In this document: piece by piece, positions 1 through 64,000 of the stretch
How positions within the stretch are numbered: position 1 is the stretch's first letter
Layout: each line of letters opens with the position of its first letter
IMG/VR virus record: IMGVR_UViG_3300020391_000003
Span: 1 to 64,000 of that record
DNA length: 64,000 nt
DNA from: a virus
Strand: one strand, 5' to 3'
Notes under the pieces: generated by a model
Seen by the model: the letters and a program-made list of their open reading frames with translations, nothing else
Told to the model about the DNA's origin: nothing
Database searches by the model: none
Made by a program: the position numbers and the translations under genes

Positions 1-172
1 AGAATCAAGATTACCACTTAATGTATCAATATGTTCGTGGAGATGAAGTTCTGTGGTTTCGAGATTACCACTTAATGTATCAATATGTTCGTGGAGATGA
101 AGTTCTGTGGTTTCGAGATTACCACTTAATGCATCAATATGTTCGTGGAGATGGAGCTCTGTGACTCCGGGG
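1..172. repeat. 54-bp in-frame tandem repeat
   Basis: About three near-identical copies of a 54-bp unit (gattaccacttaatgtatca...) with an exact 54-base period; the last copy differs at a few positions (GATGCA for GATACA). It encodes the 18-residue repeat of the partial gene at 1-408 and continues beyond the window. Confidence 0.85.
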
Positions 173-408
173 TTTCCACTTGATAAGTTAAAACCTGTAG
201 AATTTTGTAGTAAGTCAATAATATTTATTTTTTCTCCAGATAAATTTTGTAAAAATCCAGATTTAAAATTTAATTGATCTACATCAATTTGTTTAGTAGA
301 AAGTTTTTTTCCTTCAATTAATACAAGTGGATCAAAGGGCTGCTGGCCAATAATATACTTATCTTTGCCAATCTTTCTTAATGCATTTTTTATTTGAAAA
401 AATTCCAT
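1..408 (-). CDS. Repeat-rich tail-fibre-like protein (C-terminus off the left edge)
   Basis: I read this frame directly: it starts at the ATG at 408 and stays open to base 1 (136 codons), so the C-terminus is missing. The first ~55 residues are non-repetitive (MEFFQIKNALRKIGKDKY...). From about residue 75 an 18-residue unit (LHLHEHIDTLSGNLETTE, a 54-bp tandem repeat) runs off the edge. It begins 6 nt after the stop of the 507-residue repeat protein, so the two are probably co-transcribed from the candidate late promoter near 1950. The hydrophobic/His-rich unit resembles shaft or coiled segments of phage fibres, but I recognise no named family. Fibre or virion decoration role is inferred from the neighbour only. 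Confidence 0.7.
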   Translation of the reverse strand, partial: MEFFQIKNALRKIGKDKYIIGQQPFDPLVLIEGKKLSTKQIDVDQLNFKSGFLQNLSGEKINIIDLLQNSTGFNLSSGNPGVTELHLHEHIDALSGNLETTELHLHEHIDTLSGNLETTELHLHEHIDTLSGNLDS

Positions 409-414
409 AATTTA

Positions 415-1938
415 TTAGATTACATCGTTATCGCCTGTAACTTTATATACTATAGAATATTTAACTGTATATCCAGAAATAGTATGAGGCCTTTTAATAA
501 AAACCCTTCCCGCTTCGTCATTGTCTATTTTTACTCCGATATCTGAATCAATAAATATTAAATCTTCATTTTTTGGTGAAACTGGTTCATTTTTATTTAA
601 TCTTCTATCTGCAGTATGAAATTGTATTGGATATGATGATTCATTAAAAATAACAATGTGATCCATTAAGCCTCTTTCATATAAGTTGTTATAATCTTCT
701 AGTTCATAAGAATTTATCAAACTAGCTGAAACGTTTTCTTGACGAAGCGAAAATTGCGTGTCTGTGTGAAATGTGCTAAATGAGTCAACGCATCTGTCTT
801 GCGGTGTATATTCTGAGTGTATAAAGTATTCTGGATGAGCTATTTCGAGCTCGCTTTTATTCATTCTGCCATTTTCAAAATAAGTTCCAAAAACATCATC
901 CATTAAATTTTTATTTGTTCCGTAACAACTTCCAGAGTCAGTGCCATACCTTAAATTATCTGGTATATCTTCCATTAATATGAAATCTTCTTCTATTTTT
1001 TGATTAACAGTTTTTGTTCTTTTTTTATAAGGCTGAGTGTCACTTCGTTTTATAGTTACTCCTTCGCCGGAAAAACCAATATTACTTAATTTAGATATGA
1101 CTCCAGAAAGAAGTTCGTGCGTTTTTACATCAGAATCTAATTCTACATCAACGTGTATGTTAGAAAGTTCTCCAGAAATACCAGAAAGTAATCTATGGGT
1201 TTCGCTGTCATCTATATCTATATTAGAAAGCTCTCCAGAAACCCCAGATAGTAACCTGTGAGTTTCTGCGTCATCAATATTGATATTAGAAAGCTCTCCT
1301 GAAACTCCAGATAGTAACCTGTGAGTTTCTGTATCGTCAATATTGATATTAGAAAGCTCTCCTGAAACCCCAGATAGTAACCTGTGAGTTTCTGTATCGT
1401 CAATATTGATATTAGAAAGCTCTCCTGAAACCCCAGATAGTAACCTGTGAGTTTCTGTATCGTCAATTTTTAATCTGGATAATTCCCCAGAAACTCCAGA
1501 TAGTAGCCTATGAGTTTCCGGGTCACTATCTATCTCTACGTCTACATGTATATCTGATAGGCCAGAAGATATTCCTGAAAGTAATCTATGAGTTTCTAAG
1601 TCTGCATTGTTGGAGTCAAGGCTCGATAAAGCTCCAGAAATTCCAGAAAGCAGTCCGTGAGCAGTAGTATCGCTATCGACAGATACATTAAAATTTATAT
1701 CAGAAAGATAGCCGCTTAAATTAGAAACGTTGTCTGCAATACCAGTTAGTATTTCATTAGTTGAACTCAAGTCTATTTCTAGATTTAAGTTCTCTACTTT
1801 TATATCAATTTCCCCCTGCGGCTCCCACCTTCCAGACTCTTTGTTCCAGAAGTATTGAAATACGGGCGCAGGAGATAGGTGGTCTAACTGCGTAATATCC
1901 GAATATAACGGATTATTTTTATAATCTCCATTGGCCAT
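415..1938 (-). CDS. Fibre-like protein with 21-residue LLSG repeats
   Basis: 507 residues. The N-terminal ~60 residues contain YFWNKESGRWEPQGEI, typical of short phage decoration or baseplate-linked proteins. Residues ~60-300 are some ten degenerate copies of a 21-residue unit, consensus ETHRLLSGVSGELSNINIDD. A ~190-residue unique C-terminal domain follows (from ~MEDIPDNLRYG), with many aromatic and acidic residues and ending VYKVTGDNDVI. The architecture (repeat shaft plus unique globular tip) suggests a virion fibre or spike; I do not recognise the tip. It shares the LSG repeat style with the next gene downstream. The start at 1938 lacks a Shine-Dalgarno sequence but sits 8 nt from a GTGTAATAA element. 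Confidence 0.7.
   Translation of the reverse strand: MANGDYKNNPLYSDITQLDHLSPAPVFQYFWNKESGRWEPQGEIDIKVENLNLEIDLSSTNEILTGIADNVSNLSGYLSDINFNVSVDSDTTAHGLLSGISGALSSLDSNNADLETHRLLSGISSGLSDIHVDVEIDSDPETHRLLSGVSGELSRLKIDDTETHRLLSGVSGELSNINIDDTETHRLLSGVSGELSNINIDDTETHRLLSGVSGELSNINIDDAETHRLLSGVSGELSNIDIDDSETHRLLSGISGELSNIHVDVELDSDVKTHELLSGVISKLSNIGFSGEGVTIKRSDTQPYKKRTKTVNQKIEEDFILMEDIPDNLRYGTDSGSCYGTNKNLMDDVFGTYFENGRMNKSELEIAHPEYFIHSEYTPQDRCVDSFSTFHTDTQFSLRQENVSASLINSYELEDYNNLYERGLMDHIVIFNESSYPIQFHTADRRLNKNEPVSPKNEDLIFIDSDIGVKIDNDEAGRVFIKRPHTISGYTVKYSIVYKVTGDNDVI
1206..1478. repeat. 63-bp tandem repeats inside the fibre-like gene
   Basis: Units of 63 bp starting near 1226, 1289, 1352 and 1415 are almost identical (differences such as actcc/acccc and gcgtca/gtatcg). 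They encode the 21-residue LLSGVSGELSNI unit; flanking units are more diverged at DNA level. Near-identity of the central copies points to recent expansion or homogenisation. Confidence 0.85.
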
Positions 1939-1946
1939 ATAGGAGA

Positions 1947-1955
1947 TTATTACAC
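1947..1955 (-). promoter_or_regulatory. Candidate late promoter element GTGTAATAA upstream of 1938
   Basis: Reads GTGTAATAA on the minus strand, preceded by AATTAA, in the 24-nt gap between the stop at 1963 and the ATG at 1938. Eight bases separate it from the ATG. It matches the 9-base GTGTAWnnn element found at other structural gene starts (46235, 48373, 48396, 52992, 53014, 56609). The 11-base string AATTAAGTGTA is shared exactly with the element at 53014. The promoter role is inferred. Confidence 0.55.
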
Positions 1956-1962
1956 TTAATTT

Positions 1963-2307
1963 CTAGCTCTTATCCTGGGGGTGTTTTAACCCCCTCCTTT
2001 TCTTACTATAATCTTTGAAATATTTTTGCTGAATAGGGTCATACCCAAGCTTATCTTTGCGTTGTTGGCTAAGCTCTTTGCTTTTATCGATTATATCTCC
2101 CATTGTTCCTTTAGTACTGTCTGTTTTTTCTCTAAAAGATTGACTACTAAAAGGATCGATTGCGGAATCAATACTTGCTTCTGGGCTGTAAAAAACTCTT
2201 TTCCATTTTACTCCATCTTCATCTGTATATTCATGTTTGTCATTCATACCTTGAATAACATCTATTTCTTCTGATGTAATAGGATGCTCGTATGTATATA
2301 AGGGCAT
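1963..2307 (-). CDS. FmdB-like small protein without zinc-binding cysteines
   Basis: 114 residues. The N-terminus MPLYTYEHPITSEEIDVIQGM follows the FmdB regulatory-protein pattern (MPxYxYxC..CGxxFxxxxxMxD), but every zinc-ligand cysteine is replaced. Cyanophage and pelagiphage genomes carry similar cysteine-poor members beside tail genes. The C-terminal half is charged and ends in a Lys/Arg-rich stretch (DYSKKRRGLKHPQ). It overlaps no neighbour: the start is 1 nt after the glycosyltransferase stop. It could be a small structural or assembly protein rather than a regulator. Family resemblance is moderate; function is unknown. Confidence 0.55.
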   Translation of the reverse strand: MPLYTYEHPITSEEIDVIQGMNDKHEYTDEDGVKWKRVFYSPEASIDSAIDPFSSQSFREKTDSTKGTMGDIIDKSKELSQQRKDKLGYDPIQQKYFKDYSKKRRGLKHPQDKS

Positions 2308-2308
2308 A

Positions 2309-3364
2309 TTAAGATAAAATTGTATTTAATGTGTTTTTGTAAGTAAATTTTTCTTTCAATTTTTGACCTTCGGCATTTAAGTGTTTACACTTTGTTTCAG
2401 CTAATTTCATTGATTCTATAAATTCATCTTCATCAAATGTGTAAATATTACCTTGATTAAATTCAGCACCTTCTTTAAAAAATATGTTATCATAAACGGG
2501 CTCTTTGCCAGAGGGGTCTATGAGAATGCAATTTTTATCGTTAGCCCAATCTTTATGTGCGCTACAGTTAAGAACTATACTCCACTTTCCTAAGCAGGTT
2601 GCATTGAAAGAAGGTAGATTCCATCCTTCTGCGCCACTCATGCCTCCCAGGTCGATATCAATTGAATTAAGATAATCGTTCACTTGTGAATTTTTAGGAA
2701 GAAATGGTAAAAAATTAACATTACCAACTCTTTTACCCTCAAGTATGTTGTTTATAATTCCCTCCATCTGCTCCTTTTTGAAGAATGGATTGGTAATACA
2801 GCATGTTAATTGGTAATCATAATTATTACCATATTTTTTAATCCAAGTTTTGATTATTTTTTCTGTATGCTTTCTTTTTTCAAACTTGCCCATAATTCCA
2901 AAATGTATTTTGTTTTGCATATAGGTCTTGTTTGTGTTATAAAATGTATCATCAAAACCCAATGGAGCAAAGCCGGAATTTTGAAATAAAGTAGAAGCTG
3001 TTGAGGAACTAAAAAAAGTTTTATCCTGAAATTCGCATAATTTTTTTTCTTCTTTTGTTGGATTATCTAATTCGTAAAATGTATACAATATTTGTTTTTT
3101 GGATATTCTGTTTTCAGATCCATTGAGATGCCACATTTGTAAAGTTGTTGTATCTTGATTGAGCATTGAGTATCTGTCGTTAACTCCTTTCTCAACCCAC
3201 TCTTTAAGATCTTTGCTTATAGATCCAAACGAACTAACGTCAACATTTCCGTGCGGAAATATAGCTACGTTCATATCTTGATTATACATTTCTTTCAAAA
3301 GGTTAAACGATACATTTCCGAAAGAAAGTGAATTTAATGGGCCTTTGTATATTAAATCTTTCAT
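2309..3364 (-). CDS. GT-B fold glycosyltransferase (GT4/GT1-like)
   Basis: 351 residues. The second Rossmann-like half is recognisable: FGIMGKFEKRKH at 155-166 is the usual start of the GT1/GT4 catalytic half, and GAEGWNLPSF at 244-253 replaces the E-G-F/W-G-L-P donor-binding motif. The N-terminal half (FPHGN...) is the acceptor domain. It would transfer a sugar from an activated nucleotide donor. It lies in the early minus-strand unit between the FmdB-like gene and SSB (1 nt from the SSB stop), far from the plus-strand glycan cluster but presumably part of the same programme. Acceptor unknown: virion protein, DNA or host glycan are all possible. Confidence 0.75.
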   Translation of the reverse strand: MKDLIYKGPLNSLSFGNVSFNLLKEMYNQDMNVAIFPHGNVDVSSFGSISKDLKEWVEKGVNDRYSMLNQDTTTLQMWHLNGSENRISKKQILYTFYELDNPTKEEKKLCEFQDKTFFSSSTASTLFQNSGFAPLGFDDTFYNTNKTYMQNKIHFGIMGKFEKRKHTEKIIKTWIKKYGNNYDYQLTCCITNPFFKKEQMEGIINNILEGKRVGNVNFLPFLPKNSQVNDYLNSIDIDLGGMSGAEGWNLPSFNATCLGKWSIVLNCSAHKDWANDKNCILIDPSGKEPVYDNIFFKEGAEFNQGNIYTFDEDEFIESMKLAETKCKHLNAEGQKLKEKFTYKNTLNTILS

Positions 3365-3365
3365 G

Positions 3366-3749
3366 TTAAAATGGTATGTCGGCGAATTCGTCGTCTTCTA
3401 ATATTTCATTAGCCTTTTGTTCTGCAATTTTATCTTGATCTAATTCTTCGTTTTTGTCTAAAAAATTTACAAAGTCTGCTCTACAAAATATCTTAGTTCT
3501 ATTTTCTCCAGTTTTTGAAGTCCAATTATTTAATATTAATTTTCCTTCAATTAAAACTTTTCGACCTTTGGTTAGGAATCTATTACAATTTTCAGCGACA
3601 CCATTCCATGTTTCAACGTCTATATAAAAAACGGAGTTATTAATTTTATTATTTATTGCAATACTAAAACTGCATACATTATTACCATTGGGTATTTTTT
3701 TTAAAATGGGATCTTTTGTTAAGTTGCCTAGTCCTATAAATTTATTCAT
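3366..3749 (-). CDS. ssb: Single-stranded DNA-binding protein (SSB)
   Basis: 127 residues, typical for a phage SSB. The OB-fold signature starts at the N-terminus (MNKFIGLGNLTKDPILK), continues with FSIAIN and WNGVAENC, and GRKVLIEGKL marks strand 4-5. The C-terminus is the acidic protein-interaction tip DDEFADIPF (119-127). It coats ssDNA during replication and recruits partners through that tip. It overlaps the sigma-factor stop by 4 nt and lies in the early minus-strand unit. A second, unrelated ssDNA-binding candidate with a similar tip is encoded at 12662-13327. Confidence 0.93.
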   Translation of the reverse strand: MNKFIGLGNLTKDPILKKIPNGNNVCSFSIAINNKINNSVFYIDVETWNGVAENCNRFLTKGRKVLIEGKLILNNWTSKTGENRTKIFCRADFVNFLDKNEELDQDKIAEQKANEILEDDEFADIPF

Positions 3750-4339
3750 ATATCTTCAGATAGTTGTTCTTGAAAATTTTTAACTGCAGAGTTATGTATA
3801 TTGATGCAACCTTGAATGCTAAGATTCATTTCGTTGCCAATTTTTTTCCATGACATTAATTTGTTTTTTGTTCCTTGTACATATCTCATTTCAAATATTT
3901 TTTCTACTCTTTTATCGGGATGATCTTTTATTACTTCAATAACCTTATTAAATAAATCTTGCTTAATGCTTTCTGAAATAGTGTCGCATTCTTCATCTTC
4001 TGTTGGTAGGTTTTCTAGAAAATCGCTATGCCATGCAGGACGTCTTTTGTTTCGATTGTATATATTTAAGCACATCCACTTGGTTTCATTGCCGAGGTAA
4101 GTGCTAAATTTTGCACCTCTATCTTTATCGAACTTCTTTGCGGCATCATAAATTTTATATTCCTTATCGCTAATTAGATCATCATAATCTATAAAAGGAC
4201 TATTTGGACTTGCATATGAGTTCACCATTTCAATGTATATTCCGCTGTGTCTGTCGATTAATAGTTTTAAACTATCTTCAACATTGACATTATTTTGTAT
4301 GTTTTCTACGAGCGTTAAATCATTTACATCTTGATTCAT
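3746..4339 (-). CDS. Phage sigma-70-family sigma factor
   Basis: 197 residues, the size of a small two-domain (region 2 plus region 4) sigma factor. Region 2 spans ~52-100: DYDDLISDKEYKIYDAAKKF, then DKDRGAKFSTYLGNETKW, which matches the core-binding/-10 recognition helix pattern (KFDxxRGxKFSTY). Region 4 spans ~145-192 with a helix-turn-helix (SWKKIGNEMNLSIQGCINIH). It would redirect host RNA polymerase to phage promoters. It overlaps dNMP kinase and SSB by 4 nt each, so it is made from the sigma70-like promoter at 5187-5215. I infer that its targets are the GTGTAWnnn elements ahead of structural operons. An anti-sigma or degenerate role cannot be excluded. Confidence 0.85.
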   Translation of the reverse strand: MNQDVNDLTLVENIQNNVNVEDSLKLLIDRHSGIYIEMVNSYASPNSPFIDYDDLISDKEYKIYDAAKKFDKDRGAKFSTYLGNETKWMCLNIYNRNKRRPAWHSDFLENLPTEDEECDTISESIKQDLFNKVIEVIKDHPDKRVEKIFEMRYVQGTKNKLMSWKKIGNEMNLSIQGCINIHNSAVKNFQEQLSEDI

Positions 4340-4884
4340 AAAATAGATTGTAATGCTTCATCTACAATATTCGATATTTCATTTTTATTTTCAGGAGCAA
4401 AGTCTAACCACTCTATGAAAAAGTCTGATTTACTTTTAAGAATGGGATCATTATCCGACTCTTCTTGATTAGGCGCGACAATACCATCTCGAGTTACATG
4501 AACAGCTTTTCCGCCCAAAGAGTGAACCCAATCTATTTCATTTTCAAATCGAACATCGGTTATAAATATTACTTTATCTTCTGTTTGTTTTTGCTTGATT
4601 CTTGTATCAAGCTTATCAACCCAACAGTTTGGATTAATCTTTCTTCTTAAGTGTGTGCCATACGTAACTAAAAATGGTCTTATTAATTCTTTTTCAGAAT
4701 TCTCTTCTGTAAAAGAAGATATTCCTAGATTATCTTGCAAAAAATTATCACACTCATGTTTTAATTCATCAGCAAAAGCCATTCTGCATGAATTTATTCC
4801 CTTTTCTTTAAGCTTATCTCGAGCGAAGGAATAGAAACTGTCTTTACCGCTTCTAGCTAATCCTGATATGCCTACTACTTTCAT
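4336..4884 (-). CDS. Deoxynucleoside monophosphate kinase (T4 gp1-like)
   Basis: 182 residues. The P-loop GLARSGKDS is at 8-16, with the serine/lysine spacing of the T4 gene 1 type dNMP kinases. FADELK follows at ~37, and TDVRFENEIDWV at ~109-120 is the conserved T-D-x-R-F-x-N-E motif of this family. It phosphorylates dNMPs, recycling nucleotides from host DNA for phage replication. It overlaps the upstream gene by 1 nt and the sigma factor by 4 nt. Dephospho-CoA kinase-type proteins share the fold but lack the VRFxNE signature. Confidence 0.85.
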   Translation of the reverse strand: MKVVGISGLARSGKDSFYSFARDKLKEKGINSCRMAFADELKHECDNFLQDNLGISSFTEENSEKELIRPFLVTYGTHLRRKINPNCWVDKLDTRIKQKQTEDKVIFITDVRFENEIDWVHSLGGKAVHVTRDGIVAPNQEESDNDPILKSKSDFFIEWLDFAPENKNEISNIVDEALQSIL

Positions 4885-5180
4885 TATGCCCCAAAAACAG
4901 TTTTAACATTACTGGACAATTCATGATGCCCTGCGTTTGCTAACATTCTAGAAACAGAGTGATACGATATTAGGTCATCATATTCATCTTCTAGTGCGTC
5001 TGGCTTTAGTTCGTGAGAAATCATTACAGAAGATAATCTTAAACTTCTTCCGTTTTCCTCTAGCATTTTAGTTAATGACTGAGTACATGCTTCTTCTTCA
5101 GAGTCAGCTTCGATTATCACCGACCAGTCAGAGCATCTAATCATATAATGCTTTCCTTTTGTTAGATCTATAAATTTCAT
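4884..5180 (-). CDS. Small conserved phage protein, function unknown
   Basis: 98 residues, MKFIDLTKGKHYMI..., acidic in the middle (EADSEEEA; DALEDEYDDL), with no cysteine pair, membrane segment or recognisable motif. Similar small proteins opening with M-x-F-I-D-L-T-K-G occur in marine phages, as I recall, which supports this start. It is the first gene of the minus-strand early unit. The A of its ATG is the seventh base after the -10 hexamer of a consensus promoter, so the transcript is likely leaderless. An AAGG 14 nt upstream lies inside the promoter spacer and would not be transcribed. Confidence 0.7.
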   Translation of the reverse strand: MKFIDLTKGKHYMIRCSDWSVIIEADSEEEACTQSLTKMLEENGRSLRLSSVMISHELKPDALEDEYDDLISYHSVSRMLANAGHHELSSNVKTVFGA

Positions 5181-5336
5181 GCATAAAGTATAACACCTTC
5201 TTTACAATTTGTCAATTCTTATATTTATAAATTATTAAAAAAATATTCAATGTATATCTATATTATTAACATCGTACAATTTTTTGTATGTCGCTAATAC
5301 AATTTTTTGAATTCTGCTTGACTATTTGTTGAGTAA
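5181..5336. other. Divergent control region
   Basis: The longest non-coding gap in the window (156 nt). It is strongly AT-rich and separates the minus-strand early unit from the plus-strand glycan unit. It holds both sigma70-like promoters: minus 5215-5187, and plus starting at 5318 and running into the next gene. The repeated string acaattttttg occurs at ~5275 and ~5299 between them, a possible regulator site; the first plus-strand gene encodes a DNA-binding protein that could act here. Confidence 0.6.
5187..5215 (-). promoter_or_regulatory. Consensus sigma70 promoter placed for a leaderless mRNA
   Basis: On the minus strand: TTGACA (5215-5210), 17-nt spacer, TATACT (5192-5187), 6-nt discriminator TTATGC, then ATG of the 98-residue gene at 5180. 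A perfect -35, a 5/6 -10 and an optimal spacer make this one of the strongest promoters in the window. With the usual 6-7 nt discriminator, transcription starts at or within one base of the ATG. Confidence 0.8.
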
Positions 5337-5346
5337 ATGATATTAT
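5318..5346 (+). promoter_or_regulatory. Sigma70-like promoter for the winged-helix/glycan operon
   Basis: TTGACT (5318-5323), 17-nt spacer, TATTAT (5341-5346), followed by CGTTG and tandem ATG ATG at 5352/5355. The expected +1 is near 5352-5354, so the possible ATG at 5337 lies upstream of the transcript. The geometry parallels the promoters at 5187-5215 and 63766-63794. Confidence 0.65.
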
Positions 5347-5351
5347 CGTTG

Positions 5352-5666
5352 ATGATGAAAAAATTCACACAGATTCCTCTTGCTGTTCAGCAAGATATAA
5401 TCAACGGTAAGCTTATTGGAAATGATCTTGTGGTTTACAATTATCTTGTATCAAAAGCCTCACACGGAAAGCCTATATATTTTTCCAATGATAGAATAGG
5501 AAAGGATTTAGGCGGCATGTCTTACGGTAAAATATCTGCCAGCCTAGGAAGATTATCTAGCGCTCAGCATATTGTTAGAAAAAAAACTTGCAACAAAACA
5601 CTAACTCAATTAAAAACCTTAGTCCTTGATCATAATACAATGTTAGTAAAAGGCTACAAGCAATGA
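5352..5666 (+). CDS. Winged-helix (HTH_36-like) DNA-binding protein
   Basis: About 104 residues from MMKKFTQIPLAVQQ. The pattern FTQIPLAVQQDII...LIGNDLVVYNYLVSKA...IYFSNDRIGKDLGGMSYGKISASLGRLSSAQHI matches the helix-turn-helix of phage replication/regulatory proteins: helices for conserved core, recognition helix around SYGKISASLGRL, then a degenerate wing. The open frame extends to an ATG at 5337. I prefer 5352 because that upstream ATG overlaps the -10 region; 5355 is equally possible. It may autoregulate the divergent region or initiate replication. It is the first gene of the plus-strand operon and overlaps the next gene by 4 nt. Confidence 0.7.
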   Translation: MMKKFTQIPLAVQQDIINGKLIGNDLVVYNYLVSKASHGKPIYFSNDRIGKDLGGMSYGKISASLGRLSSAQHIVRKKTCNKTLTQLKTLVLDHNTMLVKGYKQ

Positions 5667-6622
5667 AAATATCAGTAAGAATGGAAGGTGGTTTAGGTGA
5701 TCACTTATTGGCCAATAGATTTATTCCTGCAATTAAAGAGCAGTGGCCTGGCTGTAAGATTGATTTATGGTCTGACACAGAGGGAAATAAATTTCAATCA
5801 GATGTCCTTAAAAAAATGTGGCCATCTCACTTTAATGATATTTTTGTTCTAGAAGAAAAAAGGTACAAAAGCCTTAAGATTAGATCTTCTAATTTTCCAG
5901 AAGAAGATTACCGAGGGTCAATCAAAAACGTAAAACCGACAGACCTTAAATTAATGGAGGGTGCTTACGATAAATTCTATGACCTTCATATTGATTCTCT
6001 GGATTGGATGAATTATGACTTTGATTGGTTTAAACACTTTCAAGTTTTTCCTACTCCAGAAAACAAAGGGAGAATGTTTTATCCCAACGCAATGTTTCCA
6101 AATAAATTTATTTTAGCACACCTTTATGCAAGAGACGGAGCAGACTCAAACATGGAAGACTGGTATATAGAAAAACTCGTCAAAAATATTACGCAAGAGT
6201 TTGATGTGATAATTTTATATAACGAAGAGTCAGAACATAAGTATAAAAAGCTGATGTCTCAAAAAATCGACAGGCTTCACTTTATGGACGAAACGGTAAT
6301 TTCTATTTTTGATATTTCCTCAAGATGTACAGCAATGCTTGCTATTGACTCAGGAATTAGATATATTCCATACCACTACGGAAAGCCAGTTTTTACATTT
6401 TCTAAATATTGTACTCAATATGGAGTTGTTCAATATTCATACCTAATCAGGTGGTTACTTAATGATAGATATGTACTACCACTACATTATGATATAAGCG
6501 GAGCATCAACTATGCTAAAAAACTGTTTAAGAAATCCGGCCTACAGATTATACCCACACCTCTTGGATAATATCGAAAAGCTGGTGGCACAAAGAGATAT
6601 TACTGAATATATTACAGAATGA
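5663..6622 (+). CDS. GT9-like (heptosyltransferase fold) glycosyltransferase
   Basis: 319 residues. MEGGLGDHLLANRFIPAIKE near the N-terminus is the GT9 glycine-rich loop (GGLGDxLxAxRFIPA). The C-terminal half has LAIDSGIRYIPYHYGKPVF (~234-252), the GT9 nucleotide-sugar site in which D-S/T-G precedes G-x-P-V-x-x-x. It probably transfers a heptose or other sugar onto a glycan acceptor in the cytoplasm. An ATGA overlap with the upstream and downstream genes indicates translational coupling in the eight-gene glycan chain. Confidence 0.75.
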   Translation: MKISVRMEGGLGDHLLANRFIPAIKEQWPGCKIDLWSDTEGNKFQSDVLKKMWPSHFNDIFVLEEKRYKSLKIRSSNFPEEDYRGSIKNVKPTDLKLMEGAYDKFYDLHIDSLDWMNYDFDWFKHFQVFPTPENKGRMFYPNAMFPNKFILAHLYARDGADSNMEDWYIEKLVKNITQEFDVIILYNEESEHKYKKLMSQKIDRLHFMDETVISIFDISSRCTAMLAIDSGIRYIPYHYGKPVFTFSKYCTQYGVVQYSYLIRWLLNDRYVLPLHYDISGASTMLKNCLRNPAYRLYPHLLDNIEKLVAQRDITEYITE

Positions 6623-7410
6623 AAACAGCATTACTTTTTAGCGGAAAACTAGGAGATTGGGAAGATTCTTCTATGTCAATCATGGAGAATATTATTTGGC
6701 CCTTAAAACCAGACATTTTCGTTACAACATGGGATGATCAGCCGTCTTACGATTTTTGTAAATATTACAACCCTGTCAAACGAAATATCTTAAATTTTAA
6801 TCAAGTAATGAAAGTAATTAGTTCCATCGACAAACTAGATTATGATCCAAATCCAGGATTAATACCTATGCTAGCAGGACTAAAAGCCTGCCACACATTA
6901 TATTATAATTACAAACTACTTAAAAAACTAGATTATGATTTAGTAATTAGATTACGCCCAGATGTACAAGTTCTTGAGCCAATTAAAATTCACGAAAAAA
7001 ATGATTGTGCAAAAAATAAATTAATCAGGCTACCCTTATTTGAAAGCGAAAATATTTATAACCATGAAGAAGAGTTAAAAAAAGAATTTAGTTTTAGTTT
7101 TGTTTACGAAAAACAATCTTTACCCAATCAAATTAACGACCAATTTGCCATCGGACATCCAGACCAAATGGATAAATATTTTAATTGCCTATCTTTTTTA
7201 AGACAAGCCATTAAAATAATGTGGGAAGATGGATATCCAGAATATATGATAAAGGTTCCCGAATCAGTCATGACATTTTGTCTTAATTTACAAAACTGCA
7301 AGTATAAGCAATTAACTGGAACTAATTCTTTTGGAAATATAAAAACTATATTATGCAAAGATGGAAAAAAATGGAGAAACAAGGGTCATAATTCAGTAGA
7401 AGCAAAGTGA
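6619..7410 (+). CDS. Putative GT-A glycosyltransferase (capsule/LPS type)
   Basis: 263 residues. The opening MKTALLFSGKLGDWEDS and PDIFVTTWDD fit the family of capsular/LPS proteins whose N-terminus reads A-L-L-x-S-G-x-x-R then D-I-F-x-x-T-W. YDLVIRLRPDVQV (~116-128) provides the R-x-R/K-x-D acidic motif expected to bind metal and nucleotide sugar. DQFAIGHPDQMDKY follows. Catalysis is inferred from these motifs. ATGA overlaps on both sides place it in the coupled glycan operon. Confidence 0.6.
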   Translation: MKTALLFSGKLGDWEDSSMSIMENIIWPLKPDIFVTTWDDQPSYDFCKYYNPVKRNILNFNQVMKVISSIDKLDYDPNPGLIPMLAGLKACHTLYYNYKLLKKLDYDLVIRLRPDVQVLEPIKIHEKNDCAKNKLIRLPLFESENIYNHEEELKKEFSFSFVYEKQSLPNQINDQFAIGHPDQMDKYFNCLSFLRQAIKIMWEDGYPEYMIKVPESVMTFCLNLQNCKYKQLTGTNSFGNIKTILCKDGKKWRNKGHNSVEAK

Positions 7411-8363
7411 AAATATTTTTTCCAGATATACATATAACTTTGACAAAAAACTTAAGCTTATCGTTCCAAGAGTTGGGCCATCAAATAGTTATTCCATCAA
7501 AGGAATACGAAGTAAAATATTTCCCTCCTCAGAATTGGGTGTGGAACAATTCTCATGATAAAAAATCAATACAGAAGTACGGTTTTGCCACGAACTCTCT
7601 TTTTGTAAGTAATAAAGAGTTACTAGAACTAAAACCCGAAGTTATTTTTGTGAGTGCGTTCGAAAATCAATTTGAGGTTATTAATTCAATATGGTCAGAA
7701 GCGCAAAAATGGGGAGCTAAGCTCGCATTCTATAGCGGTAATGATTATTGGGAAAGTGCTTATCCTTGGGACATAATAAAAAACTATATGCCCGCAGATC
7801 AACTAGGCGCAAGCTTATGCGAAAAATACAAAAAGCATTATTTTCACTATAGACCATGGATAGACTACAAAATGTTTAACTTTGAGGGCGTATCGGATAA
7901 CAAAAAAATAGGAACATATATATGCGACTATAAAAATAATTTTCCACGAGATTTCGATTGTTATCAGCAAGTATTAAAAAAACACAATGTAGAATACATA
8001 TTATGCGAGAAAGAAACTAAACAAAAAACTGCAGAAATAATGAATGAAACATCGTGCACTCTACATATAAAAAGATTAGAAGGTTATGGCTTTGCAATAA
8101 TAGAAAGCATGGCTAAAGGTAGACCTGTATTTTTCTGGGAACCTCAAGTCGCTGGCAAGAGTTACTTAAAATGGCTAAAAAAAGGCATTACGGGATTTAT
8201 ATTTAAAAACCTAGAGGATTATCTAAAAAGACAAGCTTTATTTCAAACAGATAAAGATTTCAGAAATGAGTCTCAAATCAAATGTGCAAAAGAAATAAGA
8301 AAAATTATAAATAATGAAGAGCAAAATTTAAAACTAAACAATTTTTTACATAATCTAGTATGA
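7407..8363 (+). CDS. GT-B fold glycosyltransferase
   Basis: 318 residues with GT-B architecture: an N-terminal Rossmann-like half (MKIFFPDIHITLTKNLSLSF) and a C-terminal half with EGYGFAIIESMAKGRPVFFW (~229-248), the E-x(7)-E donor-binding motif of GT4-type retaining enzymes. It lacks a signal peptide or membrane segment, so it is cytoplasmic. Start and stop both overlap neighbours by 4 nt. Sugar and linkage cannot be predicted. Confidence 0.75.
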   Translation: MKIFFPDIHITLTKNLSLSFQELGHQIVIPSKEYEVKYFPPQNWVWNNSHDKKSIQKYGFATNSLFVSNKELLELKPEVIFVSAFENQFEVINSIWSEAQKWGAKLAFYSGNDYWESAYPWDIIKNYMPADQLGASLCEKYKKHYFHYRPWIDYKMFNFEGVSDNKKIGTYICDYKNNFPRDFDCYQQVLKKHNVEYILCEKETKQKTAEIMNETSCTLHIKRLEGYGFAIIESMAKGRPVFFWEPQVAGKSYLKWLKKGITGFIFKNLEDYLKRQALFQTDKDFRNESQIKCAKEIRKIINNEEQNLKLNNFLHNLV

Positions 8364-9064
8364 AATTAAATGATTTATTTGATTGTGTTTACTATATTAA
8401 TTTAAGCAAACGTATTGATAGAAAAAATAAATTTTGGCAATTAAATAAAAATATCCTAGACATAAATCGAACAATAAGAATTTCTGCGTTCGATGGATCA
8501 AATCAAAAAAGTAATACTGATTTCGCATCAATCATTAACGCAAGAACAGCAATATCACTAAGTTATGTTAAACCATTCTTGCATGCATTAAAAAACAATT
8601 TTAATGAGATATTGATTTTTGAAGATGACGCAGAACCTTTCTTTGCAGATGCATCTTTAGTTAACAAATATTTAGTCAATGCAAACGAATTAAATTACGA
8701 AATTATGTTCTTAGGTGGTACAATACAATCCCCCCTTGGCAGAGCTTCTCAAAATCTATTTAATTTAAAAGGTAATATTCTAGCCACTCAAGCAGTATGC
8801 TTTAATAATAGAAATAGTATTTTTAATCAATTCAATGAATTTCCAACAGACTTTAAAAGTATGAAAAAATTTTTGTTATCAAATAACGGGTGTTGTATGG
8901 ATACAATTATAGGAGAGAAATTAACACAACAAAGAGCTTCATTTATAACAGACAAATTATTATTCGGTCAATACGAAAGCTTTTCCGATATTGAAGCTCA
9001 AATAACATCTTATAACGAAGATATGATAAATAGATTTTCCAAGTTTGCATTAAATGAAATTTAA
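8360..9064 (+). CDS. GT25-family LPS glycosyltransferase
   Basis: 234 residues. YYINLSKRIDR at 11-21 is the GT25 N-terminal signature (YxINLxxRxDR). AFDGS follows, and ILIFEDDAEPFF at ~84-95 supplies the EDD metal/sugar-binding motif. GT25 members add galactose or glucose to lipooligosaccharide in bacteria. Length matches the bacterial family. It is coupled to the upstream gene by ATGA and overlaps the next start by 11 nt. Confidence 0.82.
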   Translation: MKLNDLFDCVYYINLSKRIDRKNKFWQLNKNILDINRTIRISAFDGSNQKSNTDFASIINARTAISLSYVKPFLHALKNNFNEILIFEDDAEPFFADASLVNKYLVNANELNYEIMFLGGTIQSPLGRASQNLFNLKGNILATQAVCFNNRNSIFNQFNEFPTDFKSMKKFLLSNNGCCMDTIIGEKLTQQRASFITDKLLFGQYESFSDIEAQITSYNEDMINRFSKFALNEI

Positions 9065-9977
9065 TAAACAAAGAATAATATCATTATCATATGAATATAT
9101 AAAAGACCTACGAAAAGAAGGATTTAATTGCATAAAATATGGTCAATCAGAAGATGACCCTTTAGTAATAACTAATTATTTACAAAATTTATTTATAGTT
9201 AACTTATGGTTCTTAACTCACTTCTTAATTAGTGACCTATACCCCAAAAACAAACAAGTAAAAGTTTTTGCAGTAGGAACAGATTTTTGTGTTCAAGAAA
9301 ATAATAATGGTATTTTTATCAACTTGAACAATGGTAGCCATCAACTACCACTAGGTTACAATAATTTCTCATTACCGAACCATCACATACCAAAGAATAT
9401 AAAAAAAATCTATTGCTGTAATTGCAATGTAAAAAAAGAAAATAACCTATTCTCTTATCTACCAATAGGGATACTTAAACATAATATATCTTTCCTTTGC
9501 AGTACTATAAAAGAAAATCGAAATCTTGAAGATAAAAAAAAATTATTGTATATAAACTTCAGATATGATCACCACTATAACAACGGCCCAATGTCAGAGA
9601 GAAAACATATATATCCACATTTTAAAAAATTTAATTGGGCTACATGTAAAGAAGTAGTTAATTCTAAAACCTCAGAAGAGAATCACTCAGAATTCTATAG
9701 AGATGTTTCTCTATCGACATACACCCTTAGTCCCGAAGGAATGGGAATAGATTGTTACAGAACATGGGAAGCTATTTCTTTATACTCTATACCCATAGTA
9801 AAAAGAAGTAACTTTACAGAAAGGTTAAATGAATCAAATTTACCAATATTAATTGTAGATCAATACAAAGATATAACAAAAAATTTACTAATATCAAATG
9901 CAGATAAAATAAAAAGCAAATTTAACACAGAACTATGTTTCAATAAATACTGGAAAAATATAATAAAAAATGATTAA
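9054..9977 (+). CDS. Exostosin-like (GT47-type) glycosyltransferase
   Basis: 307 residues. The diagnostic C-terminal region is LSTYTLSPEGMGIDCYRTWE (220-239) followed by ALISLYSIPIVKR-like sequence: the S-P-x-G-x-G-x-D-x-x-R-x-W-E-x-x-x-x-x-x-I-P-I-V pattern of exostosin-type transferases. A Cys cluster CCNCN at 121-125 is unusual. Codons are extremely A/T-rich even compared with neighbouring genes, which suggests separate acquisition. It overlaps the upstream gene by 11 nt and the downstream gene by 8 nt. Confidence 0.6.
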   Translation: MKFNKQRIISLSYEYIKDLRKEGFNCIKYGQSEDDPLVITNYLQNLFIVNLWFLTHFLISDLYPKNKQVKVFAVGTDFCVQENNNGIFINLNNGSHQLPLGYNNFSLPNHHIPKNIKKIYCCNCNVKKENNLFSYLPIGILKHNISFLCSTIKENRNLEDKKKLLYINFRYDHHYNNGPMSERKHIYPHFKKFNWATCKEVVNSKTSEENHSEFYRDVSLSTYTLSPEGMGIDCYRTWEAISLYSIPIVKRSNFTERLNESNLPILIVDQYKDITKNLLISNADKIKSKFNTELCFNKYWKNIIKND

Positions 9978-11343
9978 ATTAATTATATTTGATTTAGATG
10001 GAGTATTAGTTGACTCAAAAAAACTTCATTTTGATGCGCTGGACAAAGCTTTGTCTTTGATTGGCGAAGAGTACAGAATTAGTTATCAAGATCACCTAAC
10101 TTCGTATGATGGTCTATCAACCAGTAAAAAATTAAAAATGCTATGCGAAACAAAAGATTTTCCAATAAATGAAATAGATAATACGTGGAAGGCTAAACAA
10201 AAAATTACGCTAAAAATAATAGATGATTTTACAGTTGATAAAAGGATACAAAATATATTCAAAGAATTAAAATCAGAAGGATTTACTATTGCTTGTGCAA
10301 CGAACTCTATTAGAGAAACAGCAAAACTTCAACTTATCAGAAAAGGCTTTATGGAGTATATAGATTTTTTATATTCAAATCAAGATGTAAATAATCCGAA
10401 ACCAAATGCCGAAATATACATGAGATGCATGATAAAGGCTGGAGTAAGTCCAGATCAAACAGTCATAATAGAAGACTCTCATATAGGTCGAAAAGGAGCC
10501 ATAAGAAGTGGTGGCGTATTGTGCGCTGTAGAAAATCCAGATGATTTGTCTTACAATAAGATTAAAAAAACAATTTCAAATGCACACAAAAACACCAAAA
10601 AACCAAAATGGAGCTCAGATAAAATGAATGTTTTAATTCCCATGGCAGGCGCAGGATCTAGATTTGAACAGGCTGGATATACTTTCCCTAAACCACTAAT
10701 AGATGTTAATGGTAAACCAATGATTCAAAGAGTTGTAGAAAATATTAATATTGATGCAACACACATTTTTATAGTTCAAAAATCTCATTACGAAAAATAT
10801 TCCTTGCATCATACTTTAAACTTAATATCCCCAGGATGTAAAATTGTTCAAGTAGACGGAGTAACAGAAGGTGCGGCATGCACCACACTTCTCGCTAAAG
10901 AATATATCAATAATAACGATCCGCTTGTTTTAGCTAACTCAGACCAATATGTAGACTGGGATAGCAGTCAATACATGTACTCTTGCATGACAGATGATAT
11001 TGACGGATCTATACTCACCTTTAATTCGACACACCCCAAATGGAGTTATGCAAAAACGAACGATCAAAATTTTGTTACTGAAGTTGCAGAAAAAAAACCC
11101 ATCAGTGAAAATGCGACTGTAGGAATTTATTTCTGGAAAAAAGGAAAAGATTATGTTGAGTGTGCAGAATCTATGATAGAAAAAAATATCAGAGTTAATA
11201 ATGAATTTTACGTTTGTCCAGTTTATAACGAAGCTATTTTAAAACATGCTAAAATTAAAACATTTCATATAGAAAAAATGTGGGGATTAGGAACACCAGA
11301 AGACTTAGATACTTTTCTAAAGCATGATATTTATAGCTCATAG
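9970..11343 (+). CDS. Bifunctional HAD hydrolase-sugar nucleotidyltransferase fusion
   Basis: 457 residues, two enzymes in one chain. Residues 1-~205 form a HAD-superfamily beta-phosphoglucomutase-type domain: nucleophile motif FDLDGVLVDS (D8, D10), ATNS motif II at 110-113, KPNAEIY with the motif III lysine, and IEDS at 167-170. Residues 219-457 are an NTP transferase: MNVLIPMAGAGSRF, pyrophosphorylase loop at 226-232, then FPKPLIDVNGKPMI, ending MWGLGTPEDLDTFL. The pairing suggests dephosphorylation or isomerisation of a sugar phosphate plus its activation to NDP-sugar, feeding the adjacent transferases. An internal ATG at 10624 could give the transferase alone, but no ribosome site is visible. 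Confidence 0.8.
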   Translation: MIKLIIFDLDGVLVDSKKLHFDALDKALSLIGEEYRISYQDHLTSYDGLSTSKKLKMLCETKDFPINEIDNTWKAKQKITLKIIDDFTVDKRIQNIFKELKSEGFTIACATNSIRETAKLQLIRKGFMEYIDFLYSNQDVNNPKPNAEIYMRCMIKAGVSPDQTVIIEDSHIGRKGAIRSGGVLCAVENPDDLSYNKIKKTISNAHKNTKKPKWSSDKMNVLIPMAGAGSRFEQAGYTFPKPLIDVNGKPMIQRVVENINIDATHIFIVQKSHYEKYSLHHTLNLISPGCKIVQVDGVTEGAACTTLLAKEYINNNDPLVLANSDQYVDWDSSQYMYSCMTDDIDGSILTFNSTHPKWSYAKTNDQNFVTEVAEKKPISENATVGIYFWKKGKDYVECAESMIEKNIRVNNEFYVCPVYNEAILKHAKIKTFHIEKMWGLGTPEDLDTFLKHDIYSS

Positions 11344-11746
11344 AGGTAACACCGATGGTCCTCGCCCAGAAAAAGAAAACAAGCAGGACTACATTTTAGA
11401 TGCAATACAAAAAGGATATGATGTAGAAATTGATATTTGGGCAGACAAAAAACTTTGGCTTGGACATGACAAACCTCAATATAAAGTTGATTTAAAATTT
11501 CTAACAAAAAATTTTAATAAGTTATGGATTCACTGTAAAAATCTAGAAGCTATAGATATACTATCTGAGTTTAGCTTATTTAACTTCTTTTGGCATCAAA
11601 ATGATGACTTTACATTAACATCAAAAAATTTCGTATGGACTTATCCGGGAAAAAGTGTTTGCAACAAAAGTGTTCTCGTTCTGGATAACGCCCGACAATA
11701 TTCAGGTCAATCATGCTTTGGTCTCTGCTCAGATTACTTGGTATGA
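11324..11746 (+). CDS. Short GDPD/PI-PLC-like phosphodiesterase domain protein
   Basis: 140 residues, about half a usual GDPD barrel. Motifs fit the family start: IAHRGN (H6-R7), EN at 18-19, VEIDIW (E35, D37) and LGHD (46-49), followed by WIHCKN (68-73). These correspond to the catalytic HR, EN and ExD/H residues of glycerophosphodiester phosphodiesterases. Related short proteins occur in bacterial capsule loci. It overlaps the HAD-NTP fusion by 20 nt and the WavE-like gene by 4 nt (ATGA). It may process a phosphodiester substituent on the glycan; the truncated barrel makes activity uncertain. Confidence 0.65.
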   Translation: MIFIAHRGNTDGPRPEKENKQDYILDAIQKGYDVEIDIWADKKLWLGHDKPQYKVDLKFLTKNFNKLWIHCKNLEAIDILSEFSLFNFFWHQNDDFTLTSKNFVWTYPGKSVCNKSVLVLDNARQYSGQSCFGLCSDYLV

Positions 11747-12612
11747 ATGAAACAGATCGCCTGTTTCTAAATTATTTAGATCACGATTTGTATATAAGCC
11801 CCTATCATAGGTGGCTATATAAATTTAATAAATGCCTCCTTAAAAGAACACTTGATTTTGAAAACAAAATTTCAATTATAATTCAAGGCTCGCTTCATCC
11901 TAGATCAATAAAAACCATACCATATTATTTGAGATACGGACAGGTAGTTGTTAGCTGTTGGGACTCTGATGATTTATCTCTTCTTGAAGAATACAAGAAC
12001 CATATAAAAATTGTTGTGAACAAATATTCCGATGTCCCCAAAAGCCCAAGAAAAGGTGGAACGCAAGCGCCATGGATATATCAACACTTTACCACCTTAA
12101 ACGGAATAAAAGAATCTTCAGGATATTTTTGTATTAAGGTTCGTTCAGATGAAAGCTATCCAGTGCTAGATCCAATCATAAATATACTAAAGCATAATAG
12201 AGACAACAAAGATAAAGATACTCAATTATACCAATATTTTAAAATAGTGACATCTAACATATATTTCAGATTTGATAAAGAAAATAAATTTCATCCATCA
12301 GATCATGTAATTGCTGGACAAAAAAGTAGAATGCAAGACATATTTACTAGAGGTTTAGAATTATGCCAACAAAAAGGAGCCGCTAGGTTTCCAGAGCAAC
12401 TTATTTGCAGAGCGATTATAGAAACTTATTATGATCCAATCAAAAAACAAACAGATTTTTTAAATGAAAAAGAGTCTAAATCTTTAATGAAAAAACATTT
12501 TGATATAATAAGAATACGCGATCTACCCAATCATATATGGACATCAAGTTATAGAAAATATGACCCACTTTATAACGAAGAAGGTTGGTGTAATCATATA
12601 GATTTAATTTAG
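11743..12612 (+). CDS. WavE-like LPS/capsule biosynthesis protein
   Basis: About 289 residues from MNETDRLFL. The frame is open from 11713, but the ATG at 11743 forms an ATGA overlap with the previous stop as elsewhere in this operon. ISIIIQGSLHPRSIK, then VVVSCWDSDD, matches the WavE pattern (xxxVIQGP...xxxSTWxxxD). CIKVRSDE and HPSDHVIAGQ follow, as in WavE proteins involved in LPS core synthesis. Last gene of the chain; a new promoter starts right after its stop. Confidence 0.65.
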   Translation: MNETDRLFLNYLDHDLYISPYHRWLYKFNKCLLKRTLDFENKISIIIQGSLHPRSIKTIPYYLRYGQVVVSCWDSDDLSLLEEYKNHIKIVVNKYSDVPKSPRKGGTQAPWIYQHFTTLNGIKESSGYFCIKVRSDESYPVLDPIINILKHNRDNKDKDTQLYQYFKIVTSNIYFRFDKENKFHPSDHVIAGQKSRMQDIFTRGLELCQQKGAARFPEQLICRAIIETYYDPIKKQTDFLNEKESKSLMKKHFDIIRIRDLPNHIWTSSYRKYDPLYNEEGWCNHIDLI

Positions 12613-12640
12613 TTGATAAACATTAATTCTTTGTTATAAT
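12613..12640 (+). promoter_or_regulatory. Sigma70-like promoter for the PC4-like gene unit
   Basis: TTGATA (12613-12618), 16-nt spacer, TATAAT (12635-12640), immediately after the WavE-like stop. Expected +1 near 12647 leaves a ~15-nt leader to the ATG at 12662 without a clear Shine-Dalgarno sequence. It gives the 12662-17218 genes their own transcription. Confidence 0.7.
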
Positions 12641-12661
12641 CTCGTATAACCTAGAATAAAA

Positions 12662-13327
12662 ATGTCAATATCATTATACAAACCAAATAGTAAGAATACA
12701 GGCTGCGCCTTCAATTTTTCTATAGGACAAAATAAAAATAAAGAGCCTGTAGTTTATGTTAATGCAATTCAACAGTATAGCTGGGATGAAAAAAATAGAA
12801 GTGGAAGCTTTTCTAATAATGCAAGCGATCCAGACAAAAAGATTAGTTTGAAATTTACTGAATTTGAAATAGGTGGAATAATAAGCGCATTCAATAATAG
12901 AAATGAATATTCATCCTTTCACTCTTTTGAAGACAACAAGACGTCAATCAAATTCGCCCCATGGGACAAGAAGACAAAAATTAAAGTAGGTGATCAAGAA
13001 AAATATGTAGTACTTCCAGCTTTTGGTGTTACTTTTACAAGAAATGGAAATCAAACTTTCAGAATTCCAATAGAACCTGGAGAAGTTGAGAATTTGAAAG
13101 AATTTTTCAAACATTATCTAAGCAATCTATATGACCACAGAAGGCTTGAAGAACATAAAAAACTACAAGACTATAAATCAAAAACTACAGACAGAGGAGT
13201 TTCTTACCTTCCAGGCAGCGTTGGCATTTTGCAAAATGTTTTTGATCTTGTTTCGCAAGAAACTTCGCAAACAAGCGTATCCGAAGAAGAGGTAGCAGAT
13301 CATATTTCTGATGAAGCTCCTTTTTAA
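12662..13327 (+). CDS. PC4/whirly-like ssDNA-binding protein with SSB-type acidic tip
   Basis: 221 residues. The N-terminal ~115 residues have the strand pattern of small phage PC4/whirly-like ssDNA-binding proteins: NTGCAFNFSIG, VYVNAIQQYSWDEKNRSGSF, ISLKFTEFEIGGIISAF, YSSFHSFE and IKFAPW. The tail is disordered and ends EVADHISDEAPF, resembling the acidic SSB C-terminal peptide that docks replication proteins. It probably protects or organises ssDNA in replication or recombination, or acts in transcription. It heads a unit with two transferases and a possible annealing protein; its stop overlaps the next ATG by 1 nt. Confidence 0.6.
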   Translation: MSISLYKPNSKNTGCAFNFSIGQNKNKEPVVYVNAIQQYSWDEKNRSGSFSNNASDPDKKISLKFTEFEIGGIISAFNNRNEYSSFHSFEDNKTSIKFAPWDKKTKIKVGDQEKYVVLPAFGVTFTRNGNQTFRIPIEPGEVENLKEFFKHYLSNLYDHRRLEEHKKLQDYKSKTTDRGVSYLPGSVGILQNVFDLVSQETSQTSVSEEEVADHISDEAPF

Positions 13328-15231
13328 TGAAAAAGAAAAAAGTATTAATCCACAGTAATCACTGTAAGGCTTATACGGGCTTCGGCAAGCACACAAAAAA
13401 TATATTATTATATTTACAAAAAACAGGTAAGTACGATTTAGTAGAGTTTTCTAATGGTATAAAATGGGGAGATCCATCTTTACAAAATTTACCATGGAAA
13501 TGTGAGGGCTCATTACCAAATAGCCCATCTCTTCTCAAGAAACTAAACGAAGATCCAAGCTTGGCGAGAAGCGCCAGCTATGGAGCTTATAGTATTGATA
13601 AAATTATAGAAAGAGAAAAACCAGATTTATATATAGGAATAGAAGATATCTGGGCCTTCTCTGGATATACAGACAAAAAGTGGTGGAACAAAATAAACTG
13701 CATGATATGGACCACATTAGATAGCCTTCCAATATTACCAGAAGCAGAAAAGTCTGCCCACAAGATTCAACATTACTATACTTGGGCTTCTTTTGCGCAA
13801 AAATCTTTAAATAAAATAGGCCATAAACATGTAAAAACCTTACACGGCGCCTTAGACACTAAAAATTTTAAAAGATTAAGCGACGAAGAAAGGTTGAGAA
13901 TGAGGACTTATTTTAAAACTCAAGATGACTTTGTAATAGGATTTGTTTTTAGAAATCAACTAAGAAAAAGTGTTCCTAATTTACTCGAGGGTTTTAAGAT
14001 TTTTTGCAGTCAAAATCCAGAGTGTTCTGCAAAGTTATTATTACATACTAGCTGGAGTGAAGGTTGGGATATACCAAGATTAATCAAAGAAAAAGGTATT
14101 GATCCGAGTAGAGTACTAACAACATATGTGTGCGAAAAATGTAAAAGTTTTGAAATTAAAAAATTTACTACAGAAAAAGAAGATTGCTCATTTTGTGGTG
14201 CCAAAAAATCACAAAAAACTACTAGCACTAAACTTGGTGTCAGTGAAACTCAGCTTAATCAAATTTATAATAATATGGATGTATACTGCCATCCATTTAC
14301 TAGTGGCGGACAAGAGATTCCTATACAAGAAGCAAAACTCACAGAGCTAATAACCTTAGTAACAAATTATAGCTGCGGAGAAGACTGCTGTACAGATGAA
14401 GCCGCTGGTTTCGGACTAAGTTGGACTGAATACAGAGAACCTGGAACTCAATTTATTAAAGCTAGCACAAGCCCAGATAGCATAGCTAGTCAACTTAGAA
14501 AAGTTTTTAAAATGAAAAAAGAGAAGCGCTCTGAAATGGGTAAACAAGCACGAGAATTTGTTATTAAAAATTACAGTATAGAAGCAGTGGGCGCTCAATT
14601 AGAAAAAATTATCGACGATATGCCTAAACCAGATTGGGATTTTGATTTTACATCTAATCCCAAGAATCCAGATTACAATCCTCCGGAAATCGAAAGTGAT
14701 TCTGCATGGATAAAAGATATATATAAAAATATACTTGATATGGAAATTATAGATTCAGATGAAGGACACAAACATTGGTTAAAAAGATTAAATGATGATA
14801 TGTCTAGACAAGATGTTTTAAAATATTTCAAACAAGTTGCCACTAAAGAGAATGATAAAAGTAAAAAAATAGACTTTGCAGAACTTCTTGATAAAAATGA
14901 TGAAGGAAAAAGAATTTTAATATCTATGCCTCAAAGCATAGGAGATATATATCTTTGCACATCTTTATTTAAAAATATGAAAGAATTATATCCAGAATAT
15001 AATATTTATTTTGCAACAAAACCAGAATACTTTGACATACTTGATGGCAATCCATACTTACATAAAGTTATTCCTTATGATAAAAACCTAGATAACTTAA
15101 CAGCAATGGAGGGACAAGCCAATCATAAAGGTTTTTTCGAAATTGCATTCTTACCTTTTATAGGAACTCAAAGAATGTTAAATTATATTCATAACGGAAA
15201 AGATAAAATACAATTTGATATATGCACTTAA
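13327..15231 (+). CDS. Glycosyltransferase fused to the N-terminal half of a GT9 enzyme, with an embedded zinc ribbon
   Basis: 634 residues. Residues ~1-430 are a GT-B transferase: N-terminal HSNHCKAYTGFGKHTKNI, donor half FVIGFVFRNQLRKSVPNLLE, and SGGQEIPIQEAKL as the EGxGxPxxEA equivalent. A CxxC...CxxC zinc ribbon (~268-290; VCEKC, CSFCG) is inserted in the donor half. After a linker, residues ~527-634 form a GT9 N-terminal domain: RILISMPQSIGDIYLCTSLF. The chain stops where the GT9 C-terminal half should begin; that half is encoded by the next gene in a 10-nt overlap. Probably both act as one complex. Confidence 0.7.
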   Translation: MKKKKVLIHSNHCKAYTGFGKHTKNILLYLQKTGKYDLVEFSNGIKWGDPSLQNLPWKCEGSLPNSPSLLKKLNEDPSLARSASYGAYSIDKIIEREKPDLYIGIEDIWAFSGYTDKKWWNKINCMIWTTLDSLPILPEAEKSAHKIQHYYTWASFAQKSLNKIGHKHVKTLHGALDTKNFKRLSDEERLRMRTYFKTQDDFVIGFVFRNQLRKSVPNLLEGFKIFCSQNPECSAKLLLHTSWSEGWDIPRLIKEKGIDPSRVLTTYVCEKCKSFEIKKFTTEKEDCSFCGAKKSQKTTSTKLGVSETQLNQIYNNMDVYCHPFTSGGQEIPIQEAKLTELITLVTNYSCGEDCCTDEAAGFGLSWTEYREPGTQFIKASTSPDSIASQLRKVFKMKKEKRSEMGKQAREFVIKNYSIEAVGAQLEKIIDDMPKPDWDFDFTSNPKNPDYNPPEIESDSAWIKDIYKNILDMEIIDSDEGHKHWLKRLNDDMSRQDVLKYFKQVATKENDKSKKIDFAELLDKNDEGKRILISMPQSIGDIYLCTSLFKNMKELYPEYNIYFATKPEYFDILDGNPYLHKVIPYDKNLDNLTAMEGQANHKGFFEIAFLPFIGTQRMLNYIHNGKDKIQFDICT

Positions 15232-16379
15232 TAGAACAGTACGCTTTATCTTGTGGGGTAAAAATCGATAAACCTTTAATTGAAACTCTTTTCTTTCCAG
15301 TAGAATGTGAAAAGTATATTACTTTACATGCAAGCAGTGGTATGGAATCTAAAAATTATGATTACTTTAGTGATGTCATTGAAATTATAAATCCTTATTT
15401 AGAAAAAAATAATATCAGTATTATACAAATTGGAGCAAAAGAAGACGCCAAGCTTCGCAACTGTATTCATTACAACGGCTCAACTTCAATTAGACAATCA
15501 GCATATCTTATTGAAAATGCAATGCTTCATCTAGGCAACGACTCATTTAGCGCACATGTTGCATCTGGTTTTAACAAAAAAATTGTTTGTTTGTACAGCA
15601 TTTTATATAAAGAATGTTGTGGTCCATATTGGGGAGATAAAAAAGACCACGTTTTACTTGAATCAGATAGAGGCGGACAAAAACCATCTTTCTCAAGTAA
15701 AGAATCGCCAAAAACAGTAAACTTTATAGATCCAGAAGAAATCGCTTGCGGGGTTTTGGATTTATTAAACATAAAGCATGATGCCGATAAAATAGAAACA
15801 ATTCACATAGGCAGTCAATATCAAAAAGAAAATATATCTGTTGTACCCAATCATATCATGCCCAAGTCTTTCGCTAAAGGTCAGCCAGTCAATATTTGGG
15901 GTCACGAATGCTTTGATGAACAGAATATAGCTAAATGGGCATACAGCAGAAAGTGCAACATCTTTCTTGATAAACCCATGAAACTAAAATATCTACAAGT
16001 TATTAAAGATAATATTCATTACATAAATTATTATGTATCAGAAAATGATGAAACTAAATACTTTGAATCATTACAAAAGTTGGGTATAAAATTTAATTTA
16101 TTAAGCAAAGATAAACAAAACATTAATAATATAAGATTAAAGTTTTTTGATTGGAATGTTAGATTAATTGAAACAAAAACGAAAAAAGATCTTGACAATC
16201 CAGAGAAAATATGCGATAATTCTCGTTATAAATGTTCAACAAAGATAGTATCAGGAGGTCAAGTTTTCAACAGCAAAGCTGCATGGAAATTCAATCAGCC
16301 AGGAAATCACGATCAAGTAATTGATTGTGAAGAGTTTTGGGAAGACCTTGATATGCTTAGAATTTATAACCAAAAATAA
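15222..16379 (+). CDS. GT9 C-terminal half plus unknown C-terminal domain
   Basis: 385 residues. It opens inside the GT9 fold rather than at its start: YITLHASSGMESKNYDYFSD, IIQIGAKEDAKL, and HLGNDSFSAHVASGFNKKIV (~103-122), the GT9 donor site motif. This half lacks the N-terminal Rossmann domain, which the upstream gene carries at its C-terminus. Residues ~195-385 are a domain I do not recognise (PVNIWGHECFDEQNIAKW; CDNSRYKCSTKIVSGGQVFN). The ATG overlaps the upstream stop by 10 nt, and a TGA two codons before it rules out an upstream continuation of this frame. Confidence 0.65.
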   Translation: MHLIEQYALSCGVKIDKPLIETLFFPVECEKYITLHASSGMESKNYDYFSDVIEIINPYLEKNNISIIQIGAKEDAKLRNCIHYNGSTSIRQSAYLIENAMLHLGNDSFSAHVASGFNKKIVCLYSILYKECCGPYWGDKKDHVLLESDRGGQKPSFSSKESPKTVNFIDPEEIACGVLDLLNIKHDADKIETIHIGSQYQKENISVVPNHIMPKSFAKGQPVNIWGHECFDEQNIAKWAYSRKCNIFLDKPMKLKYLQVIKDNIHYINYYVSENDETKYFESLQKLGIKFNLLSKDKQNINNIRLKFFDWNVRLIETKTKKDLDNPEKICDNSRYKCSTKIVSGGQVFNSKAAWKFNQPGNHDQVIDCEEFWEDLDMLRIYNQK

Positions 16380-16381
16380 TT

Positions 16382-17218
16382 ATGGCAAAAACAAAAACAA
16401 CAGCAGATAACTCAGTAACTTTCGATTCGGTATTAGAATCCGCAGAAATAACAAACAAGGCAATTGAATACGCAAAAAACTATAAAGATGGGCCTGGTAA
16501 ATTTAAAAGAAATTCATTTGGATTACTTGACAATGTCGATTATCATTTTAATGATGACGGATCAGTAAATTGGAGATCCATGATTGAAGACGAGCATCTT
16601 TTTCCCAACAAAGGATGGTTTACTTTAAGAGGTAAAGACATGCCTAGGTCCGTCAAAGGCCTTCAAGATTATCAACTTTTAATTAAACTAAGCGGTATCA
16701 AAGAACTTGCAAGACTAAGAGGATTTAAAGATGTAAGATATGATATTGTTAAATGCGAAATGGATCATGTAGCAGTAAGCTGCTCAATTGTTTTTCTTCC
16801 CAACTACGAAACAAATGGAGAGCCTGTAATCTTCCAAGATATGGCTAACGCTACATTAGAAAATACAAGTAGTTTTGCAACAAAGTTTTTAGAAACTATT
16901 GCTTGTAACAGAGCTTTTGTTCGCTGTGTAAGAAATTTTCTTAATGTTCACATTGTGGGTGATGATGAAATTGACAAGTCTAACAATAAAACTTCTGCAG
17001 TTCAAAATAATATTTCTCCAACACTTACTCCATCAACTATGATAGAAAATTTAGCAAAAGAAAAATTAAATTGTGCAAGTTTTGAAGAATTTAAAGTTTA
17101 TCTTAGAGATTGGTGGAAAGATGGAAAATACAAAAATGATTCTGTAAAAGAATGGAATGACTTCTCAGATATTCCTGCTACCCAATCCAGAATATTAATG
17201 AAAGTTATGAACGACTAG
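16382..17218 (+). CDS. Possible ssDNA-annealing recombination protein (Rad52/ERF-like)
   Basis: 278 residues. The central part (~75-200) has GLQDYQLLIKLSGIKELARL, VAVSCSIVFLP, FQDMANATLENTSSFATKF and LETIACNRAFVRCVRNFLNV, ending VGDDEI. The E-T-x-A-x-x-R-A-x-x-R-x-x-R pattern resembles the ssDNA-annealing superfamily (Rad52/ERF/Sak) of phages; the match is by eye and weak. The C-terminal ~70 residues are charged and may be a partner-binding tail. It starts 2 nt after the previous stop. Its 3' end overlaps the convergent fibre gene by 14 nt. If the assignment is wrong it is simply a conserved cytoplasmic phage protein. Confidence 0.4.
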   Translation: MAKTKTTADNSVTFDSVLESAEITNKAIEYAKNYKDGPGKFKRNSFGLLDNVDYHFNDDGSVNWRSMIEDEHLFPNKGWFTLRGKDMPRSVKGLQDYQLLIKLSGIKELARLRGFKDVRYDIVKCEMDHVAVSCSIVFLPNYETNGEPVIFQDMANATLENTSSFATKFLETIACNRAFVRCVRNFLNVHIVGDDEIDKSNNKTSAVQNNISPTLTPSTMIENLAKEKLNCASFEEFKVYLRDWWKDGKYKNDSVKEWNDFSDIPATQSRILMKVMND

Positions 17219-18104
17219 ATCTTCTTTCTAGGCTTTCTAGTCTTTTTTCTAAAAATTCTATTTTCTTTTGTTGTTCTTGAATTGCTCCCACAAGAAGAGC
17301 ATTTACTTTTTCGTATTTAATTGCTTTGTATCCGTCTTTTCTGGTTTCTACTATTTCCGGAGCTACCTCTTCAACCTGTTGAGCAATCAAGCCAATATCG
17401 TGTCCAGTATATGTTGATTGATTATCATTCCAATTAAATTCTATTGCGTCTAAAGACATAACCTTAGACAAAGGTTCATCTATTAAAGTTATATCATCTT
17501 TTAATCTTTTGTCCGAAGCGTAAAAGGCAATTACATCACCTTCAACATAAAGATTACAAACTTGATTAGAATTAGGCGCTGGCCCTATATATAAATCGTA
17601 TTCCGACTGACTACTACCAACTCCTTGAGCTATACGTACCTGACTATCTTGATCCATATCATTTTTTAAATCAATAAAGGCAAATTGCACTGTCCCTGGA
17701 CCAACTTCAATATTCGAAGTAGAAACAAGTCTTTGTTCGGCTAAAACATCTCCTTTGGCTAAAACATCTCCTTTGGCTAAAACATCTCCATATACAACCA
17801 TTCCATTATGACATCCCACATTAAAAGAATTGTCCTCAATATCAGTATATCCACTTAAGCCCATGTAATCTCCAATAACATGCGCATTATATTTTCCGCT
17901 TATTAAATTGTTTGCACCATTTATTATAGAACATCTTTGACTATTTATGATTTCTCCAGCAACACCAGCTCCTATAAAATTATTTTGAGCGTAATAATTA
18001 GTAAACTTAGGGCTATCACTAGGTTGAGCTGGATTAAAATCAGTTGTTCCAGGAGCGTTAACAGGTGTAATATCTGGTGCAGTATCTGATGGATGATTTG
18101 TCAT
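17205..18104 (-). CDS. Tail-fibre protein with C-terminal S74 intramolecular chaperone
   Basis: 299 residues. The N-terminal part has YadA-like repeats (NNFIGAGVAG, NGANNLISGKYNAHVIG). A triple GDVLAK repeat follows (~104-122), then a segment near-identical to the end of the 2381-residue fibre (NIEVGPGTVQFAFIDLKND). The C-terminal ~100 residues are a peptidase S74 chaperone: SDKRLK gives the Ser197/Lys202 dyad that self-cleaves after trimerisation in endosialidase-type fibres. GLIAQQVEEVAPEIV and YEKVNALLVGAIQEQQ follow, ending in a coiled coil. The start overlaps the giant fibre's stop by 4 nt; probably that fibre's separately made tip. Confidence 0.85.
   Translation of the reverse strand: MTNHPSDTAPDITPVNAPGTTDFNPAQPSDSPKFTNYYAQNNFIGAGVAGEIINSQRCSIINGANNLISGKYNAHVIGDYMGLSGYTDIEDNSFNVGCHNGMVVYGDVLAKGDVLAKGDVLAEQRLVSTSNIEVGPGTVQFAFIDLKNDMDQDSQVRIAQGVGSSQSEYDLYIGPAPNSNQVCNLYVEGDVIAFYASDKRLKDDITLIDEPLSKVMSLDAIEFNWNDNQSTYTGHDIGLIAQQVEEVAPEIVETRKDGYKAIKYEKVNALLVGAIQEQQKKIEFLEKRLESLERRSSRS
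17740..17793. repeat. 18-bp tandem triplet repeat
   Basis: Three consecutive copies of ggctaaaacatctccttt encode GDVLAKGDVLAKGDVLAE in the S74 fibre. Short exact tandem repeats of this sort vary in copy number by slippage. Confidence 0.8.
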
Positions 18105-21100
18105 GATAATTCGTATAAAAGTTGCCAGTTGTAAGAAGATGCATTTCGATCGGCATTATAATCTGTTAATCTTAAATAGTAATATCTTCCAACTCCATTT
18201 TCTTCTGATGCATTAGTACAAACCAATATCCAGTTATTACCATAATATAGACTATTAAAAACCACAGCCTTATTGCTAGTTATAGTCACACCATCAGCAT
18301 CAATTTGCCCTCCAGAGGTTTCAATTGTTTGTGTGTGTATGTTGCCAGGACCCGGAAAAAATACCCAACCAAGATGATTTGATGTGCCATGCACTTGAAC
18401 ATTTAACCACATCCATCCATCCCACCTATCATCTTCAGATACAAAAATTTTATCACTTTGTTCTGGAACATATATATATCCAAAATTTAATGTATAAATC
18501 CAAAATCCAGAGTTTAAACCTTGTAATGATGATATAACTTTAAAGTAATACATTGTGTGAGCGCCATTAGGATTATAGGTTGCATGAGATTCTCCAAATT
18601 CAGCTATAGTTCTACTTTGTACGGGAATTTCATTTCCTGCTTCATAATTCCAAGTATTATTTGAGTTATTATAATAATCTAATAAATCTAGATTTTGTGT
18701 TACATATGAATAGTAATCTTCTTCCGGCCCATCAACTAGATAAGAAATCCAAAATAAGTTACTCCAAGAAGATATCGACCCATTTGTTGGAAAATTAGTA
18801 TCATAAGCAATTCCGTTATCTAATAATCGAGTAATTCCTTTTCCTTTACCAAAAGATCCTGTTGCCAGTATTGAATTATCTGGATCATATATAATTTCTT
18901 GAAAATTATTACCATTAATTGTTATATCTTCTGGCCCGAAAAATATTTCATTTTCAAATCCATTCACTATTGATTGATTTGTTCCTCCATCTATAGTGTT
19001 TTTTACTCCAGCTCCAATAAAATTAGCTCCAGCATTGCCCGATTCTAAATTGGGCATTTCATTATTATATCCAGCAACAATAGCAGAAAAATTATCTCCT
19101 AGATTATTATCAAAACCGCCACCTATAAAAGAAAATCTTCCACTTATATTATTATTTCCTCCTCCAACAATAGAAGATGCTATTCCATCTCTATCTACTT
19201 GAGATCCTGTTATGAAGTTATTATATCCACCTCCAATAAATTTTGAATTCGTTCCATCTATTGAATCAAACCCTATAGTTGGATCATCAACTCCATTAAT
19301 AGTTAATGATCCTTTAATTTCTATTCGATTCTCTAGCCCATCAAACCTAATAAAAGAATTTTCTCCTCCAACATCAAATTGAGGATTTGGAGGGTTTCCG
19401 ATATTACCCAAGAAAAATCCAGTGACACCATTTCCAAATTCTTTTCCAACTGTTTTTATTAATCCGCCATGCCCAACAAATTCAGTTCCATCCAATGTGT
19501 CTCCTTGGCCCATTGTAAGGGTGTGAGTTATAACAGCATCTTTTGCTAATAGTAAATCAGTTGCAACACTCTCAAATTCACCGCCAAAAGATTCCCATTT
19601 TCCCGCAGCCTCATCGTTTGTAAAGCTTGCGCTTGATTCATGTGTTTCTTGTGCCATCCAATATTTAGAAGTTCCATCGTCATAAAAAACAACATCTCCT
19701 CTATCAGATGTTTCTGTTGCTCCTGTATATATTTTATCGGGTGCCCATAAACCTCTAAAAACAACCCCAACTCCCTTATTACCTCTTGCTCCTTCGATTC
19801 CTTGTTCAGATATAGAAAACGTTTGTTGTTTTATTATGGTTCCTTCTTGGCCTACGCTATTTTTAAATGTTATTGTATATGTAATTGTTGCAGATTGACC
19901 ACCAAAAGAGTTAAAATTATGAGATTCAACAACACAATGCTTCTCGTTTGCGCCCGTGCTTTTATCAATACCTCCAATAGTAACTCCATTATTGTTGGTT
20001 GAGGCCTGTACCTTAAAATGTTTAATGCTTGAAAGGGTTCCTGCAGTAAATGTTAATTCTTCTGCACCTTGAAAAACTTTAATATCTGTTCCACTTCCTG
20101 CAGAAGTAATTCCTTGAGGATTTTTGGTTAAAGAATGAGCTTCGTTACTTAATATTGCTGTGATAACATCAGAGCCGTCTTGAATACCATAAATACTTAA
20201 TGTATCTTTAGCTACATCAATTTCATCCTCACTCATTTCAACCATAACAGTAGCAACCTTAAACTTATTGTCAGGAGGATTATAGTTTATTGAAGCTTCT
20301 TCGATAAAACCTCCGTTGTAATCGCTGGTGCCCTGCTTAAGCGTACCGTGATCTCCGACAAGGGTGTACCTATATTTCAAAGTCGAATCCGGCCTTTGGT
20401 TGAGTGGGGTTGCAGTTAATGTAATCTCATCAGGATCAGGAGAACTTCCAGCAGTATTATACTTTACAGCTTGATCTCCTGTTAAATCAACTTTTCTTGC
20501 GTGTTCTCCTTCTTGAGATATAGAAAACGTTTGTTGTTTTATTATGGTTCCCGTTTCACCTACGTCATTTTTAAATATTATTGTATATGTAATCGTTACA
20601 GATTGACCAGTGAAAGAGCCAAAATCATGATCATCAATTCTTGCGCAATAATATTTTGTCTGATCGCTATTAGGAAATGCGGCTGCATGAGCTTCTCCAA
20701 ATTCAATTAGGGTAATATTTTGCACAGGATTACCAGCCCATTCATCATTATTATTATAATGATTCAATAAATCTTGATTTCTGGTTACATACGCGTAACC
20801 ATTTATGTCTCCATTTTGTAAAGAACCTTCGGTTACTTGGTTGATGTCTTGTATACCAACAAGAAACTCATTATTATTTAAATCCCCTGCATTGCTTGCC
20901 GATATATTTACAGATAATTCTTTTGTTCCTTGGAAAACTTTAATATCTGTTCCGCTTCCTGTAGAAGTGATTGTTCCTCCAAAATCTTTGGTTAAAGAAT
21001 GAGCTTCGTTACTTAAGATTGCCGTGATAACATCAGATCCGTTCTTCAAAGAATAAATTGTCATTTCGTCTGTTGCTAGAACAACACTTCCATCGGACTT

Positions 21101-24100
21101 TTCACTTATTTCAACTTTAATTTTTACAGGGCCGCCAATTACTTGTGGTACAGTATATTTAACCTCTGTCTCATCCTTGTTAAATCCGCTTATATCTAGA
21201 GGATTATTAACAAAAACAGCTCCACTAGAATCTGTTGCAGTATATTTATAGTAAACATCTCCAATTGTATTATGTGCCGTAGCGGTAAGAGTAATTTCTG
21301 CACCCGAATTAGTATCAAGATCTCCTGCGGAATTATACTCTATTGTTTGATCATTAGCAGTTAAATCTACTTTTCTTGCTACTGTTCCATCAAAAGTTTT
21401 AACTAAATTTTGTTCTGCATCTAATTCTCTTTTTTGTTTATCATTATCAATTACAGTTATTGCATAATTTATTTTGGCTGAATTTTCGCTCGTAGTCCAA
21501 TGTGAGGGCAGAAGTATATTTGTTTTAAATTGCGGCTGATTGTTAACTCCCTCAGAGTTTACCGTTAAAGATGATGAAGTAGCAGCAACATAAAAACCAA
21601 TATCATTATCATCTATGTCTGTCGGAACAGGGCCTGATTTATAATTTAATGGACTTGTTCCATCAAAAACAGTTAATATATTTTCTGTATTAGAAACATC
21701 TACAGTAGTTACTCCACCAGAGCTATCATTTTTTACAGGAACATTAACAAACTGCTGAGATTGAATTACAGTGATAGCATTAGAGCCTTCCTTCAAACCG
21801 AATATTGTAATTTGGTCTGTAGCCCTTGGATTAGTGTCTTCTTCAAATTCACCTGCGACCATTGTTTGGTCGTATGCCTTGCATTCTATCGTAACAGGCA
21901 AACTATAAATTTTCCCATTTATTGTTGTAGTTTGAGATATTTCTGCAGTTCCATCATGAGTACTGGGAATTGGAATATATACGATATTATTTGAAGTTCT
22001 CTCTGTAATTGAATCTTCGCCTATGAAAAATTGATATTCTACGTTTTTACCACCCATTGCTTGAGCAATAAAATTAGTAGTAACTGCGGTTATTTTAACT
22101 TGTTCTATTGACTCAGAATCTTGTGTTGGATTACTACCAGCAGTATCATATTTAACTGCCTGCGTATCAGCAGACAACTCAACAGTTCTTCCCTTGGCAG
22201 CTTCTATTGATTTTGAATAGGTATATATTTTTTCAAAAGCAACTTTGGTACCTGCTTCTTTGTATTGATTGTCTTTTACTTTTATTGTAAAAGTTCCTTG
22301 ATTCTCATTATCAGGATATTCACCAATTTTAACAAAAAGTTTTTTAAAACCGCCTACTTCTTCTATTGAAGTTTCTGCAGTAACATCATCATCTCCTGTA
22401 ACAGAATTTGTTTGGCTAGAAATTATATCACCATCAAGACTAAAACTTTCATTTTCAGATTCGTTTTCATCATATCTATATTCTTTGGTTCCCCTAAAGA
22501 ATCTAACTTGAGTTTTACCTGAGTTAAGATCAGTGCTACTAACAAAACCATTTTCATTTGCTGGATATGTATGATTTTCATTTGTTAGAAAAACAGTATA
22601 AGAATCTTTGCCGGGTAATGTTCCAAAAATACTAACAAAGTCTGAAGCAAGCTCCCTTGAATTATTGTTTTCATCTTTATCAGATATTGTTAGCTTTGCA
22701 ACAAAAGGAGTATTAGAATAATACTGTAAAGCATGATCTGCAAAATCAGCCAATTGAAAGCTAGCGGTGCCATCATTCTTTGTTACTGTGTGTTCTTTTA
22801 CTAATGAAGACGAGTCAAGGTTTACTCCTGTTTCAAAAATAAAATCAATATTACCATGCGTATTATGAGCTGTAGCTTCTAAATTAAGATTTGAGTTTGC
22901 ATCATTAAACTTTCCATCATAATCATAAGAATATACTTGTTGCGTAGCTTTTAATTCTGCATATACAGCAGCCGCTCCATCTGCTACAAAATTAATTGGA
23001 ATTGATCTTTCAGTTGAGGTATTTAATCCTGATGCAGAAACAATGACTGTTGTAAGTTGCGGACTAACAGTATTAATCATTTCATTAAATCCAGTTACTT
23101 TAAATTGCGCAGCAGCAATCTTAGGTTCTCCATCTATAAACGTCCCATCGTCTGGATCATATTTAAATCCACTTATATCGTATTTACCATATGTCGAAGA
23201 AGTAGGATCATCATCAAAATCGCTATACTTAATAAATTCATATTCATTATTAGGATTACTGACCTTGAATCTAACTTCATTTGGTTTAATAAAACTATTT
23301 TGAAAAATTGCTCTTATAGTAGATGCAGATGCATCAGTATCATCATCCATGGTAAAAGTTCCATCAGATAATTCATTATAAAAGAAAGAATCAGGCGTAG
23401 CATCTAAATCTATAAAAGTATATTCCTTACCATCAATTTGTCTTAGTTTTCCTTCTAACACAAGTTCGCTATTGTCAAAAAACAACCTTCCATCATCTGC
23501 AGCAAAAACAAAGCTTCCGTCACCACTAACAACAAAACCTTGACCGGTGTCATCAAGCCCTTCAAACCCTTGGCTTCTTATTTGTCCAGGTGGATTATCA
23601 CCGATTTGAATATCCTGACCCTGTATTACTGCAGATCTAATTTTGTCTGCAGTTAAGTTGTGAATTTTTGCATTTGTAATAGCTGCGTCTTCTATGTGGG
23701 CGCTACCAATTACAGCGTTAGCGAATGAATGCCACATTGGTGACACCACGCCCCCAGCTATCCTTGCAATAATAAAGTCTCCGTCATCTTTTAAAAGCTT
23801 TGGAGTTTGATTTTGCTGATCTGGATTAGCCCCATCTCCTAACCCTGCTGGATGATAATGAGAAACCTCATATTGACCAGCATGCTTAACATTCCTCAGT
23901 CCTAAATCACTTTTCTCTAATTCTCCTTCTCCTCCAGTTTTAATTCCTAATAATTCAAGCCTATCAAGCACGTCTTGAGAAAATAGTACCTGAGGATTAG
24001 ATTCAAGATCTTGCGTTTCTTCTTTTCCTCCAGGCGCTGTTGTTTCTGTCGAACTCCAATATATATATGCGGTTCCGTTATATGGCGCGGCGCCTATATT

Positions 24101-27100
24101 CAATGAACCAGCTTTAACTAAATACCCTTCTCCATCATGATAAACAACATGATCATCCCAATCAACAACATCGTCGGTGCTATTATAACTAAAAGGATTA
24201 TTTGGAACCAAAGATATAGTATTAGGAAAAGATTGACTAATATTTTGTTCAAAGTCAGCTATATCTGTAGTCTTGGCCTGCCCCAAAATTAACTTAAGCC
24301 CCTCTACATTATCAGTATTAGCAAGATCGGATGCACCAGTAAATGGGCCTTTATTTCCGGCGTGATCAACAGGTCTTACCCAAAAGTAACTAGTATCATT
24401 TACTTGTCCTCTATGAGTTATTTGTATAGACGGAGAAGATGCATCTATATCCAATACATTTGTAGCATTTATAATATCATTTGCAAAATCTTCATATTCA
24501 GTTGGAATATTATCTCCAAAAGTATATTGTATTCCATCAATTCTTCTGTATCCTGTAGCATTTTGTTCTTCTGTTAAAAACTTTGGAGGAGATGATGAAG
24601 ATCCATTGTCAAATTTTAAAAAATTATTAGATTGCCCTGTTGATTGCCACACCTCGTAATAACTAATATCATTTGGAGCAGCATCAACCAAAAGATTATC
24701 TTGAATTTGAGCATTAGGCATGTTCCAATTTAAGAAATAATTTTCAAATGCAGTAGATCCAGTAAGATTAACCACTGGACCAGGAATTTCGTCTGTAGTA
24801 ATTTTTATAGCGGGGCCAGTAGGAGCATCTGGATTTTTTGAATGAAAGTTTTTGGGTAAAACCCAAACTTTTTGTATTGGATCTCTATCGTCAACCGCAG
24901 TATATAACGCCCCACTACCAAAATCATCGAAAGGTAATAATTTATAATAGTATCCAGTTATTTCTTCACCTACTTCTGCGGTATCATCTACTATTTGAGT
25001 AATATTATCTCCAAAAGTTGCATCTCCTTCTCCTACCACCGACTTAACAAAAGTAGAAGGGTAATACATCTGATGCGATAGTGGGATCAATCCTTGTTCT
25101 GCTGCGTCTCTGTGATTTTCACCAAATTCAACTAGAGTTCTACTTTGTATGGGTTCACCAACTCCATTTCTGTCATAATCCCAAAAATTATTTGGGTTAT
25201 TATAGAAATCGAGCAAATCCTGATTTTTCGTTACATATGAGTAGTAATCTTCTGAGCCCGGCTCATTAAAGATTTCTTCAGGTACTGAAATTTCAGTAAA
25301 CGGTAAACCATCAGAACCTGTTATCTCAAAATCAGGTTGATCAGATCTATATAAATTCAATAAAGTAGTTTTTTCTTGCCTGCCTAAAAGATAATTAAAA
25401 TTAAATTTTACTTTTGTTACTTCGCTTTCAGAATCTACCGAAAAACCATTATTAGATATTACTGGAGCTGGATTATCACCGATTATTCGCTCCCTAGATA
25501 CTACTTGTCCGTCCGAACTTACAATTCCAACTTCTAATCCCACGCTTCTTTTTCCGCTTTCAGGTATTCCTACATGACCAAAAACCACATCCTCTAAGCT
25601 GTCATTAATTTCCCAAAATGGTGTCCAATCTAAGGTGGTATAATCCTGATTTAACGTCGTTAAGGGTATTGGAGGCTCTGAAGTTGTAGTGCTAATGTTT
25701 GCTTTATATACTGTTTCATTAAAAAATACATAATCCGCATTTGGATTGTTACTGTAAGAATCAATACATACTTTAAATTTATCAGACACATCTGGAGTTT
25801 GTAGCTGCCAACTTTGAGTTTCATCTCTAGTAGGAGGTAAAGTTGAAGCGCTTGATGATGCTATATATTTATAAATAGAACAATCAATATCAGAAAAAGG
25901 CCTAATTATTTTCCAGAATGACGAATCTAAATCTGGCCTTATAGCATTACCAACAGACTGAGAGGTTAAAGACTCATATATTGCCCCTTCATACAAAACA
26001 ACATCTGTATTTAAATAAGATTTAGTGTTATCAAATATTTCAATATTTCTCGTTGGTGCAACAACTAAATCATTTAAATTGTATACAGTATTTTCATTAA
26101 ATACTCCTATTTCTTGGCTTATTCCCGGACCAGAATCTGATAATGATTCATACAAAACACCGTTATATTTAACTACGTCAGAAAAAGGCAAGTTTTCTCT
26201 ATAATAGTACGTTTTCGCCGGATCCCAGTACTCATAGAAAGGTCTAATGTAAGGCTGTTTATCTGCATTCTGTTTTATTGAATTATAAACAAATTCTTTC
26301 TCAACAGGCAGGGTGCTAAAAAACGTTGCAGCTTCATCTGTAAAATATTGAGAATAATGAAATATATCTGTCTTGTCAATTACTTTATCATTATCATCAG
26401 GAGTATATATTTCAGATGAGTCAAAATTTTCTATACCTTCTGGAAATCCTCCATCTTTATATATTGAATTATTCAATTCCCTTGAATAAGTAAATTCAGA
26501 ATTAAGTTTTTCTTCCCCGATTCCAGAAAGATATCTATTTGTATGATTATCAAAAAGGTGGCCACTTAAACCAAGAACCTTTGGTTCATCTCCAAAATTT
26601 ATTTGATACTTTTCATTTGCCAACTCAACTGGAAGCCCGTCTTGATCAACAAAGTTCCATTCAAAAATTAAATCGTCCTCTCTTTCTCTAAAATTTAAAT
26701 TTTCTATTTTAATCTCAGAAGTAATCGGACTTAATTCCGCAAAATTAGAGGCTTCAACTAATCCATCCTCAGTAAAGTTAAAGAGCTGCCCTGTGCCATA
26801 TCCGTCTGACGGCCTAAATGTATAATAATAACTATAACCAAATATTTGTCTATTCACAAACGACTCTTCGGTTACCCGCAAAGATTCAGAAACATAATCA
26901 ACCTTCGGCCCAACATTTAACCAATATACAGAATTAGGCGGCGATGTTAAATTTGAATTTAAATGAGTTTGTCGAGCAATGTAAACATCTCCCTCGAAAA
27001 CAACCATGCTTTGATCTTGATAAAATTGTTCATCCTTAAGTGAAACATATTCACTAGCATCTTTAATGTTTCTAAAAAAATCTATATTATTTTGAAGATC

Positions 27101-28027
27101 ATAAATATCAATCAAAGATTCTTTAACTGGAATTCCTATATAATTAACCTCAACAAATTCAAAATCAGAGTCTTCGGAAGAAAAGAAAAAAGATGAATCA
27201 GAAGAGTTTGTTCTTTGCGAAAGGCTAAGGTCTGGAAAAAAATTTATTCCACTTAAAGTTCCTGTACAAGATCCGCCCTTTGAATCAAATGCCGATATTT
27301 CAAAAAATACGTTACGATCTAAATTTAATTCTTGCTCAGAAAAAGCTGTTTCATTTATTTGTAAATTAAAATTTGTATAACTACTTAATTTACCTGCCAC
27401 ATTAGCCGTAGATAAACTATCTTGTAAAGATACTGAATTGTTTAATGTTGCATCATCTATTAAGATATTATCTTTTGTATTTTTAATTTTAATTTCAAAA
27501 TGATCAAAAAAAGCATCTGAATTCAATTCTTCATTCACTGCTTGTCCACCCAAACTATGACCTTCAGGCGGAATTAAATCCCAAGACAAAGATATATTTT
27601 TATTTACATATTCTGATTCAACTTCTAATGTGTCTCCTACATTATCAGGACTACCAATTATTACATTATTTAAATTAACAGTATCAGGCAAATCATCTAT
27701 TTTTAAATTTGCAAAAGTAAAAGTTCCATCGAATGCTGGTGGGCTTATATATATTTGTTCTTGAACAAACTCAGACCTCGTTCCTATATCACTTACCGCA
27801 AATACTCTAACATCAAAATTTCCATAATTTCCTTTTAAAGGTACAATCGTTTGAATTCTTTCTCCAGTAAACTCATTTTGCCCAAATTCTTCATACTCTC
27901 CAGTTATCAAATCTTCTCCCCTCCCGAGTTGATATTGAAAAGAATAATTATCTGAAGTTCCAATCACCTCATAATTTGCACCTATATCGTGCAAATCAAA
28001 ACTTAAACCTATAGCTGTAGATGGCAT
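18101..28027 (-). CDS. Giant 3308-residue tail fibre / central tail-tip protein
   Basis: The N-terminal ~900 residues are FN3-like and CBM5/12-like modules (FDNTKSYLNTDVVLYEGAIY; VVFEGDVYIARQT). A J-type C-terminal fibre linker lies at ~1440-1540 (SAHIEDAAITNAKIHNL; DGSFVFAADDGRLFFDNSEL). Four or more ~220-residue repeats (RKVDLTGDQAVKYNTAGSSP; GSDVITAILSNEAHSLTK) follow to ~2700. YadA-like GGGxNNxxxG repeats are at ~2925-3025. The end is a YVTxNxDLL module plus a tryptophan-rich cassette (~3097-3290). Two more YVTxNxDLL modules sit at ~922-990 and ~2405-2465. Role: trimeric receptor-binding fibre at the tail tip, continuing the J function of the upstream gene. It begins 5 nt after the I-J stop. 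Confidence 0.75.
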   Translation of the reverse strand: MPSTAIGLSFDLHDIGANYEVIGTSDNYSFQYQLGRGEDLITGEYEEFGQNEFTGERIQTIVPLKGNYGNFDVRVFAVSDIGTRSEFVQEQIYISPPAFDGTFTFANLKIDDLPDTVNLNNVIIGSPDNVGDTLEVESEYVNKNISLSWDLIPPEGHSLGGQAVNEELNSDAFFDHFEIKIKNTKDNILIDDATLNNSVSLQDSLSTANVAGKLSSYTNFNLQINETAFSEQELNLDRNVFFEISAFDSKGGSCTGTLSGINFFPDLSLSQRTNSSDSSFFFSSEDSDFEFVEVNYIGIPVKESLIDIYDLQNNIDFFRNIKDASEYVSLKDEQFYQDQSMVVFEGDVYIARQTHLNSNLTSPPNSVYWLNVGPKVDYVSESLRVTEESFVNRQIFGYSYYYTFRPSDGYGTGQLFNFTEDGLVEASNFAELSPITSEIKIENLNFREREDDLIFEWNFVDQDGLPVELANEKYQINFGDEPKVLGLSGHLFDNHTNRYLSGIGEEKLNSEFTYSRELNNSIYKDGGFPEGIENFDSSEIYTPDDNDKVIDKTDIFHYSQYFTDEAATFFSTLPVEKEFVYNSIKQNADKQPYIRPFYEYWDPAKTYYYRENLPFSDVVKYNGVLYESLSDSGPGISQEIGVFNENTVYNLNDLVVAPTRNIEIFDNTKSYLNTDVVLYEGAIYESLTSQSVGNAIRPDLDSSFWKIIRPFSDIDCSIYKYIASSSASTLPPTRDETQSWQLQTPDVSDKFKVCIDSYSNNPNADYVFFNETVYKANISTTTSEPPIPLTTLNQDYTTLDWTPFWEINDSLEDVVFGHVGIPESGKRSVGLEVGIVSSDGQVVSRERIIGDNPAPVISNNGFSVDSESEVTKVKFNFNYLLGRQEKTTLLNLYRSDQPDFEITGSDGLPFTEISVPEEIFNEPGSEDYYSYVTKNQDLLDFYNNPNNFWDYDRNGVGEPIQSRTLVEFGENHRDAAEQGLIPLSHQMYYPSTFVKSVVGEGDATFGDNITQIVDDTAEVGEEITGYYYKLLPFDDFGSGALYTAVDDRDPIQKVWVLPKNFHSKNPDAPTGPAIKITTDEIPGPVVNLTGSTAFENYFLNWNMPNAQIQDNLLVDAAPNDISYYEVWQSTGQSNNFLKFDNGSSSSPPKFLTEEQNATGYRRIDGIQYTFGDNIPTEYEDFANDIINATNVLDIDASSPSIQITHRGQVNDTSYFWVRPVDHAGNKGPFTGASDLANTDNVEGLKLILGQAKTTDIADFEQNISQSFPNTISLVPNNPFSYNSTDDVVDWDDHVVYHDGEGYLVKAGSLNIGAAPYNGTAYIYWSSTETTAPGGKEETQDLESNPQVLFSQDVLDRLELLGIKTGGEGELEKSDLGLRNVKHAGQYEVSHYHPAGLGDGANPDQQNQTPKLLKDDGDFIIARIAGGVVSPMWHSFANAVIGSAHIEDAAITNAKIHNLTADKIRSAVIQGQDIQIGDNPPGQIRSQGFEGLDDTGQGFVVSGDGSFVFAADDGRLFFDNSELVLEGKLRQIDGKEYTFIDLDATPDSFFYNELSDGTFTMDDDTDASASTIRAIFQNSFIKPNEVRFKVSNPNNEYEFIKYSDFDDDPTSSTYGKYDISGFKYDPDDGTFIDGEPKIAAAQFKVTGFNEMINTVSPQLTTVIVSASGLNTSTERSIPINFVADGAAAVYAELKATQQVYSYDYDGKFNDANSNLNLEATAHNTHGNIDFIFETGVNLDSSSLVKEHTVTKNDGTASFQLADFADHALQYYSNTPFVAKLTISDKDENNNSRELASDFVSIFGTLPGKDSYTVFLTNENHTYPANENGFVSSTDLNSGKTQVRFFRGTKEYRYDENESENESFSLDGDIISSQTNSVTGDDDVTAETSIEEVGGFKKLFVKIGEYPDNENQGTFTIKVKDNQYKEAGTKVAFEKIYTYSKSIEAAKGRTVELSADTQAVKYDTAGSNPTQDSESIEQVKITAVTTNFIAQAMGGKNVEYQFFIGEDSITERTSNNIVYIPIPSTHDGTAEISQTTTINGKIYSLPVTIECKAYDQTMVAGEFEEDTNPRATDQITIFGLKEGSNAITVIQSQQFVNVPVKNDSSGGVTTVDVSNTENILTVFDGTSPLNYKSGPVPTDIDDNDIGFYVAATSSSLTVNSEGVNNQPQFKTNILLPSHWTTSENSAKINYAITVIDNDKQKRELDAEQNLVKTFDGTVARKVDLTANDQTIEYNSAGDLDTNSGAEITLTATAHNTIGDVYYKYTATDSSGAVFVNNPLDISGFNKDETEVKYTVPQVIGGPVKIKVEISEKSDGSVVLATDEMTIYSLKNGSDVITAILSNEAHSLTKDFGGTITSTGSGTDIKVFQGTKELSVNISASNAGDLNNNEFLVGIQDINQVTEGSLQNGDINGYAYVTRNQDLLNHYNNNDEWAGNPVQNITLIEFGEAHAAAFPNSDQTKYYCARIDDHDFGSFTGQSVTITYTIIFKNDVGETGTIIKQQTFSISQEGEHARKVDLTGDQAVKYNTAGSSPDPDEITLTATPLNQRPDSTLKYRYTLVGDHGTLKQGTSDYNGGFIEEASINYNPPDNKFKVATVMVEMSEDEIDVAKDTLSIYGIQDGSDVITAILSNEAHSLTKNPQGITSAGSGTDIKVFQGAEELTFTAGTLSSIKHFKVQASTNNNGVTIGGIDKSTGANEKHCVVESHNFNSFGGQSATITYTITFKNSVGQEGTIIKQQTFSISEQGIEGARGNKGVGVVFRGLWAPDKIYTGATETSDRGDVVFYDDGTSKYWMAQETHESSASFTNDEAAGKWESFGGEFESVATDLLLAKDAVITHTLTMGQGDTLDGTEFVGHGGLIKTVGKEFGNGVTGFFLGNIGNPPNPQFDVGGENSFIRFDGLENRIEIKGSLTINGVDDPTIGFDSIDGTNSKFIGGGYNNFITGSQVDRDGIASSIVGGGNNNISGRFSFIGGGFDNNLGDNFSAIVAGYNNEMPNLESGNAGANFIGAGVKNTIDGGTNQSIVNGFENEIFFGPEDITINGNNFQEIIYDPDNSILATGSFGKGKGITRLLDNGIAYDTNFPTNGSISSWSNLFWISYLVDGPEEDYYSYVTQNLDLLDYYNNSNNTWNYEAGNEIPVQSRTIAEFGESHATYNPNGAHTMYYFKVISSLQGLNSGFWIYTLNFGYIYVPEQSDKIFVSEDDRWDGWMWLNVQVHGTSNHLGWVFFPGPGNIHTQTIETSGGQIDADGVTITSNKAVVFNSLYYGNNWILVCTNASEENGVGRYYYLRLTDYNADRNASSYNWQLLYELS
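18538..18735. repeat. YVTxNxDLL/EFGExH module, copy 3
   Basis: Encodes (minus strand) EEDYYSYVTQNLDLLDYYNN...PVQSRTIAEFGESH...MYYF within the giant fibre. The stretch tctccaaattcagctatagt followed by tctactttgtacgg is nearly identical at DNA level to the copies at 25057-25262 and 36945-37140. Confidence 0.8.
20632..20812. repeat. YVTxNxDLL/EFGExH module, copy 2
   Basis: Encodes NGYAYVTRNQDLLNHYNN...PVQNITLIEFGEAHAAAF...KYYCA in the giant fibre. More diverged than the other copies, but the same order of motifs, inserted inside one of the ~220-residue fibre repeats whose sister copies lack it. Confidence 0.75.
25057..25262. repeat. YVTxNxDLL/EFGExH module, copy 1
   Basis: Encodes SEDYYSYVTKNQDLLDFYNN...PIQSRTLVEFGENH...HQMYYPS in the N-terminal third of the giant fibre, between two FN3-like segments. 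Close relative of the copies at 18538 and 36945. Confidence 0.8.
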
Positions 28028-28032
28028 AATTA

Positions 28033-31000
28033 TTATAAACTTAAATCTGTTAAAATTAAATTTTCAGGAGCCTCAGGAATACCCATGTCTGCTTGGGGAG
28101 GTATAGGCAATACAGGTTTTCTTACCACCCCCTTTGATTCAGCTGCAGAAAACTTAGCTATATTATACTCTAAACCTGTAATACGAAAAGCTCCCACATT
28201 ATCTTCATTAATAGACATCACCCTAAATTTTTGACCTTCAAATATTCTTTGGTTAATTGAGTTAAAGTTTTCAAAAAATTCAATACTTCCAAATCTAACC
28301 ACAGATAAATTTTCTAGCAAACCTTTTTCTTCATCTGATCCCTGCAACTCAATAACATCTTGACTTACATATAAAGCTCTAAATTCTTTTTCATTAAAAT
28401 TGCCATCAAAACTCGAGCTGCTAGTATCAAAATCTTTTATGGTTACCATATAACTATTTCTTAAATCATTATCATGAGATGATATTAATTGCAATCTAAC
28501 TGCATCTCGCCCAGATAAAGAGCTTCCAGCATCCACCAATTCAATATCAATAATATTTACATTTCTATAAAATAAATTTTCACTAAGATTGCTTTCCTGA
28601 AAAGTTTGATTGATTGATCTGAATTGTTGTTCTACAGAAGAAGAAATCTTCGTGGGTATAAAACTTGCCCTAGGAGAGTTTTTTAAAACATAAAAAGCAA
28701 AACTTTGAGATGAATTTGAAGTGGTCTCAGAGTTCACTATCTCAAAAAAAGTGTCTTTCAGCTGTAACATTTGCCCATTATCTTTAACCGCCTCACCAAA
28801 TATTTTGTTTGGATCTTGAGAATGCTGATCTATTGCTATTAAATACATTATTTCTGGATCTATATTAGAATTTCCATCTGGATTGCCAAACACTACTTCA
28901 ACCCATAATTTTAAATCTTTTATATACCATAGTCTTGGATGTGATGCGTCAAACCAAACCCACCCCAATCCGTATTTTTCAGGAGTAAAATAAATCCAAC
29001 AACTAGAAGATGCTCTATCAATCAGCTGATTAAGATAAACCCACTTGAAGCTTCCTGCTATATTTATCATTCCCCAACCAGTATCCATAAGGAATAATGT
29101 CCCAAAAAAATCAGAATAAAACCATTCTTGTGTTTGTATTCCAGGAATGCTTCTTAAAAGTAATTTTTGTTGCATTACTTGAGCCCTAGAAGCTTCAATG
29201 CTTCGTATTTCATTTTTACCTGCATCAAACAGGCCGTGCAAGATATATATTGATCCTGCCTGTATTTGATTAATTGCTTTTATCGTTTTTTCGTAATCCT
29301 CAGGGCAGACATAATGCTGTCCTCCTTTGTTTAAAAATATATCTCTACCAATGTCAGATATATCTATATTTATTCTATTGGAGTTTGTCATTGCATATAC
29401 TTTAAAAGCATTTTTTTCAACATCATATACATAAAGAGCATTATTATCAGCATATGACTCCGACAATCCTCCTGGCAAAACTCCTTCTGTCTCAAATTTT
29501 ACCCTATCTCCTTCCTTGAATCCATGATTACGTATTAAAATTTTATTAGACGCAGTATCAAATTTCACGGGCATTCTTAATGTTAAATTTTCAAGATATG
29601 TTGATTGTCCCTGGGGCCCTTTTCTTGATTCTTCATCTACATGTACAGATAAATTTCCAGAAAATATTAAAGATTGAGGCACCTGTAAAGAATTTATTTC
29701 TTCGTCTTGATTCTCTATACTAGTCTCAAAAGAGCTTTTACTTTGTATGGAATCTATACTAGACGAACCGGCCCCCGTTGCTATTACAATTTCAATTTTC
29801 TTGTAAGACGGTGAAAAATTATCATTTTTATCAAGTAAAATTTTATTTGCGTCTACAGCCAGCACCCTACCGCTTTTATCAGATCCAGCTCTCATTTCAT
29901 CAGAAATTTCTATTATTGATCCAGGAGTTAAATAAGCTCCTTCTTTTGAAGTTTCAAAAGAAACTGTTTCTGTTTCTAATTGTGAAGTAAATAATATCCA
30001 TTTTGCAAATCTTCTTGCCTCCGATTCACTCGTTACCCCCATGGCAGCTATCTCTTCTTGAATATAACCAAAACTTTTAATTGCGTCTGCATCTTCTTCA
30101 TAAATTACGTCTGGTTTAAAAGATTTCTCTCTATTATTAAATCTAATTAAAACGCTACTAATTCTTTTATTTTTCTGAACCCCACTATAAGAAAATCCTT
30201 CAGGAGATACATTTGAATTATTAAATATCATTGATGTCTTTTTTGGCCTGTCCTGAATAGAAGTTATTCTTCCATCAATATACGAGGATATTGCTCTAAA
30301 AGAAGATGCAATTAAATTTATCATTTGCAATGCATCACTTCTTTCGGTAAAATAAAAATTGCCAGAAAATCTAGGTTCAACAATCGCATGATTTTTTTGA
30401 ACTGCGCATGCTCCCAAAATTATTTTTTTTGCTCCTGTTGAAAATGCAGGAGGTGGAGTTCTAGTTGGATTATTTCTACCAAATGTACCTCCAGGAACAT
30501 CAAGCCAATGACCTTCTCCCCATTGAGATATAGTTCTACTACTTGTTTGTTGTAAATACGCAGTAGCAAGATCATTATTATCAGGATGATCTACATATGC
30601 AGCAAAATCCAAATTAAAATCAAATACCGCAGAATTATCAGAAAAATCTGGGCCTCTTAATTTTATAGTTCTAGAAGAATTTATTGTTTCTTCAATCACT
30701 CTTTCTTCAATAACAATTTCACCATTTCTTTGTTTAGAATTTTCATAAATATCATGCATATTTTCATCACCCAAAGAATGCTGGGATATAAAAAAAGCCA
30801 TCTTTTTACCTTTAAAAGATACTCCTTCTCCAAAATTTTTCTTAAACTGCTCGTCAGACAAGTAATTATCTGTTATAGATATTTCGAAAAATTCACTTGC
30901 ATCAGGATTTATTATACTAGAGAAAATAATCGGAAACCCAGATTCATTAGAGTTTTCAGCCTCTATCTCATAATCTGTTTCTACTAATTCATCACAATAT

Positions 31001-32820
31001 TTAGCAATAGCATACAATCTCCATTTATCTATATTTGTTTCATTAAGTCCATACTTTCCCAGACCATATCTAGCATCATGAATTAAATCAAAAAATATCC
31101 AAGCAGGATTATCTGACCATTCTCTTAAATTGTCGGGAATAGATTGTAAGGAAGAACCTTCTTCTTCTCCTTTAAACTTACCATTCCATGGTCCATCATA
31201 CTTCCTGGAAATTGGGTCATAATTACTTGGCAATAAAATCTTTTTAAGCTTCAAATGATAAGACCTTTTCGGTATTTGACTAAAATTTTTGCTATCAAAC
31301 TTTAAAAAAACACAGGCACTATTAGGATACACAAGATTTTCTTCTATAATTTCATTGACATATGTCATAGCCAATTCTCTTACAACATAAATACCCCCTA
31401 TATTTTTATCACTTACTGTAGGATCAGTCTCTGCACTTAATTTCAATATTTTAAAAGATGGATTTACATCCTGAAATTTTATTTGAATATCAAATTGATA
31501 TGCAGAAGTAGCAATTCCTCTAACAACAAAACATTTTTCTCCAGACCTTGTTTTAGCAATAAACAAACCAGAACCATTACCTTCTCCTGGATCCTCTTGA
31601 ATTATAGTTCCAAAAGAAGAAAGAACATAATTACTATTTTGTTGATTTGCTAAATCAATTAAATTTACTTCCTCATTATCTTCTACAACCAAAATTGTAA
31701 AAAATATTGCATGAGGATTAACATTTCCAGTTGTATCATTTCTTGCAACTCTAGTTCTTAATGAAAATTCTACTTGCCCAACATTTACATTGGAAGGCGC
31801 AAAAGTAAATATTTTTGCGCCCGCCTCTTGAGCAGCTGCAGTACTTTCATATACTCCTCCACTTACTGCGCGACTACCAACATAAGGTGGACCACCAAAT
31901 AAAACCTGATCTTCATCTTTTGTTATTCCTATTCCCCTAGCAGTTTCACTTAGTAAATTATTTTTATTATCTCCCAATTTTATTTTAGGCACAAAATTTT
32001 CTTCGGTAACTCCTGCTCGGTCACTTTCACTCAAAATATAATTTAATGAGCCCTTTGATCCATCATCTTTTTTTGGGTTTCGTATTGGGATTCCATTTAA
32101 AAAAACCGACTCTTCTATGTCTTGTTCTGAAATTAACACTCCATTTTTATTTACTGGTCCAGCAATCGCTCCTTCTGATACTAGGTCTAGTAATTCAATA
32201 GACATAAAGCTTTCCAAGAGGTTTTTATTTGTTGATTTGCTATTTCTTTTTAAATTAAAAGTTTTTTTTCTAGCAGATATATTGGTTGAACCGACCATAA
32301 GCCTTCCATACCCCAAAGGCACCGCCACTCCTTGCGAAGTTCTATTAACAGCCCCCGACATAAGAAAAGATTTTGTTGAAACTGGATCTTTTCTTTGTGG
32401 AGGCTTTGGAGGTTTAGATAATACAGTTATAGCTATTTGAGTGGCAGTTGCAATTGCCATTATTTTCGTAAGTACTGTGGCGTCAGCCCACCACTTTGCT
32501 ACAGCCGCAATAGCAGCAGCAACAGGTCCGCCTCCGGCTGCCATCGGAACAATATGAAATTCTTGATTATTACTTTTTAAATTATAATTAGTTTTATTGG
32601 CACAACTATTTCTAAATTCGGCTGCATTTTTAATACAGGTTATATCTTTATTTAGAACAATATAAGAAACACCCTCTTGTTCTTTATCAAATAAATAATT
32701 AGTAAATCCCTCAAAATTATTAGAAAGCGCAGCAATAAGATCTTGGGCACTGTCAATCTCAAACTCGAATCGTTTTCCGAATTTTTTGCCTAATTCTCCA
32801 TGTAAATACGCCTTTTTCAC
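28033..32820 (-). CDS. Fused tail-tip assembly protein I and host-specificity protein J
   Basis: 1595 residues, GTG start with AAGG 6 nt upstream. Residues 1-~140 match lambda gpI/TapI: LHGELGKKFGKRFEFEIDS, then a Gly/Ala hydrophobic segment (~95-137) ending SKPPKPPQ. From ~165 the gpJ core begins: SFLMSGAVNRTSQGVAVPLG and the hallmark LLDLVSEGAIAGPVN (~206-220) with VFLNGIPI. A diverged YV...SQWGEGHW module lies at ~737-780, and a Trp-rich segment (WVYLNQL, CWIYFTP, LGWVWF) at ~1230-1313. gpJ forms the trimeric tail-tip hub that contacts the receptor; gpI normally acts as a separate assembly factor, so the fusion is notable. Upstream neighbour is K, downstream the giant fibre. Confidence 0.85.
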   Translation of the reverse strand: MKKAYLHGELGKKFGKRFEFEIDSAQDLIAALSNNFEGFTNYLFDKEQEGVSYIVLNKDITCIKNAAEFRNSCANKTNYNLKSNNQEFHIVPMAAGGGPVAAAIAAVAKWWADATVLTKIMAIATATQIAITVLSKPPKPPQRKDPVSTKSFLMSGAVNRTSQGVAVPLGYGRLMVGSTNISARKKTFNLKRNSKSTNKNLLESFMSIELLDLVSEGAIAGPVNKNGVLISEQDIEESVFLNGIPIRNPKKDDGSKGSLNYILSESDRAGVTEENFVPKIKLGDNKNNLLSETARGIGITKDEDQVLFGGPPYVGSRAVSGGVYESTAAAQEAGAKIFTFAPSNVNVGQVEFSLRTRVARNDTTGNVNPHAIFFTILVVEDNEEVNLIDLANQQNSNYVLSSFGTIIQEDPGEGNGSGLFIAKTRSGEKCFVVRGIATSAYQFDIQIKFQDVNPSFKILKLSAETDPTVSDKNIGGIYVVRELAMTYVNEIIEENLVYPNSACVFLKFDSKNFSQIPKRSYHLKLKKILLPSNYDPISRKYDGPWNGKFKGEEEGSSLQSIPDNLREWSDNPAWIFFDLIHDARYGLGKYGLNETNIDKWRLYAIAKYCDELVETDYEIEAENSNESGFPIIFSSIINPDASEFFEISITDNYLSDEQFKKNFGEGVSFKGKKMAFFISQHSLGDENMHDIYENSKQRNGEIVIEERVIEETINSSRTIKLRGPDFSDNSAVFDFNLDFAAYVDHPDNNDLATAYLQQTSSRTISQWGEGHWLDVPGGTFGRNNPTRTPPPAFSTGAKKIILGACAVQKNHAIVEPRFSGNFYFTERSDALQMINLIASSFRAISSYIDGRITSIQDRPKKTSMIFNNSNVSPEGFSYSGVQKNKRISSVLIRFNNREKSFKPDVIYEEDADAIKSFGYIQEEIAAMGVTSESEARRFAKWILFTSQLETETVSFETSKEGAYLTPGSIIEISDEMRAGSDKSGRVLAVDANKILLDKNDNFSPSYKKIEIVIATGAGSSSIDSIQSKSSFETSIENQDEEINSLQVPQSLIFSGNLSVHVDEESRKGPQGQSTYLENLTLRMPVKFDTASNKILIRNHGFKEGDRVKFETEGVLPGGLSESYADNNALYVYDVEKNAFKVYAMTNSNRINIDISDIGRDIFLNKGGQHYVCPEDYEKTIKAINQIQAGSIYILHGLFDAGKNEIRSIEASRAQVMQQKLLLRSIPGIQTQEWFYSDFFGTLFLMDTGWGMINIAGSFKWVYLNQLIDRASSSCWIYFTPEKYGLGWVWFDASHPRLWYIKDLKLWVEVVFGNPDGNSNIDPEIMYLIAIDQHSQDPNKIFGEAVKDNGQMLQLKDTFFEIVNSETTSNSSQSFAFYVLKNSPRASFIPTKISSSVEQQFRSINQTFQESNLSENLFYRNVNIIDIELVDAGSSLSGRDAVRLQLISSHDNDLRNSYMVTIKDFDTSSSSFDGNFNEKEFRALYVSQDVIELQGSDEEKGLLENLSVVRFGSIEFFENFNSINQRIFEGQKFRVMSINEDNVGAFRITGLEYNIAKFSAAESKGVVRKPVLPIPPQADMGIPEAPENLILTDLSL

Positions 32821-32828
32821 CTTGTGCC

Positions 32829-33167
32829 TTATTGGTATACACTTTTATAATACACTCCAAATTCATCATCTCTAAGACTATATATTAAAAAAGGTATATC
32901 TATTTCATCACAAAACTTTTTATCACAAAAAGAAGGCTTCGCAGAATATTCCAAGTGAGAGTGAAAAATGTATATAACATCATGTTCAATTAAATTATTA
33001 GGTTCAATTATAAAAGAATTTTTTTTATCTAAACTAACGTTTTCACATTCTATAAAATCTATAGTTAAGCCTCTTTTTACAACCAACCCGCAGCATTCTT
33101 GAGATTTATTTTTTATTGCATATTTTTTAATTTTATCAAGTATAAACTTCTCTGGTAATTTATTCAA
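32829..33167 (-). CDS. Tail protein K-like JAB/MPN metalloprotease-fold protein
   Basis: About 112 residues. ECCGLVV supplies the JAMM glutamate; FHSHLEYSAKPSFCDKKFCD gives the H-x-H-x(7)-S-x-x-D metal site. This is the N-terminal domain of lambda gpK; the NlpC/P60 domain of lambda K is absent. It probably acts in tail-tip assembly or cell-wall contact. I place the start at TTG 33167, because GGAGG lies 8 nt upstream and the start overlaps the L-like stop by 8 nt. The frame is open to 33200 (another TTG). Its last codons contain GTGTATTATAA and GTGTATACC, resembling the late promoter element, but here they are coding. Confidence 0.75.
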   Translation of the reverse strand: MNKLPEKFILDKIKKYAIKNKSQECCGLVVKRGLTIDFIECENVSLDKKNSFIIEPNNLIEHDVIYIFHSHLEYSAKPSFCDKKFCDEIDIPFLIYSLRDDEFGVYYKSVYQ

Positions 33168-34296
33168 TTGGGTATGCCTCCGTACCAGGAAATCCCCCAA
33201 AATTTAAAGCATCTACTCCTTTTTCTGCTCTATTAAAAGGCAGTAACCTTTCGTCTTTTCTTCCAAATCTTTTTTTGCAAGCATCTAAGGTCTTATTGCA
33301 TTCATCTTTTGCCCAGTGTTCTTGATCAAAAAATGGATTGTGTAATCTAGAACTTTGATGATCTTTCAAGCAAACAAATACTTGAGCTGATCTTTTATGT
33401 GGATCTAAACTATCATGCTTAGATATAATTTTTACAATATCATTTTTTTGATAACCAAACTTTTCATTCGCATTTACATCGGACGTCCATTCAGGAATGT
33501 TTTCTTCTGTTAACGTATCAGAGGAATCCCATCTTATTATATCTTCATCATCAACGATTCCGGTTTCTCCATTTATTTTATAAGACCTTAATATAAACGA
33601 AACAGGATCTCCTGTTTCAGTCAAGCATAAATTTTTTCCAGAGTTATTTTCTATAGGCGCGCCACTGTATCTGCATCCAATATCACACCTATATGTCCAA
33701 TTACAATAATTAGACAACACCACCCTAGCAGGAATAAAAGAGTCTTCCAACTCTAAAGCTGATACCAATTCGAAAGAAATTTCAGTTTTATTTTCCGTTA
33801 TTTTTTTACTAATAAAATACACTTCATCTCGAAAATGCGCATTAGGATCAGATTTTCCAAAAGGATTAACTCCTTTATTATTTAAATTTCTATTTTGAAA
33901 ATTAACATCATCTAAAAATCTTACAAATGTTCTTCTTCTTGTCACCTTACAATTAGCAAAATCTTTATTTGAATGAACAATTTTAGAGAACAAGCCTTCT
34001 GGATTTGATATTCTTAATTTTGGTCTAGGTAATTTTCCATCAGAAGTAGATTCAAAATCGTCTGCCTGTATAGGTAGAGGCTGATATTCTTTACCCTGCC
34101 AAACCACTGCATTTGTTCCATTTATCATAGCGCAAAACCTATAAACAGCCTCTGCCCCAATGTTTATTTGATACATATCTTTTAAAGCCTCAAAGTCAGC
34201 CTGTATATTACTAAAATCAATTTCAAATAAAGTTACAACTGTATCTGGAGTAATTGAAGCTAATTGCTTGCTAAAATTTGATTCTGATCTTCCCAT
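33160..34296 (-). CDS. Minor tail protein L-like, Fe-S cluster type
   Basis: 378 residues. The N-terminal part follows gpL: VTLFEIDFSN, WQGKEYQPLPIQADDFE, LPRPKLRISN. The C-terminal half has conserved cysteines in gpL spacing: YCNWTYRCDIGCRYSG, then DECNKTLDACKKRFG and FGGFPG. In lambda these hold a [4Fe-4S] cluster. Insertions between the two cysteine blocks make it longer than lambda L (232 residues). Minor protein of the tail-tip complex, between M- and K-like genes as in lambda. Overlaps the upstream stop by 1 nt. Confidence 0.85.
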   Translation of the reverse strand: MGRSESNFSKQLASITPDTVVTLFEIDFSNIQADFEALKDMYQINIGAEAVYRFCAMINGTNAVVWQGKEYQPLPIQADDFESTSDGKLPRPKLRISNPEGLFSKIVHSNKDFANCKVTRRRTFVRFLDDVNFQNRNLNNKGVNPFGKSDPNAHFRDEVYFISKKITENKTEISFELVSALELEDSFIPARVVLSNYCNWTYRCDIGCRYSGAPIENNSGKNLCLTETGDPVSFILRSYKINGETGIVDDEDIIRWDSSDTLTEENIPEWTSDVNANEKFGYQKNDIVKIISKHDSLDPHKRSAQVFVCLKDHQSSRLHNPFFDQEHWAKDECNKTLDACKKRFGRKDERLLPFNRAEKGVDALNFGGFPGTEAYPIE

Positions 34297-37200
34297 TACA
34301 TGTAAATTTTAATTTTTGCCGACTGAGGATTATAAAGCCCGTCACTTTGAATTTCTATACTTGAATTGTAAAAACCCTTTGCTACTCCGAATACTATCGG
34401 ACCAGTTTTGGCGGGCAATTCGTGGTCATTTGCTTTTCCAGGAAGTGTTTCTTGCCAGACTTGCTTACCATATTGAGATTTAGTTAAGTAATATTCATTA
34501 AATGGAGGAGAATCAGAGACAAGTTCTATTTTTCCATAATTAATGTCTCCTCTATTTGTTACTGAATTATTAGACCAGTATTTGGAATGATACTTATTTA
34601 TATACGCTTCATATTGTTGATCTTCTGTGATTAGATTATAAATAATTCTATTTCCCGAAGAATCAACAAAATAATAAAGTTTTTCACTTATTGTTGCATC
34701 GTCGTATATAATATCGAAAAAGGCTTCTTGACTTCCTTGTAATATATTAATTGAGTTATTTTCAAAAAATTGAGTTGCTATAAAGTATCTGCAACTCTCT
34801 GGCATTGAGGGTATACTGGGTGATGTTGGGTGTTTTATTATTGTTCCATCGTTTTTTTGAGTAAACACAACTTCTTTACCATTTTCTTTCACAGGTTCCC
34901 ACTCAGACTTATCTGTGCCTCCTTGCATTAACTTAAAAGACTGACCTCCTTCAACTCCTTGTGTGAAATTTTTGCTTAATTCTATTTTGGCTCCCTGAAG
35001 ATTAAACGGCAGACTTGTTGATAGAGTTTGTTGTATATCAGATGGTATAGTAAATCTTAAATCCAAAACTCCTGATTTTTTTACAACTGGAATTGACTGC
35101 TGATTTCCTCCCCCAACACTACCCAAAAAATAAAATGAATCTTTGTTTGGATCATTAAATTTCATTAGACTTATTTGCACAGGATCATCTCCGATATTTT
35201 TAATATTTACTCTAAATCTCCATGGAGACAATCTATTAATATTATCTTCTTTATTTGCTAGAATTATTTGAGAATTAAAATTTAATTCTCCAGCAGAAAG
35301 TGTTGGTGGAGAAACCGAGGAATCAATTTCCTGCGCAGAAAAGTTAAAAGGGAACTGCTCAAAAGAGGCGGAAATACTATGATTATTTTTAAAATTGTAT
35401 TTGTGAGACCATTTTTGACATATAAAATTTTGAACTCTATCGTAAGGAGATGGAGGCTTAAATAAAAACGGAACAGAACCAATATGTTGCTCTAGAAAAT
35501 GCAAAATAGCATAAGCTTCATCGTCGTCTCTGTTATTGAAATTTAAATCTAATTTAAGCAAACTTTCATTTATTCCATCTTTATAAACCTGATTATACCC
35601 TTCTACAGATTCAATATTTAACATCCTGGGTTCTTGATTTACAGATAAACCAAGCGAAGGCTTCCAAAAAAAATCTCTAGACCAATATTCTTTATTGATA
35701 TCAGTGAAATAACCGCTTTCTCTAGTCCATTCTGAATTTTCTTGCACAGGAGGCTTCCCCGCAGCAGAATCTCCAGACCAATAATAATACTTATGATTAC
35801 CAGTTGAAAATGCTATGTCATTCAACTCATATTGAAAAGAGTCATCATAATCTGCAGGTCTTTTTACAAACAAATCTTCAGACTTTTTTAGAATTGATGT
35901 ATCAAAATTTGAAAGCTTTATATTTAAATCATTATTATTTTCAAATGCAAGAGAGTGAGAAAAGTTTTGACAATAAAAGTTTTTAGTTTGCACCTCAACA
36001 GAATCATAAGGATGAAAAGCAGAAGACCCATCCCATCTAAATCCAGATATTCCTTGAGAATATTTTAAGTTAGATGACGACGAGTCTTTTTGATGTTGTC
36101 CTTGATGATTTTCTAAAAAGTGAATTATAGCATTTGCCTCTTTATTTGTCCTATTTTTAAATTCAAGATTTGCTTCAAATTTTACTGAATTTATTCCTCT
36201 TGGTCTTATTTCATAGTATCCATTTCCAAACTCACTTTTAATATTTAGAGTCGTAAAATCTACCGAAGAACCGTAATCTGCATCAAAAAAGAACTTGTCT
36301 TTAGTCCACTTGTCCGGATTTTGAGACGGAGAAAATGTTAATGCTGATAAAGTTATGTTATGGTTACTTTTTTTTTCAAAAGTTGATATTCTAGAAGAGC
36401 TATCAGCTTTTTTAATTTGTATTCTAGAACTTATTCCATCAACTTCTCTACTAACGGGATTAGCGGGTGCAGTTGGCACTGTTATATTTGATTGATCTGT
36501 AAGGCCATCAACTCCCCTTGATCCATCTTCTATTCCGTACCATCTTTCGTTTCCATAATTATACATAGCCAAAACATATTTCGGATCATTTATCTTTGTA
36601 ATATATAACCAGTTTCCCGCAGGACCAAACCTTTGATCAAATGCATCATTATCTAAAAATAAATATCCATTTTCAGTATGCGATTTTTCAGCATACATCC
36701 AAACTCCACTATTTATAGATGGTTGATTTATGTCTCCAATAAAAAACCATACCGCATTAGCATTGACAGGGCTAATGAATATCCAACCTAATTGAGGAGA
36801 AAAAAGCCATCCGTTGTTTACGTTTGGAAAATTCCAAAATGTGAAATTAATCTCAGATGAAGTACCTGTATGAGATTTTAAAAACCAAGAGCTTTCATAC
36901 CAATCAGCTATAGTTTTTGTTGCATCTAAAGCCTGTATAATTTCAGAAAAGTAGTACATTGTTCTACCTTCGTTTTCTCCAAACAACCTCCAATGACTTT
37001 CTCCAAATTCAGCTCTTGTTCTACTTTGTACGGGATGAGGAGTTCCATCTTGATCATAATCCCAAGCATTACTTGAGTTATTATAATATTTCAATAGATT
37101 TGCGTCCCTAACTACATACTGGTCGTAATCCTCTTGGCCGAATATTGGAATGTCTTGAAAATTTTCTTCTATACTTAATATTTCGTAAGAACCGTTAGCT

Positions 37201-37529
37201 CCATATATAGATCCTTCTAGATTTATTGTTTGACCCTCTTTTATTCCCACTCCAATAATACCTATCTCGCTCAACTCATCATAAATATAATGAGTCTCTG
37301 ATCCATTTTCTGTGGGGCCATCAGGATCCAGAGTGAATCTATTTTCTCCAGATACAACTATATTTCCTCCGTCAGTTATATTTTCTTTTGCATAATAAAA
37401 TAAACCATCTCCCGTATTATAAACAAAATCAAATTTTTCATAATTCGCTCCAGCTTGAAACACTCCAGAGTAATTATTTACATTTGTTAAAGTATGATTT
37501 GTACTAAAAATATTTTGTGATATACTCAT
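34296..37529 (-). CDS. Large tail-tip protein with duplicated minor-tail-protein-M-like domain
   Basis: 1077 residues. It starts directly after the previous TAA, in the same frame. Residues ~1-130 hold a CBM5/12-like module; ~131-193 a YVTxNxDLL/EFGESH module; ~194-330 a tryptophan-rich cassette (LGWIFISP, GVWMYAE, GNWLYI). Two M-like domains follow at ~385-555 and ~600-740, each with N-x-R-x-x-x-E-A-x-A-I-x-x-F-L-E-x-H, an aromatic-proline loop (FLFKPPSPYDRV) and C-x-x-(F/W)-S-H. The C-terminal ~330 residues are beta-rich and unassigned. Position between tube-fold proteins and L matches lambda M, but this version is about ten times longer. Probably a tail-tip component displaying carbohydrate-binding modules. 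Confidence 0.65.
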   Translation of the reverse strand: MSISQNIFSTNHTLTNVNNYSGVFQAGANYEKFDFVYNTGDGLFYYAKENITDGGNIVVSGENRFTLDPDGPTENGSETHYIYDELSEIGIIGVGIKEGQTINLEGSIYGANGSYEILSIEENFQDIPIFGQEDYDQYVVRDANLLKYYNNSSNAWDYDQDGTPHPVQSRTRAEFGESHWRLFGENEGRTMYYFSEIIQALDATKTIADWYESSWFLKSHTGTSSEINFTFWNFPNVNNGWLFSPQLGWIFISPVNANAVWFFIGDINQPSINSGVWMYAEKSHTENGYLFLDNDAFDQRFGPAGNWLYITKINDPKYVLAMYNYGNERWYGIEDGSRGVDGLTDQSNITVPTAPANPVSREVDGISSRIQIKKADSSSRISTFEKKSNHNITLSALTFSPSQNPDKWTKDKFFFDADYGSSVDFTTLNIKSEFGNGYYEIRPRGINSVKFEANLEFKNRTNKEANAIIHFLENHQGQHQKDSSSSNLKYSQGISGFRWDGSSAFHPYDSVEVQTKNFYCQNFSHSLAFENNNDLNIKLSNFDTSILKKSEDLFVKRPADYDDSFQYELNDIAFSTGNHKYYYWSGDSAAGKPPVQENSEWTRESGYFTDINKEYWSRDFFWKPSLGLSVNQEPRMLNIESVEGYNQVYKDGINESLLKLDLNFNNRDDDEAYAILHFLEQHIGSVPFLFKPPSPYDRVQNFICQKWSHKYNFKNNHSISASFEQFPFNFSAQEIDSSVSPPTLSAGELNFNSQIILANKEDNINRLSPWRFRVNIKNIGDDPVQISLMKFNDPNKDSFYFLGSVGGGNQQSIPVVKKSGVLDLRFTIPSDIQQTLSTSLPFNLQGAKIELSKNFTQGVEGGQSFKLMQGGTDKSEWEPVKENGKEVVFTQKNDGTIIKHPTSPSIPSMPESCRYFIATQFFENNSINILQGSQEAFFDIIYDDATISEKLYYFVDSSGNRIIYNLITEDQQYEAYINKYHSKYWSNNSVTNRGDINYGKIELVSDSPPFNEYYLTKSQYGKQVWQETLPGKANDHELPAKTGPIVFGVAKGFYNSSIEIQSDGLYNPQSAKIKIYM
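36945..37140. repeat. YVTxNxDLL/EFGExH module, copy in the M-like protein
   Basis: Encodes QEDYDQYVVRDANLLKYYNN...PVQSRTRAEFGESHWRLFGENEGRTMYYF. It shares ccaaattcagct...gttctactttgtacggga with the copy near 18593 at DNA level, although the host genes are not homologous. Confidence 0.8.
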
Positions 37530-38447
37530 TTATTTTATAATTTCTTTTACTGAAATTTTAGACTGATAGTAATTTCCTTCTGATATATTTATCGATTGAT
37601 TTAATATCTTACCAGAACAATCAAACCTAGCTATTCTATTTCCTTGGAGAGAATATAAAAATGCAGATATAGTTGAATCTGAGGTGTTTACAAAATTAGT
37701 TTTTTGCTGACTTCCATATGCATTAAGCTGTGGAATCATTTCATTAGCACTAATTTGAACCTCTTTTTCAATAGCTTCCGTAGAAACCCTAACAGGAACA
37801 ACTCCGCTCGCAGTATTGTCCACCTGTGTATTTTCAAGCGCTCTTATTCTATGATGAATTTTACGATTCACTATTATTTTATAATCTAAAGATGTGATTT
37901 CAAACTGTCTATCTACGGCGTCTTCTATATCAGTTCCTGATGCGGTCATATTGCCGAAAGATTTTAATCCATGCGCAAAATCAACAGATGCTTGCTTGAA
38001 TCTATCAGCAACTCCGCTTTTTTCAATTGATCCATAAATATCGTAAGATGCATTTGCACGAATAACTTTGAATGGTTGAAAAGAAAATCCAAAAGAGGTA
38101 AGATACGCATTATCAAAAGTATATCTTCCAATTTTATTTCCATTTACTGGTTTTTCAGACATGCCCTCTTTTATATCAAACATTCTATTTATATTATTTA
38201 TTTGTCCATCTTGAGCGAAAGTATCAGCAGATATATAAAAATCTATATTCAACTTTCCCTGAATTCCTTGCGTCGGATTAAAGTCAATAAACTGAGTTTT
38301 TGCTCCTGCTATGCTTGCGTCGTAATCTCCGTATACTCTTTCTGCCGATAAAGATGGATTAATTGTTAAATCTGCAGAGTTTACCATTAAATTCTGACCA
38401 GCCAAAGAAATTTTTCCGTCTTCAAATCTTAAATATGGTCCGCTCAT
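37530..38447 (-). CDS. Tail-tube-fold paralogue (distal tail protein candidate)
   Basis: 305 residues. It shares organisation with the main tube protein at 50407: an internal strand pair before the conserved pattern (YLTSFGFSFQPFKVIRANASYDIYG against NYSIEAAVGSMPTASVTVDG), a segment like SIDVPLSRTVLNRLG (SLDYKIIVNRKIHHRIR), then VRVSTEAIEKEVQ, and a C-terminal closing strand set. Overlaps the upstream gene by 4 nt; immediately upstream of the M-like gene. Position after the tape measure suggests a distal-tail ring joining tube and tip. Confidence 0.55.
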   Translation of the reverse strand: MSGPYLRFEDGKISLAGQNLMVNSADLTINPSLSAERVYGDYDASIAGAKTQFIDFNPTQGIQGKLNIDFYISADTFAQDGQINNINRMFDIKEGMSEKPVNGNKIGRYTFDNAYLTSFGFSFQPFKVIRANASYDIYGSIEKSGVADRFKQASVDFAHGLKSFGNMTASGTDIEDAVDRQFEITSLDYKIIVNRKIHHRIRALENTQVDNTASGVVPVRVSTEAIEKEVQISANEMIPQLNAYGSQQKTNFVNTSDSTISAFLYSLQGNRIARFDCSGKILNQSINISEGNYYQSKISVKEIIK

Positions 38448-39604
38448 GATACAGGATTATGAAGAGTATCATAACCTTTATAAGTTAAAGATATTGACAT
38501 TTCTCCTTCTATTGATGCATTAATCGATTCGCTAATTAATCGAACATCTCTTCCAACAAATTGATTCATAAGATCATTTGTTTTAGAGTCTTTAATTATT
38601 ATAGTAACATTGCTTTTTGGCGCAGCTTGTATTCTATCTTTTATTTCTCTTATTTCATATTCATCAACAATCATTGTGAAATTTATATCTGTTTCAATTG
38701 GATATTGAGTATCAACTTGCACTGGCTCTAAATTGGGAGTAGCGGCCTGATCTCCCGCAACCCATTGACTTCCATTTCCTTTAGGTATGGCGTAAATTGG
38801 TCTTAAATTTAAACTTCTAGAAAAACTAAAATCACTTATTGCGTCCACAGTAAAATCGTCAACATTAACTGAAATACTTGATTGATCTGCAAATTTTATT
38901 TCTGGATGCACTTGATTTATTGCTTGAGAATAGTCTGTAATAATTGTGAATGCATCTTTACCCAATCTCAATATTTTAATAGTGCTTGAACCGCTCTGAG
39001 TTACTATAACCTTAGATTCTTCTTTTAGCAGATTATATTCAAGTTGCGATATCGTCAGATTTCCATTGTTCCATTCTGTTGATTGATCAGTATCTACAGA
39101 TATAAGGCCTTCTCTCCTATTAAAATATACCAACCCATCAAAAGGGTTAAGGCTTAAATTATATCCAACTATTGTTAAATTATTTACTTGAGATGCAGTG
39201 GAATTTGATAGCACATTTTTTCCAAGTTCTCCATAAACAGTTAGATCAACATCTATATCTGGAACATCTCCAACACTACAGCTAATAGAATATCTATTTA
39301 ATCTAGCTTTTGTAAAACCGAAACCTTTAGTATCGTTATCATATAATATAGCACCACTAATTTCATTTTCATCAAATGTAAAATTACCCAAAGCATCGTA
39401 TTCTATTAAAGGATCAGAAGAAACCATTTTTCTTGATATAGAAAAATTTCCTTCTAATGGAGACTCTACAAGCGCATCTATAAATCCAACTCCAGCAACT
39501 CTTATTGGAGATTCACTTATTCCATAAGATCCATTTACATCTTGAACCCCAGATAAAGCGTATCCATTTAATACTACAGTTTGCTCATAGTTTGAATAAC
39601 TCAT
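38444..39604 (-). CDS. Tail-tube-fold paralogue (second distal tail protein candidate)
   Basis: 386 residues. The tube-family pattern is recognisable: RYSISCSVGDVPDIDVDLTV parallels YSIEAAVGSMPTASVTVDGL in the main tube protein. The C-terminus (YPIETDINFTMIVDEYEIRE, IEGEMSISLTYKG) parallels YPVNISVSVNAIMADLKEG and SIGDNKSVDVTF. Overlaps tape measure and the next tube paralogue by 4 nt each. With 37530-38447 it probably forms rings between tape-measure tip and the M/L/K/I-J complex. Confidence 0.55.
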   Translation of the reverse strand: MSYSNYEQTVVLNGYALSGVQDVNGSYGISESPIRVAGVGFIDALVESPLEGNFSISRKMVSSDPLIEYDALGNFTFDENEISGAILYDNDTKGFGFTKARLNRYSISCSVGDVPDIDVDLTVYGELGKNVLSNSTASQVNNLTIVGYNLSLNPFDGLVYFNRREGLISVDTDQSTEWNNGNLTISQLEYNLLKEESKVIVTQSGSSTIKILRLGKDAFTIITDYSQAINQVHPEIKFADQSSISVNVDDFTVDAISDFSFSRSLNLRPIYAIPKGNGSQWVAGDQAATPNLEPVQVDTQYPIETDINFTMIVDEYEIREIKDRIQAAPKSNVTIIIKDSKTNDLMNQFVGRDVRLISESINASIEGEMSISLTYKGYDTLHNPVS

Positions 39605-42600
39605 TGCACTTCACTTAATAATCCTCCCGGCCTTTTTTCTTCAATTATTACGCCAACCACAGCATCTTTAATTTTCTTTCCTAATTCACCACCTTGATTT
39701 TCTTCTTTCATATTTCCGCCTGAATCCTGTTGATTTTGAGAAGATTCTTGTCTATTACCAGATGCATCCATTTTGATATTGATACTGATGTTATTTGTTT
39801 GACCTCCAGAAACAGATGATTCTTCTTTTTGTACTTCAGGAGAAACAGATCCTCCTTCGTAAAATTTTCCTGCGTTTATTTTATCAAGCATTGGTTTGCC
39901 CATTTGTCTTGCGCTGCTAGCCTTGATAACATATTCTCCTTCGCTTAACATTGCAGGAATTTGATCGATACCAGATTTTCCGTAGATCATGCCGCCTGCA
40001 GCGTATTTATTTATTTTACCTCCTCTTGACTGCGAATAAGGATTAAAGCCAAGTCGATTTACCATGGAATCAAATTCAGTAGGGGCTTGAAAATTAAAAG
40101 CTTCCTCAGGCATTCTTGTTATAGTGTCCGCACCCAAGCCCATTTTTCCACCAGCATCACCACCGCTAAATACAGACCCTAAAACATAAGATGTGGCTAT
40201 ACTTCCTATCATACCCAGTATTTTTCTTCTTTTTGCTTTTTTTGCTTGTCTTTCCATCTCGCGACGACGACGCTCTTCTTCTCTTTTTTGAAGTATACCT
40301 TTAAATTCTTGTGCGTCTTCTTGTAACCCTACATTTTCAGCTAGACCGCTATAGAAAAATCCAGACATTGCTCGAGACTGATAATTTCTACCAGAAATAA
40401 AAGATTCTCCACCACCAAAATTTGCAGCTAATGCAGAGCCAGGCTCTCCACCTCTGCTCATGTAAGGTATTTTACCCATACCATATTCCTGCATGGTATC
40501 TCCGCCCATTGTATACTTTGGTATTTTACCCATGCCATATTCTTGCATGGTATCTCCGCCCATTGTATACTTTGGTATTTTACCCATGCCATATTCTTGC
40601 ATGGTATCTCCGCCCATTGTATACTTTGGTATTTTACCCATGCCATATTCTTGCATGGTATCTCCGCCCATAGAATAATTAGGAATTTTTCCTCGAGCAT
40701 TTAAACTATGCATAAAGCCACCACCATATTTTTTAACCGCCTCTCTACCCATTACATATTCACCATTTGTTACCATGGCTGGCACATTTCCTCCAGAAGA
40801 ATATTTTTTAACCCCACCGCCTTGAGAAAATCCTAATGCGCCAACAGCTTGCATCGCTAATTTTTGCATCATTGCTTGTTGCATATAGCTAAGAAAATTA
40901 AGAGCTGCATCTTCTAAAGCATCACCAATACTTTTTGCACCATTGGCTGCTTCAGTCATTGCAGTTGCTAGGCCGTCAGCTAATTTACCTGGAATATTCT
41001 GCCCCAATTCATAATCCATATATTCAATTCGCTCTTTCATGCTACTCATACCTTTATCAAATCCTCTTCCAAAACTTCCAGTACCAGTTCTTTCCAGTCT
41101 ATCTTGTTTTAGTCTTTCTTTTTCTAAGGCAAGTATTGTGTTTAAAGATTCGATTTCTTTTTTGTGTTCGTTGTTTGCATTGTTTATTTTCTTTTCAATT
41201 TCTTCTAAATTTTTAATTCTTTCGGCTTCAAGTTGCTCCAGTCTATTTAATTCCGCTATTTCGTCATCACTAATCACCAAAAGGCGACTTCCTTCACCAA
41301 AAACGCCCATGTCTTTCTTTTGCCTCAAATTTTTGAGTTCTTCTTGGTCAACCTTTTGATTAATCTCTGCTCTTTTTATCTCAAGGTCCCTGATATTATT
41401 TGCCTTGTTTTCTTCAAGAGTTGCAAGTTTGGATTCTAATTCAAATTCTTTTTCAAGTATTTTAAATCTTTCTTTATCTTCTGCGCTTTGAAAACCAGCT
41501 CCAACAGCAGTTAATCTTCTTGCTTTTGCTACGCTATCATTAAATCCCCTAATTTTTTGCGCAGATCTAGTGTCTTCATCAGCCATTCTGTCTGCTCTTT
41601 TCAAATCATCTAGAATTGTTTTTCTGTCTGCAAGAATCATATTTATATTTTTTTCTCTCTCTGCTTGACTTTCAGAGCTTGTTTTCTGTTTTTCGGCTAA
41701 ATTTAAAATATTATCTCTCTTTATAATTTCAAGGTCTAAAAATTGAAGAATTGCTTCTCTTATGGGGCCTTCAGTTTTATTGTTAGTGGCTATGTCTTGT
41801 AATTTACCTTTCAATTCTTCACCACTTAAACTTCCAACTTTGTCGGTAATATCTTGAAAGCTATCTCCATCTTCTAATCCGAGCGAAGTCTTAAATACTG
41901 ATTGTATACTTTGATCTTTTCGAATGCCGCTCAATATACCCATTCTAAGTTGAGAGTCTGCGGTTTCCGCGCTTTTGGCGTAAGCTTGTTCAGCTTTGTT
42001 TAAAGCTTGAAGATATTTGTTTTGTGCCTTGAATTGATCGGTAGCCAAGCTGCCTGCTAATTTTACTTGATTTTTTAAATTGTCAGATATTTCAGAGTAA
42101 CGATCTTTTATTTCTAATTGCTTCATTGCGGCTGCTTGTTGAGCCATAATTTGAGTTTTTTGAAGATCAAGCTGAATAATGACTCCTCTAGCTTCTTTTT
42201 TCTTTTCAGCTAATATTTTGTCGTCTTCTCTTTTCATTGTTTTTCGCAAAGATTCAAACATTTGTATTCTCTCATCCTGAGTAGATTTTGAGAATTCTTT
42301 AGCATACTCTTTTCCAGTTCCCTCGAAGTCTACAGCTACTCTATCTCCGTCTTCATTTTCTTCAAACTTTTTAGCAGAAAAAATAAAATCGTCAGGTAAA
42401 GTTTTCAGAACATCACCAATATTCGATTTAACATCTGAACCAAGTTTATTTGTTAAGTCGGCCGCTTTTGCAACTTCTTTGTAATCTATTGTTGGACCGC
42501 CGCGAGCCGGTTTCATTTTATTTGCTTTAGCTTCTTCTAGATCTGCGAATTGTACTGAGAATCTCTGTGAAAAATTTTCAAGTTTATCTTTGGCACCAGG

Positions 42601-45600
42601 AAGCTGCATAAGCACACTAGCCAAAGAAGCTCCTATTTCCTCCGCCACTTTTCTTTCTGCTTCAGCTTTCTTTTCAACTGCATCCTTAGAGTCAATCAGT
42701 GCCATAGCAAAACCCCCTAATCCTCCGACAGCAGCACCTATTGCTGTACCAAGTGGTCCAAACATCATGCCCATAGATGCCCCAGTTGCAACCCCGTTTA
42801 ATGCCCCACCAGCAGCATTTCCTACAGTTCCTCCTATAGAATCTTGCATAAATCCTGCTGCCATAGGAAGACCCATCATCATTGCCATTTGAACTCCAGA
42901 GCTTCCCATTGCTCGTCCCATAGTTGTTCCACCAAATCTTGTATTTTGCCTTGAATAAGCAGCCCCCAATCCCCCTAATACGCCACCAACACCACCACCA
43001 CTCTTTGCAAATGCTTGTTGTGCAGCCAATTGTGACTCTTGCTGTTCGTAACCTAATTGTTTTAAGGCGTGAATAGTTTCTTCTTTAGTGTATTTCAATT
43101 GCCTCATAGACTCGGCAGATTCAAGCTTATCGAAATTCAATTGATTTTTATTGTGCTGATGCACTTGCATCATCCTAGTGCGGTCATTTTTTTGAACGCT
43201 CTTCATGTCTTTCATTGATTGGACTCTCTTTTGCTTTTCGATATCCAAAACAGCTTGAGACTCTCCCCTCCAAAGCTTTATCAAGCTTTCGATGACCCCT
43301 AAACCTGACAAAGAGTAATTTGGCACATATCCATTTGCTCCAAATACATCACGCAATCCATTTGGTTCGTCGGTAGTATTTGTAACTCCCAAGCCTAATG
43401 GATTTCCTTTGTTCATTAAAGCTTGGTGAGAGCCAACGCGAATTTGAGAAACAGGAACGCCAGCGCCTTTTTCGCGATTAATTGCATTGCTTAATGGATC
43501 GGCAAAGTTGGGAATATATCCATCTGCAGCTCTCCTGATGCCTCCCCCCGTTCTTGGTTTTGTTTTAAGAAATGACTCATATACGCTGCTTGGTGTTGAT
43601 TTAGAAATATAATTTAATATTTTTTTTGGAATTCCTCCAGTTTTTGCTGCAGCCAATGTATATTTTGCCTCAAGAGCATCCTTAGGGCTGCCGAAAAATC
43701 GTGATAAAACACTAGCATCTTGCCCCCTAAAATCAAAAGATTCTTGCGTATTTGGTTCGAGTCTATCCCCAATCGCAGTTCTCATTGCTGCTTCATATAA
43801 GTTTCCAATGGTTCCATTATCAACATGACTCATGACATTCGCGCTTGTAAAATTCGGCTTATCTACATCCTTAAATATATGTTTATGCATTCCTTTTGCA
43901 AATTCAGTCAGGCCCTCCTTAATCACGCCAGAAATTTGAGTTCTAGCAACTTCGTCAGACTTGCCAGCATCAATCTTTTTGATGTCGTTTTCATCAACTG
44001 GACTTATAGTATAGGTTGGCAGGGTCGCCCTTAACGTCTTACCTTTTAAGTCAGGTATTTTGAGACCAAGACGCATAGCAAGTGTCGCCTTAGCCTTTTT
44101 CGACTGTATGTCTGATATGGGTTGTGAGTATGTTTCATTTTCTGCGTTTTTGGTAGGTTTTCCCACTCCTAAAACAACCCCCATTCGGTTCATACTACCT
44201 GCAAAATATGTACCTAAATCTACAGTTGGATTTCCCTGTTTGACCTTTTGAAAAGCCTTGAGCCCAGGCCTGTCCGCTTGCCTCAGATCTTGGATCGCAT
44301 ATTGCTCCCCCACAGGCGGCTTTTTGTTAAAGTTTGGAATAAATCCACTTCCTGCATACGGATCAAATCCATGAACACTTCCAAATGCTTGCTGATAATT
44401 TTTGCCTGCTTTACTAGACAGCGGAGGCATAATTGCAGGCTGTTTCATACCCGCAAAATTTTTAACTTTTTCTGCGCTGTTATAAATAACCGAGCCCTGG
44501 CCAGGCATGCTCATCTCTCTAATGTTTCCTGCTGCATATCCTCCTTTTGCGGCTTGTTCGCGTTCTGCAAAGTTTGGAATGTGTCCGTCTGCTCGTCCTC
44601 TTCTTGGTGCCAAATTGGCTCCAAATCCTTGACGATATAAAGTAGACGCAGCTTGTTTGCTTACTGCATTTAAAACATTTGCTTCAGCAACCTGTGCCTT
44701 TAGTAAAGCTAATATAATTTTTTCTTTTTCTGTTCTAGATATATCAGTTCGCAACATTTCTTTGCTTAATGCTGCGTTTTGTCCAAACAAATTAACCAAA
44801 GAAGTTTGTATAGCTTTTTGTTTTTGCGCTTCTGTGGTTACGCCAATCAATGAACTCAAACTTTCTCTAGCATATTGAGCTGCTTTTAGAAATAGTTTAC
44901 CAAATACAGCAACAATAACAACCAATCCTGGCCCAGTAATAATATTACCCAGACCTTTTAAAAATCCGTTTGCAAATTTACCTCCAGCACTTTCTCCGTC
45001 TCCTAATAAATTGTTTGCTCCTTCTGCAACACTTTTAACCACATTGAGAATTTTTTCCATTCCTGGAGCTAATGCAATTTCACCAATTTTTGCGCTTGCT
45101 TCTTTGATTGCCAAACCAGTCTCGGTGGCCATTGCAGCCATAGTTTGTCTTAATTGTTCGTTTTTGGTGATAGCTTCATCTGTTGCGCCAGCAGAAATTT
45201 GTGTTGCATTTGCCAAAATACCATTTTGCTTTGCGGCATCGCCCAGCACAGCCTTTAAAACGTTGATTTGAAATACGCCACCAACGGTTTGCGCAATTTG
45301 AGCTTTTTGCGCCTCAGTTAAACTATCAAATGTATTTGCAAGATCAGTCAAAATTCTTTTTGCGCCCAAAGTATTACCTTCAATGTCTCTTACTGCAATT
45401 CCTAAATTTTCTAATTGATTTAAAGTATCTGTTCTTCCTATACGAGTAAAAATTGTTTTAAATGAGTTACCAATAACCTTACCACCTCGAGCAGTTTGTT
45501 GTTGAGCGGCAGTAACCAAGCCAATCAGTTCATCAATATCCACTCCAGCTCCTCTTGCAGCTGCACCAGTACGAGCAATAGCATCAGCGAAATCTTCTGC

Positions 45601-46209
45601 ACTAACAGCAAATTTAACATCTACAGCAGCAAATTTACTTACAAGTTGAGTAGTGTCTTTGATTTGATTACCATATGTATTCATAGCTGCCGTCAAAGAT
45701 TTAACAGCATTCGCAGAATCCATGCCAGTCAAACGAGTTAGAATCAAAGCATCTTTCGTACGCTTCAAAGATTCTTCCATACTTAAACCTTGACGAGCAT
45801 ATTCTGTTGCTGCATCAGCTGCAATTTTAAATGCTTGTCCAGTTTCTTTTGCTACCGTAAAAAGTCCGTCGCCAAATTTTTCTAGATTTTGAGCGCTCAA
45901 ACCCATCACAACATTGATGTCAGCCAATGCTTTTTCAACCTCCACGACATTTCTAACCATTCCCTTGAACGCATCAGCAACTCCATTGATAATTGCCATA
46001 CTTGCTCCGAATGCGATAATACGAGCATTAGCAGCTTCCATTGACTTGCTAAACTCGTCTGCACTTCGACGCATATTTCCAAGAGGCTGAGTGGCTCCCT
46101 TGTCATCCACAGTAATTTTAATTGGCCTGCGACGAATTCTGTTTACAGCTGACTGAACCGCTGCTTCAAGCGGCTGAGTATTACCGAGTACATCTACATT
46201 AATAGCCAT
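39601..46209 (-). CDS. Tail tape measure protein (TP901-1 type) with embedded nuclease-like domain
   Basis: 2202 residues. Residues ~50-340 are the TP901-type core (FGASMAIINGVADAFKGMV; ARGAGVDIDELIGLVTAAQQ; GNSFKTIFTRIGRTD). G-x-I/V-P-N-F/Y motifs recur at ~540, 622, 896, 960 and 1840. Residues ~700-870 form a separate globular domain with E806 (GNLYEAA), D826 (FDF) and E847-x-K849 (EAKYT), a PD-(D/E)XK-like arrangement. A Gly/Ala/Met hydrophobic stretch lies at ~1070-1165, long coiled coils at ~1170-1720, and an 18-residue tandem repeat at ~1843-1914. The end contains IPAMLSEGEYVIKASSA. At ~1.5 Angstrom per residue the full length would imply a tail near 330 nm; non-helical inserts make this an upper limit. 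Confidence 0.92.
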   Translation of the reverse strand: MAINVDVLGNTQPLEAAVQSAVNRIRRRPIKITVDDKGATQPLGNMRRSADEFSKSMEAANARIIAFGASMAIINGVADAFKGMVRNVVEVEKALADINVVMGLSAQNLEKFGDGLFTVAKETGQAFKIAADAATEYARQGLSMEESLKRTKDALILTRLTGMDSANAVKSLTAAMNTYGNQIKDTTQLVSKFAAVDVKFAVSAEDFADAIARTGAAARGAGVDIDELIGLVTAAQQQTARGGKVIGNSFKTIFTRIGRTDTLNQLENLGIAVRDIEGNTLGAKRILTDLANTFDSLTEAQKAQIAQTVGGVFQINVLKAVLGDAAKQNGILANATQISAGATDEAITKNEQLRQTMAAMATETGLAIKEASAKIGEIALAPGMEKILNVVKSVAEGANNLLGDGESAGGKFANGFLKGLGNIITGPGLVVIVAVFGKLFLKAAQYARESLSSLIGVTTEAQKQKAIQTSLVNLFGQNAALSKEMLRTDISRTEKEKIILALLKAQVAEANVLNAVSKQAASTLYRQGFGANLAPRRGRADGHIPNFAEREQAAKGGYAAGNIREMSMPGQGSVIYNSAEKVKNFAGMKQPAIMPPLSSKAGKNYQQAFGSVHGFDPYAGSGFIPNFNKKPPVGEQYAIQDLRQADRPGLKAFQKVKQGNPTVDLGTYFAGSMNRMGVVLGVGKPTKNAENETYSQPISDIQSKKAKATLAMRLGLKIPDLKGKTLRATLPTYTISPVDENDIKKIDAGKSDEVARTQISGVIKEGLTEFAKGMHKHIFKDVDKPNFTSANVMSHVDNGTIGNLYEAAMRTAIGDRLEPNTQESFDFRGQDASVLSRFFGSPKDALEAKYTLAAAKTGGIPKKILNYISKSTPSSVYESFLKTKPRTGGGIRRAADGYIPNFADPLSNAINREKGAGVPVSQIRVGSHQALMNKGNPLGLGVTNTTDEPNGLRDVFGANGYVPNYSLSGLGVIESLIKLWRGESQAVLDIEKQKRVQSMKDMKSVQKNDRTRMMQVHQHNKNQLNFDKLESAESMRQLKYTKEETIHALKQLGYEQQESQLAAQQAFAKSGGGVGGVLGGLGAAYSRQNTRFGGTTMGRAMGSSGVQMAMMMGLPMAAGFMQDSIGGTVGNAAGGALNGVATGASMGMMFGPLGTAIGAAVGGLGGFAMALIDSKDAVEKKAEAERKVAEEIGASLASVLMQLPGAKDKLENFSQRFSVQFADLEEAKANKMKPARGGPTIDYKEVAKAADLTNKLGSDVKSNIGDVLKTLPDDFIFSAKKFEENEDGDRVAVDFEGTGKEYAKEFSKSTQDERIQMFESLRKTMKREDDKILAEKKKEARGVIIQLDLQKTQIMAQQAAAMKQLEIKDRYSEISDNLKNQVKLAGSLATDQFKAQNKYLQALNKAEQAYAKSAETADSQLRMGILSGIRKDQSIQSVFKTSLGLEDGDSFQDITDKVGSLSGEELKGKLQDIATNNKTEGPIREAILQFLDLEIIKRDNILNLAEKQKTSSESQAEREKNINMILADRKTILDDLKRADRMADEDTRSAQKIRGFNDSVAKARRLTAVGAGFQSAEDKERFKILEKEFELESKLATLEENKANNIRDLEIKRAEINQKVDQEELKNLRQKKDMGVFGEGSRLLVISDDEIAELNRLEQLEAERIKNLEEIEKKINNANNEHKKEIESLNTILALEKERLKQDRLERTGTGSFGRGFDKGMSSMKERIEYMDYELGQNIPGKLADGLATAMTEAANGAKSIGDALEDAALNFLSYMQQAMMQKLAMQAVGALGFSQGGGVKKYSSGGNVPAMVTNGEYVMGREAVKKYGGGFMHSLNARGKIPNYSMGGDTMQEYGMGKIPKYTMGGDTMQEYGMGKIPKYTMGGDTMQEYGMGKIPKYTMGGDTMQEYGMGKIPYMSRGGEPGSALAANFGGGESFISGRNYQSRAMSGFFYSGLAENVGLQEDAQEFKGILQKREEERRRREMERQAKKAKRRKILGMIGSIATSYVLGSVFSGGDAGGKMGLGADTITRMPEEAFNFQAPTEFDSMVNRLGFNPYSQSRGGKINKYAAGGMIYGKSGIDQIPAMLSEGEYVIKASSARQMGKPMLDKINAGKFYEGGSVSPEVQKEESSVSGGQTNNISINIKMDASGNRQESSQNQQDSGGNMKEENQGGELGKKIKDAVVGVIIEEKRPGGLLSEVQ
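40466..40680. repeat. 54-bp tandem repeat in the tape measure gene
   Basis: Four near-perfect 54-bp units (tccgcccattgtatactttg...) with exact period, e.g. tccgcc at 40501 and 40555. They encode GKIPKYTMGGDTMQEYGM (18 residues). The array gives spurious long open frames in other frames. Confidence 0.9.
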
Positions 46210-46212
46210 TTT

Positions 46213-46235
46213 TACCTTATTCCTGTGATAAGGTA
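46213..46235 (-). promoter_or_regulatory. RBS-sequestering hairpin before the tape measure
   Basis: On the minus strand TACCTTAT-CACAGGA-ATAAGGTA: an 8-bp perfect inverted repeat with a 7-nt loop, ending 3 nt before the ATG at 46209. The downstream arm contains AAGG at a usable ribosome-site distance, and the loop contains AGGA. The hairpin may limit translation of this large protein. Visible directly; function inferred. Confidence 0.5.
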
Positions 46236-46243
46236 TAATACAC
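46235..46243 (-). promoter_or_regulatory. Candidate late promoter element GTGTATTAT upstream of the tape measure
   Basis: GTGTATTAT on the minus strand, just after the stop of the tail-assembly gene at 46249. The expected +1 leaves a ~20-nt leader carrying the hairpin and AAGG site. Member of the GTGTAWnnn set. Confidence 0.5.
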
Positions 46244-46248
46244 CAAAA

Positions 46249-47235
46249 TTATCCTACGCCATGCAATTTCATTAAATCTTCCATATTTAAAGTGCCACCC
46301 TTTTTCTTGGCTTCTTCATGAAGACTAATTGCATTTGTTGGTTTTTCAACTCCTAGGTAATCATAATCTTCTTGTTTTGCGCCAACCAATGTACCACCAT
46401 CTCCCTGAGTAAGTTTATCTTTGGCCTTATCTTTTTCTTCTTTTGAGCTGCTGCCAAATTCTAAAAGCTTGGCTGGATCTTTGCGAATACTTTCGGGTAT
46501 ATTTTCATTCATATCAAATATATTCTTAAATACCCTAGTATAAACAATTAATCTAATTTGATTGTATGTTAAATCACAAAATGCTTTGCCATAAAATTGC
46601 ATACTATCTTCAGCAAAACTTAAATATGGATTGTAAAAATCTTCTAGTATTGTATATTGTATACTTTCTTCGCTAAATCCTTCAAATATTTCATTGTATT
46701 TATATACTACTTTCTTTATATCATGATTATCAAGCTCATCAAATTTATCTTGATTAAATAATGGTTCTTGTAATTTATCATCAGCAAAAAAACTTTTAAT
46801 CATATAAAAATCATTTAATCTATCTTTTGCATATTTTTCGCAAGTATTTCCAATCAAGCCAATTTTTTGTATTTGTTTGTCGTCCAAAAGTTTTTGTTCT
46901 TTATCAATCAACGCAGCCTGCTTGTCTATTTCTCTTTTTAAAACAAGCTTGGTTTTGGCTTTTCGCAGGTTCTCTAAAAATAATTCTTTATCTTTAATAA
47001 ATTTTTCGTCTTTATCAGTCCATTGTCCCTCATCTTTTAGATATGTTAACATATCTTCTTCTGTTGGCACACCTTTTCGCAAAGCAATATTGAAATATTT
47101 TTCTTCTATCTCCTCAAGTTCTACTTGATCATGAGGAGTCAAGTGTTTGATGTATACGAAATCTTCTTCTAGTGTGGTAGTAGAAAATCCGCGAACTACA
47201 TCTCTAAATATTTTTCTTCGCTTAACAGTTTCCAC
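46249..47235 (-). CDS. Probable tail assembly chaperone (second of a pair)
   Basis: 328 residues, GTG start with AAGGAAAGG 8 nt upstream. Acidic, helical, with a coiled segment at ~85-130. The N-terminal part (VELEEIEEKYFNIALRKGVP, then TEEDMLTYLKDEGQW) resembles the upstream gene (IEDAELEFSVEMSNCIKKGI, then LTKAMLAKKYSDTGG), so the two look like diverged duplicates. Position directly before the tape measure is that of lambda G/GT chaperones. It lies in the same frame as the upstream gene, separated by TAA plus one codon. No enzyme motif seen. Confidence 0.55.
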   Translation of the reverse strand: METVKRRKIFRDVVRGFSTTTLEEDFVYIKHLTPHDQVELEEIEEKYFNIALRKGVPTEEDMLTYLKDEGQWTDKDEKFIKDKELFLENLRKAKTKLVLKREIDKQAALIDKEQKLLDDKQIQKIGLIGNTCEKYAKDRLNDFYMIKSFFADDKLQEPLFNQDKFDELDNHDIKKVVYKYNEIFEGFSEESIQYTILEDFYNPYLSFAEDSMQFYGKAFCDLTYNQIRLIVYTRVFKNIFDMNENIPESIRKDPAKLLEFGSSSKEEKDKAKDKLTQGDGGTLVGAKQEDYDYLGVEKPTNAISLHEEAKKKGGTLNMEDLMKLHGVG

Positions 47236-47238
47236 ATA

Positions 47239-48057
47239 TTATACCTTTCCTTCTTCTATGTCACTGTCAAGTTTTTCAAAGTCTGCTTTAGAAACCGCAC
47301 CAGAACTGTAGTACCAAAAACTATACAAAGCGGCAACCTTTCCGCCAATTAAATCGTAAATAACATCTCCGTCTTCTTCAAGTTCATAATATCTATCAAG
47401 CTTTTGTTCAAAGCTATTACCCTCAAACAAAGGAGACATCTTATCTTCATCTTCTTTTTGAATAAAAGTTAAATACAATATATACCATTGAATAACTCTA
47501 TTTTCTGCTCTAACATCTGCAGTATGATTAAATAAATTAGAATATGAAGTTTCAACATTAACAATATCTTTTCTTAAAACAGAAATTTCGCCTGCAATTT
47601 CTTCGATTCGTTTTTTGTCTTTTTCAGACTGCTTGTTTTTGATTTGAATTTTTTCGCTTTCCTGAGACAGTTCTCCATATCTGACATACATTTTTGTCAA
47701 TTCTTTTGCATCATCTTCGGCCATCAAGCCTCCAGTATCACTATATTTCTTAGCAAGCATGGCTTTTGTTAAAATACCTTTCTTTATGCAGTTACTCATT
47801 TCTACGCTAAACTCTAGTTCTGCGTCTTCAATTTGCCTGCGAGTAGGCTGCTTCATAATCACTCTATATGGAACTTCTTCTGTGACCTCCTTGGTTACAG
47901 AAACTTCCTCCATTTGTTTTGTTTCTGGATTTTCCAGACTTTGCGTTTCTGTGCGTTTAACTTTTTCTTCTTTTTCAAAAGTAAAGCTGTAAATTTCTCG
48001 AAGTTTCTTTCGAGTATCATCCATTGTTTCTGTTTTTTCTGCGACTGCTTCTGCCAT
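47239..48057 (-). CDS. Probable tail assembly chaperone (first of a pair)
   Basis: 272 residues, Glu/Lys-rich and helical; coiled coil ~125-180 (KNKQSEKDKKRIEEIAGEIS). KQPTRRQIEDAELEF and ILTKAMLAKKYSDTGG are the conserved-looking parts. It probably binds the tape measure during tail assembly with the downstream gene, like lambda gpG. AGGAAAG near its end resembles the lambda G-GT slippery heptamer GGGAAAG in six of seven bases, but the -1 frame stops after eight codons. Assignment rests on position and composition. Confidence 0.5.
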   Translation of the reverse strand: MAEAVAEKTETMDDTRKKLREIYSFTFEKEEKVKRTETQSLENPETKQMEEVSVTKEVTEEVPYRVIMKQPTRRQIEDAELEFSVEMSNCIKKGILTKAMLAKKYSDTGGLMAEDDAKELTKMYVRYGELSQESEKIQIKNKQSEKDKKRIEEIAGEISVLRKDIVNVETSYSNLFNHTADVRAENRVIQWYILYLTFIQKEDEDKMSPLFEGNSFEQKLDRYYELEEDGDVIYDLIGGKVAALYSFWYYSSGAVSKADFEKLDSDIEEGKV

Positions 48058-48065
48058 AATAATTT

Positions 48066-48353
48066 TTATTTAAATGTGAATCCTATAGTATAATTATCTA
48101 ATTCGCTTTCGATATTTCTAATTGTTTCGTTACCAATATCTAAAGTTCTTTTTCTAAGATATTGTAATTTATCCATATCAAAGTAATCAGCTTGATCGAT
48201 AATAGGCTCACAGCCTTCTGGTAGATTCTTTTTTAATTTATTGAATTGAATCTGATGCTCATTATGCAAGTCTTCAAGCATAACGAGGAAACCCTTAAAT
48301 AGGGAAACCGTACTCCTTTGACAGGACTTTTTGAAAATACCTTCTGCGTCCAT
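48066..48353 (-). CDS. Small protein, first gene of the minus-strand tail operon
   Basis: 95 residues, MDAEGIFKKSCQRSTVSLFK..., mostly helical, no recognised motif. It leads the tail operon, 8 nt upstream of the chaperone-like pair. Possibly a small tail assembly factor. Its leader contains AGG and AAGG before the ATG, downstream of a GTGTATATG element. Confidence 0.6.
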   Translation of the reverse strand: MDAEGIFKKSCQRSTVSLFKGFLVMLEDLHNEHQIQFNKLKKNLPEGCEPIIDQADYFDMDKLQYLRKRTLDIGNETIRNIESELDNYTIGFTFK

Positions 48354-48372
48354 AAACCTTATACCTAATAGT

Positions 48373-48381
48373 CATATACAC
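48373..48381 (-). promoter_or_regulatory. Candidate late promoter element GTGTATATG (tail operon)
   Basis: GTGTATATG on the minus strand, 19 nt before the ATG at 48353, in a 56-nt divergent gap shared with the plus-strand element at 48396. Leader retains AAGG. Confidence 0.5.
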
Positions 48382-48395
48382 AAAAAAATTATTTA

Positions 48396-48404
48396 GTGTA
48401 AAAC
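48396..48404 (+). promoter_or_regulatory. Candidate late promoter element GTGTAAAAC (neck operon)
   Basis: GTGTAAAAC followed by TATGC and the ATG at 48410, a 5-nt discriminator. No Shine-Dalgarno can fit, so the neck operon mRNA would be leaderless. Confidence 0.5.
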
Positions 48405-48409
48405 TATGC

Positions 48410-48871
48410 ATGGCAGAATTTTTATCATCTTCTGAAAGAGCTAGCATCGCATCCAATTTACTTGATCTTCATGATACATTTGGAAGAGATATTGTTGTAT
48501 ATAAAGAAGCGCAAAAAGTTATTATTAGTACAGACCCTAGTTACAACTATTTATATAACACTGCCAGCTCGGCAAATAAAACCATTGAAAATGCTCCAGT
48601 CAAAAAAGTATTTAAAGCAAGAATTAGATATGATACAGACCGTTCCTTAGAATACTTTGGAGATACTGATGCACAGGTCAAAGTTTCGAAACCAGATGCA
48701 AACAGTCTTGTTCGCATAAAATTAAAAGTTGAAGATTATTCTTATATTAGAGAGGCTAAAAGAGTTGAGCTAGATGGCAGAATGTTTCATGTAGAGTCTG
48801 ACCCCAGGGCACATGGACTATTTGATGTAATTCAATTTTATACTTTATATCTAAGACCTATCGAAGTTTAA
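48410..48871 (+). CDS. Head-tail connector / head completion protein
   Basis: 153 residues. MAEFLSSSERASIASNLLDL opens with a helix; the rest is beta-rich (VFKARIRYD; LVRIKLKVEDY; AKRVELDGRMFHVES), like the head-closure ring proteins that join connector and tail. It begins the plus-strand block that ends with the tail-tube gene, which is where neck proteins sit in siphophages. Specific family not certain. Confidence 0.6.
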   Translation: MAEFLSSSERASIASNLLDLHDTFGRDIVVYKEAQKVIISTDPSYNYLYNTASSANKTIENAPVKKVFKARIRYDTDRSLEYFGDTDAQVKVSKPDANSLVRIKLKVEDYSYIREAKRVELDGRMFHVESDPRAHGLFDVIQFYTLYLRPIEV

Positions 48872-48874
48872 AAC

Positions 48875-49498
48875 ATGACAGCCCGCCTTTCCAGATCACT
48901 CAAAGCTTCTATCAAGAAACAACTTCAAAGAGATTCTCAAGTTATGGCTCAAACCAGAGCAATTATTCGTGGTCAGTTTGAAGTTTTACATAAAAAAATG
49001 ATGCAAGACTTTGAGGGTCATCCAGTTACAAGAGAATTAAAGTCTGGGCCAGGCTCTTCGAACATAAGCGGATCATTGCCAAGAGGAAATCTTTTTGGCT
49101 TTATTGGATTCGAAAGCGGAGATGATCCAACATCTCAAATAGAACAACTATTAAGCAGAACAGAAATTGTTTTAAAAAGACGCGCAATGGGATCGAATGG
49201 ATTTATATGGACTTATTTAGTTACAGCTCCTTCTCTTAGTCAACTTTATAAAGCGACGCCCATGCCTTGGGCAAACGGTCTTAGTTGGCTGCAAGAAATG
49301 GAGGGCAAAGGTATTCCTAATTTAGGTCAGTACATGTATAAAAGGTCTAGCGTTGGTAGATCAGGAGCAGGAATACAGAACACAAAATTATCAGGAGGAG
49401 GCAGAGTAAAAATAGATTATGTTAAATCTTTGTTGAATAAATTTGAATCTGATTTAAATTCAATAAACGCAGCAAGAGTTTCCAAAAAATATTTCTAA
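48875..49498 (+). CDS. Neck / tail completion protein
   Basis: 207 residues. A basic N-terminal helix (RLSRSLKASIKKQLQRD) and helical stretch precede a Gly-rich beta part (NLFGFIGFESGDDP; PWANGLSWLQEMEGKGIPNL). The SWL-x-x-x-E-x-G-K-G-I-P motif is common in phage tail-completion proteins of the HK97 gp10 class in marine phages. It lies between the head-closure candidate (3-nt gap) and a further neck protein (overlap 1 nt). Confidence 0.6.
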   Translation: MTARLSRSLKASIKKQLQRDSQVMAQTRAIIRGQFEVLHKKMMQDFEGHPVTRELKSGPGSSNISGSLPRGNLFGFIGFESGDDPTSQIEQLLSRTEIVLKRRAMGSNGFIWTYLVTAPSLSQLYKATPMPWANGLSWLQEMEGKGIPNLGQYMYKRSSVGRSGAGIQNTKLSGGGRVKIDYVKSLLNKFESDLNSINAARVSKKYF

Positions 49499-50346
49499 TG
49501 AAACCACAATTCCAACACGAACTCACAACAAGCTTTATGCTTTGGGCAGACAATTATATTGTTAGAAGAGCAGATGCTTTCACAAATTTCACCTCTACAT
49601 TTTACGCAAACGATACAGATGATAGACTTGATCCAACTTTAGTTGGATATAGCAGCCCTCACAAACAATGGGTATATGACTCCAGCATTGAAGGAGCAAA
49701 TGTTCCTAGCGGAGTTTATAATGATGGCACATTTTTAAGCAGAGGAGATAATGGTCTGCAGTTTGATTTTGACAATGGTCGCGCACTTTTTGATTCAAGC
49801 TTTGGAACAACAAATACAACAGTGAGTGGATCATATTCAGTTAAAGATTTTAATTTTTATATTACAAATCAAACAGAAGAACAATTAATTATAGACAGCA
49901 AATTTGATACAAATGGAAGATTTAAACAAGACGTATCAGGAATTGCTCCATATAAACAAGTTATTCCTGCAATTTTTGTGAACCCAGAACTTTCTGAAAA
50001 TGAACCATATGCATTTGGTGGAGAAGATAAAACTACAACAAATATTAGATGTGTTGTTTTTGCAGAAAATACTTTTCAATTAGATGGAGCATTGTCTGTA
50101 TTTGCAGATTCTAAAAATGAAGTATTTGCAAAATTAAATTTTGAAGATTATCCATTCAATGAATATGGAGATGTAACAGGATTTAATTACAGAGACTTTG
50201 TTTCTTGCAGAAGATATCCACTTGTTCATGTTGAAGAAGCAAGAGTTTCCAAGCTGAGCGACAGAGTAAGTAAAAATGTTGATCCTTCTTTGTTTGTCGG
50301 GTTCATTGACTTTGAAGTAACCAACACAAGATTCCCAAGGAAGTAA
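49498..50346 (+). CDS. Neck or tail terminator protein
   Basis: 282 residues. MKPQFQHELTTSFMLWADNY, beta-rich throughout. VIPAIFVNPE and IRCVVFAENTFQLDGALSVF in the second half resemble the sheet of tail terminator rings, ending VGFIDFEVTNTRF. It is immediately before the tail-tube gene, the usual place for the terminator. The assignment is positional; no diagnostic motif seen. Confidence 0.5.
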   Translation: MKPQFQHELTTSFMLWADNYIVRRADAFTNFTSTFYANDTDDRLDPTLVGYSSPHKQWVYDSSIEGANVPSGVYNDGTFLSRGDNGLQFDFDNGRALFDSSFGTTNTTVSGSYSVKDFNFYITNQTEEQLIIDSKFDTNGRFKQDVSGIAPYKQVIPAIFVNPELSENEPYAFGGEDKTTTNIRCVVFAENTFQLDGALSVFADSKNEVFAKLNFEDYPFNEYGDVTGFNYRDFVSCRRYPLVHVEEARVSKLSDRVSKNVDPSLFVGFIDFEVTNTRFPRK

Positions 50347-50406
50347 ACTTCCCTTTTTTACAGAAAAAATGTAACATAATCAGAAACCAACCTTATATAT
50401 AATATT
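50347..50406 (+). promoter_or_regulatory. Gap before the tail-tube gene with weak promoter-like elements
   Basis: 60 nt holding ATGTAACAT (50369-50377), a one-base variant of the GTGTA start of the late element, and TTATATATAATATT next to the ATG at 50407. No Shine-Dalgarno sequence. Tail-tube genes usually need extra expression, so a promoter is plausible but weakly supported. Confidence 0.3.
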
Positions 50407-51771
50407 ATGGCAAAAAAACTACCAGGACGCGCAAGAGTAATTTATCAAAGTGAAGCTCTTTATGTCGGCACGGTTGACGCAACAGGGTATCACTTCGCAG
50501 ATGGCGATGTTGGACAAAAAACCTCTGCTGGCGCATCTCAAACTGGCATTCAGCAACTTCGCAGGGTTCAAAGTGCAAACTACAGCTTCAGCATTAATCG
50601 TCAAGATGTCAATCAATTTGGCCAACTTGCGAGAATTGATTCTGTGTCTATTGAACCTCCCACAGTTACTCTTGATTATTCTTATTATTTAACAAACGGG
50701 TTAAATGAAAGATTGATGGGAATGAACGTTAGCGGCGACAATACTGCGCTTGCTAGCGAAATCATTGACGGAGTTGTGTGCGGAGAAGATATCAACGCAG
50801 GCGGCAAAAATTACTTTATATTAACGACCTGTGAAGGTCATGATGCAGTTGGAAACAAAGACGATGAAGAAGATAAAAGCGTTATTGCGCTTGGAAATGG
50901 CTTTGTTTCTAATTATTCTATTGAAGCAGCTGTTGGATCCATGCCAACTGCTAGTGTTACCGTTGACGGATTAAATTTAAGAAGTTATACAGGCACTCAA
51001 GATCTTGATATTCCTGCTGTAAATACAAATTTCGGTACGCCAATTAAAGATGTCCAATTTAGTCTTCCTCCAGCAGTTAGTGGAGTTCTTAATGACAGCA
51101 GCACAGCTTCGCTTGCAGATACAGATGAAGATGGCTGGGCATGTTTACGTCCTGGTGATATCACACTTTCTCTTGGTACAGATGGTAGAGCTTCAGAATT
51201 TGAATTGCTTCCTGGAGAAGATCCAAGAGGCGATGAGGGTTTTGGTCAAACAGTTGGAGGCAAAGAAATTGCAACTGGAGCTCTTGCTGAAGGCGTAAAT
51301 GACGATCCAAAAGAAGATTATACAGTTCCTGGTTCTGCTCATATTCAAAGTTTTAGTATCGACGTTCCATTGAGCCGCACAGTTCTTAATAGACTTGGCA
51401 CTCCATATGGATACAGTCGAGTTGTAGATTATCCAGTTAACATTTCTGTTTCGGTTAATGCTATTATGGCAGACCTCAAAGAAGGTAATATTGCAGATCT
51501 TCTGTGGAATACAGAAGAGCACGATTTGGTATTTACAATGAGAGAACCAAATCAATATGGAACTGGAGATGTAGCAATGCAATACATTGTTAAAGGCGCT
51601 CTTCTTGAAGGAGAAGCATTTAGCTCAAGTATTGGAGACAATAAATCTGTAGATGTTACATTTACAGCCCAAGTTGGCGGACCAGAAGATAAAGCAAGAG
51701 GACTTTATATTCTTGGATCTCGTAATGCTCATGCACCTGAAAAACTAGACGGTTGGTACGACGGAAAATAA
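50407..51771 (+). CDS. Major tail tube protein
   Basis: 454 residues, beta-rich, starting MAKKLPGRARVIYQSEALYV. Central FVSNYSIEAAVGSMPTASVT and C-terminal IQSFSIDVPLSRTVLNRLG and GEAFSSSIGDNKSVDVTF are shared with the convergent gene 51823-52986 and, more weakly, with the proteins at 37530 and 38444. GC content looks higher and codon choice more even than in neighbours, as expected for the most abundant tail protein. It sits at the end of the neck operon, followed by a strong terminator. Calling this the main tube and the others variants is inferred from position, terminator and composition. Confidence 0.7.
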   Translation: MAKKLPGRARVIYQSEALYVGTVDATGYHFADGDVGQKTSAGASQTGIQQLRRVQSANYSFSINRQDVNQFGQLARIDSVSIEPPTVTLDYSYYLTNGLNERLMGMNVSGDNTALASEIIDGVVCGEDINAGGKNYFILTTCEGHDAVGNKDDEEDKSVIALGNGFVSNYSIEAAVGSMPTASVTVDGLNLRSYTGTQDLDIPAVNTNFGTPIKDVQFSLPPAVSGVLNDSSTASLADTDEDGWACLRPGDITLSLGTDGRASEFELLPGEDPRGDEGFGQTVGGKEIATGALAEGVNDDPKEDYTVPGSAHIQSFSIDVPLSRTVLNRLGTPYGYSRVVDYPVNISVSVNAIMADLKEGNIADLLWNTEEHDLVFTMREPNQYGTGDVAMQYIVKGALLEGEAFSSSIGDNKSVDVTFTAQVGGPEDKARGLYILGSRNAHAPEKLDGWYDGK

Positions 51772-51796
51772 TTCCCCCCCCCGACACCCTCCCACT

Positions 51797-51822
51797 AAAG
51801 CCCGCCTTTTTAGGCGGGCTTT
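51797..51822. terminator. Bidirectional rho-independent terminator
   Basis: AAAGCCCGCC-TTTTTA-GGCGGGCTTT, a ten-base-pair stem with a G/C-rich core, flanked by T runs on the plus side and A runs that give a T run on the minus strand. It separates convergent tube genes ending at 51771 and 51823; the only strong hairpin terminator in the window. Confidence 0.92.
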
Positions 51823-52986
51823 TTATTGTCTAAATAATTTAAGGCCCTTGCTTGTGCCAATACCAAATGTAAAAAATGTACCCACAGTCATACTATCTCC
51901 AATTCCTACTCGATAAGCTTGCTGCTTTAATTGTGCGCCCTCAATTAGAAAAGTATTTACAACAGAAGCAAGCTCTACCCTTCCTTCATTAAAAAATCTA
52001 TCAGTATGCTTTATTGTAATATCATATACAGAACCCTCTGTAAAAAATGAGTCAATTTGTCCTTCATCAAATTCTCGCACAATCATTTCAATTGCAGTTG
52101 ATCCAATAATTGGTAATTTTAATTTTCTATCAAACACATAATTACTGCCAAAGCCATAAATGCTCTGCCTAGGAATTGGCACATCAATAGAAACACTTTG
52201 TATTGCTGCGTCTAAACTTTCCAAAGGAACTCCTCCATAATCTCCAGCTTTTTTAGTTATCTCAATCAATATATCTCCAGGCATTATTACATTTGCTCCG
52301 TAAACGATATCTGGATTGAAAGTATCAGAATCCAAAGAAAATCTTTCTGTCGATTGAGGATTCAAAGGATCATTTATTCCAAGCTTTAAAGAAGGAAAAG
52401 TTGGAGGCTTATCATCATTTTGCGGATTCTCATTTTTATATAAATCAAATTTCATATTACTGCAATCGTATGTAATTGACGCAGTTGGTAATTGACCAAC
52501 AGAAGCTTCATAATTATAATCAATCAAAAAAGAATTGCCCAATCCTATAACATTATAATCTTCAAATCTATCTTGATCTTCTACATTATTTAGATCTGTA
52601 TAACTTGATTCATTTGCAGCAACAATAAATATGTTGATATCATCAGTTTTTGAGGTATCAATAAAGTTTTTTAGTATTGTTTCGTCTGAACTAATATTAA
52701 ATCCGATTGCTTCTTCGTTTTCTCCGCTAGAAAATAAATACGAAATATTACATCTTACATCTCCTTGCCTAACAACTGGAGATTCTTCATCTTTTACAAC
52801 TAAATTATCAAAACCCACTGATTTTAAATCTAAAGCTGGATGCGAAAAATCATAATCAATATCTTGTACTCTGATCAAATTTTTAATTTTTGACCCTTCA
52901 GAATTCTCTTCCTTGAATGCAGGAAAGTCTGACACCGCAACGCCCAACCTTTCATAGGTAAATCTATTCAGAGATGTTTTAGCCAT
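51823..52986 (-). CDS. Second tail-tube-like protein, convergent paralogue
   Basis: 388 residues from MAKTSLNRFTYERLG. The frame is open to 53142, but that extension crosses the promoters and the opposite gene. Alignable to the tube protein: VIGLGNSFLIDYNYEASVGQ with LPTAS, IQSVSIDVPIPRQSIYGFGS, AQLKQQAYRVGIGDSMTVGT. It could be a minor tube subunit, a terminal ring, or an alternative tube. The ATG is 5 nt from GTGTAATCA without a ribosome site. Transcribed toward the main tube gene and stopped by the same terminator. Confidence 0.65.
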   Translation of the reverse strand: MAKTSLNRFTYERLGVAVSDFPAFKEENSEGSKIKNLIRVQDIDYDFSHPALDLKSVGFDNLVVKDEESPVVRQGDVRCNISYLFSSGENEEAIGFNISSDETILKNFIDTSKTDDINIFIVAANESSYTDLNNVEDQDRFEDYNVIGLGNSFLIDYNYEASVGQLPTASITYDCSNMKFDLYKNENPQNDDKPPTFPSLKLGINDPLNPQSTERFSLDSDTFNPDIVYGANVIMPGDILIEITKKAGDYGGVPLESLDAAIQSVSIDVPIPRQSIYGFGSNYVFDRKLKLPIIGSTAIEMIVREFDEGQIDSFFTEGSVYDITIKHTDRFFNEGRVELASVVNTFLIEGAQLKQQAYRVGIGDSMTVGTFFTFGIGTSKGLKLFRQ

Positions 52987-52991
52987 TAAAC

Positions 52992-53000
52992 TGATTACAC
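52992..53000 (-). promoter_or_regulatory. Candidate late promoter element GTGTAATCA
   Basis: GTGTAATCA on the minus strand, 5 nt (GTTTA) before the ATG at 52986; leaderless geometry. Shares a 49-nt divergent gap with the element at 53014. Confidence 0.5.
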
Positions 53001-53013
53001 CTTTTATAATTAA

Positions 53014-53022
53014 GTGTATTAA
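53014..53022 (+). promoter_or_regulatory. Candidate late promoter element GTGTATTAA (fibre operon)
   Basis: GTGTATTAA preceded by AATTAA, 13 nt before the ATG at 53036. Upstream string AATTAAGTGTA is identical to that at the minus-strand element near 1950. Confidence 0.5.
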
Positions 53023-53035
53023 TAAAAGATCCGTT

Positions 53036-54577
53036 ATGCCTAATAAAAGAATCTCAGATTTACCAGAGCGACAGACTTTGTTCTCTGATTCCCCGCCGGA
53101 ACCTTTTCCGAGTTTTGCTAGGGCAACCACGCCTTCTACCAATGATCAAAATTCTTTTTTATTAATTGCAAGACCAAAAGTTAGAAACGAAAAAATTTCT
53201 TTTGCAAATTTAAGAGCATCTATTTTAGACAATTCAATTTATTTAACAGGAGAACAATTAGCAAGCGGAAAAAAAACATTTGTTGATCCTTGTACATTTT
53301 TGGGTAGAACAAATATTAGTGAAGCTATAGATATTACAGAAACTGGAGATATCAGTGGAAATATTTTTGTCGGAGACAGCGGATTATATCAAAACCTTGG
53401 AGTCGGCAGCAACTTTTTTGAACGTCACTCAGATACAGATGATACTTTAGACATCTCTGGAGATTCATGCTTTATTGAAGATATCACTCAAACAGGAAAT
53501 CGCAGACAACTCGGCAATCTTTTTCAAATAGGAGACATTTCTTTATCTGGAGATTATTTTATAACTGGAAATTCTAAAATATTTGGAAATACAGTTCAAT
53601 TTGGAGATATTAATTTTTTAGGCAGTTTTTCTCAAACAGGAGATAACTATACTCAGGGCAAAAAAACAATTACCGGCAATATTGATCTAGGAGAATATTT
53701 ATATCACCATAATGATGTAGATACTTTCGTTAGGTTAAGAAATCACAATATTGATCTCAATGCAGGTTCACAAACTAAAATTCAGCTACAAGAAAACAAT
53801 GGTAATGACGATGATGAAATGATCTTTACTACTAGCGGCGTAGAACAAATGCGCTTAACTCAAAAAGGATTTTTGTCAATTAACTCTTCTGAACCTATAG
53901 GAGAACTTTCAGTTTCAGGAAAAGCTTTTACTCAAGATGGATTTATTTTCGACAACCCAGATAAAAAATTCTATAAAATTTTTGGAGGAGATGACGAAAC
54001 CGTTGCGTTCAAAACATCTTTAACAAACAACCTTTCTGAAAGTTCTCAAGTTGGACAAGATGAATATAAAATTAATTTTCCTAAAACATTTAAAACCCAT
54101 CCAGTTGTATCTGTTAGTTTAGAACATAGAAACGGAGGAATTATTCCTCCACTAATTATTACTGATGTTACACGGCATGATTTTATTGTAAAATTTGCAG
54201 CCCCTCTTTTGGATAAAGAATATTTTTTATATACTACTGCCTTAAGTCCATCAATATTAAACGAAGTTAATGGCATTTATTATGACGAATATCCTCATGT
54301 AACTTGTTCCGACCACGCGCAAAATAGACACGGCATACAAAGATTTTATACTAGATTACAAAAAGATTCAGATGAACATGAAATATTCTTTCCTTTTGGA
54401 TATCAAGACGCGCCAGCAGTTACTTTAACATTAGAAGGGCCAAACAAGATTATTCCTTACGCAATATCTAGTGTAAACAGTAGTTCATACACTATAATTT
54501 TCGGAACAAATGTCAATCAAGATTACACAGTACATACATTTTCTAGTTTTGAGGGAACAAAAAGGCTTGCATTATGA
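53036..54577 (+). CDS. Tail fibre with tandem lectin-like C-terminal domains
   Basis: 513 residues. The N-terminal head (MPNKRISDLPERQTLF) probably anchors to the virion. Central G-D/N-I/S repeats (IEDITQTGNRRQLGNLFQIG; SGDYFITGNSKIFGNTVQFG) form a beta-helical shaft. EQMRLTQKGFLSINSSEPIG is the VGIGT-type cap. Two related C-terminal domains (~335-400 and ~435-505) have the pattern F-x-x-x-F-x-x-x-P-x-V-x-x-(S/T)-L-E, I-x-P-x-x-I-x-x-V, as in H-type lectin-like fibre domains. Full-length paralogue of the next gene, which overlaps by 4 nt. Confidence 0.7.
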   Translation: MPNKRISDLPERQTLFSDSPPEPFPSFARATTPSTNDQNSFLLIARPKVRNEKISFANLRASILDNSIYLTGEQLASGKKTFVDPCTFLGRTNISEAIDITETGDISGNIFVGDSGLYQNLGVGSNFFERHSDTDDTLDISGDSCFIEDITQTGNRRQLGNLFQIGDISLSGDYFITGNSKIFGNTVQFGDINFLGSFSQTGDNYTQGKKTITGNIDLGEYLYHHNDVDTFVRLRNHNIDLNAGSQTKIQLQENNGNDDDEMIFTTSGVEQMRLTQKGFLSINSSEPIGELSVSGKAFTQDGFIFDNPDKKFYKIFGGDDETVAFKTSLTNNLSESSQVGQDEYKINFPKTFKTHPVVSVSLEHRNGGIIPPLIITDVTRHDFIVKFAAPLLDKEYFLYTTALSPSILNEVNGIYYDEYPHVTCSDHAQNRHGIQRFYTRLQKDSDEHEIFFPFGYQDAPAVTLTLEGPNKIIPYAISSVNSSSYTIIFGTNVNQDYTVHTFSSFEGTKRLAL

Positions 54578-56598
54578 ATAAAGATAATCGTATATCAAAT
54601 TTATTTCACAATAAAAAACTTATTTCTGCTGGCCTTGAGCCTTTTCCGCATACTGCCGTTTCAGGAAATAAAGATGATGATGTATTATTTCTTATTGCAA
54701 ATTCTGGCGAATATAATGAAAAAATAAAATTTAAAAACTTAAAAAAATCTATACTAGATAATGTTGTATTTCTTACCGGCAATCAATTAATTAGTGGAGA
54801 AAAAACGTTTGCAGATCCATGCACATTTTTAAGCACAATTTATGTAAATGAAATAATTGATATAACCCAAACAGGAGATATCAGCGGTAATATTTTTGTA
54901 GGAGAAACAGGTTTATTTGAAAAAGTTGGCATTGGACTTGACTTTACAGACAGAAGAATAATAAAAGACATTTATAGCGATTTTCCAAATTTTTCAGATG
55001 GTTATGTTGATTACAATTACGGAGGAGGCATTGACCCTACAACTCATCAAGAAGGACTAGACTTTATTGGAATTGGTCAGCCTAATTTAGACACAACAAT
55101 ATCTTCTTATTCTATATATGAACCTTCAGGATATTATAATTCCACAATTCCTTTGTCTCAACAAAATTTTGAAAACGATTTAACTTTAGACGGACAATCT
55201 TTTTTGCCGAGCGACATTCACAGAGAAATGGGAGGAGCATGGGTAGGCATTGATTTTCCAGAACCTTTTAATTACAGAGGATTTTCTGTTTTCAGATCAG
55301 ACATTGAAAATTCAGCAGAAAAATTCAAAGTGGTTGCCTCAAATAACGGCGTAGACTGGAAAACTATTCATACCGAAAATAATTTAGATGCAGGATCATA
55401 TGCAGAAACGGGACAAGCATCTATTTTTTCTTTGAGTGATTATCATCCAGAAAAGTATTCAAAATATAGACTAGTTGCACAAAAAATAATTTCTGGTAAT
55501 TTTTGGGAATTTGCTCATTTTAATTTTTCTGGAGTAGAATTTTATGAACATGTTAAAACCGTTCATCCACAATATACTCTTCATGTATCAGGAGATTCTG
55601 TTTTTATTGGAGACATAACTCATACTGGAAACTTAAGACAAGAAGGCAATTCTTTAAGGATTGGAGATACAGATCTTATAGGTAATTACAATATCACAGG
55701 AGATTCTAAAATAGTTGGGGATACAGTGCAAACTGGGGATTCACACCTTTTTGGAGATGTTTTTAGAACAGGGGATGTTTTTATTAAAGGAAGCGAAACA
55801 ACAACCGAAGATATACATCTTGGAGAATATTTATATCATCTCGACGATCCAGATACATTTCTAAGATTCACAGATGATAAGCTCGAACTTACTGCGGGTT
55901 CAGGAGTCAAAGTTATTTTAGAAGAAAACGAAAATGATACTTTAAAATTTTTTACGAGTGGCATTGAGCAACTTAGATTAACAAATGAAGGATTTTTAGG
56001 AGTAAATACAGAAACACCTGTCGGAGAACTTTCTGTTACAGGAGATTCTTATTTAGAATGTTTGTTTGTAACTGGAGAAGATGGACAATGGGAAAAAGTA
56101 GTTGGCGGATCTGATGAAGTTGTTTCATTTTCTACTGATTTATTTGGAGGAGACGATCTTTATAAAATAGATTTTCCAAAAACCTTTGGAGAAAATCCAG
56201 CGGTTACCGTTTCCTTAGAAAATGATCAAGGAGGTCCAATTGTTCCATACATGATTTCTGGAGTAAATGGTCACGAATACTTTATAAACTTTGGATCAAA
56301 TTTATTAAATGATGGATACACAGTTCATACATCCGCAAGAGGTATAGGTCAATCTTCAATAAATAAAACAACAACACAATCATTTATTACTGAATTAACT
56401 CCTCAAGCAGGAAAAGACATATACGAAATATTTTATCCTAATCAATTTCACTCAAATCCAATTATATCAACTGCATTAGAAAACGAAATAGAAATACTGC
56501 CATATGTTATTTCTGGAATTTCAGATAGTTCATATAAGGTTGTATTTGGGCGTCCGCTTCCTAATTCCTGTAAAATTCATACACATGCAGTCAGATAA
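54574..56598 (+). CDS. Tail fibre paralogue with inserted discoidin-like domain
   Basis: 674 residues. Same order as the 513-residue neighbour: N-terminal head (DNRISNLFHNKKLISAGLEP), shaft repeats, IEQLRLTNEGFLGVNTETPV cap, two lectin-like C-terminal domains. Between ~129 and ~331 it carries an extra ~200 residues with F5/8 type C (discoidin) features: GGAWVGIDFPEPFNYRGFSV, FKVVASNNGVDWKTIH and WEFAHFNFSGVEFYEH. Such galactose-binding-like domains bind glycans. Probably a receptor-binding fibre whose specificity was changed by domain gain. Confidence 0.7.
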   Translation: MNKDNRISNLFHNKKLISAGLEPFPHTAVSGNKDDDVLFLIANSGEYNEKIKFKNLKKSILDNVVFLTGNQLISGEKTFADPCTFLSTIYVNEIIDITQTGDISGNIFVGETGLFEKVGIGLDFTDRRIIKDIYSDFPNFSDGYVDYNYGGGIDPTTHQEGLDFIGIGQPNLDTTISSYSIYEPSGYYNSTIPLSQQNFENDLTLDGQSFLPSDIHREMGGAWVGIDFPEPFNYRGFSVFRSDIENSAEKFKVVASNNGVDWKTIHTENNLDAGSYAETGQASIFSLSDYHPEKYSKYRLVAQKIISGNFWEFAHFNFSGVEFYEHVKTVHPQYTLHVSGDSVFIGDITHTGNLRQEGNSLRIGDTDLIGNYNITGDSKIVGDTVQTGDSHLFGDVFRTGDVFIKGSETTTEDIHLGEYLYHLDDPDTFLRFTDDKLELTAGSGVKVILEENENDTLKFFTSGIEQLRLTNEGFLGVNTETPVGELSVTGDSYLECLFVTGEDGQWEKVVGGSDEVVSFSTDLFGGDDLYKIDFPKTFGENPAVTVSLENDQGGPIVPYMISGVNGHEYFINFGSNLLNDGYTVHTSARGIGQSSINKTTTQSFITELTPQAGKDIYEIFYPNQFHSNPIISTALENEIEILPYVISGISDSSYKVVFGRPLPNSCKIHTHAVR

Positions 56599-56608
56599 CA
56601 TAAAACTT

Positions 56609-56617
56609 GTGTAATAC
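56609..56617 (+). promoter_or_regulatory. Candidate late promoter element GTGTAATAC (giant fibre)
   Basis: GTGTAATAC followed by AATAAG and ATG at 56624, a 6-nt discriminator identical in length to the sigma70-like leaderless promoters. It occupies the 25-nt gap after the previous fibre stop. No Shine-Dalgarno sequence. Confidence 0.55.
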
Positions 56618-56623
56618 AATAAG

Positions 56624-59600
56624 ATGATTTCTAAACATATATTTACTTCGGATGTTATTAGTGGAAAGCAGCTATATATCGACGAACTTCATTCAACTGG
56701 AGACTCAATTGTAGCAAGCACTGATTTTAATATTGAAAATAATTTAAAAGTAGGAGAAGACTTATCGATCGGCGGAAACAGCGTTCTTTCAGGCAACGCA
56801 AATATCACTGGAGATCTTTTTGTTGGACAGCATTTCACTGTTAAAGGAATAACAACAACCCTTGATACAGTCAACGTTACAGGTGATGCAAATATCACTG
56901 GAGATCTTTTTGTTGGCCGCAATCTTACTGTCAAAGGAACAACCACAACTCTTGACACAGTTAACGTTACGGTTGATGACCATAATATTGAGCTTGGATC
57001 AGTTGATAATCCAACAAATATTACGGCAGAAGGTGGAGGAATCACGCTCAAAGGAGATGAAGATAAAACTTTTAATTGGCAAGCAAATTATAATGGCTCT
57101 TGGCTTTCTAGTGAAAATTTAGGAGTTGCAGATGGCAAATATGTATTTACAGACAAAGTTCGCGCAAGAGATGGTGCAGGCTTATTTTTAGAAGATGACG
57201 GAGGAAATGGAATTTTTATTAAAAATGGCGGCAATGTAGGTATTGGTTCTGCAGATTTTCCTGGCAGCGTTCAAGGAAATTTACATGTAAATGACAGTAG
57301 CTCTGACAGTCGAATTTATATAACAAGCTCAAACGACTCTGCTGCTTCTCTTCTATTTGGAAACCAAAGTCGCTCTTTCAAAGCAGGTGTTATCTATGAT
57401 AATTCCACTGATTCTTTAAACTTTTGGGGTAACAAAGATGGCGCAGAACAGACAGCAAAAAGAGTAACTATCGACTCCGTCGGCAAGGTAGGTATTGGTA
57501 CTACTGCACCAAAAGCAAAACTGCAAGTAAATGGAGATATATTATTTGGTGATGGCGCGGCTCAAAATGATATTGGTGCCGCCTCTGGCACTGGATTTGC
57601 AACTGGTGGAGACTGGCATATAGGATTATCTTCACATGGCGGCTCGGTTGTAGATGCAAATGGGGCTACCGCAGATGGATTTGCTGGTTTAAAAATTAAT
57701 TCCTATATGGATACCGATAACAGCGGAACTATTGATGCTGATGAATCGGGCGACAAATATAGTCAAGACTTAGAATTTTATACTCATCACTTCGGAGAAC
57801 CAACTCAACCGATGTCTATGGTTATCAAGAATAATGGTAATGTTGGAATTGGTGTTGATTTAGAGAGTTCGCTTCAGAGGGCTGTTGCTCGTTATAAATT
57901 GCACGTTGCGGGTGATGGATATTTCGCAGGAAATTCTATATCGAATGTCGCACCTGCTGTTGGTGTATATCTAGGTAAATCTGAAAGTAACTCAGATCAT
58001 CATGTTTCCATAATTTCGAGTGATAACCAAAACGGATACATAGATTTCTCAAACACAACAAGAGACGCTATTGGAAGAATATTATATGCCAATTCGAACT
58101 CTTCGGGCGTTGGAAGCGGACAAGGTATGTATTTCTATACTGATTATGCAAATAATATAGACAACCCTGATGTTTTCATCGGTCCAGATGGCAAAGTAGG
58201 TATTGGTACAAGTAGTCCTTCTGAAGACCTAACTATTGCTGGAACAAAACAAGGTTTAGAGATTCGAGACGCAACTATAGATTTTGCTATACTTAACTCA
58301 AATGGAGATTCTAAAAAAGCTCAAATAAAAGCCGTCAATGTTAGCAACAAAGGCGATGCAAGTGACACATCTTCAGAATTAATATTTAGCACAACTGCAA
58401 CCCATAACTTTGCAGAACGTATGCGTATTGATCACGCTGGCAATGTAGGTATTGGTACTACGAGTCCTGATCATAAATTACATATTGCTGGTGGAACTCC
58501 ATCGATGAAACTTGAAGGTTCGCAACCAAGAATATGGCTAAGAGAAACTGATCAAACAGATTTAAATACCCTAATTAGAAATAACGGTGGTATTTTTGAA
58601 ATTGATACAGTAAGCGATGCAGATGCTTATATTCAAAATAGATTTTCAATTAATCATGGAAATGGTAATGTCAGGATTAATGATTTACTTGGTATTGGTA
58701 AAGATCCAGATGGATATCATCTTGATGTTGCGGCTCCTGGGGCTGGTGCAATGGGTTTCCGAGTACAAACAAATAGTACTTCATCAAATGCGATAGTACA
58801 TATTGGTAGCGGAGGAAGCTCAGACATTAAATTTAAAGTAGACGGAGAAGGAAGCGTAACAACTGCAAAAGATGTTACAATTGGTGGAGATCTTACAGTT
58901 AATGGTACAACCACTACGGTCAATTCAACCACGGTTACTGTTGACGATAAAAATATCGAACTTGGATCAGTTGCAAGTCCAACAAATACGACTGCAGACG
59001 GAGGAGGAATTACTTTAAAAGGCGCAACAGATAAAGAATTCAAATGGACCAATGCGTCTAATTCATGGAACTCTAGCGAAAACCTAGGAATTGCCGATGG
59101 CAAATATGTATTTACAGATAAAGTTCGCGCAAGAGATGGCGCAGGCTTGTTTCTAGAAGATGACGGAGGAAATGGAATTTTTGTACAAGATGGCGGCAAT
59201 GTAGGTATTGGTACTACGAGTCCTTCTACCGCTCTTGATATCGTTGGTGACATTACAGTAGGCTCGAGGAGTTTTGTTACGAATGACGCATCGGTACAAG
59301 CACGTTCTAGTCAAGGTGTATCTGACGGTGGAAATTCTGTTAGGGGGAGTAACTTAATACTTAAAGCAGGCATCGGAACTGGATCTGCTGATAATGGTTA
59401 TATTGAGTTCCACACAGAAGATTCTACGACAATTCACGGTAATGGACTACCTCACGGCTCTGGTAGTGCTAAGATGCGTATCGACTCCGCAGGCAGAGTA
59501 GGTATTGGCACTACGAGTCCCAATAATCAACTAACAATAGGGACTGATAATAATACATCTTCTTCTATCGGTTTCAGAACTACTCAATTTGCCGGTATCG

Positions 59601-62600
59601 CGGAAATTGTCGCAGAACATGTAGATGGAACCTCGGCTGATGGTAGACTTCATTTTAAAACTCGGAAGACAGGTGACGCGCACACACGATTAACAATCAA
59701 TGAAGACGGCAATGTAGGTATTGGTACTTCTCCCTCAACTGATCGTCCGTTTATATATTCAAAAACACATGGTGATCATAGTTCTGCTATGTATTTTGAT
59801 TTTCATTATGGAAATCAAGCTCCAGGATACACAGCATCAGGTTTGACTATAGCAAACTTAGCTGGTCCTGCTGATGGTGACGGTACTTCTGATCAGCTTA
59901 AAGCCACTTCATTTCTAAATCTTGCAGTAAGATCACCAAATTTAAACAATAACCAGCATGGAACAGTTGGCTACATGGCATTGTCCACTCCGCTTGATGA
60001 TGACGGAACTAGTGACGGAGTCTATGGTACTGGTCAAATTGATTTTTATATCAGAAATGATTCTGCTGCATATGCGTTTCCAAATAGTCCACGAGTGCCA
60101 TCAGCCAATTGGATGTCATCGTTGATGACAATTAAATCTGACGGCAATGTAGCTATTGGTGCTGCGAGGCCTAACAGCGCAACAACTGTAAATAATGTTC
60201 TTCAGGCTCACGGAGGCATGACGATCGCAACAAACGAAGATAATGACACTCCCGAATTAACTTTAAAAAGAACCGCGTCCACTAGCTCAAGCGGTACTGA
60301 TGACATTGTTGATATTCGCGTGGGAGACAGTTCGCTAAATTTTGTTATCAATAATGATAGTGACGGAGATGCAGGAACATTCAGTTTTAATAAAATGGGA
60401 GGAGGCGCACAAATACCTGCAGATGTTATTCTTGGCAGCGTACATCTTGAGAATCGCTTAAGACACAACGGGGACACAGACACATATCTTGAGTTTCACA
60501 ATCAAGACGAATTTCGCGTGGTAACTGGTGGTTCAGAAAGACTTGAAGTTACAAACACGGCGATTGCTCTTAAGAGAGATACTGCTATCACTGGAGGCCT
60601 TACAATCAGTGGAGACCTCACAGTAAATGGAGATACGGTTACGCTCAACACCACGAATTTAGAGGTAGAAGACAAACTTGTTACGGTTGCTAAAAATGCC
60701 ACCAACGCCGTCACAGCCAACAATTGCGGACTTGATTTTGGAGGTCAATACAAATTAACTTTTCGAGACGAATCTACAAATAAACTAGTAATTGAAGATA
60801 CAGCCGACGATGTCGGTTCTCTTGAAATCCAAGGAACCGGTGGCGCGCAACTTATACTCCAAGATACCAACTCAACTAACACAACAAATCAAAGTGGAAT
60901 TCTCGCGTGGAAGACTGCTAACGACACCGTTACAGCTGAAGTTGGATTTAGAACCAACAGCGATAGCGATTTTACAATTAGAAATGGTAGTGGCGATATA
61001 GTTCTTAATGGTCAAGATACACGACTAACTGGTACAGGAAATTTATTGATTGAAAATAGCAATAAAATATTACTCGGAAACACTATTGGCAATTCCAACA
61101 CTAGCGCAGCAGATGCGTACATCTCAATTTTTGACATTGGCGCAAACGATAATGTTAAATTAATTGGATTTGGCGAAGGAAACGCTGGAAGCAACTTCTG
61201 GTTTGGCTCTGGCTTTGAACCTGCTAATGAAAATAATTATATATCGTTAAGTACTAGTACAGTTGAAAATGCAATGAGTTGGAAGATGGACGGCAAGGTA
61301 GGTATTGGTACTGATAGTCCCACTTCGATATTTCATGTTAAATCATCGCTAGATGGTCCTATTTTCGATAGTGGTGGCACAGACAATGCAAATCACGCAT
61401 TGCTTGTTCGTGACAGTTCTGCTAATCAGTTGTTGCGTGTAGAAAACAACGGTAATGTAGGTATCGGCACTACGAACCCTGTGGATAAACTGCATATACA
61501 AGGAGACAGCTCTACGGTATATGATGATACTTCAAGTGCAGGTCAAAGAACTAATTCCAACTTGGTTATAGAAAATAAAAATACAGCTGCGAATACATTT
61601 GCCTCTTTAGACTTTGCAACCAATAATAATAGAGTTCTAAATCGTATTATAGGTGGTCATAAAGATTTAACAACCGAAGGATTTTTAGCGTTTGTTACTG
61701 AGAATAATAGTTCAACCTCAGAAAAAATGCGCATCGACTCCTCAGGCAATGTAGGTATTGGTACTACGAGCCCTGATGCGAACCTTCATGTAAGCGGTGC
61801 GTCCAAACTCGACGGAGGAGTAGTCATTACATCAACCGCAAATCAGGCTACTCCTCAACTAACTTTAAGAAGACATACTGACACAAATGAATCTGGTACA
61901 GACGATATAGTAGACATTACTGTTGGAGATAGTCATATGGTTTTCACCATCAATAATGATAGTGACGGAGATGTAGGAACCTATGAATTCAGAAAAACGG
62001 CTGCAGGCGCTGCGATACTAGCTGCTGTAAATTGCGGCACTATAACAACCAATGGCATAATTCGAAAAGATGATGATACAAATACATACCTTCAGTTTCA
62101 TGAAGCAGATCAATTTCGAGTAGTAACGGGTGGAGCAGAAAGACTTGAAGTTACAAATCAACATACCAAAGCTACTGGAAATCTTATAGTTGAAGGTGAT
62201 CTTACAGTAAATGGAGATACGGTTACGCTCAACACCACGAATTTAGAGGTAGAAGACAAACTTGTTACGGTTGCTAAAAATGCCACCAACGCCGTCACAG
62301 CCAACAATTGCGGACTTGATTTTGGAGGTCAATACAAATTAACTTTTCGAGACGAATCTACAAATAAACTAGTAATTGAAGATACAGCCGACAACACCGC
62401 TTCTCTTGAAATTCAAGGTTTTGGTGGCTCACAACTTATACTTCAAGATACCAATTCAACCAATACCACAAATCAATCGGGAGTTGTAGCGTGGAAGCTT
62501 GGCAATGACACGGTTACAGCTGAAGTTGGATTTAGAAACAATGAGGATAGCGATTTTACAATTAGAAATGGTAGTGGCGATGTAGTTCTTTTGGGTCAAG

Positions 62601-63769
62601 ACACACGGCTCACTGGCACAGGAAATTTAATTCTCGAGCAGGGCAACCTTGTCATCAAATCGAGTAGTCACGACGGAACTTTAAGCACTGCAACTCTTAC
62701 AGCAGATAGAACATATACTCTGCCAAATAAAAGCGGTACGGTTGCGATGATCAGCGATATTTCGAACTCACCTTCTCAAACAGACAACAATTTTACAAAC
62801 GCTCTAAAAAGCAAACTGGATGGTATAGCTGCAGGCGCAACAAACGTCACTAACAACAATCAGCTTGCAAATGGCGCGGGATACTTAACTGCCCATCCAA
62901 GTATTTCTGCAGCTAGCTCTTCAAATAATAGTGGCCGAACATATATTCAAGACATCACCGTAGACTCTAATGGTCATGTAACTGGAATTCAAACTGCAAC
63001 AGAAACAGTAGTCAACACCAACACACAACGCACTGACGCAGAAATAAGAACCGCAGTAGGAGGATCATTTCCAAGTTTTACTGCTGCTCAAAATGGTAAA
63101 GTTTTAAAAGTTAACGCTAGCGGAAATTTAGAATGGGACACCGATAATGCTGGAGCAGGATCAACAAGTCCTGGCGGCTCAGATCATCAAGTACAATTCA
63201 ACAACAATGGATCATTTGGGGGTTCTGCTAATTTAAGATTTGATGGAAATAATTTAGTCTGCGCAAATGCATTAATTGCTCAAGCAAATATCGAAGTTGG
63301 TCCAGGCACAGCAGGATTTGCATTTATTGATTTTAAAAACAATAATTCGCAAGATTCCGACATACGTATATCCCAAGGAGTTGGTTCTGGTCAAGCCGAG
63401 CATGATTTATATATAGCCAAAGGACCAAGTTCTTCTCAAGCTACCAATTTACATGTTGAAGGAGACGTTCTTGCATTCTCTGCATCAGACAAAAGATTAA
63501 AAAATAATATTTCAAATATTTCTTCTCCAATTGAAAAAATCAAACAAATAAATGGAGTAAATTTTGAATGGTCAGACAAGCAATCAACTTATAGCGGAAA
63601 AGACGTTGGAGTTATTGCTCAAGAAGTAGAAAAAGTACTACCTGAAGTAGTCACCGAAAGAGAAGATGGTCATCTTGCAGTAAAATATGAAAAAATTATA
63701 CCACTACTTATAGAAGCAATAAAAGATCAACAAAAAGAGATTGAAGAATTAAAGTCAAAATTGTCTTGA
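56624..63769 (+). CDS. Giant 2381-residue tail fibre with S74 chaperone
   Basis: N-terminal ~120 residues contain repeated NITGDLFVG and TTTTLDTVNVTVDDHNIELG elements, as in marine myovirus fibres. The body is at least ten beta-helical segments capped by G-N-V-G-I-G-T-T-S-P motifs, with long duplicated blocks (VNGDTVTLNTTNLEVEDKLV occurs twice). Residues ~2195-2287 match the 17205-18104 fibre (NIEVGPGTAGFAFIDFKNN). The C-terminus is an S74 chaperone with SDKRLK (Ser2288, Lys2293) and VIAQEVEKVLPEVV, then a coiled coil. It should self-cleave after trimer folding. Probably a long side or central fibre for receptor contact. Confidence 0.85.
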   Translation: MISKHIFTSDVISGKQLYIDELHSTGDSIVASTDFNIENNLKVGEDLSIGGNSVLSGNANITGDLFVGQHFTVKGITTTLDTVNVTGDANITGDLFVGRNLTVKGTTTTLDTVNVTVDDHNIELGSVDNPTNITAEGGGITLKGDEDKTFNWQANYNGSWLSSENLGVADGKYVFTDKVRARDGAGLFLEDDGGNGIFIKNGGNVGIGSADFPGSVQGNLHVNDSSSDSRIYITSSNDSAASLLFGNQSRSFKAGVIYDNSTDSLNFWGNKDGAEQTAKRVTIDSVGKVGIGTTAPKAKLQVNGDILFGDGAAQNDIGAASGTGFATGGDWHIGLSSHGGSVVDANGATADGFAGLKINSYMDTDNSGTIDADESGDKYSQDLEFYTHHFGEPTQPMSMVIKNNGNVGIGVDLESSLQRAVARYKLHVAGDGYFAGNSISNVAPAVGVYLGKSESNSDHHVSIISSDNQNGYIDFSNTTRDAIGRILYANSNSSGVGSGQGMYFYTDYANNIDNPDVFIGPDGKVGIGTSSPSEDLTIAGTKQGLEIRDATIDFAILNSNGDSKKAQIKAVNVSNKGDASDTSSELIFSTTATHNFAERMRIDHAGNVGIGTTSPDHKLHIAGGTPSMKLEGSQPRIWLRETDQTDLNTLIRNNGGIFEIDTVSDADAYIQNRFSINHGNGNVRINDLLGIGKDPDGYHLDVAAPGAGAMGFRVQTNSTSSNAIVHIGSGGSSDIKFKVDGEGSVTTAKDVTIGGDLTVNGTTTTVNSTTVTVDDKNIELGSVASPTNTTADGGGITLKGATDKEFKWTNASNSWNSSENLGIADGKYVFTDKVRARDGAGLFLEDDGGNGIFVQDGGNVGIGTTSPSTALDIVGDITVGSRSFVTNDASVQARSSQGVSDGGNSVRGSNLILKAGIGTGSADNGYIEFHTEDSTTIHGNGLPHGSGSAKMRIDSAGRVGIGTTSPNNQLTIGTDNNTSSSIGFRTTQFAGIAEIVAEHVDGTSADGRLHFKTRKTGDAHTRLTINEDGNVGIGTSPSTDRPFIYSKTHGDHSSAMYFDFHYGNQAPGYTASGLTIANLAGPADGDGTSDQLKATSFLNLAVRSPNLNNNQHGTVGYMALSTPLDDDGTSDGVYGTGQIDFYIRNDSAAYAFPNSPRVPSANWMSSLMTIKSDGNVAIGAARPNSATTVNNVLQAHGGMTIATNEDNDTPELTLKRTASTSSSGTDDIVDIRVGDSSLNFVINNDSDGDAGTFSFNKMGGGAQIPADVILGSVHLENRLRHNGDTDTYLEFHNQDEFRVVTGGSERLEVTNTAIALKRDTAITGGLTISGDLTVNGDTVTLNTTNLEVEDKLVTVAKNATNAVTANNCGLDFGGQYKLTFRDESTNKLVIEDTADDVGSLEIQGTGGAQLILQDTNSTNTTNQSGILAWKTANDTVTAEVGFRTNSDSDFTIRNGSGDIVLNGQDTRLTGTGNLLIENSNKILLGNTIGNSNTSAADAYISIFDIGANDNVKLIGFGEGNAGSNFWFGSGFEPANENNYISLSTSTVENAMSWKMDGKVGIGTDSPTSIFHVKSSLDGPIFDSGGTDNANHALLVRDSSANQLLRVENNGNVGIGTTNPVDKLHIQGDSSTVYDDTSSAGQRTNSNLVIENKNTAANTFASLDFATNNNRVLNRIIGGHKDLTTEGFLAFVTENNSSTSEKMRIDSSGNVGIGTTSPDANLHVSGASKLDGGVVITSTANQATPQLTLRRHTDTNESGTDDIVDITVGDSHMVFTINNDSDGDVGTYEFRKTAAGAAILAAVNCGTITTNGIIRKDDDTNTYLQFHEADQFRVVTGGAERLEVTNQHTKATGNLIVEGDLTVNGDTVTLNTTNLEVEDKLVTVAKNATNAVTANNCGLDFGGQYKLTFRDESTNKLVIEDTADNTASLEIQGFGGSQLILQDTNSTNTTNQSGVVAWKLGNDTVTAEVGFRNNEDSDFTIRNGSGDVVLLGQDTRLTGTGNLILEQGNLVIKSSSHDGTLSTATLTADRTYTLPNKSGTVAMISDISNSPSQTDNNFTNALKSKLDGIAAGATNVTNNNQLANGAGYLTAHPSISAASSSNNSGRTYIQDITVDSNGHVTGIQTATETVVNTNTQRTDAEIRTAVGGSFPSFTAAQNGKVLKVNASGNLEWDTDNAGAGSTSPGGSDHQVQFNNNGSFGGSANLRFDGNNLVCANALIAQANIEVGPGTAGFAFIDFKNNNSQDSDIRISQGVGSGQAEHDLYIAKGPSSSQATNLHVEGDVLAFSASDKRLKNNISNISSPIEKIKQINGVNFEWSDKQSTYSGKDVGVIAQEVEKVLPEVVTEREDGHLAVKYEKIIPLLIEAIKDQQKEIEELKSKLS
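60620..60808 (+). repeat. 189-bp perfect direct repeat, copy 1
   Basis: From acagtaaatggagatacggt to gaagatacagccgac, identical base for base to 62204-62392; flanks are related but diverged. It lies within the giant fibre gene and includes synonymous positions, so identity is not protein-level selection alone. Confidence 0.92.
62204..62392 (+). repeat. 189-bp perfect direct repeat, copy 2
   Basis: Second copy of the 60620-60808 repeat, 1584 bp downstream in the same frame. Immediately before and after, the sequences differ (ctc/ctt upstream; gatgtc/aacacc downstream). Confidence 0.92.
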
Positions 63770-63794
63770 CTATAAAATAAAATGCTGCTATAAT
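63766..63794 (+). promoter_or_regulatory. Sigma70 promoter placed for a leaderless mRNA
   Basis: TTGACT (63766-63771), 17-nt spacer, TATAAT (63789-63794), 6-nt discriminator AGTAGC, then ATG at 63801. The same spacing as the promoter at 5187-5215. The -35 overlaps the stop codon of the fibre gene. Confidence 0.82.
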
Positions 63795-63800
63795 AGTAGC

Positions 63801-64000
63801 ATGGTAAAAATAGAAGGTAAAAATCTATTGTTCAAAACCAAATGCTATTTGGTTGGACATATGCAGTATGTCAGCGGCAGAAACTGGAGAGAAGAAGTCT
63901 CTGAAAAGCTGACCCCATTAAGTATTACTTGTTTTGATCCTTACAAAAAGCCATTTATGAAAGATGTAGAAGAAGATGAAGCCTCGCGTCAGGAAATGGA
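63801..64000 (+). CDS. Nucleoside 2-deoxyribosyltransferase-like protein (C-terminus off the right edge)
   Basis: 66 codons are visible, open to the window end. MVKIEGKNLLFKTKCYLVGH, then MQYVSGRNWREEV and CFDPYKKPF, match phage members of the nucleoside deoxyribosyltransferase-like superfamily (YLxGP/H...W+xEV...FDPY). These proteins act on nucleotides or deoxyribonucleosides in salvage or base modification; exact chemistry is unknown. It is transcribed from its own sigma70-like promoter, so it is likely early and begins a non-structural region to the right. Confidence 0.7.
   Translation, partial: MVKIEGKNLLFKTKCYLVGHMQYVSGRNWREEVSEKLTPLSITCFDPYKKPFMKDVEEDEASRQEM

Follow-up and report, generated by a model that had tools for sequence, protein, structure and literature searches.

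A Short Module in Three Unrelated Tail Proteins

The window, the whole stretch of DNA analysed here, is a 64-kb part of the 184-kb record of a large, uncultured phage and includes a tail block on the minus strand. This block encodes a tape measure protein (39601–46209), an M-like minor tail protein, L, a Prok-JAB-like protein, an I-J fusion, and a fibre protein. Three of these products contain a short module, and all five of its copies lie in long open frames: three in the fibre and one each in the M-like protein and the I-J fusion.

18101–28027, minus strand: host 1, fibre protein, 3308 aa
28033–32820, minus strand: host 2, I-J fusion, lambda J-like (PF13550, phrog_31, phrog_32)
34296–37529, minus strand: host 3, M-like minor tail protein (PF05939, in two stretches)
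18542–18724, minus strand: module copy f1, fibre residues 3102–3162, near the C-terminal W-rich stretch of the fibre
20645–20806, minus strand: module copy f2, fibre residues 2408–2461, within sister repeat R2
25058–25255, minus strand: module copy f3, fibre residues 925–990, with a degenerate second half (EGR end)
30451–30615, minus strand: module copy IJ, diverged, I-J fusion residues 736–790
36948–37136, minus strand: module copy M, M-like protein residues 132–194, the most complete copy (HWRLFGENEGR)

The original prediction had placed three copies in the fibre, one in the M-like protein, and a diverged one in the I-J fusion, and had regarded these hosts as nonhomologous. All five were recovered at or near the places it gave, and the fibre, I-J, and M-like proteins are indeed nonhomologous. 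A family profile built with the five copies included matches exactly these five places in the 184-kb record (E 1.2e-14 to 7.1e-9), and the search of the whole record returned no sixth copy. In a jackknife in which each profile retained the other window copies, every left-out copy was still among the top five matches of the window (i-E 4.8e-6 for f1, 1.9e-5 for M, 8.8e-5 for f3, 4.4e-4 for f2, and 0.0035 for IJ), and the best unrelated stretch of the window gave an i-E of 1.5 or worse. A profile of only the three modules of another virus contig, L010, ranked M (1e-4) and IJ (0.008) first in the window, and one single L010 module used as query found M at E 3.5e-5. IJ is the weakest of the five copies, but its position has independent support. 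The original observation is confirmed.

W-rich stretches lie near or in the same three hosts, at residues 210–310 of the M-like protein (36600–36902), 1233–1313 of the I-J fusion (28882–29124), and 3202–3280 of the fibre. They might represent a second promiscuous domain, their mutual similarity being too weak to call.

The EGR Family in Phages and Bacteria

Judged by its sequence, the module is a member of a widespread, uncatalogued repeat family, which we named EGR after its commonest ending. The family pattern is Y-x3-N/S-x-DL...H[WYF]x3Gx2EGR, and its bacterial repeat form is Y-x3-[SN]-x-D[LV]-x2-A-[FY]...H[YF]-x3-G-x2-E-G-R. Members share Y, D(L), H, G, and R in that order; in alignment A4 the Y is invariant and D16, H51, G56, and R61 are each conserved at 90% or more. 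Copy M keeps every conserved position except the D, for which it has N, and the G-x2-EGR end is gone from f1, f2, and f3. Each window copy is recognised by a family profile from which it was itself withheld (i-E 4.8e-6 to 0.0035). No Pfam, NCBIfam, or PHROGs model covers the module.

Profile comparison with hhalign linked the window copies to the other phage modules (probability 84.7, score 28.8, with 200 column shuffles reaching at most 18.6) and the phage modules to the bacterial repeats (probability 95.6, score 36.6, with 200 column shuffles reaching at most 14.5). A window-only profile compared directly with a bacterial-only profile gave no significant match (probability 2.9, with 4 of 200 shuffles scoring as high), so the link between window and bacteria is a chain that runs through L010 and the Caulobacter-phage modules. 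Besides this indirect profile similarity, the bacterial repeats and the window copies have in common the conserved Y, DL, H, G, and EGR and the same order of three helices. However, the bacterial repeats are about 40 residues long and often tandem, whereas the window copies are single and span about 54–66 residues, in four of them (all but IJ, which is without the long loop) the segment from helix 2 to helix 3 is extended, and in most of the copies the EGR end has decayed.

Bacterial EGR loci occur in Alpha-, Beta-, and Gammaproteobacteria, in Cyanobacteria including Prochlorococcus, and in Chlorobiaceae. At a threshold of 1e-5, and with the anchor genome counted in each case, matches were present in 11 of the 146 genomes sampled from the cyanobacterial phylum and 12 of the 399 sampled from the proteobacterial phylum. 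The original prediction was right that the module is real, but it missed this bacterial spread. The bacterial hosts are RTX proteins, M10 and S8 proteases, a GH5 cellulase, bacterial Ig proteins, beta-helix proteins, and adhesin-like proteins; glycosyltransferases (GT2, GT1, GT61, or WsaF) account for 7 of 10 EGR proteins in one batch, which was hand-chosen from low-copy matches rather than sampled at random. The common theme of these hosts is that they meet or build surface polysaccharide.

Several further observations concern the family at large. Two proteins encoded on viral contig L010 (L010:2–526 and 637–2148) contain several EGR modules, and a structural gene of the head/packaging class (phrog_20475) lies just downstream of them. 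Modules on bacterial glycosyltransferases, again with no Pfam model, were seen in L088, L091, L092, L093, L094, L100, and L101. Fold matches in BFVD on giant-virus glycosyltransferases, at E 0.3 or worse, provide a lead only. Record MT836085 (L023), labelled “Bacteriophage sp.,” encodes a protein of 1236 aa in which the EGR repeat occurs about ten times; the protein looks like a secreted bacterial one and the record is possibly mislabelled, and we counted it as a bacterial example.

Other searches returned nothing: the A1 profile and the I-J protein had no match in viral contigs, the M module had none in phages by tblastn, the L010 module had none in genome contigs, and motif strings had none in the text of papers. 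Bacterial-type and giant-virus-style bait queries found nothing in viral contigs, and consensus baits served only to retrieve real records. Matches to the patterns WG..HW, FG..HW, and WG..HY were dropped, as none holds a module in an open frame, and a weak match in Stenotrophomonas phage C121 was discarded because it spans small hypothetical genes.

Insertion of the Module into Its Hosts

Three independent comparisons, of fibre repeats, a J loop, and a Caulobacter/Brevundimonas phage tail protein, indicate that the module was inserted into its host proteins. The first two concern the following features.

22190–22990, minus strand: fibre sister repeat R0, residues 1680–1946, no module
21377–22189, minus strand: fibre sister repeat R1, residues 1947–2217, no module
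20498–21376, minus strand: fibre sister repeat R2, residues 2218–2510, the sole module carrier of the four
19823–20497, minus strand: fibre sister repeat R3, residues 2511–2735, no module, 47% aa identity to R2 over aligned columns
30379–30981, minus strand: insertion in J that holds the IJ module, residues 614–814, about 200 residues

The four fibre sister repeats are 225–293 residues long. As had been predicted, one copy interrupts a repeat whose sisters are without it, and since the module is missing from three of the four, gain is favoured over loss. An apparent FN3-like sister domain of copy f3 required a forced alignment and was set aside as evidence. In the I-J fusion, the loop before EPRF measures 7 residues in four J homologues vs. 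about 200 here, and copy IJ is thus part of a larger insertion.

The third comparison involves a tail protein of giant Caulobacter and Brevundimonas siphoviruses that carries Phage-tail_3 (PF13550) and Rcc01698_C domains. Seven homologues (C1, CcrBL9, CcrColossus, CcrPW, Bambus, Gurke, and Kikimora) contain one module, and the aligned site in phiCbK, CcrRogue, and Bajun has none, a pattern compatible with either gain or loss and proof of neither. This presence and absence supports the earlier idea of an in-frame module variably placed in unrelated tail proteins; neither of the outcomes named as speaking against it, copies that are integral strands of one host domain or homologues that always carry them at fixed places, came about. 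The C1 gp158-type protein resembles the window case in having a single EGR module in a PF13550 tail protein. It differs in that there is one copy, at one fixed site of one protein, with no long loop and on a separate branch of the module tree.

Predicted Fold and Putative Role

An AlphaFold model of the M module, made from an alignment of 46 rows, has a pLDDT of 90.4 and a pTM of 0.77, with helices at residues 7–12, 15–22, and 44–56 and bridge residues at 5 and 65. Read from the secondary-structure string alone, residues 5 and 65 appear to pair in a terminal beta-bridge, so that the two ends of the module appear to lie together. A model of a four-repeat bacterial array (pLDDT 97.2) has three helices per repeat, as does the M module; three helices per EGR unit are thus common to both, in predicted models. 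Sequence and fold searches of the PDB gave no significant match, and hence no solved homologue, for the module or for the bacterial array model. The confident model suggests a small autonomous three-helix unit of plug-in shape, which, with its ends lying side by side, could slot into a surface loop without breaking the fold of its host.

We consider it reasonably probable that these observations reflect an autonomous module carried in-frame, copied long ago within one phage lineage, and serving weak multivalent adhesion to host glycans, where both the adhesion and the route of copying are what we infer. The copies themselves, their insertion and variable placement, and the family membership of the phage-type modules are established by the comparisons above, and the fold is a prediction. 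Under such a scheme, the small three-helix EGR domain entered exposed loops of tail-tip and fibre proteins in-frame, in three unrelated proteins within a single phage lineage. Its copies would have passed between tail proteins long ago, through duplication or recombination inside the genome, and would have diverged since. Each would now act as an accessory adhesion domain, together offering several weak host-glycan sites along the tail tip and fibre; candidate targets are LPS, capsule, or an S-layer sugar. The putative glycan role is suggested by the bacterial members, whose host proteins include glycosyltransferases, a GH5 cellulase, and adhesin-like proteins, and from this association with glycan-active proteins the module is probably an accessory domain that binds host glycans. 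The carbohydrate binding raised in the original prediction thereby gains indirect support, and the glycosyltransferase hosts offer a clue to the ligand. That linkage could instead reflect a structural or localisation role.

A structural role is the core of a competing explanation, in which the module binds no ligand and is an element for spacing or oligomerisation, bracing loops or packing in between the subunits of the tail. The compact helical fold with neighbouring ends seen in the model would suit such an element, as would the regular tandem arrays of bacteria, which are predicted to have the same three helices in each repeat and often lie near the C terminus; moreover, our analyses identified no binding residue or ligand for the module. 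However, the copies stand singly at unrelated sites of unrelated proteins that have homologues without the module, which suggests that it is dispensable for assembly, and family members reside on enzymes that act on polymers and glycans. We regard a purely structural module as unlikely.

Origin of the Copies

The original prediction held that the copies are alike at the DNA level and were spread by recombination. The string TCTACTTTGTACGGG has 3 matches vs. 0.07 expected, and blastn aligned f1 with f3 (79% over 139 nt, 4e-30) and M with f1 (79% over 107 nt, 1e-23). The 150-nt flanks gave no convincing match, and DNA similarity ends at the module edges. Identical codons for shared residues exceed the codon-usage expectation for f1–M (z 3.0), f1–f3 (z 2.4), and f1–IJ (z 2.4), whereas f2 has no synonymous-codon excess over codon usage relative to f3 or M. 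The four best copies share 43–59% aa identity. Thus, part of the set is genuinely alike at the DNA level, but this likeness is old. Confinement of the similarity to the module agrees with spread by recombination, but the copies are old, and a signature of recombination or of a target site was looked for without success.

In a tree of 57 modules, which has few columns and little resolution, M, f1, f2, and f3 fall together, weakly, near L010, and the Caulobacter-phage modules fall elsewhere; IJ is too long-branched to be placed. The topology fits copying within the lineage for four copies, as well as separate entry into phage tails on two or more occasions, and proves neither. Separate arrival of the copies from different sources, an alternative that bears on origin only and not on function, would explain why f2 is without synonymous excess relative to f3 or M, why IJ is so diverged and has no long loop, and why the Caulobacter-phage modules sit on another branch. 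Yet f1, f2, f3, and M group together and have common QSRT-like and EFGE motifs, and f1–M and f1–f3 keep DNA similarity exceeding codon usage, which makes separate arrival distinctly improbable. With copying within the phage lineage as the preferred origin, a genome in which three unrelated proteins hold five copies would make the copying of protein modules within a phage traceable.

Candidate Calcium Loops

37044–37061, minus strand: DYDQDG in copy M, candidate Ca2+ loop
25163–25180, minus strand: DYDRNG in copy f3, candidate Ca2+ loop

These loops could bind calcium in M and f3 only. Calcium binding had also been suggested for the module as a whole; although DYDQDG and DYDRNG are the sole DxDx[DN]G motifs in 9251 aa of tail proteins and many bacterial members are on RTX calcium-binding proteins, a calcium-dependent stabiliser or binder acting through this loop is a very improbable general explanation, for the motif sits in the long loop that bacterial repeats are without and is missing from f1, f2, IJ, and all other aligned members. 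Since the loop occurs in only two copies, and not in all members as would be expected of an EF-hand- or dockerin-like family, calcium is not a family trait.

Relation to Known Tail Domains

Promiscuous accessory domains of phage tails are known, and the well-described ones, Ig-like and BACON, are beta-sandwiches. PMC6949934, which cites Fraser et al. 2006, describes tandem BACON repeats in phage tail proteins and implicates Ig-like tail-fibre domains in host or carbohydrate binding. Like the Ig-like and BACON domains (the latter from crAss-like phages), which phages have in common with bacteria and which serve as accessories in tail proteins and other proteins of the virion, the window module is present in several nonhomologous virion proteins. 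In contrast to them it is about 60 residues long, predicted to be all-helical, and without an Ig or BACON Pfam match. The module thus appears to work as these domains do while being a different, helical, uncatalogued domain. Mosaicism of tail-fibre protein fragments with shuffled domains is also established (PMC10684548), and a fragment common to otherwise unrelated tail proteins is a shared feature; what differs here is that several copies occur in one genome and in three structural gene classes.

The window module would accordingly represent a helical promiscuous tail domain whose family is widespread and missing from curated libraries, and with a curated EGR model many proteins at present labelled hypothetical would gain annotation. 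A more far-reaching reading, in which EGR is an unrecognised glycan-binding superfamily with a new fold that is found on bacterial surface proteins and glycosyltransferases, in phages, and possibly in giant viruses and that in phages hops in-frame as a plug-in between unrelated structural genes, is possible but on balance doubtful.

Elsewhere in the window, two phage glycosyltransferases (phrog_2170; 2309–3364 and 13327–15231) are both without the module. A Peptidase_S74 domain (endosialidase-type chaperone) is C-terminal in a 299-aa protein beside the fibre (17205–18104) and in a 2381-aa protein (56624–63769). The tape measure gene contains five direct-repeat copies with a 54-nt period (40412–40735).
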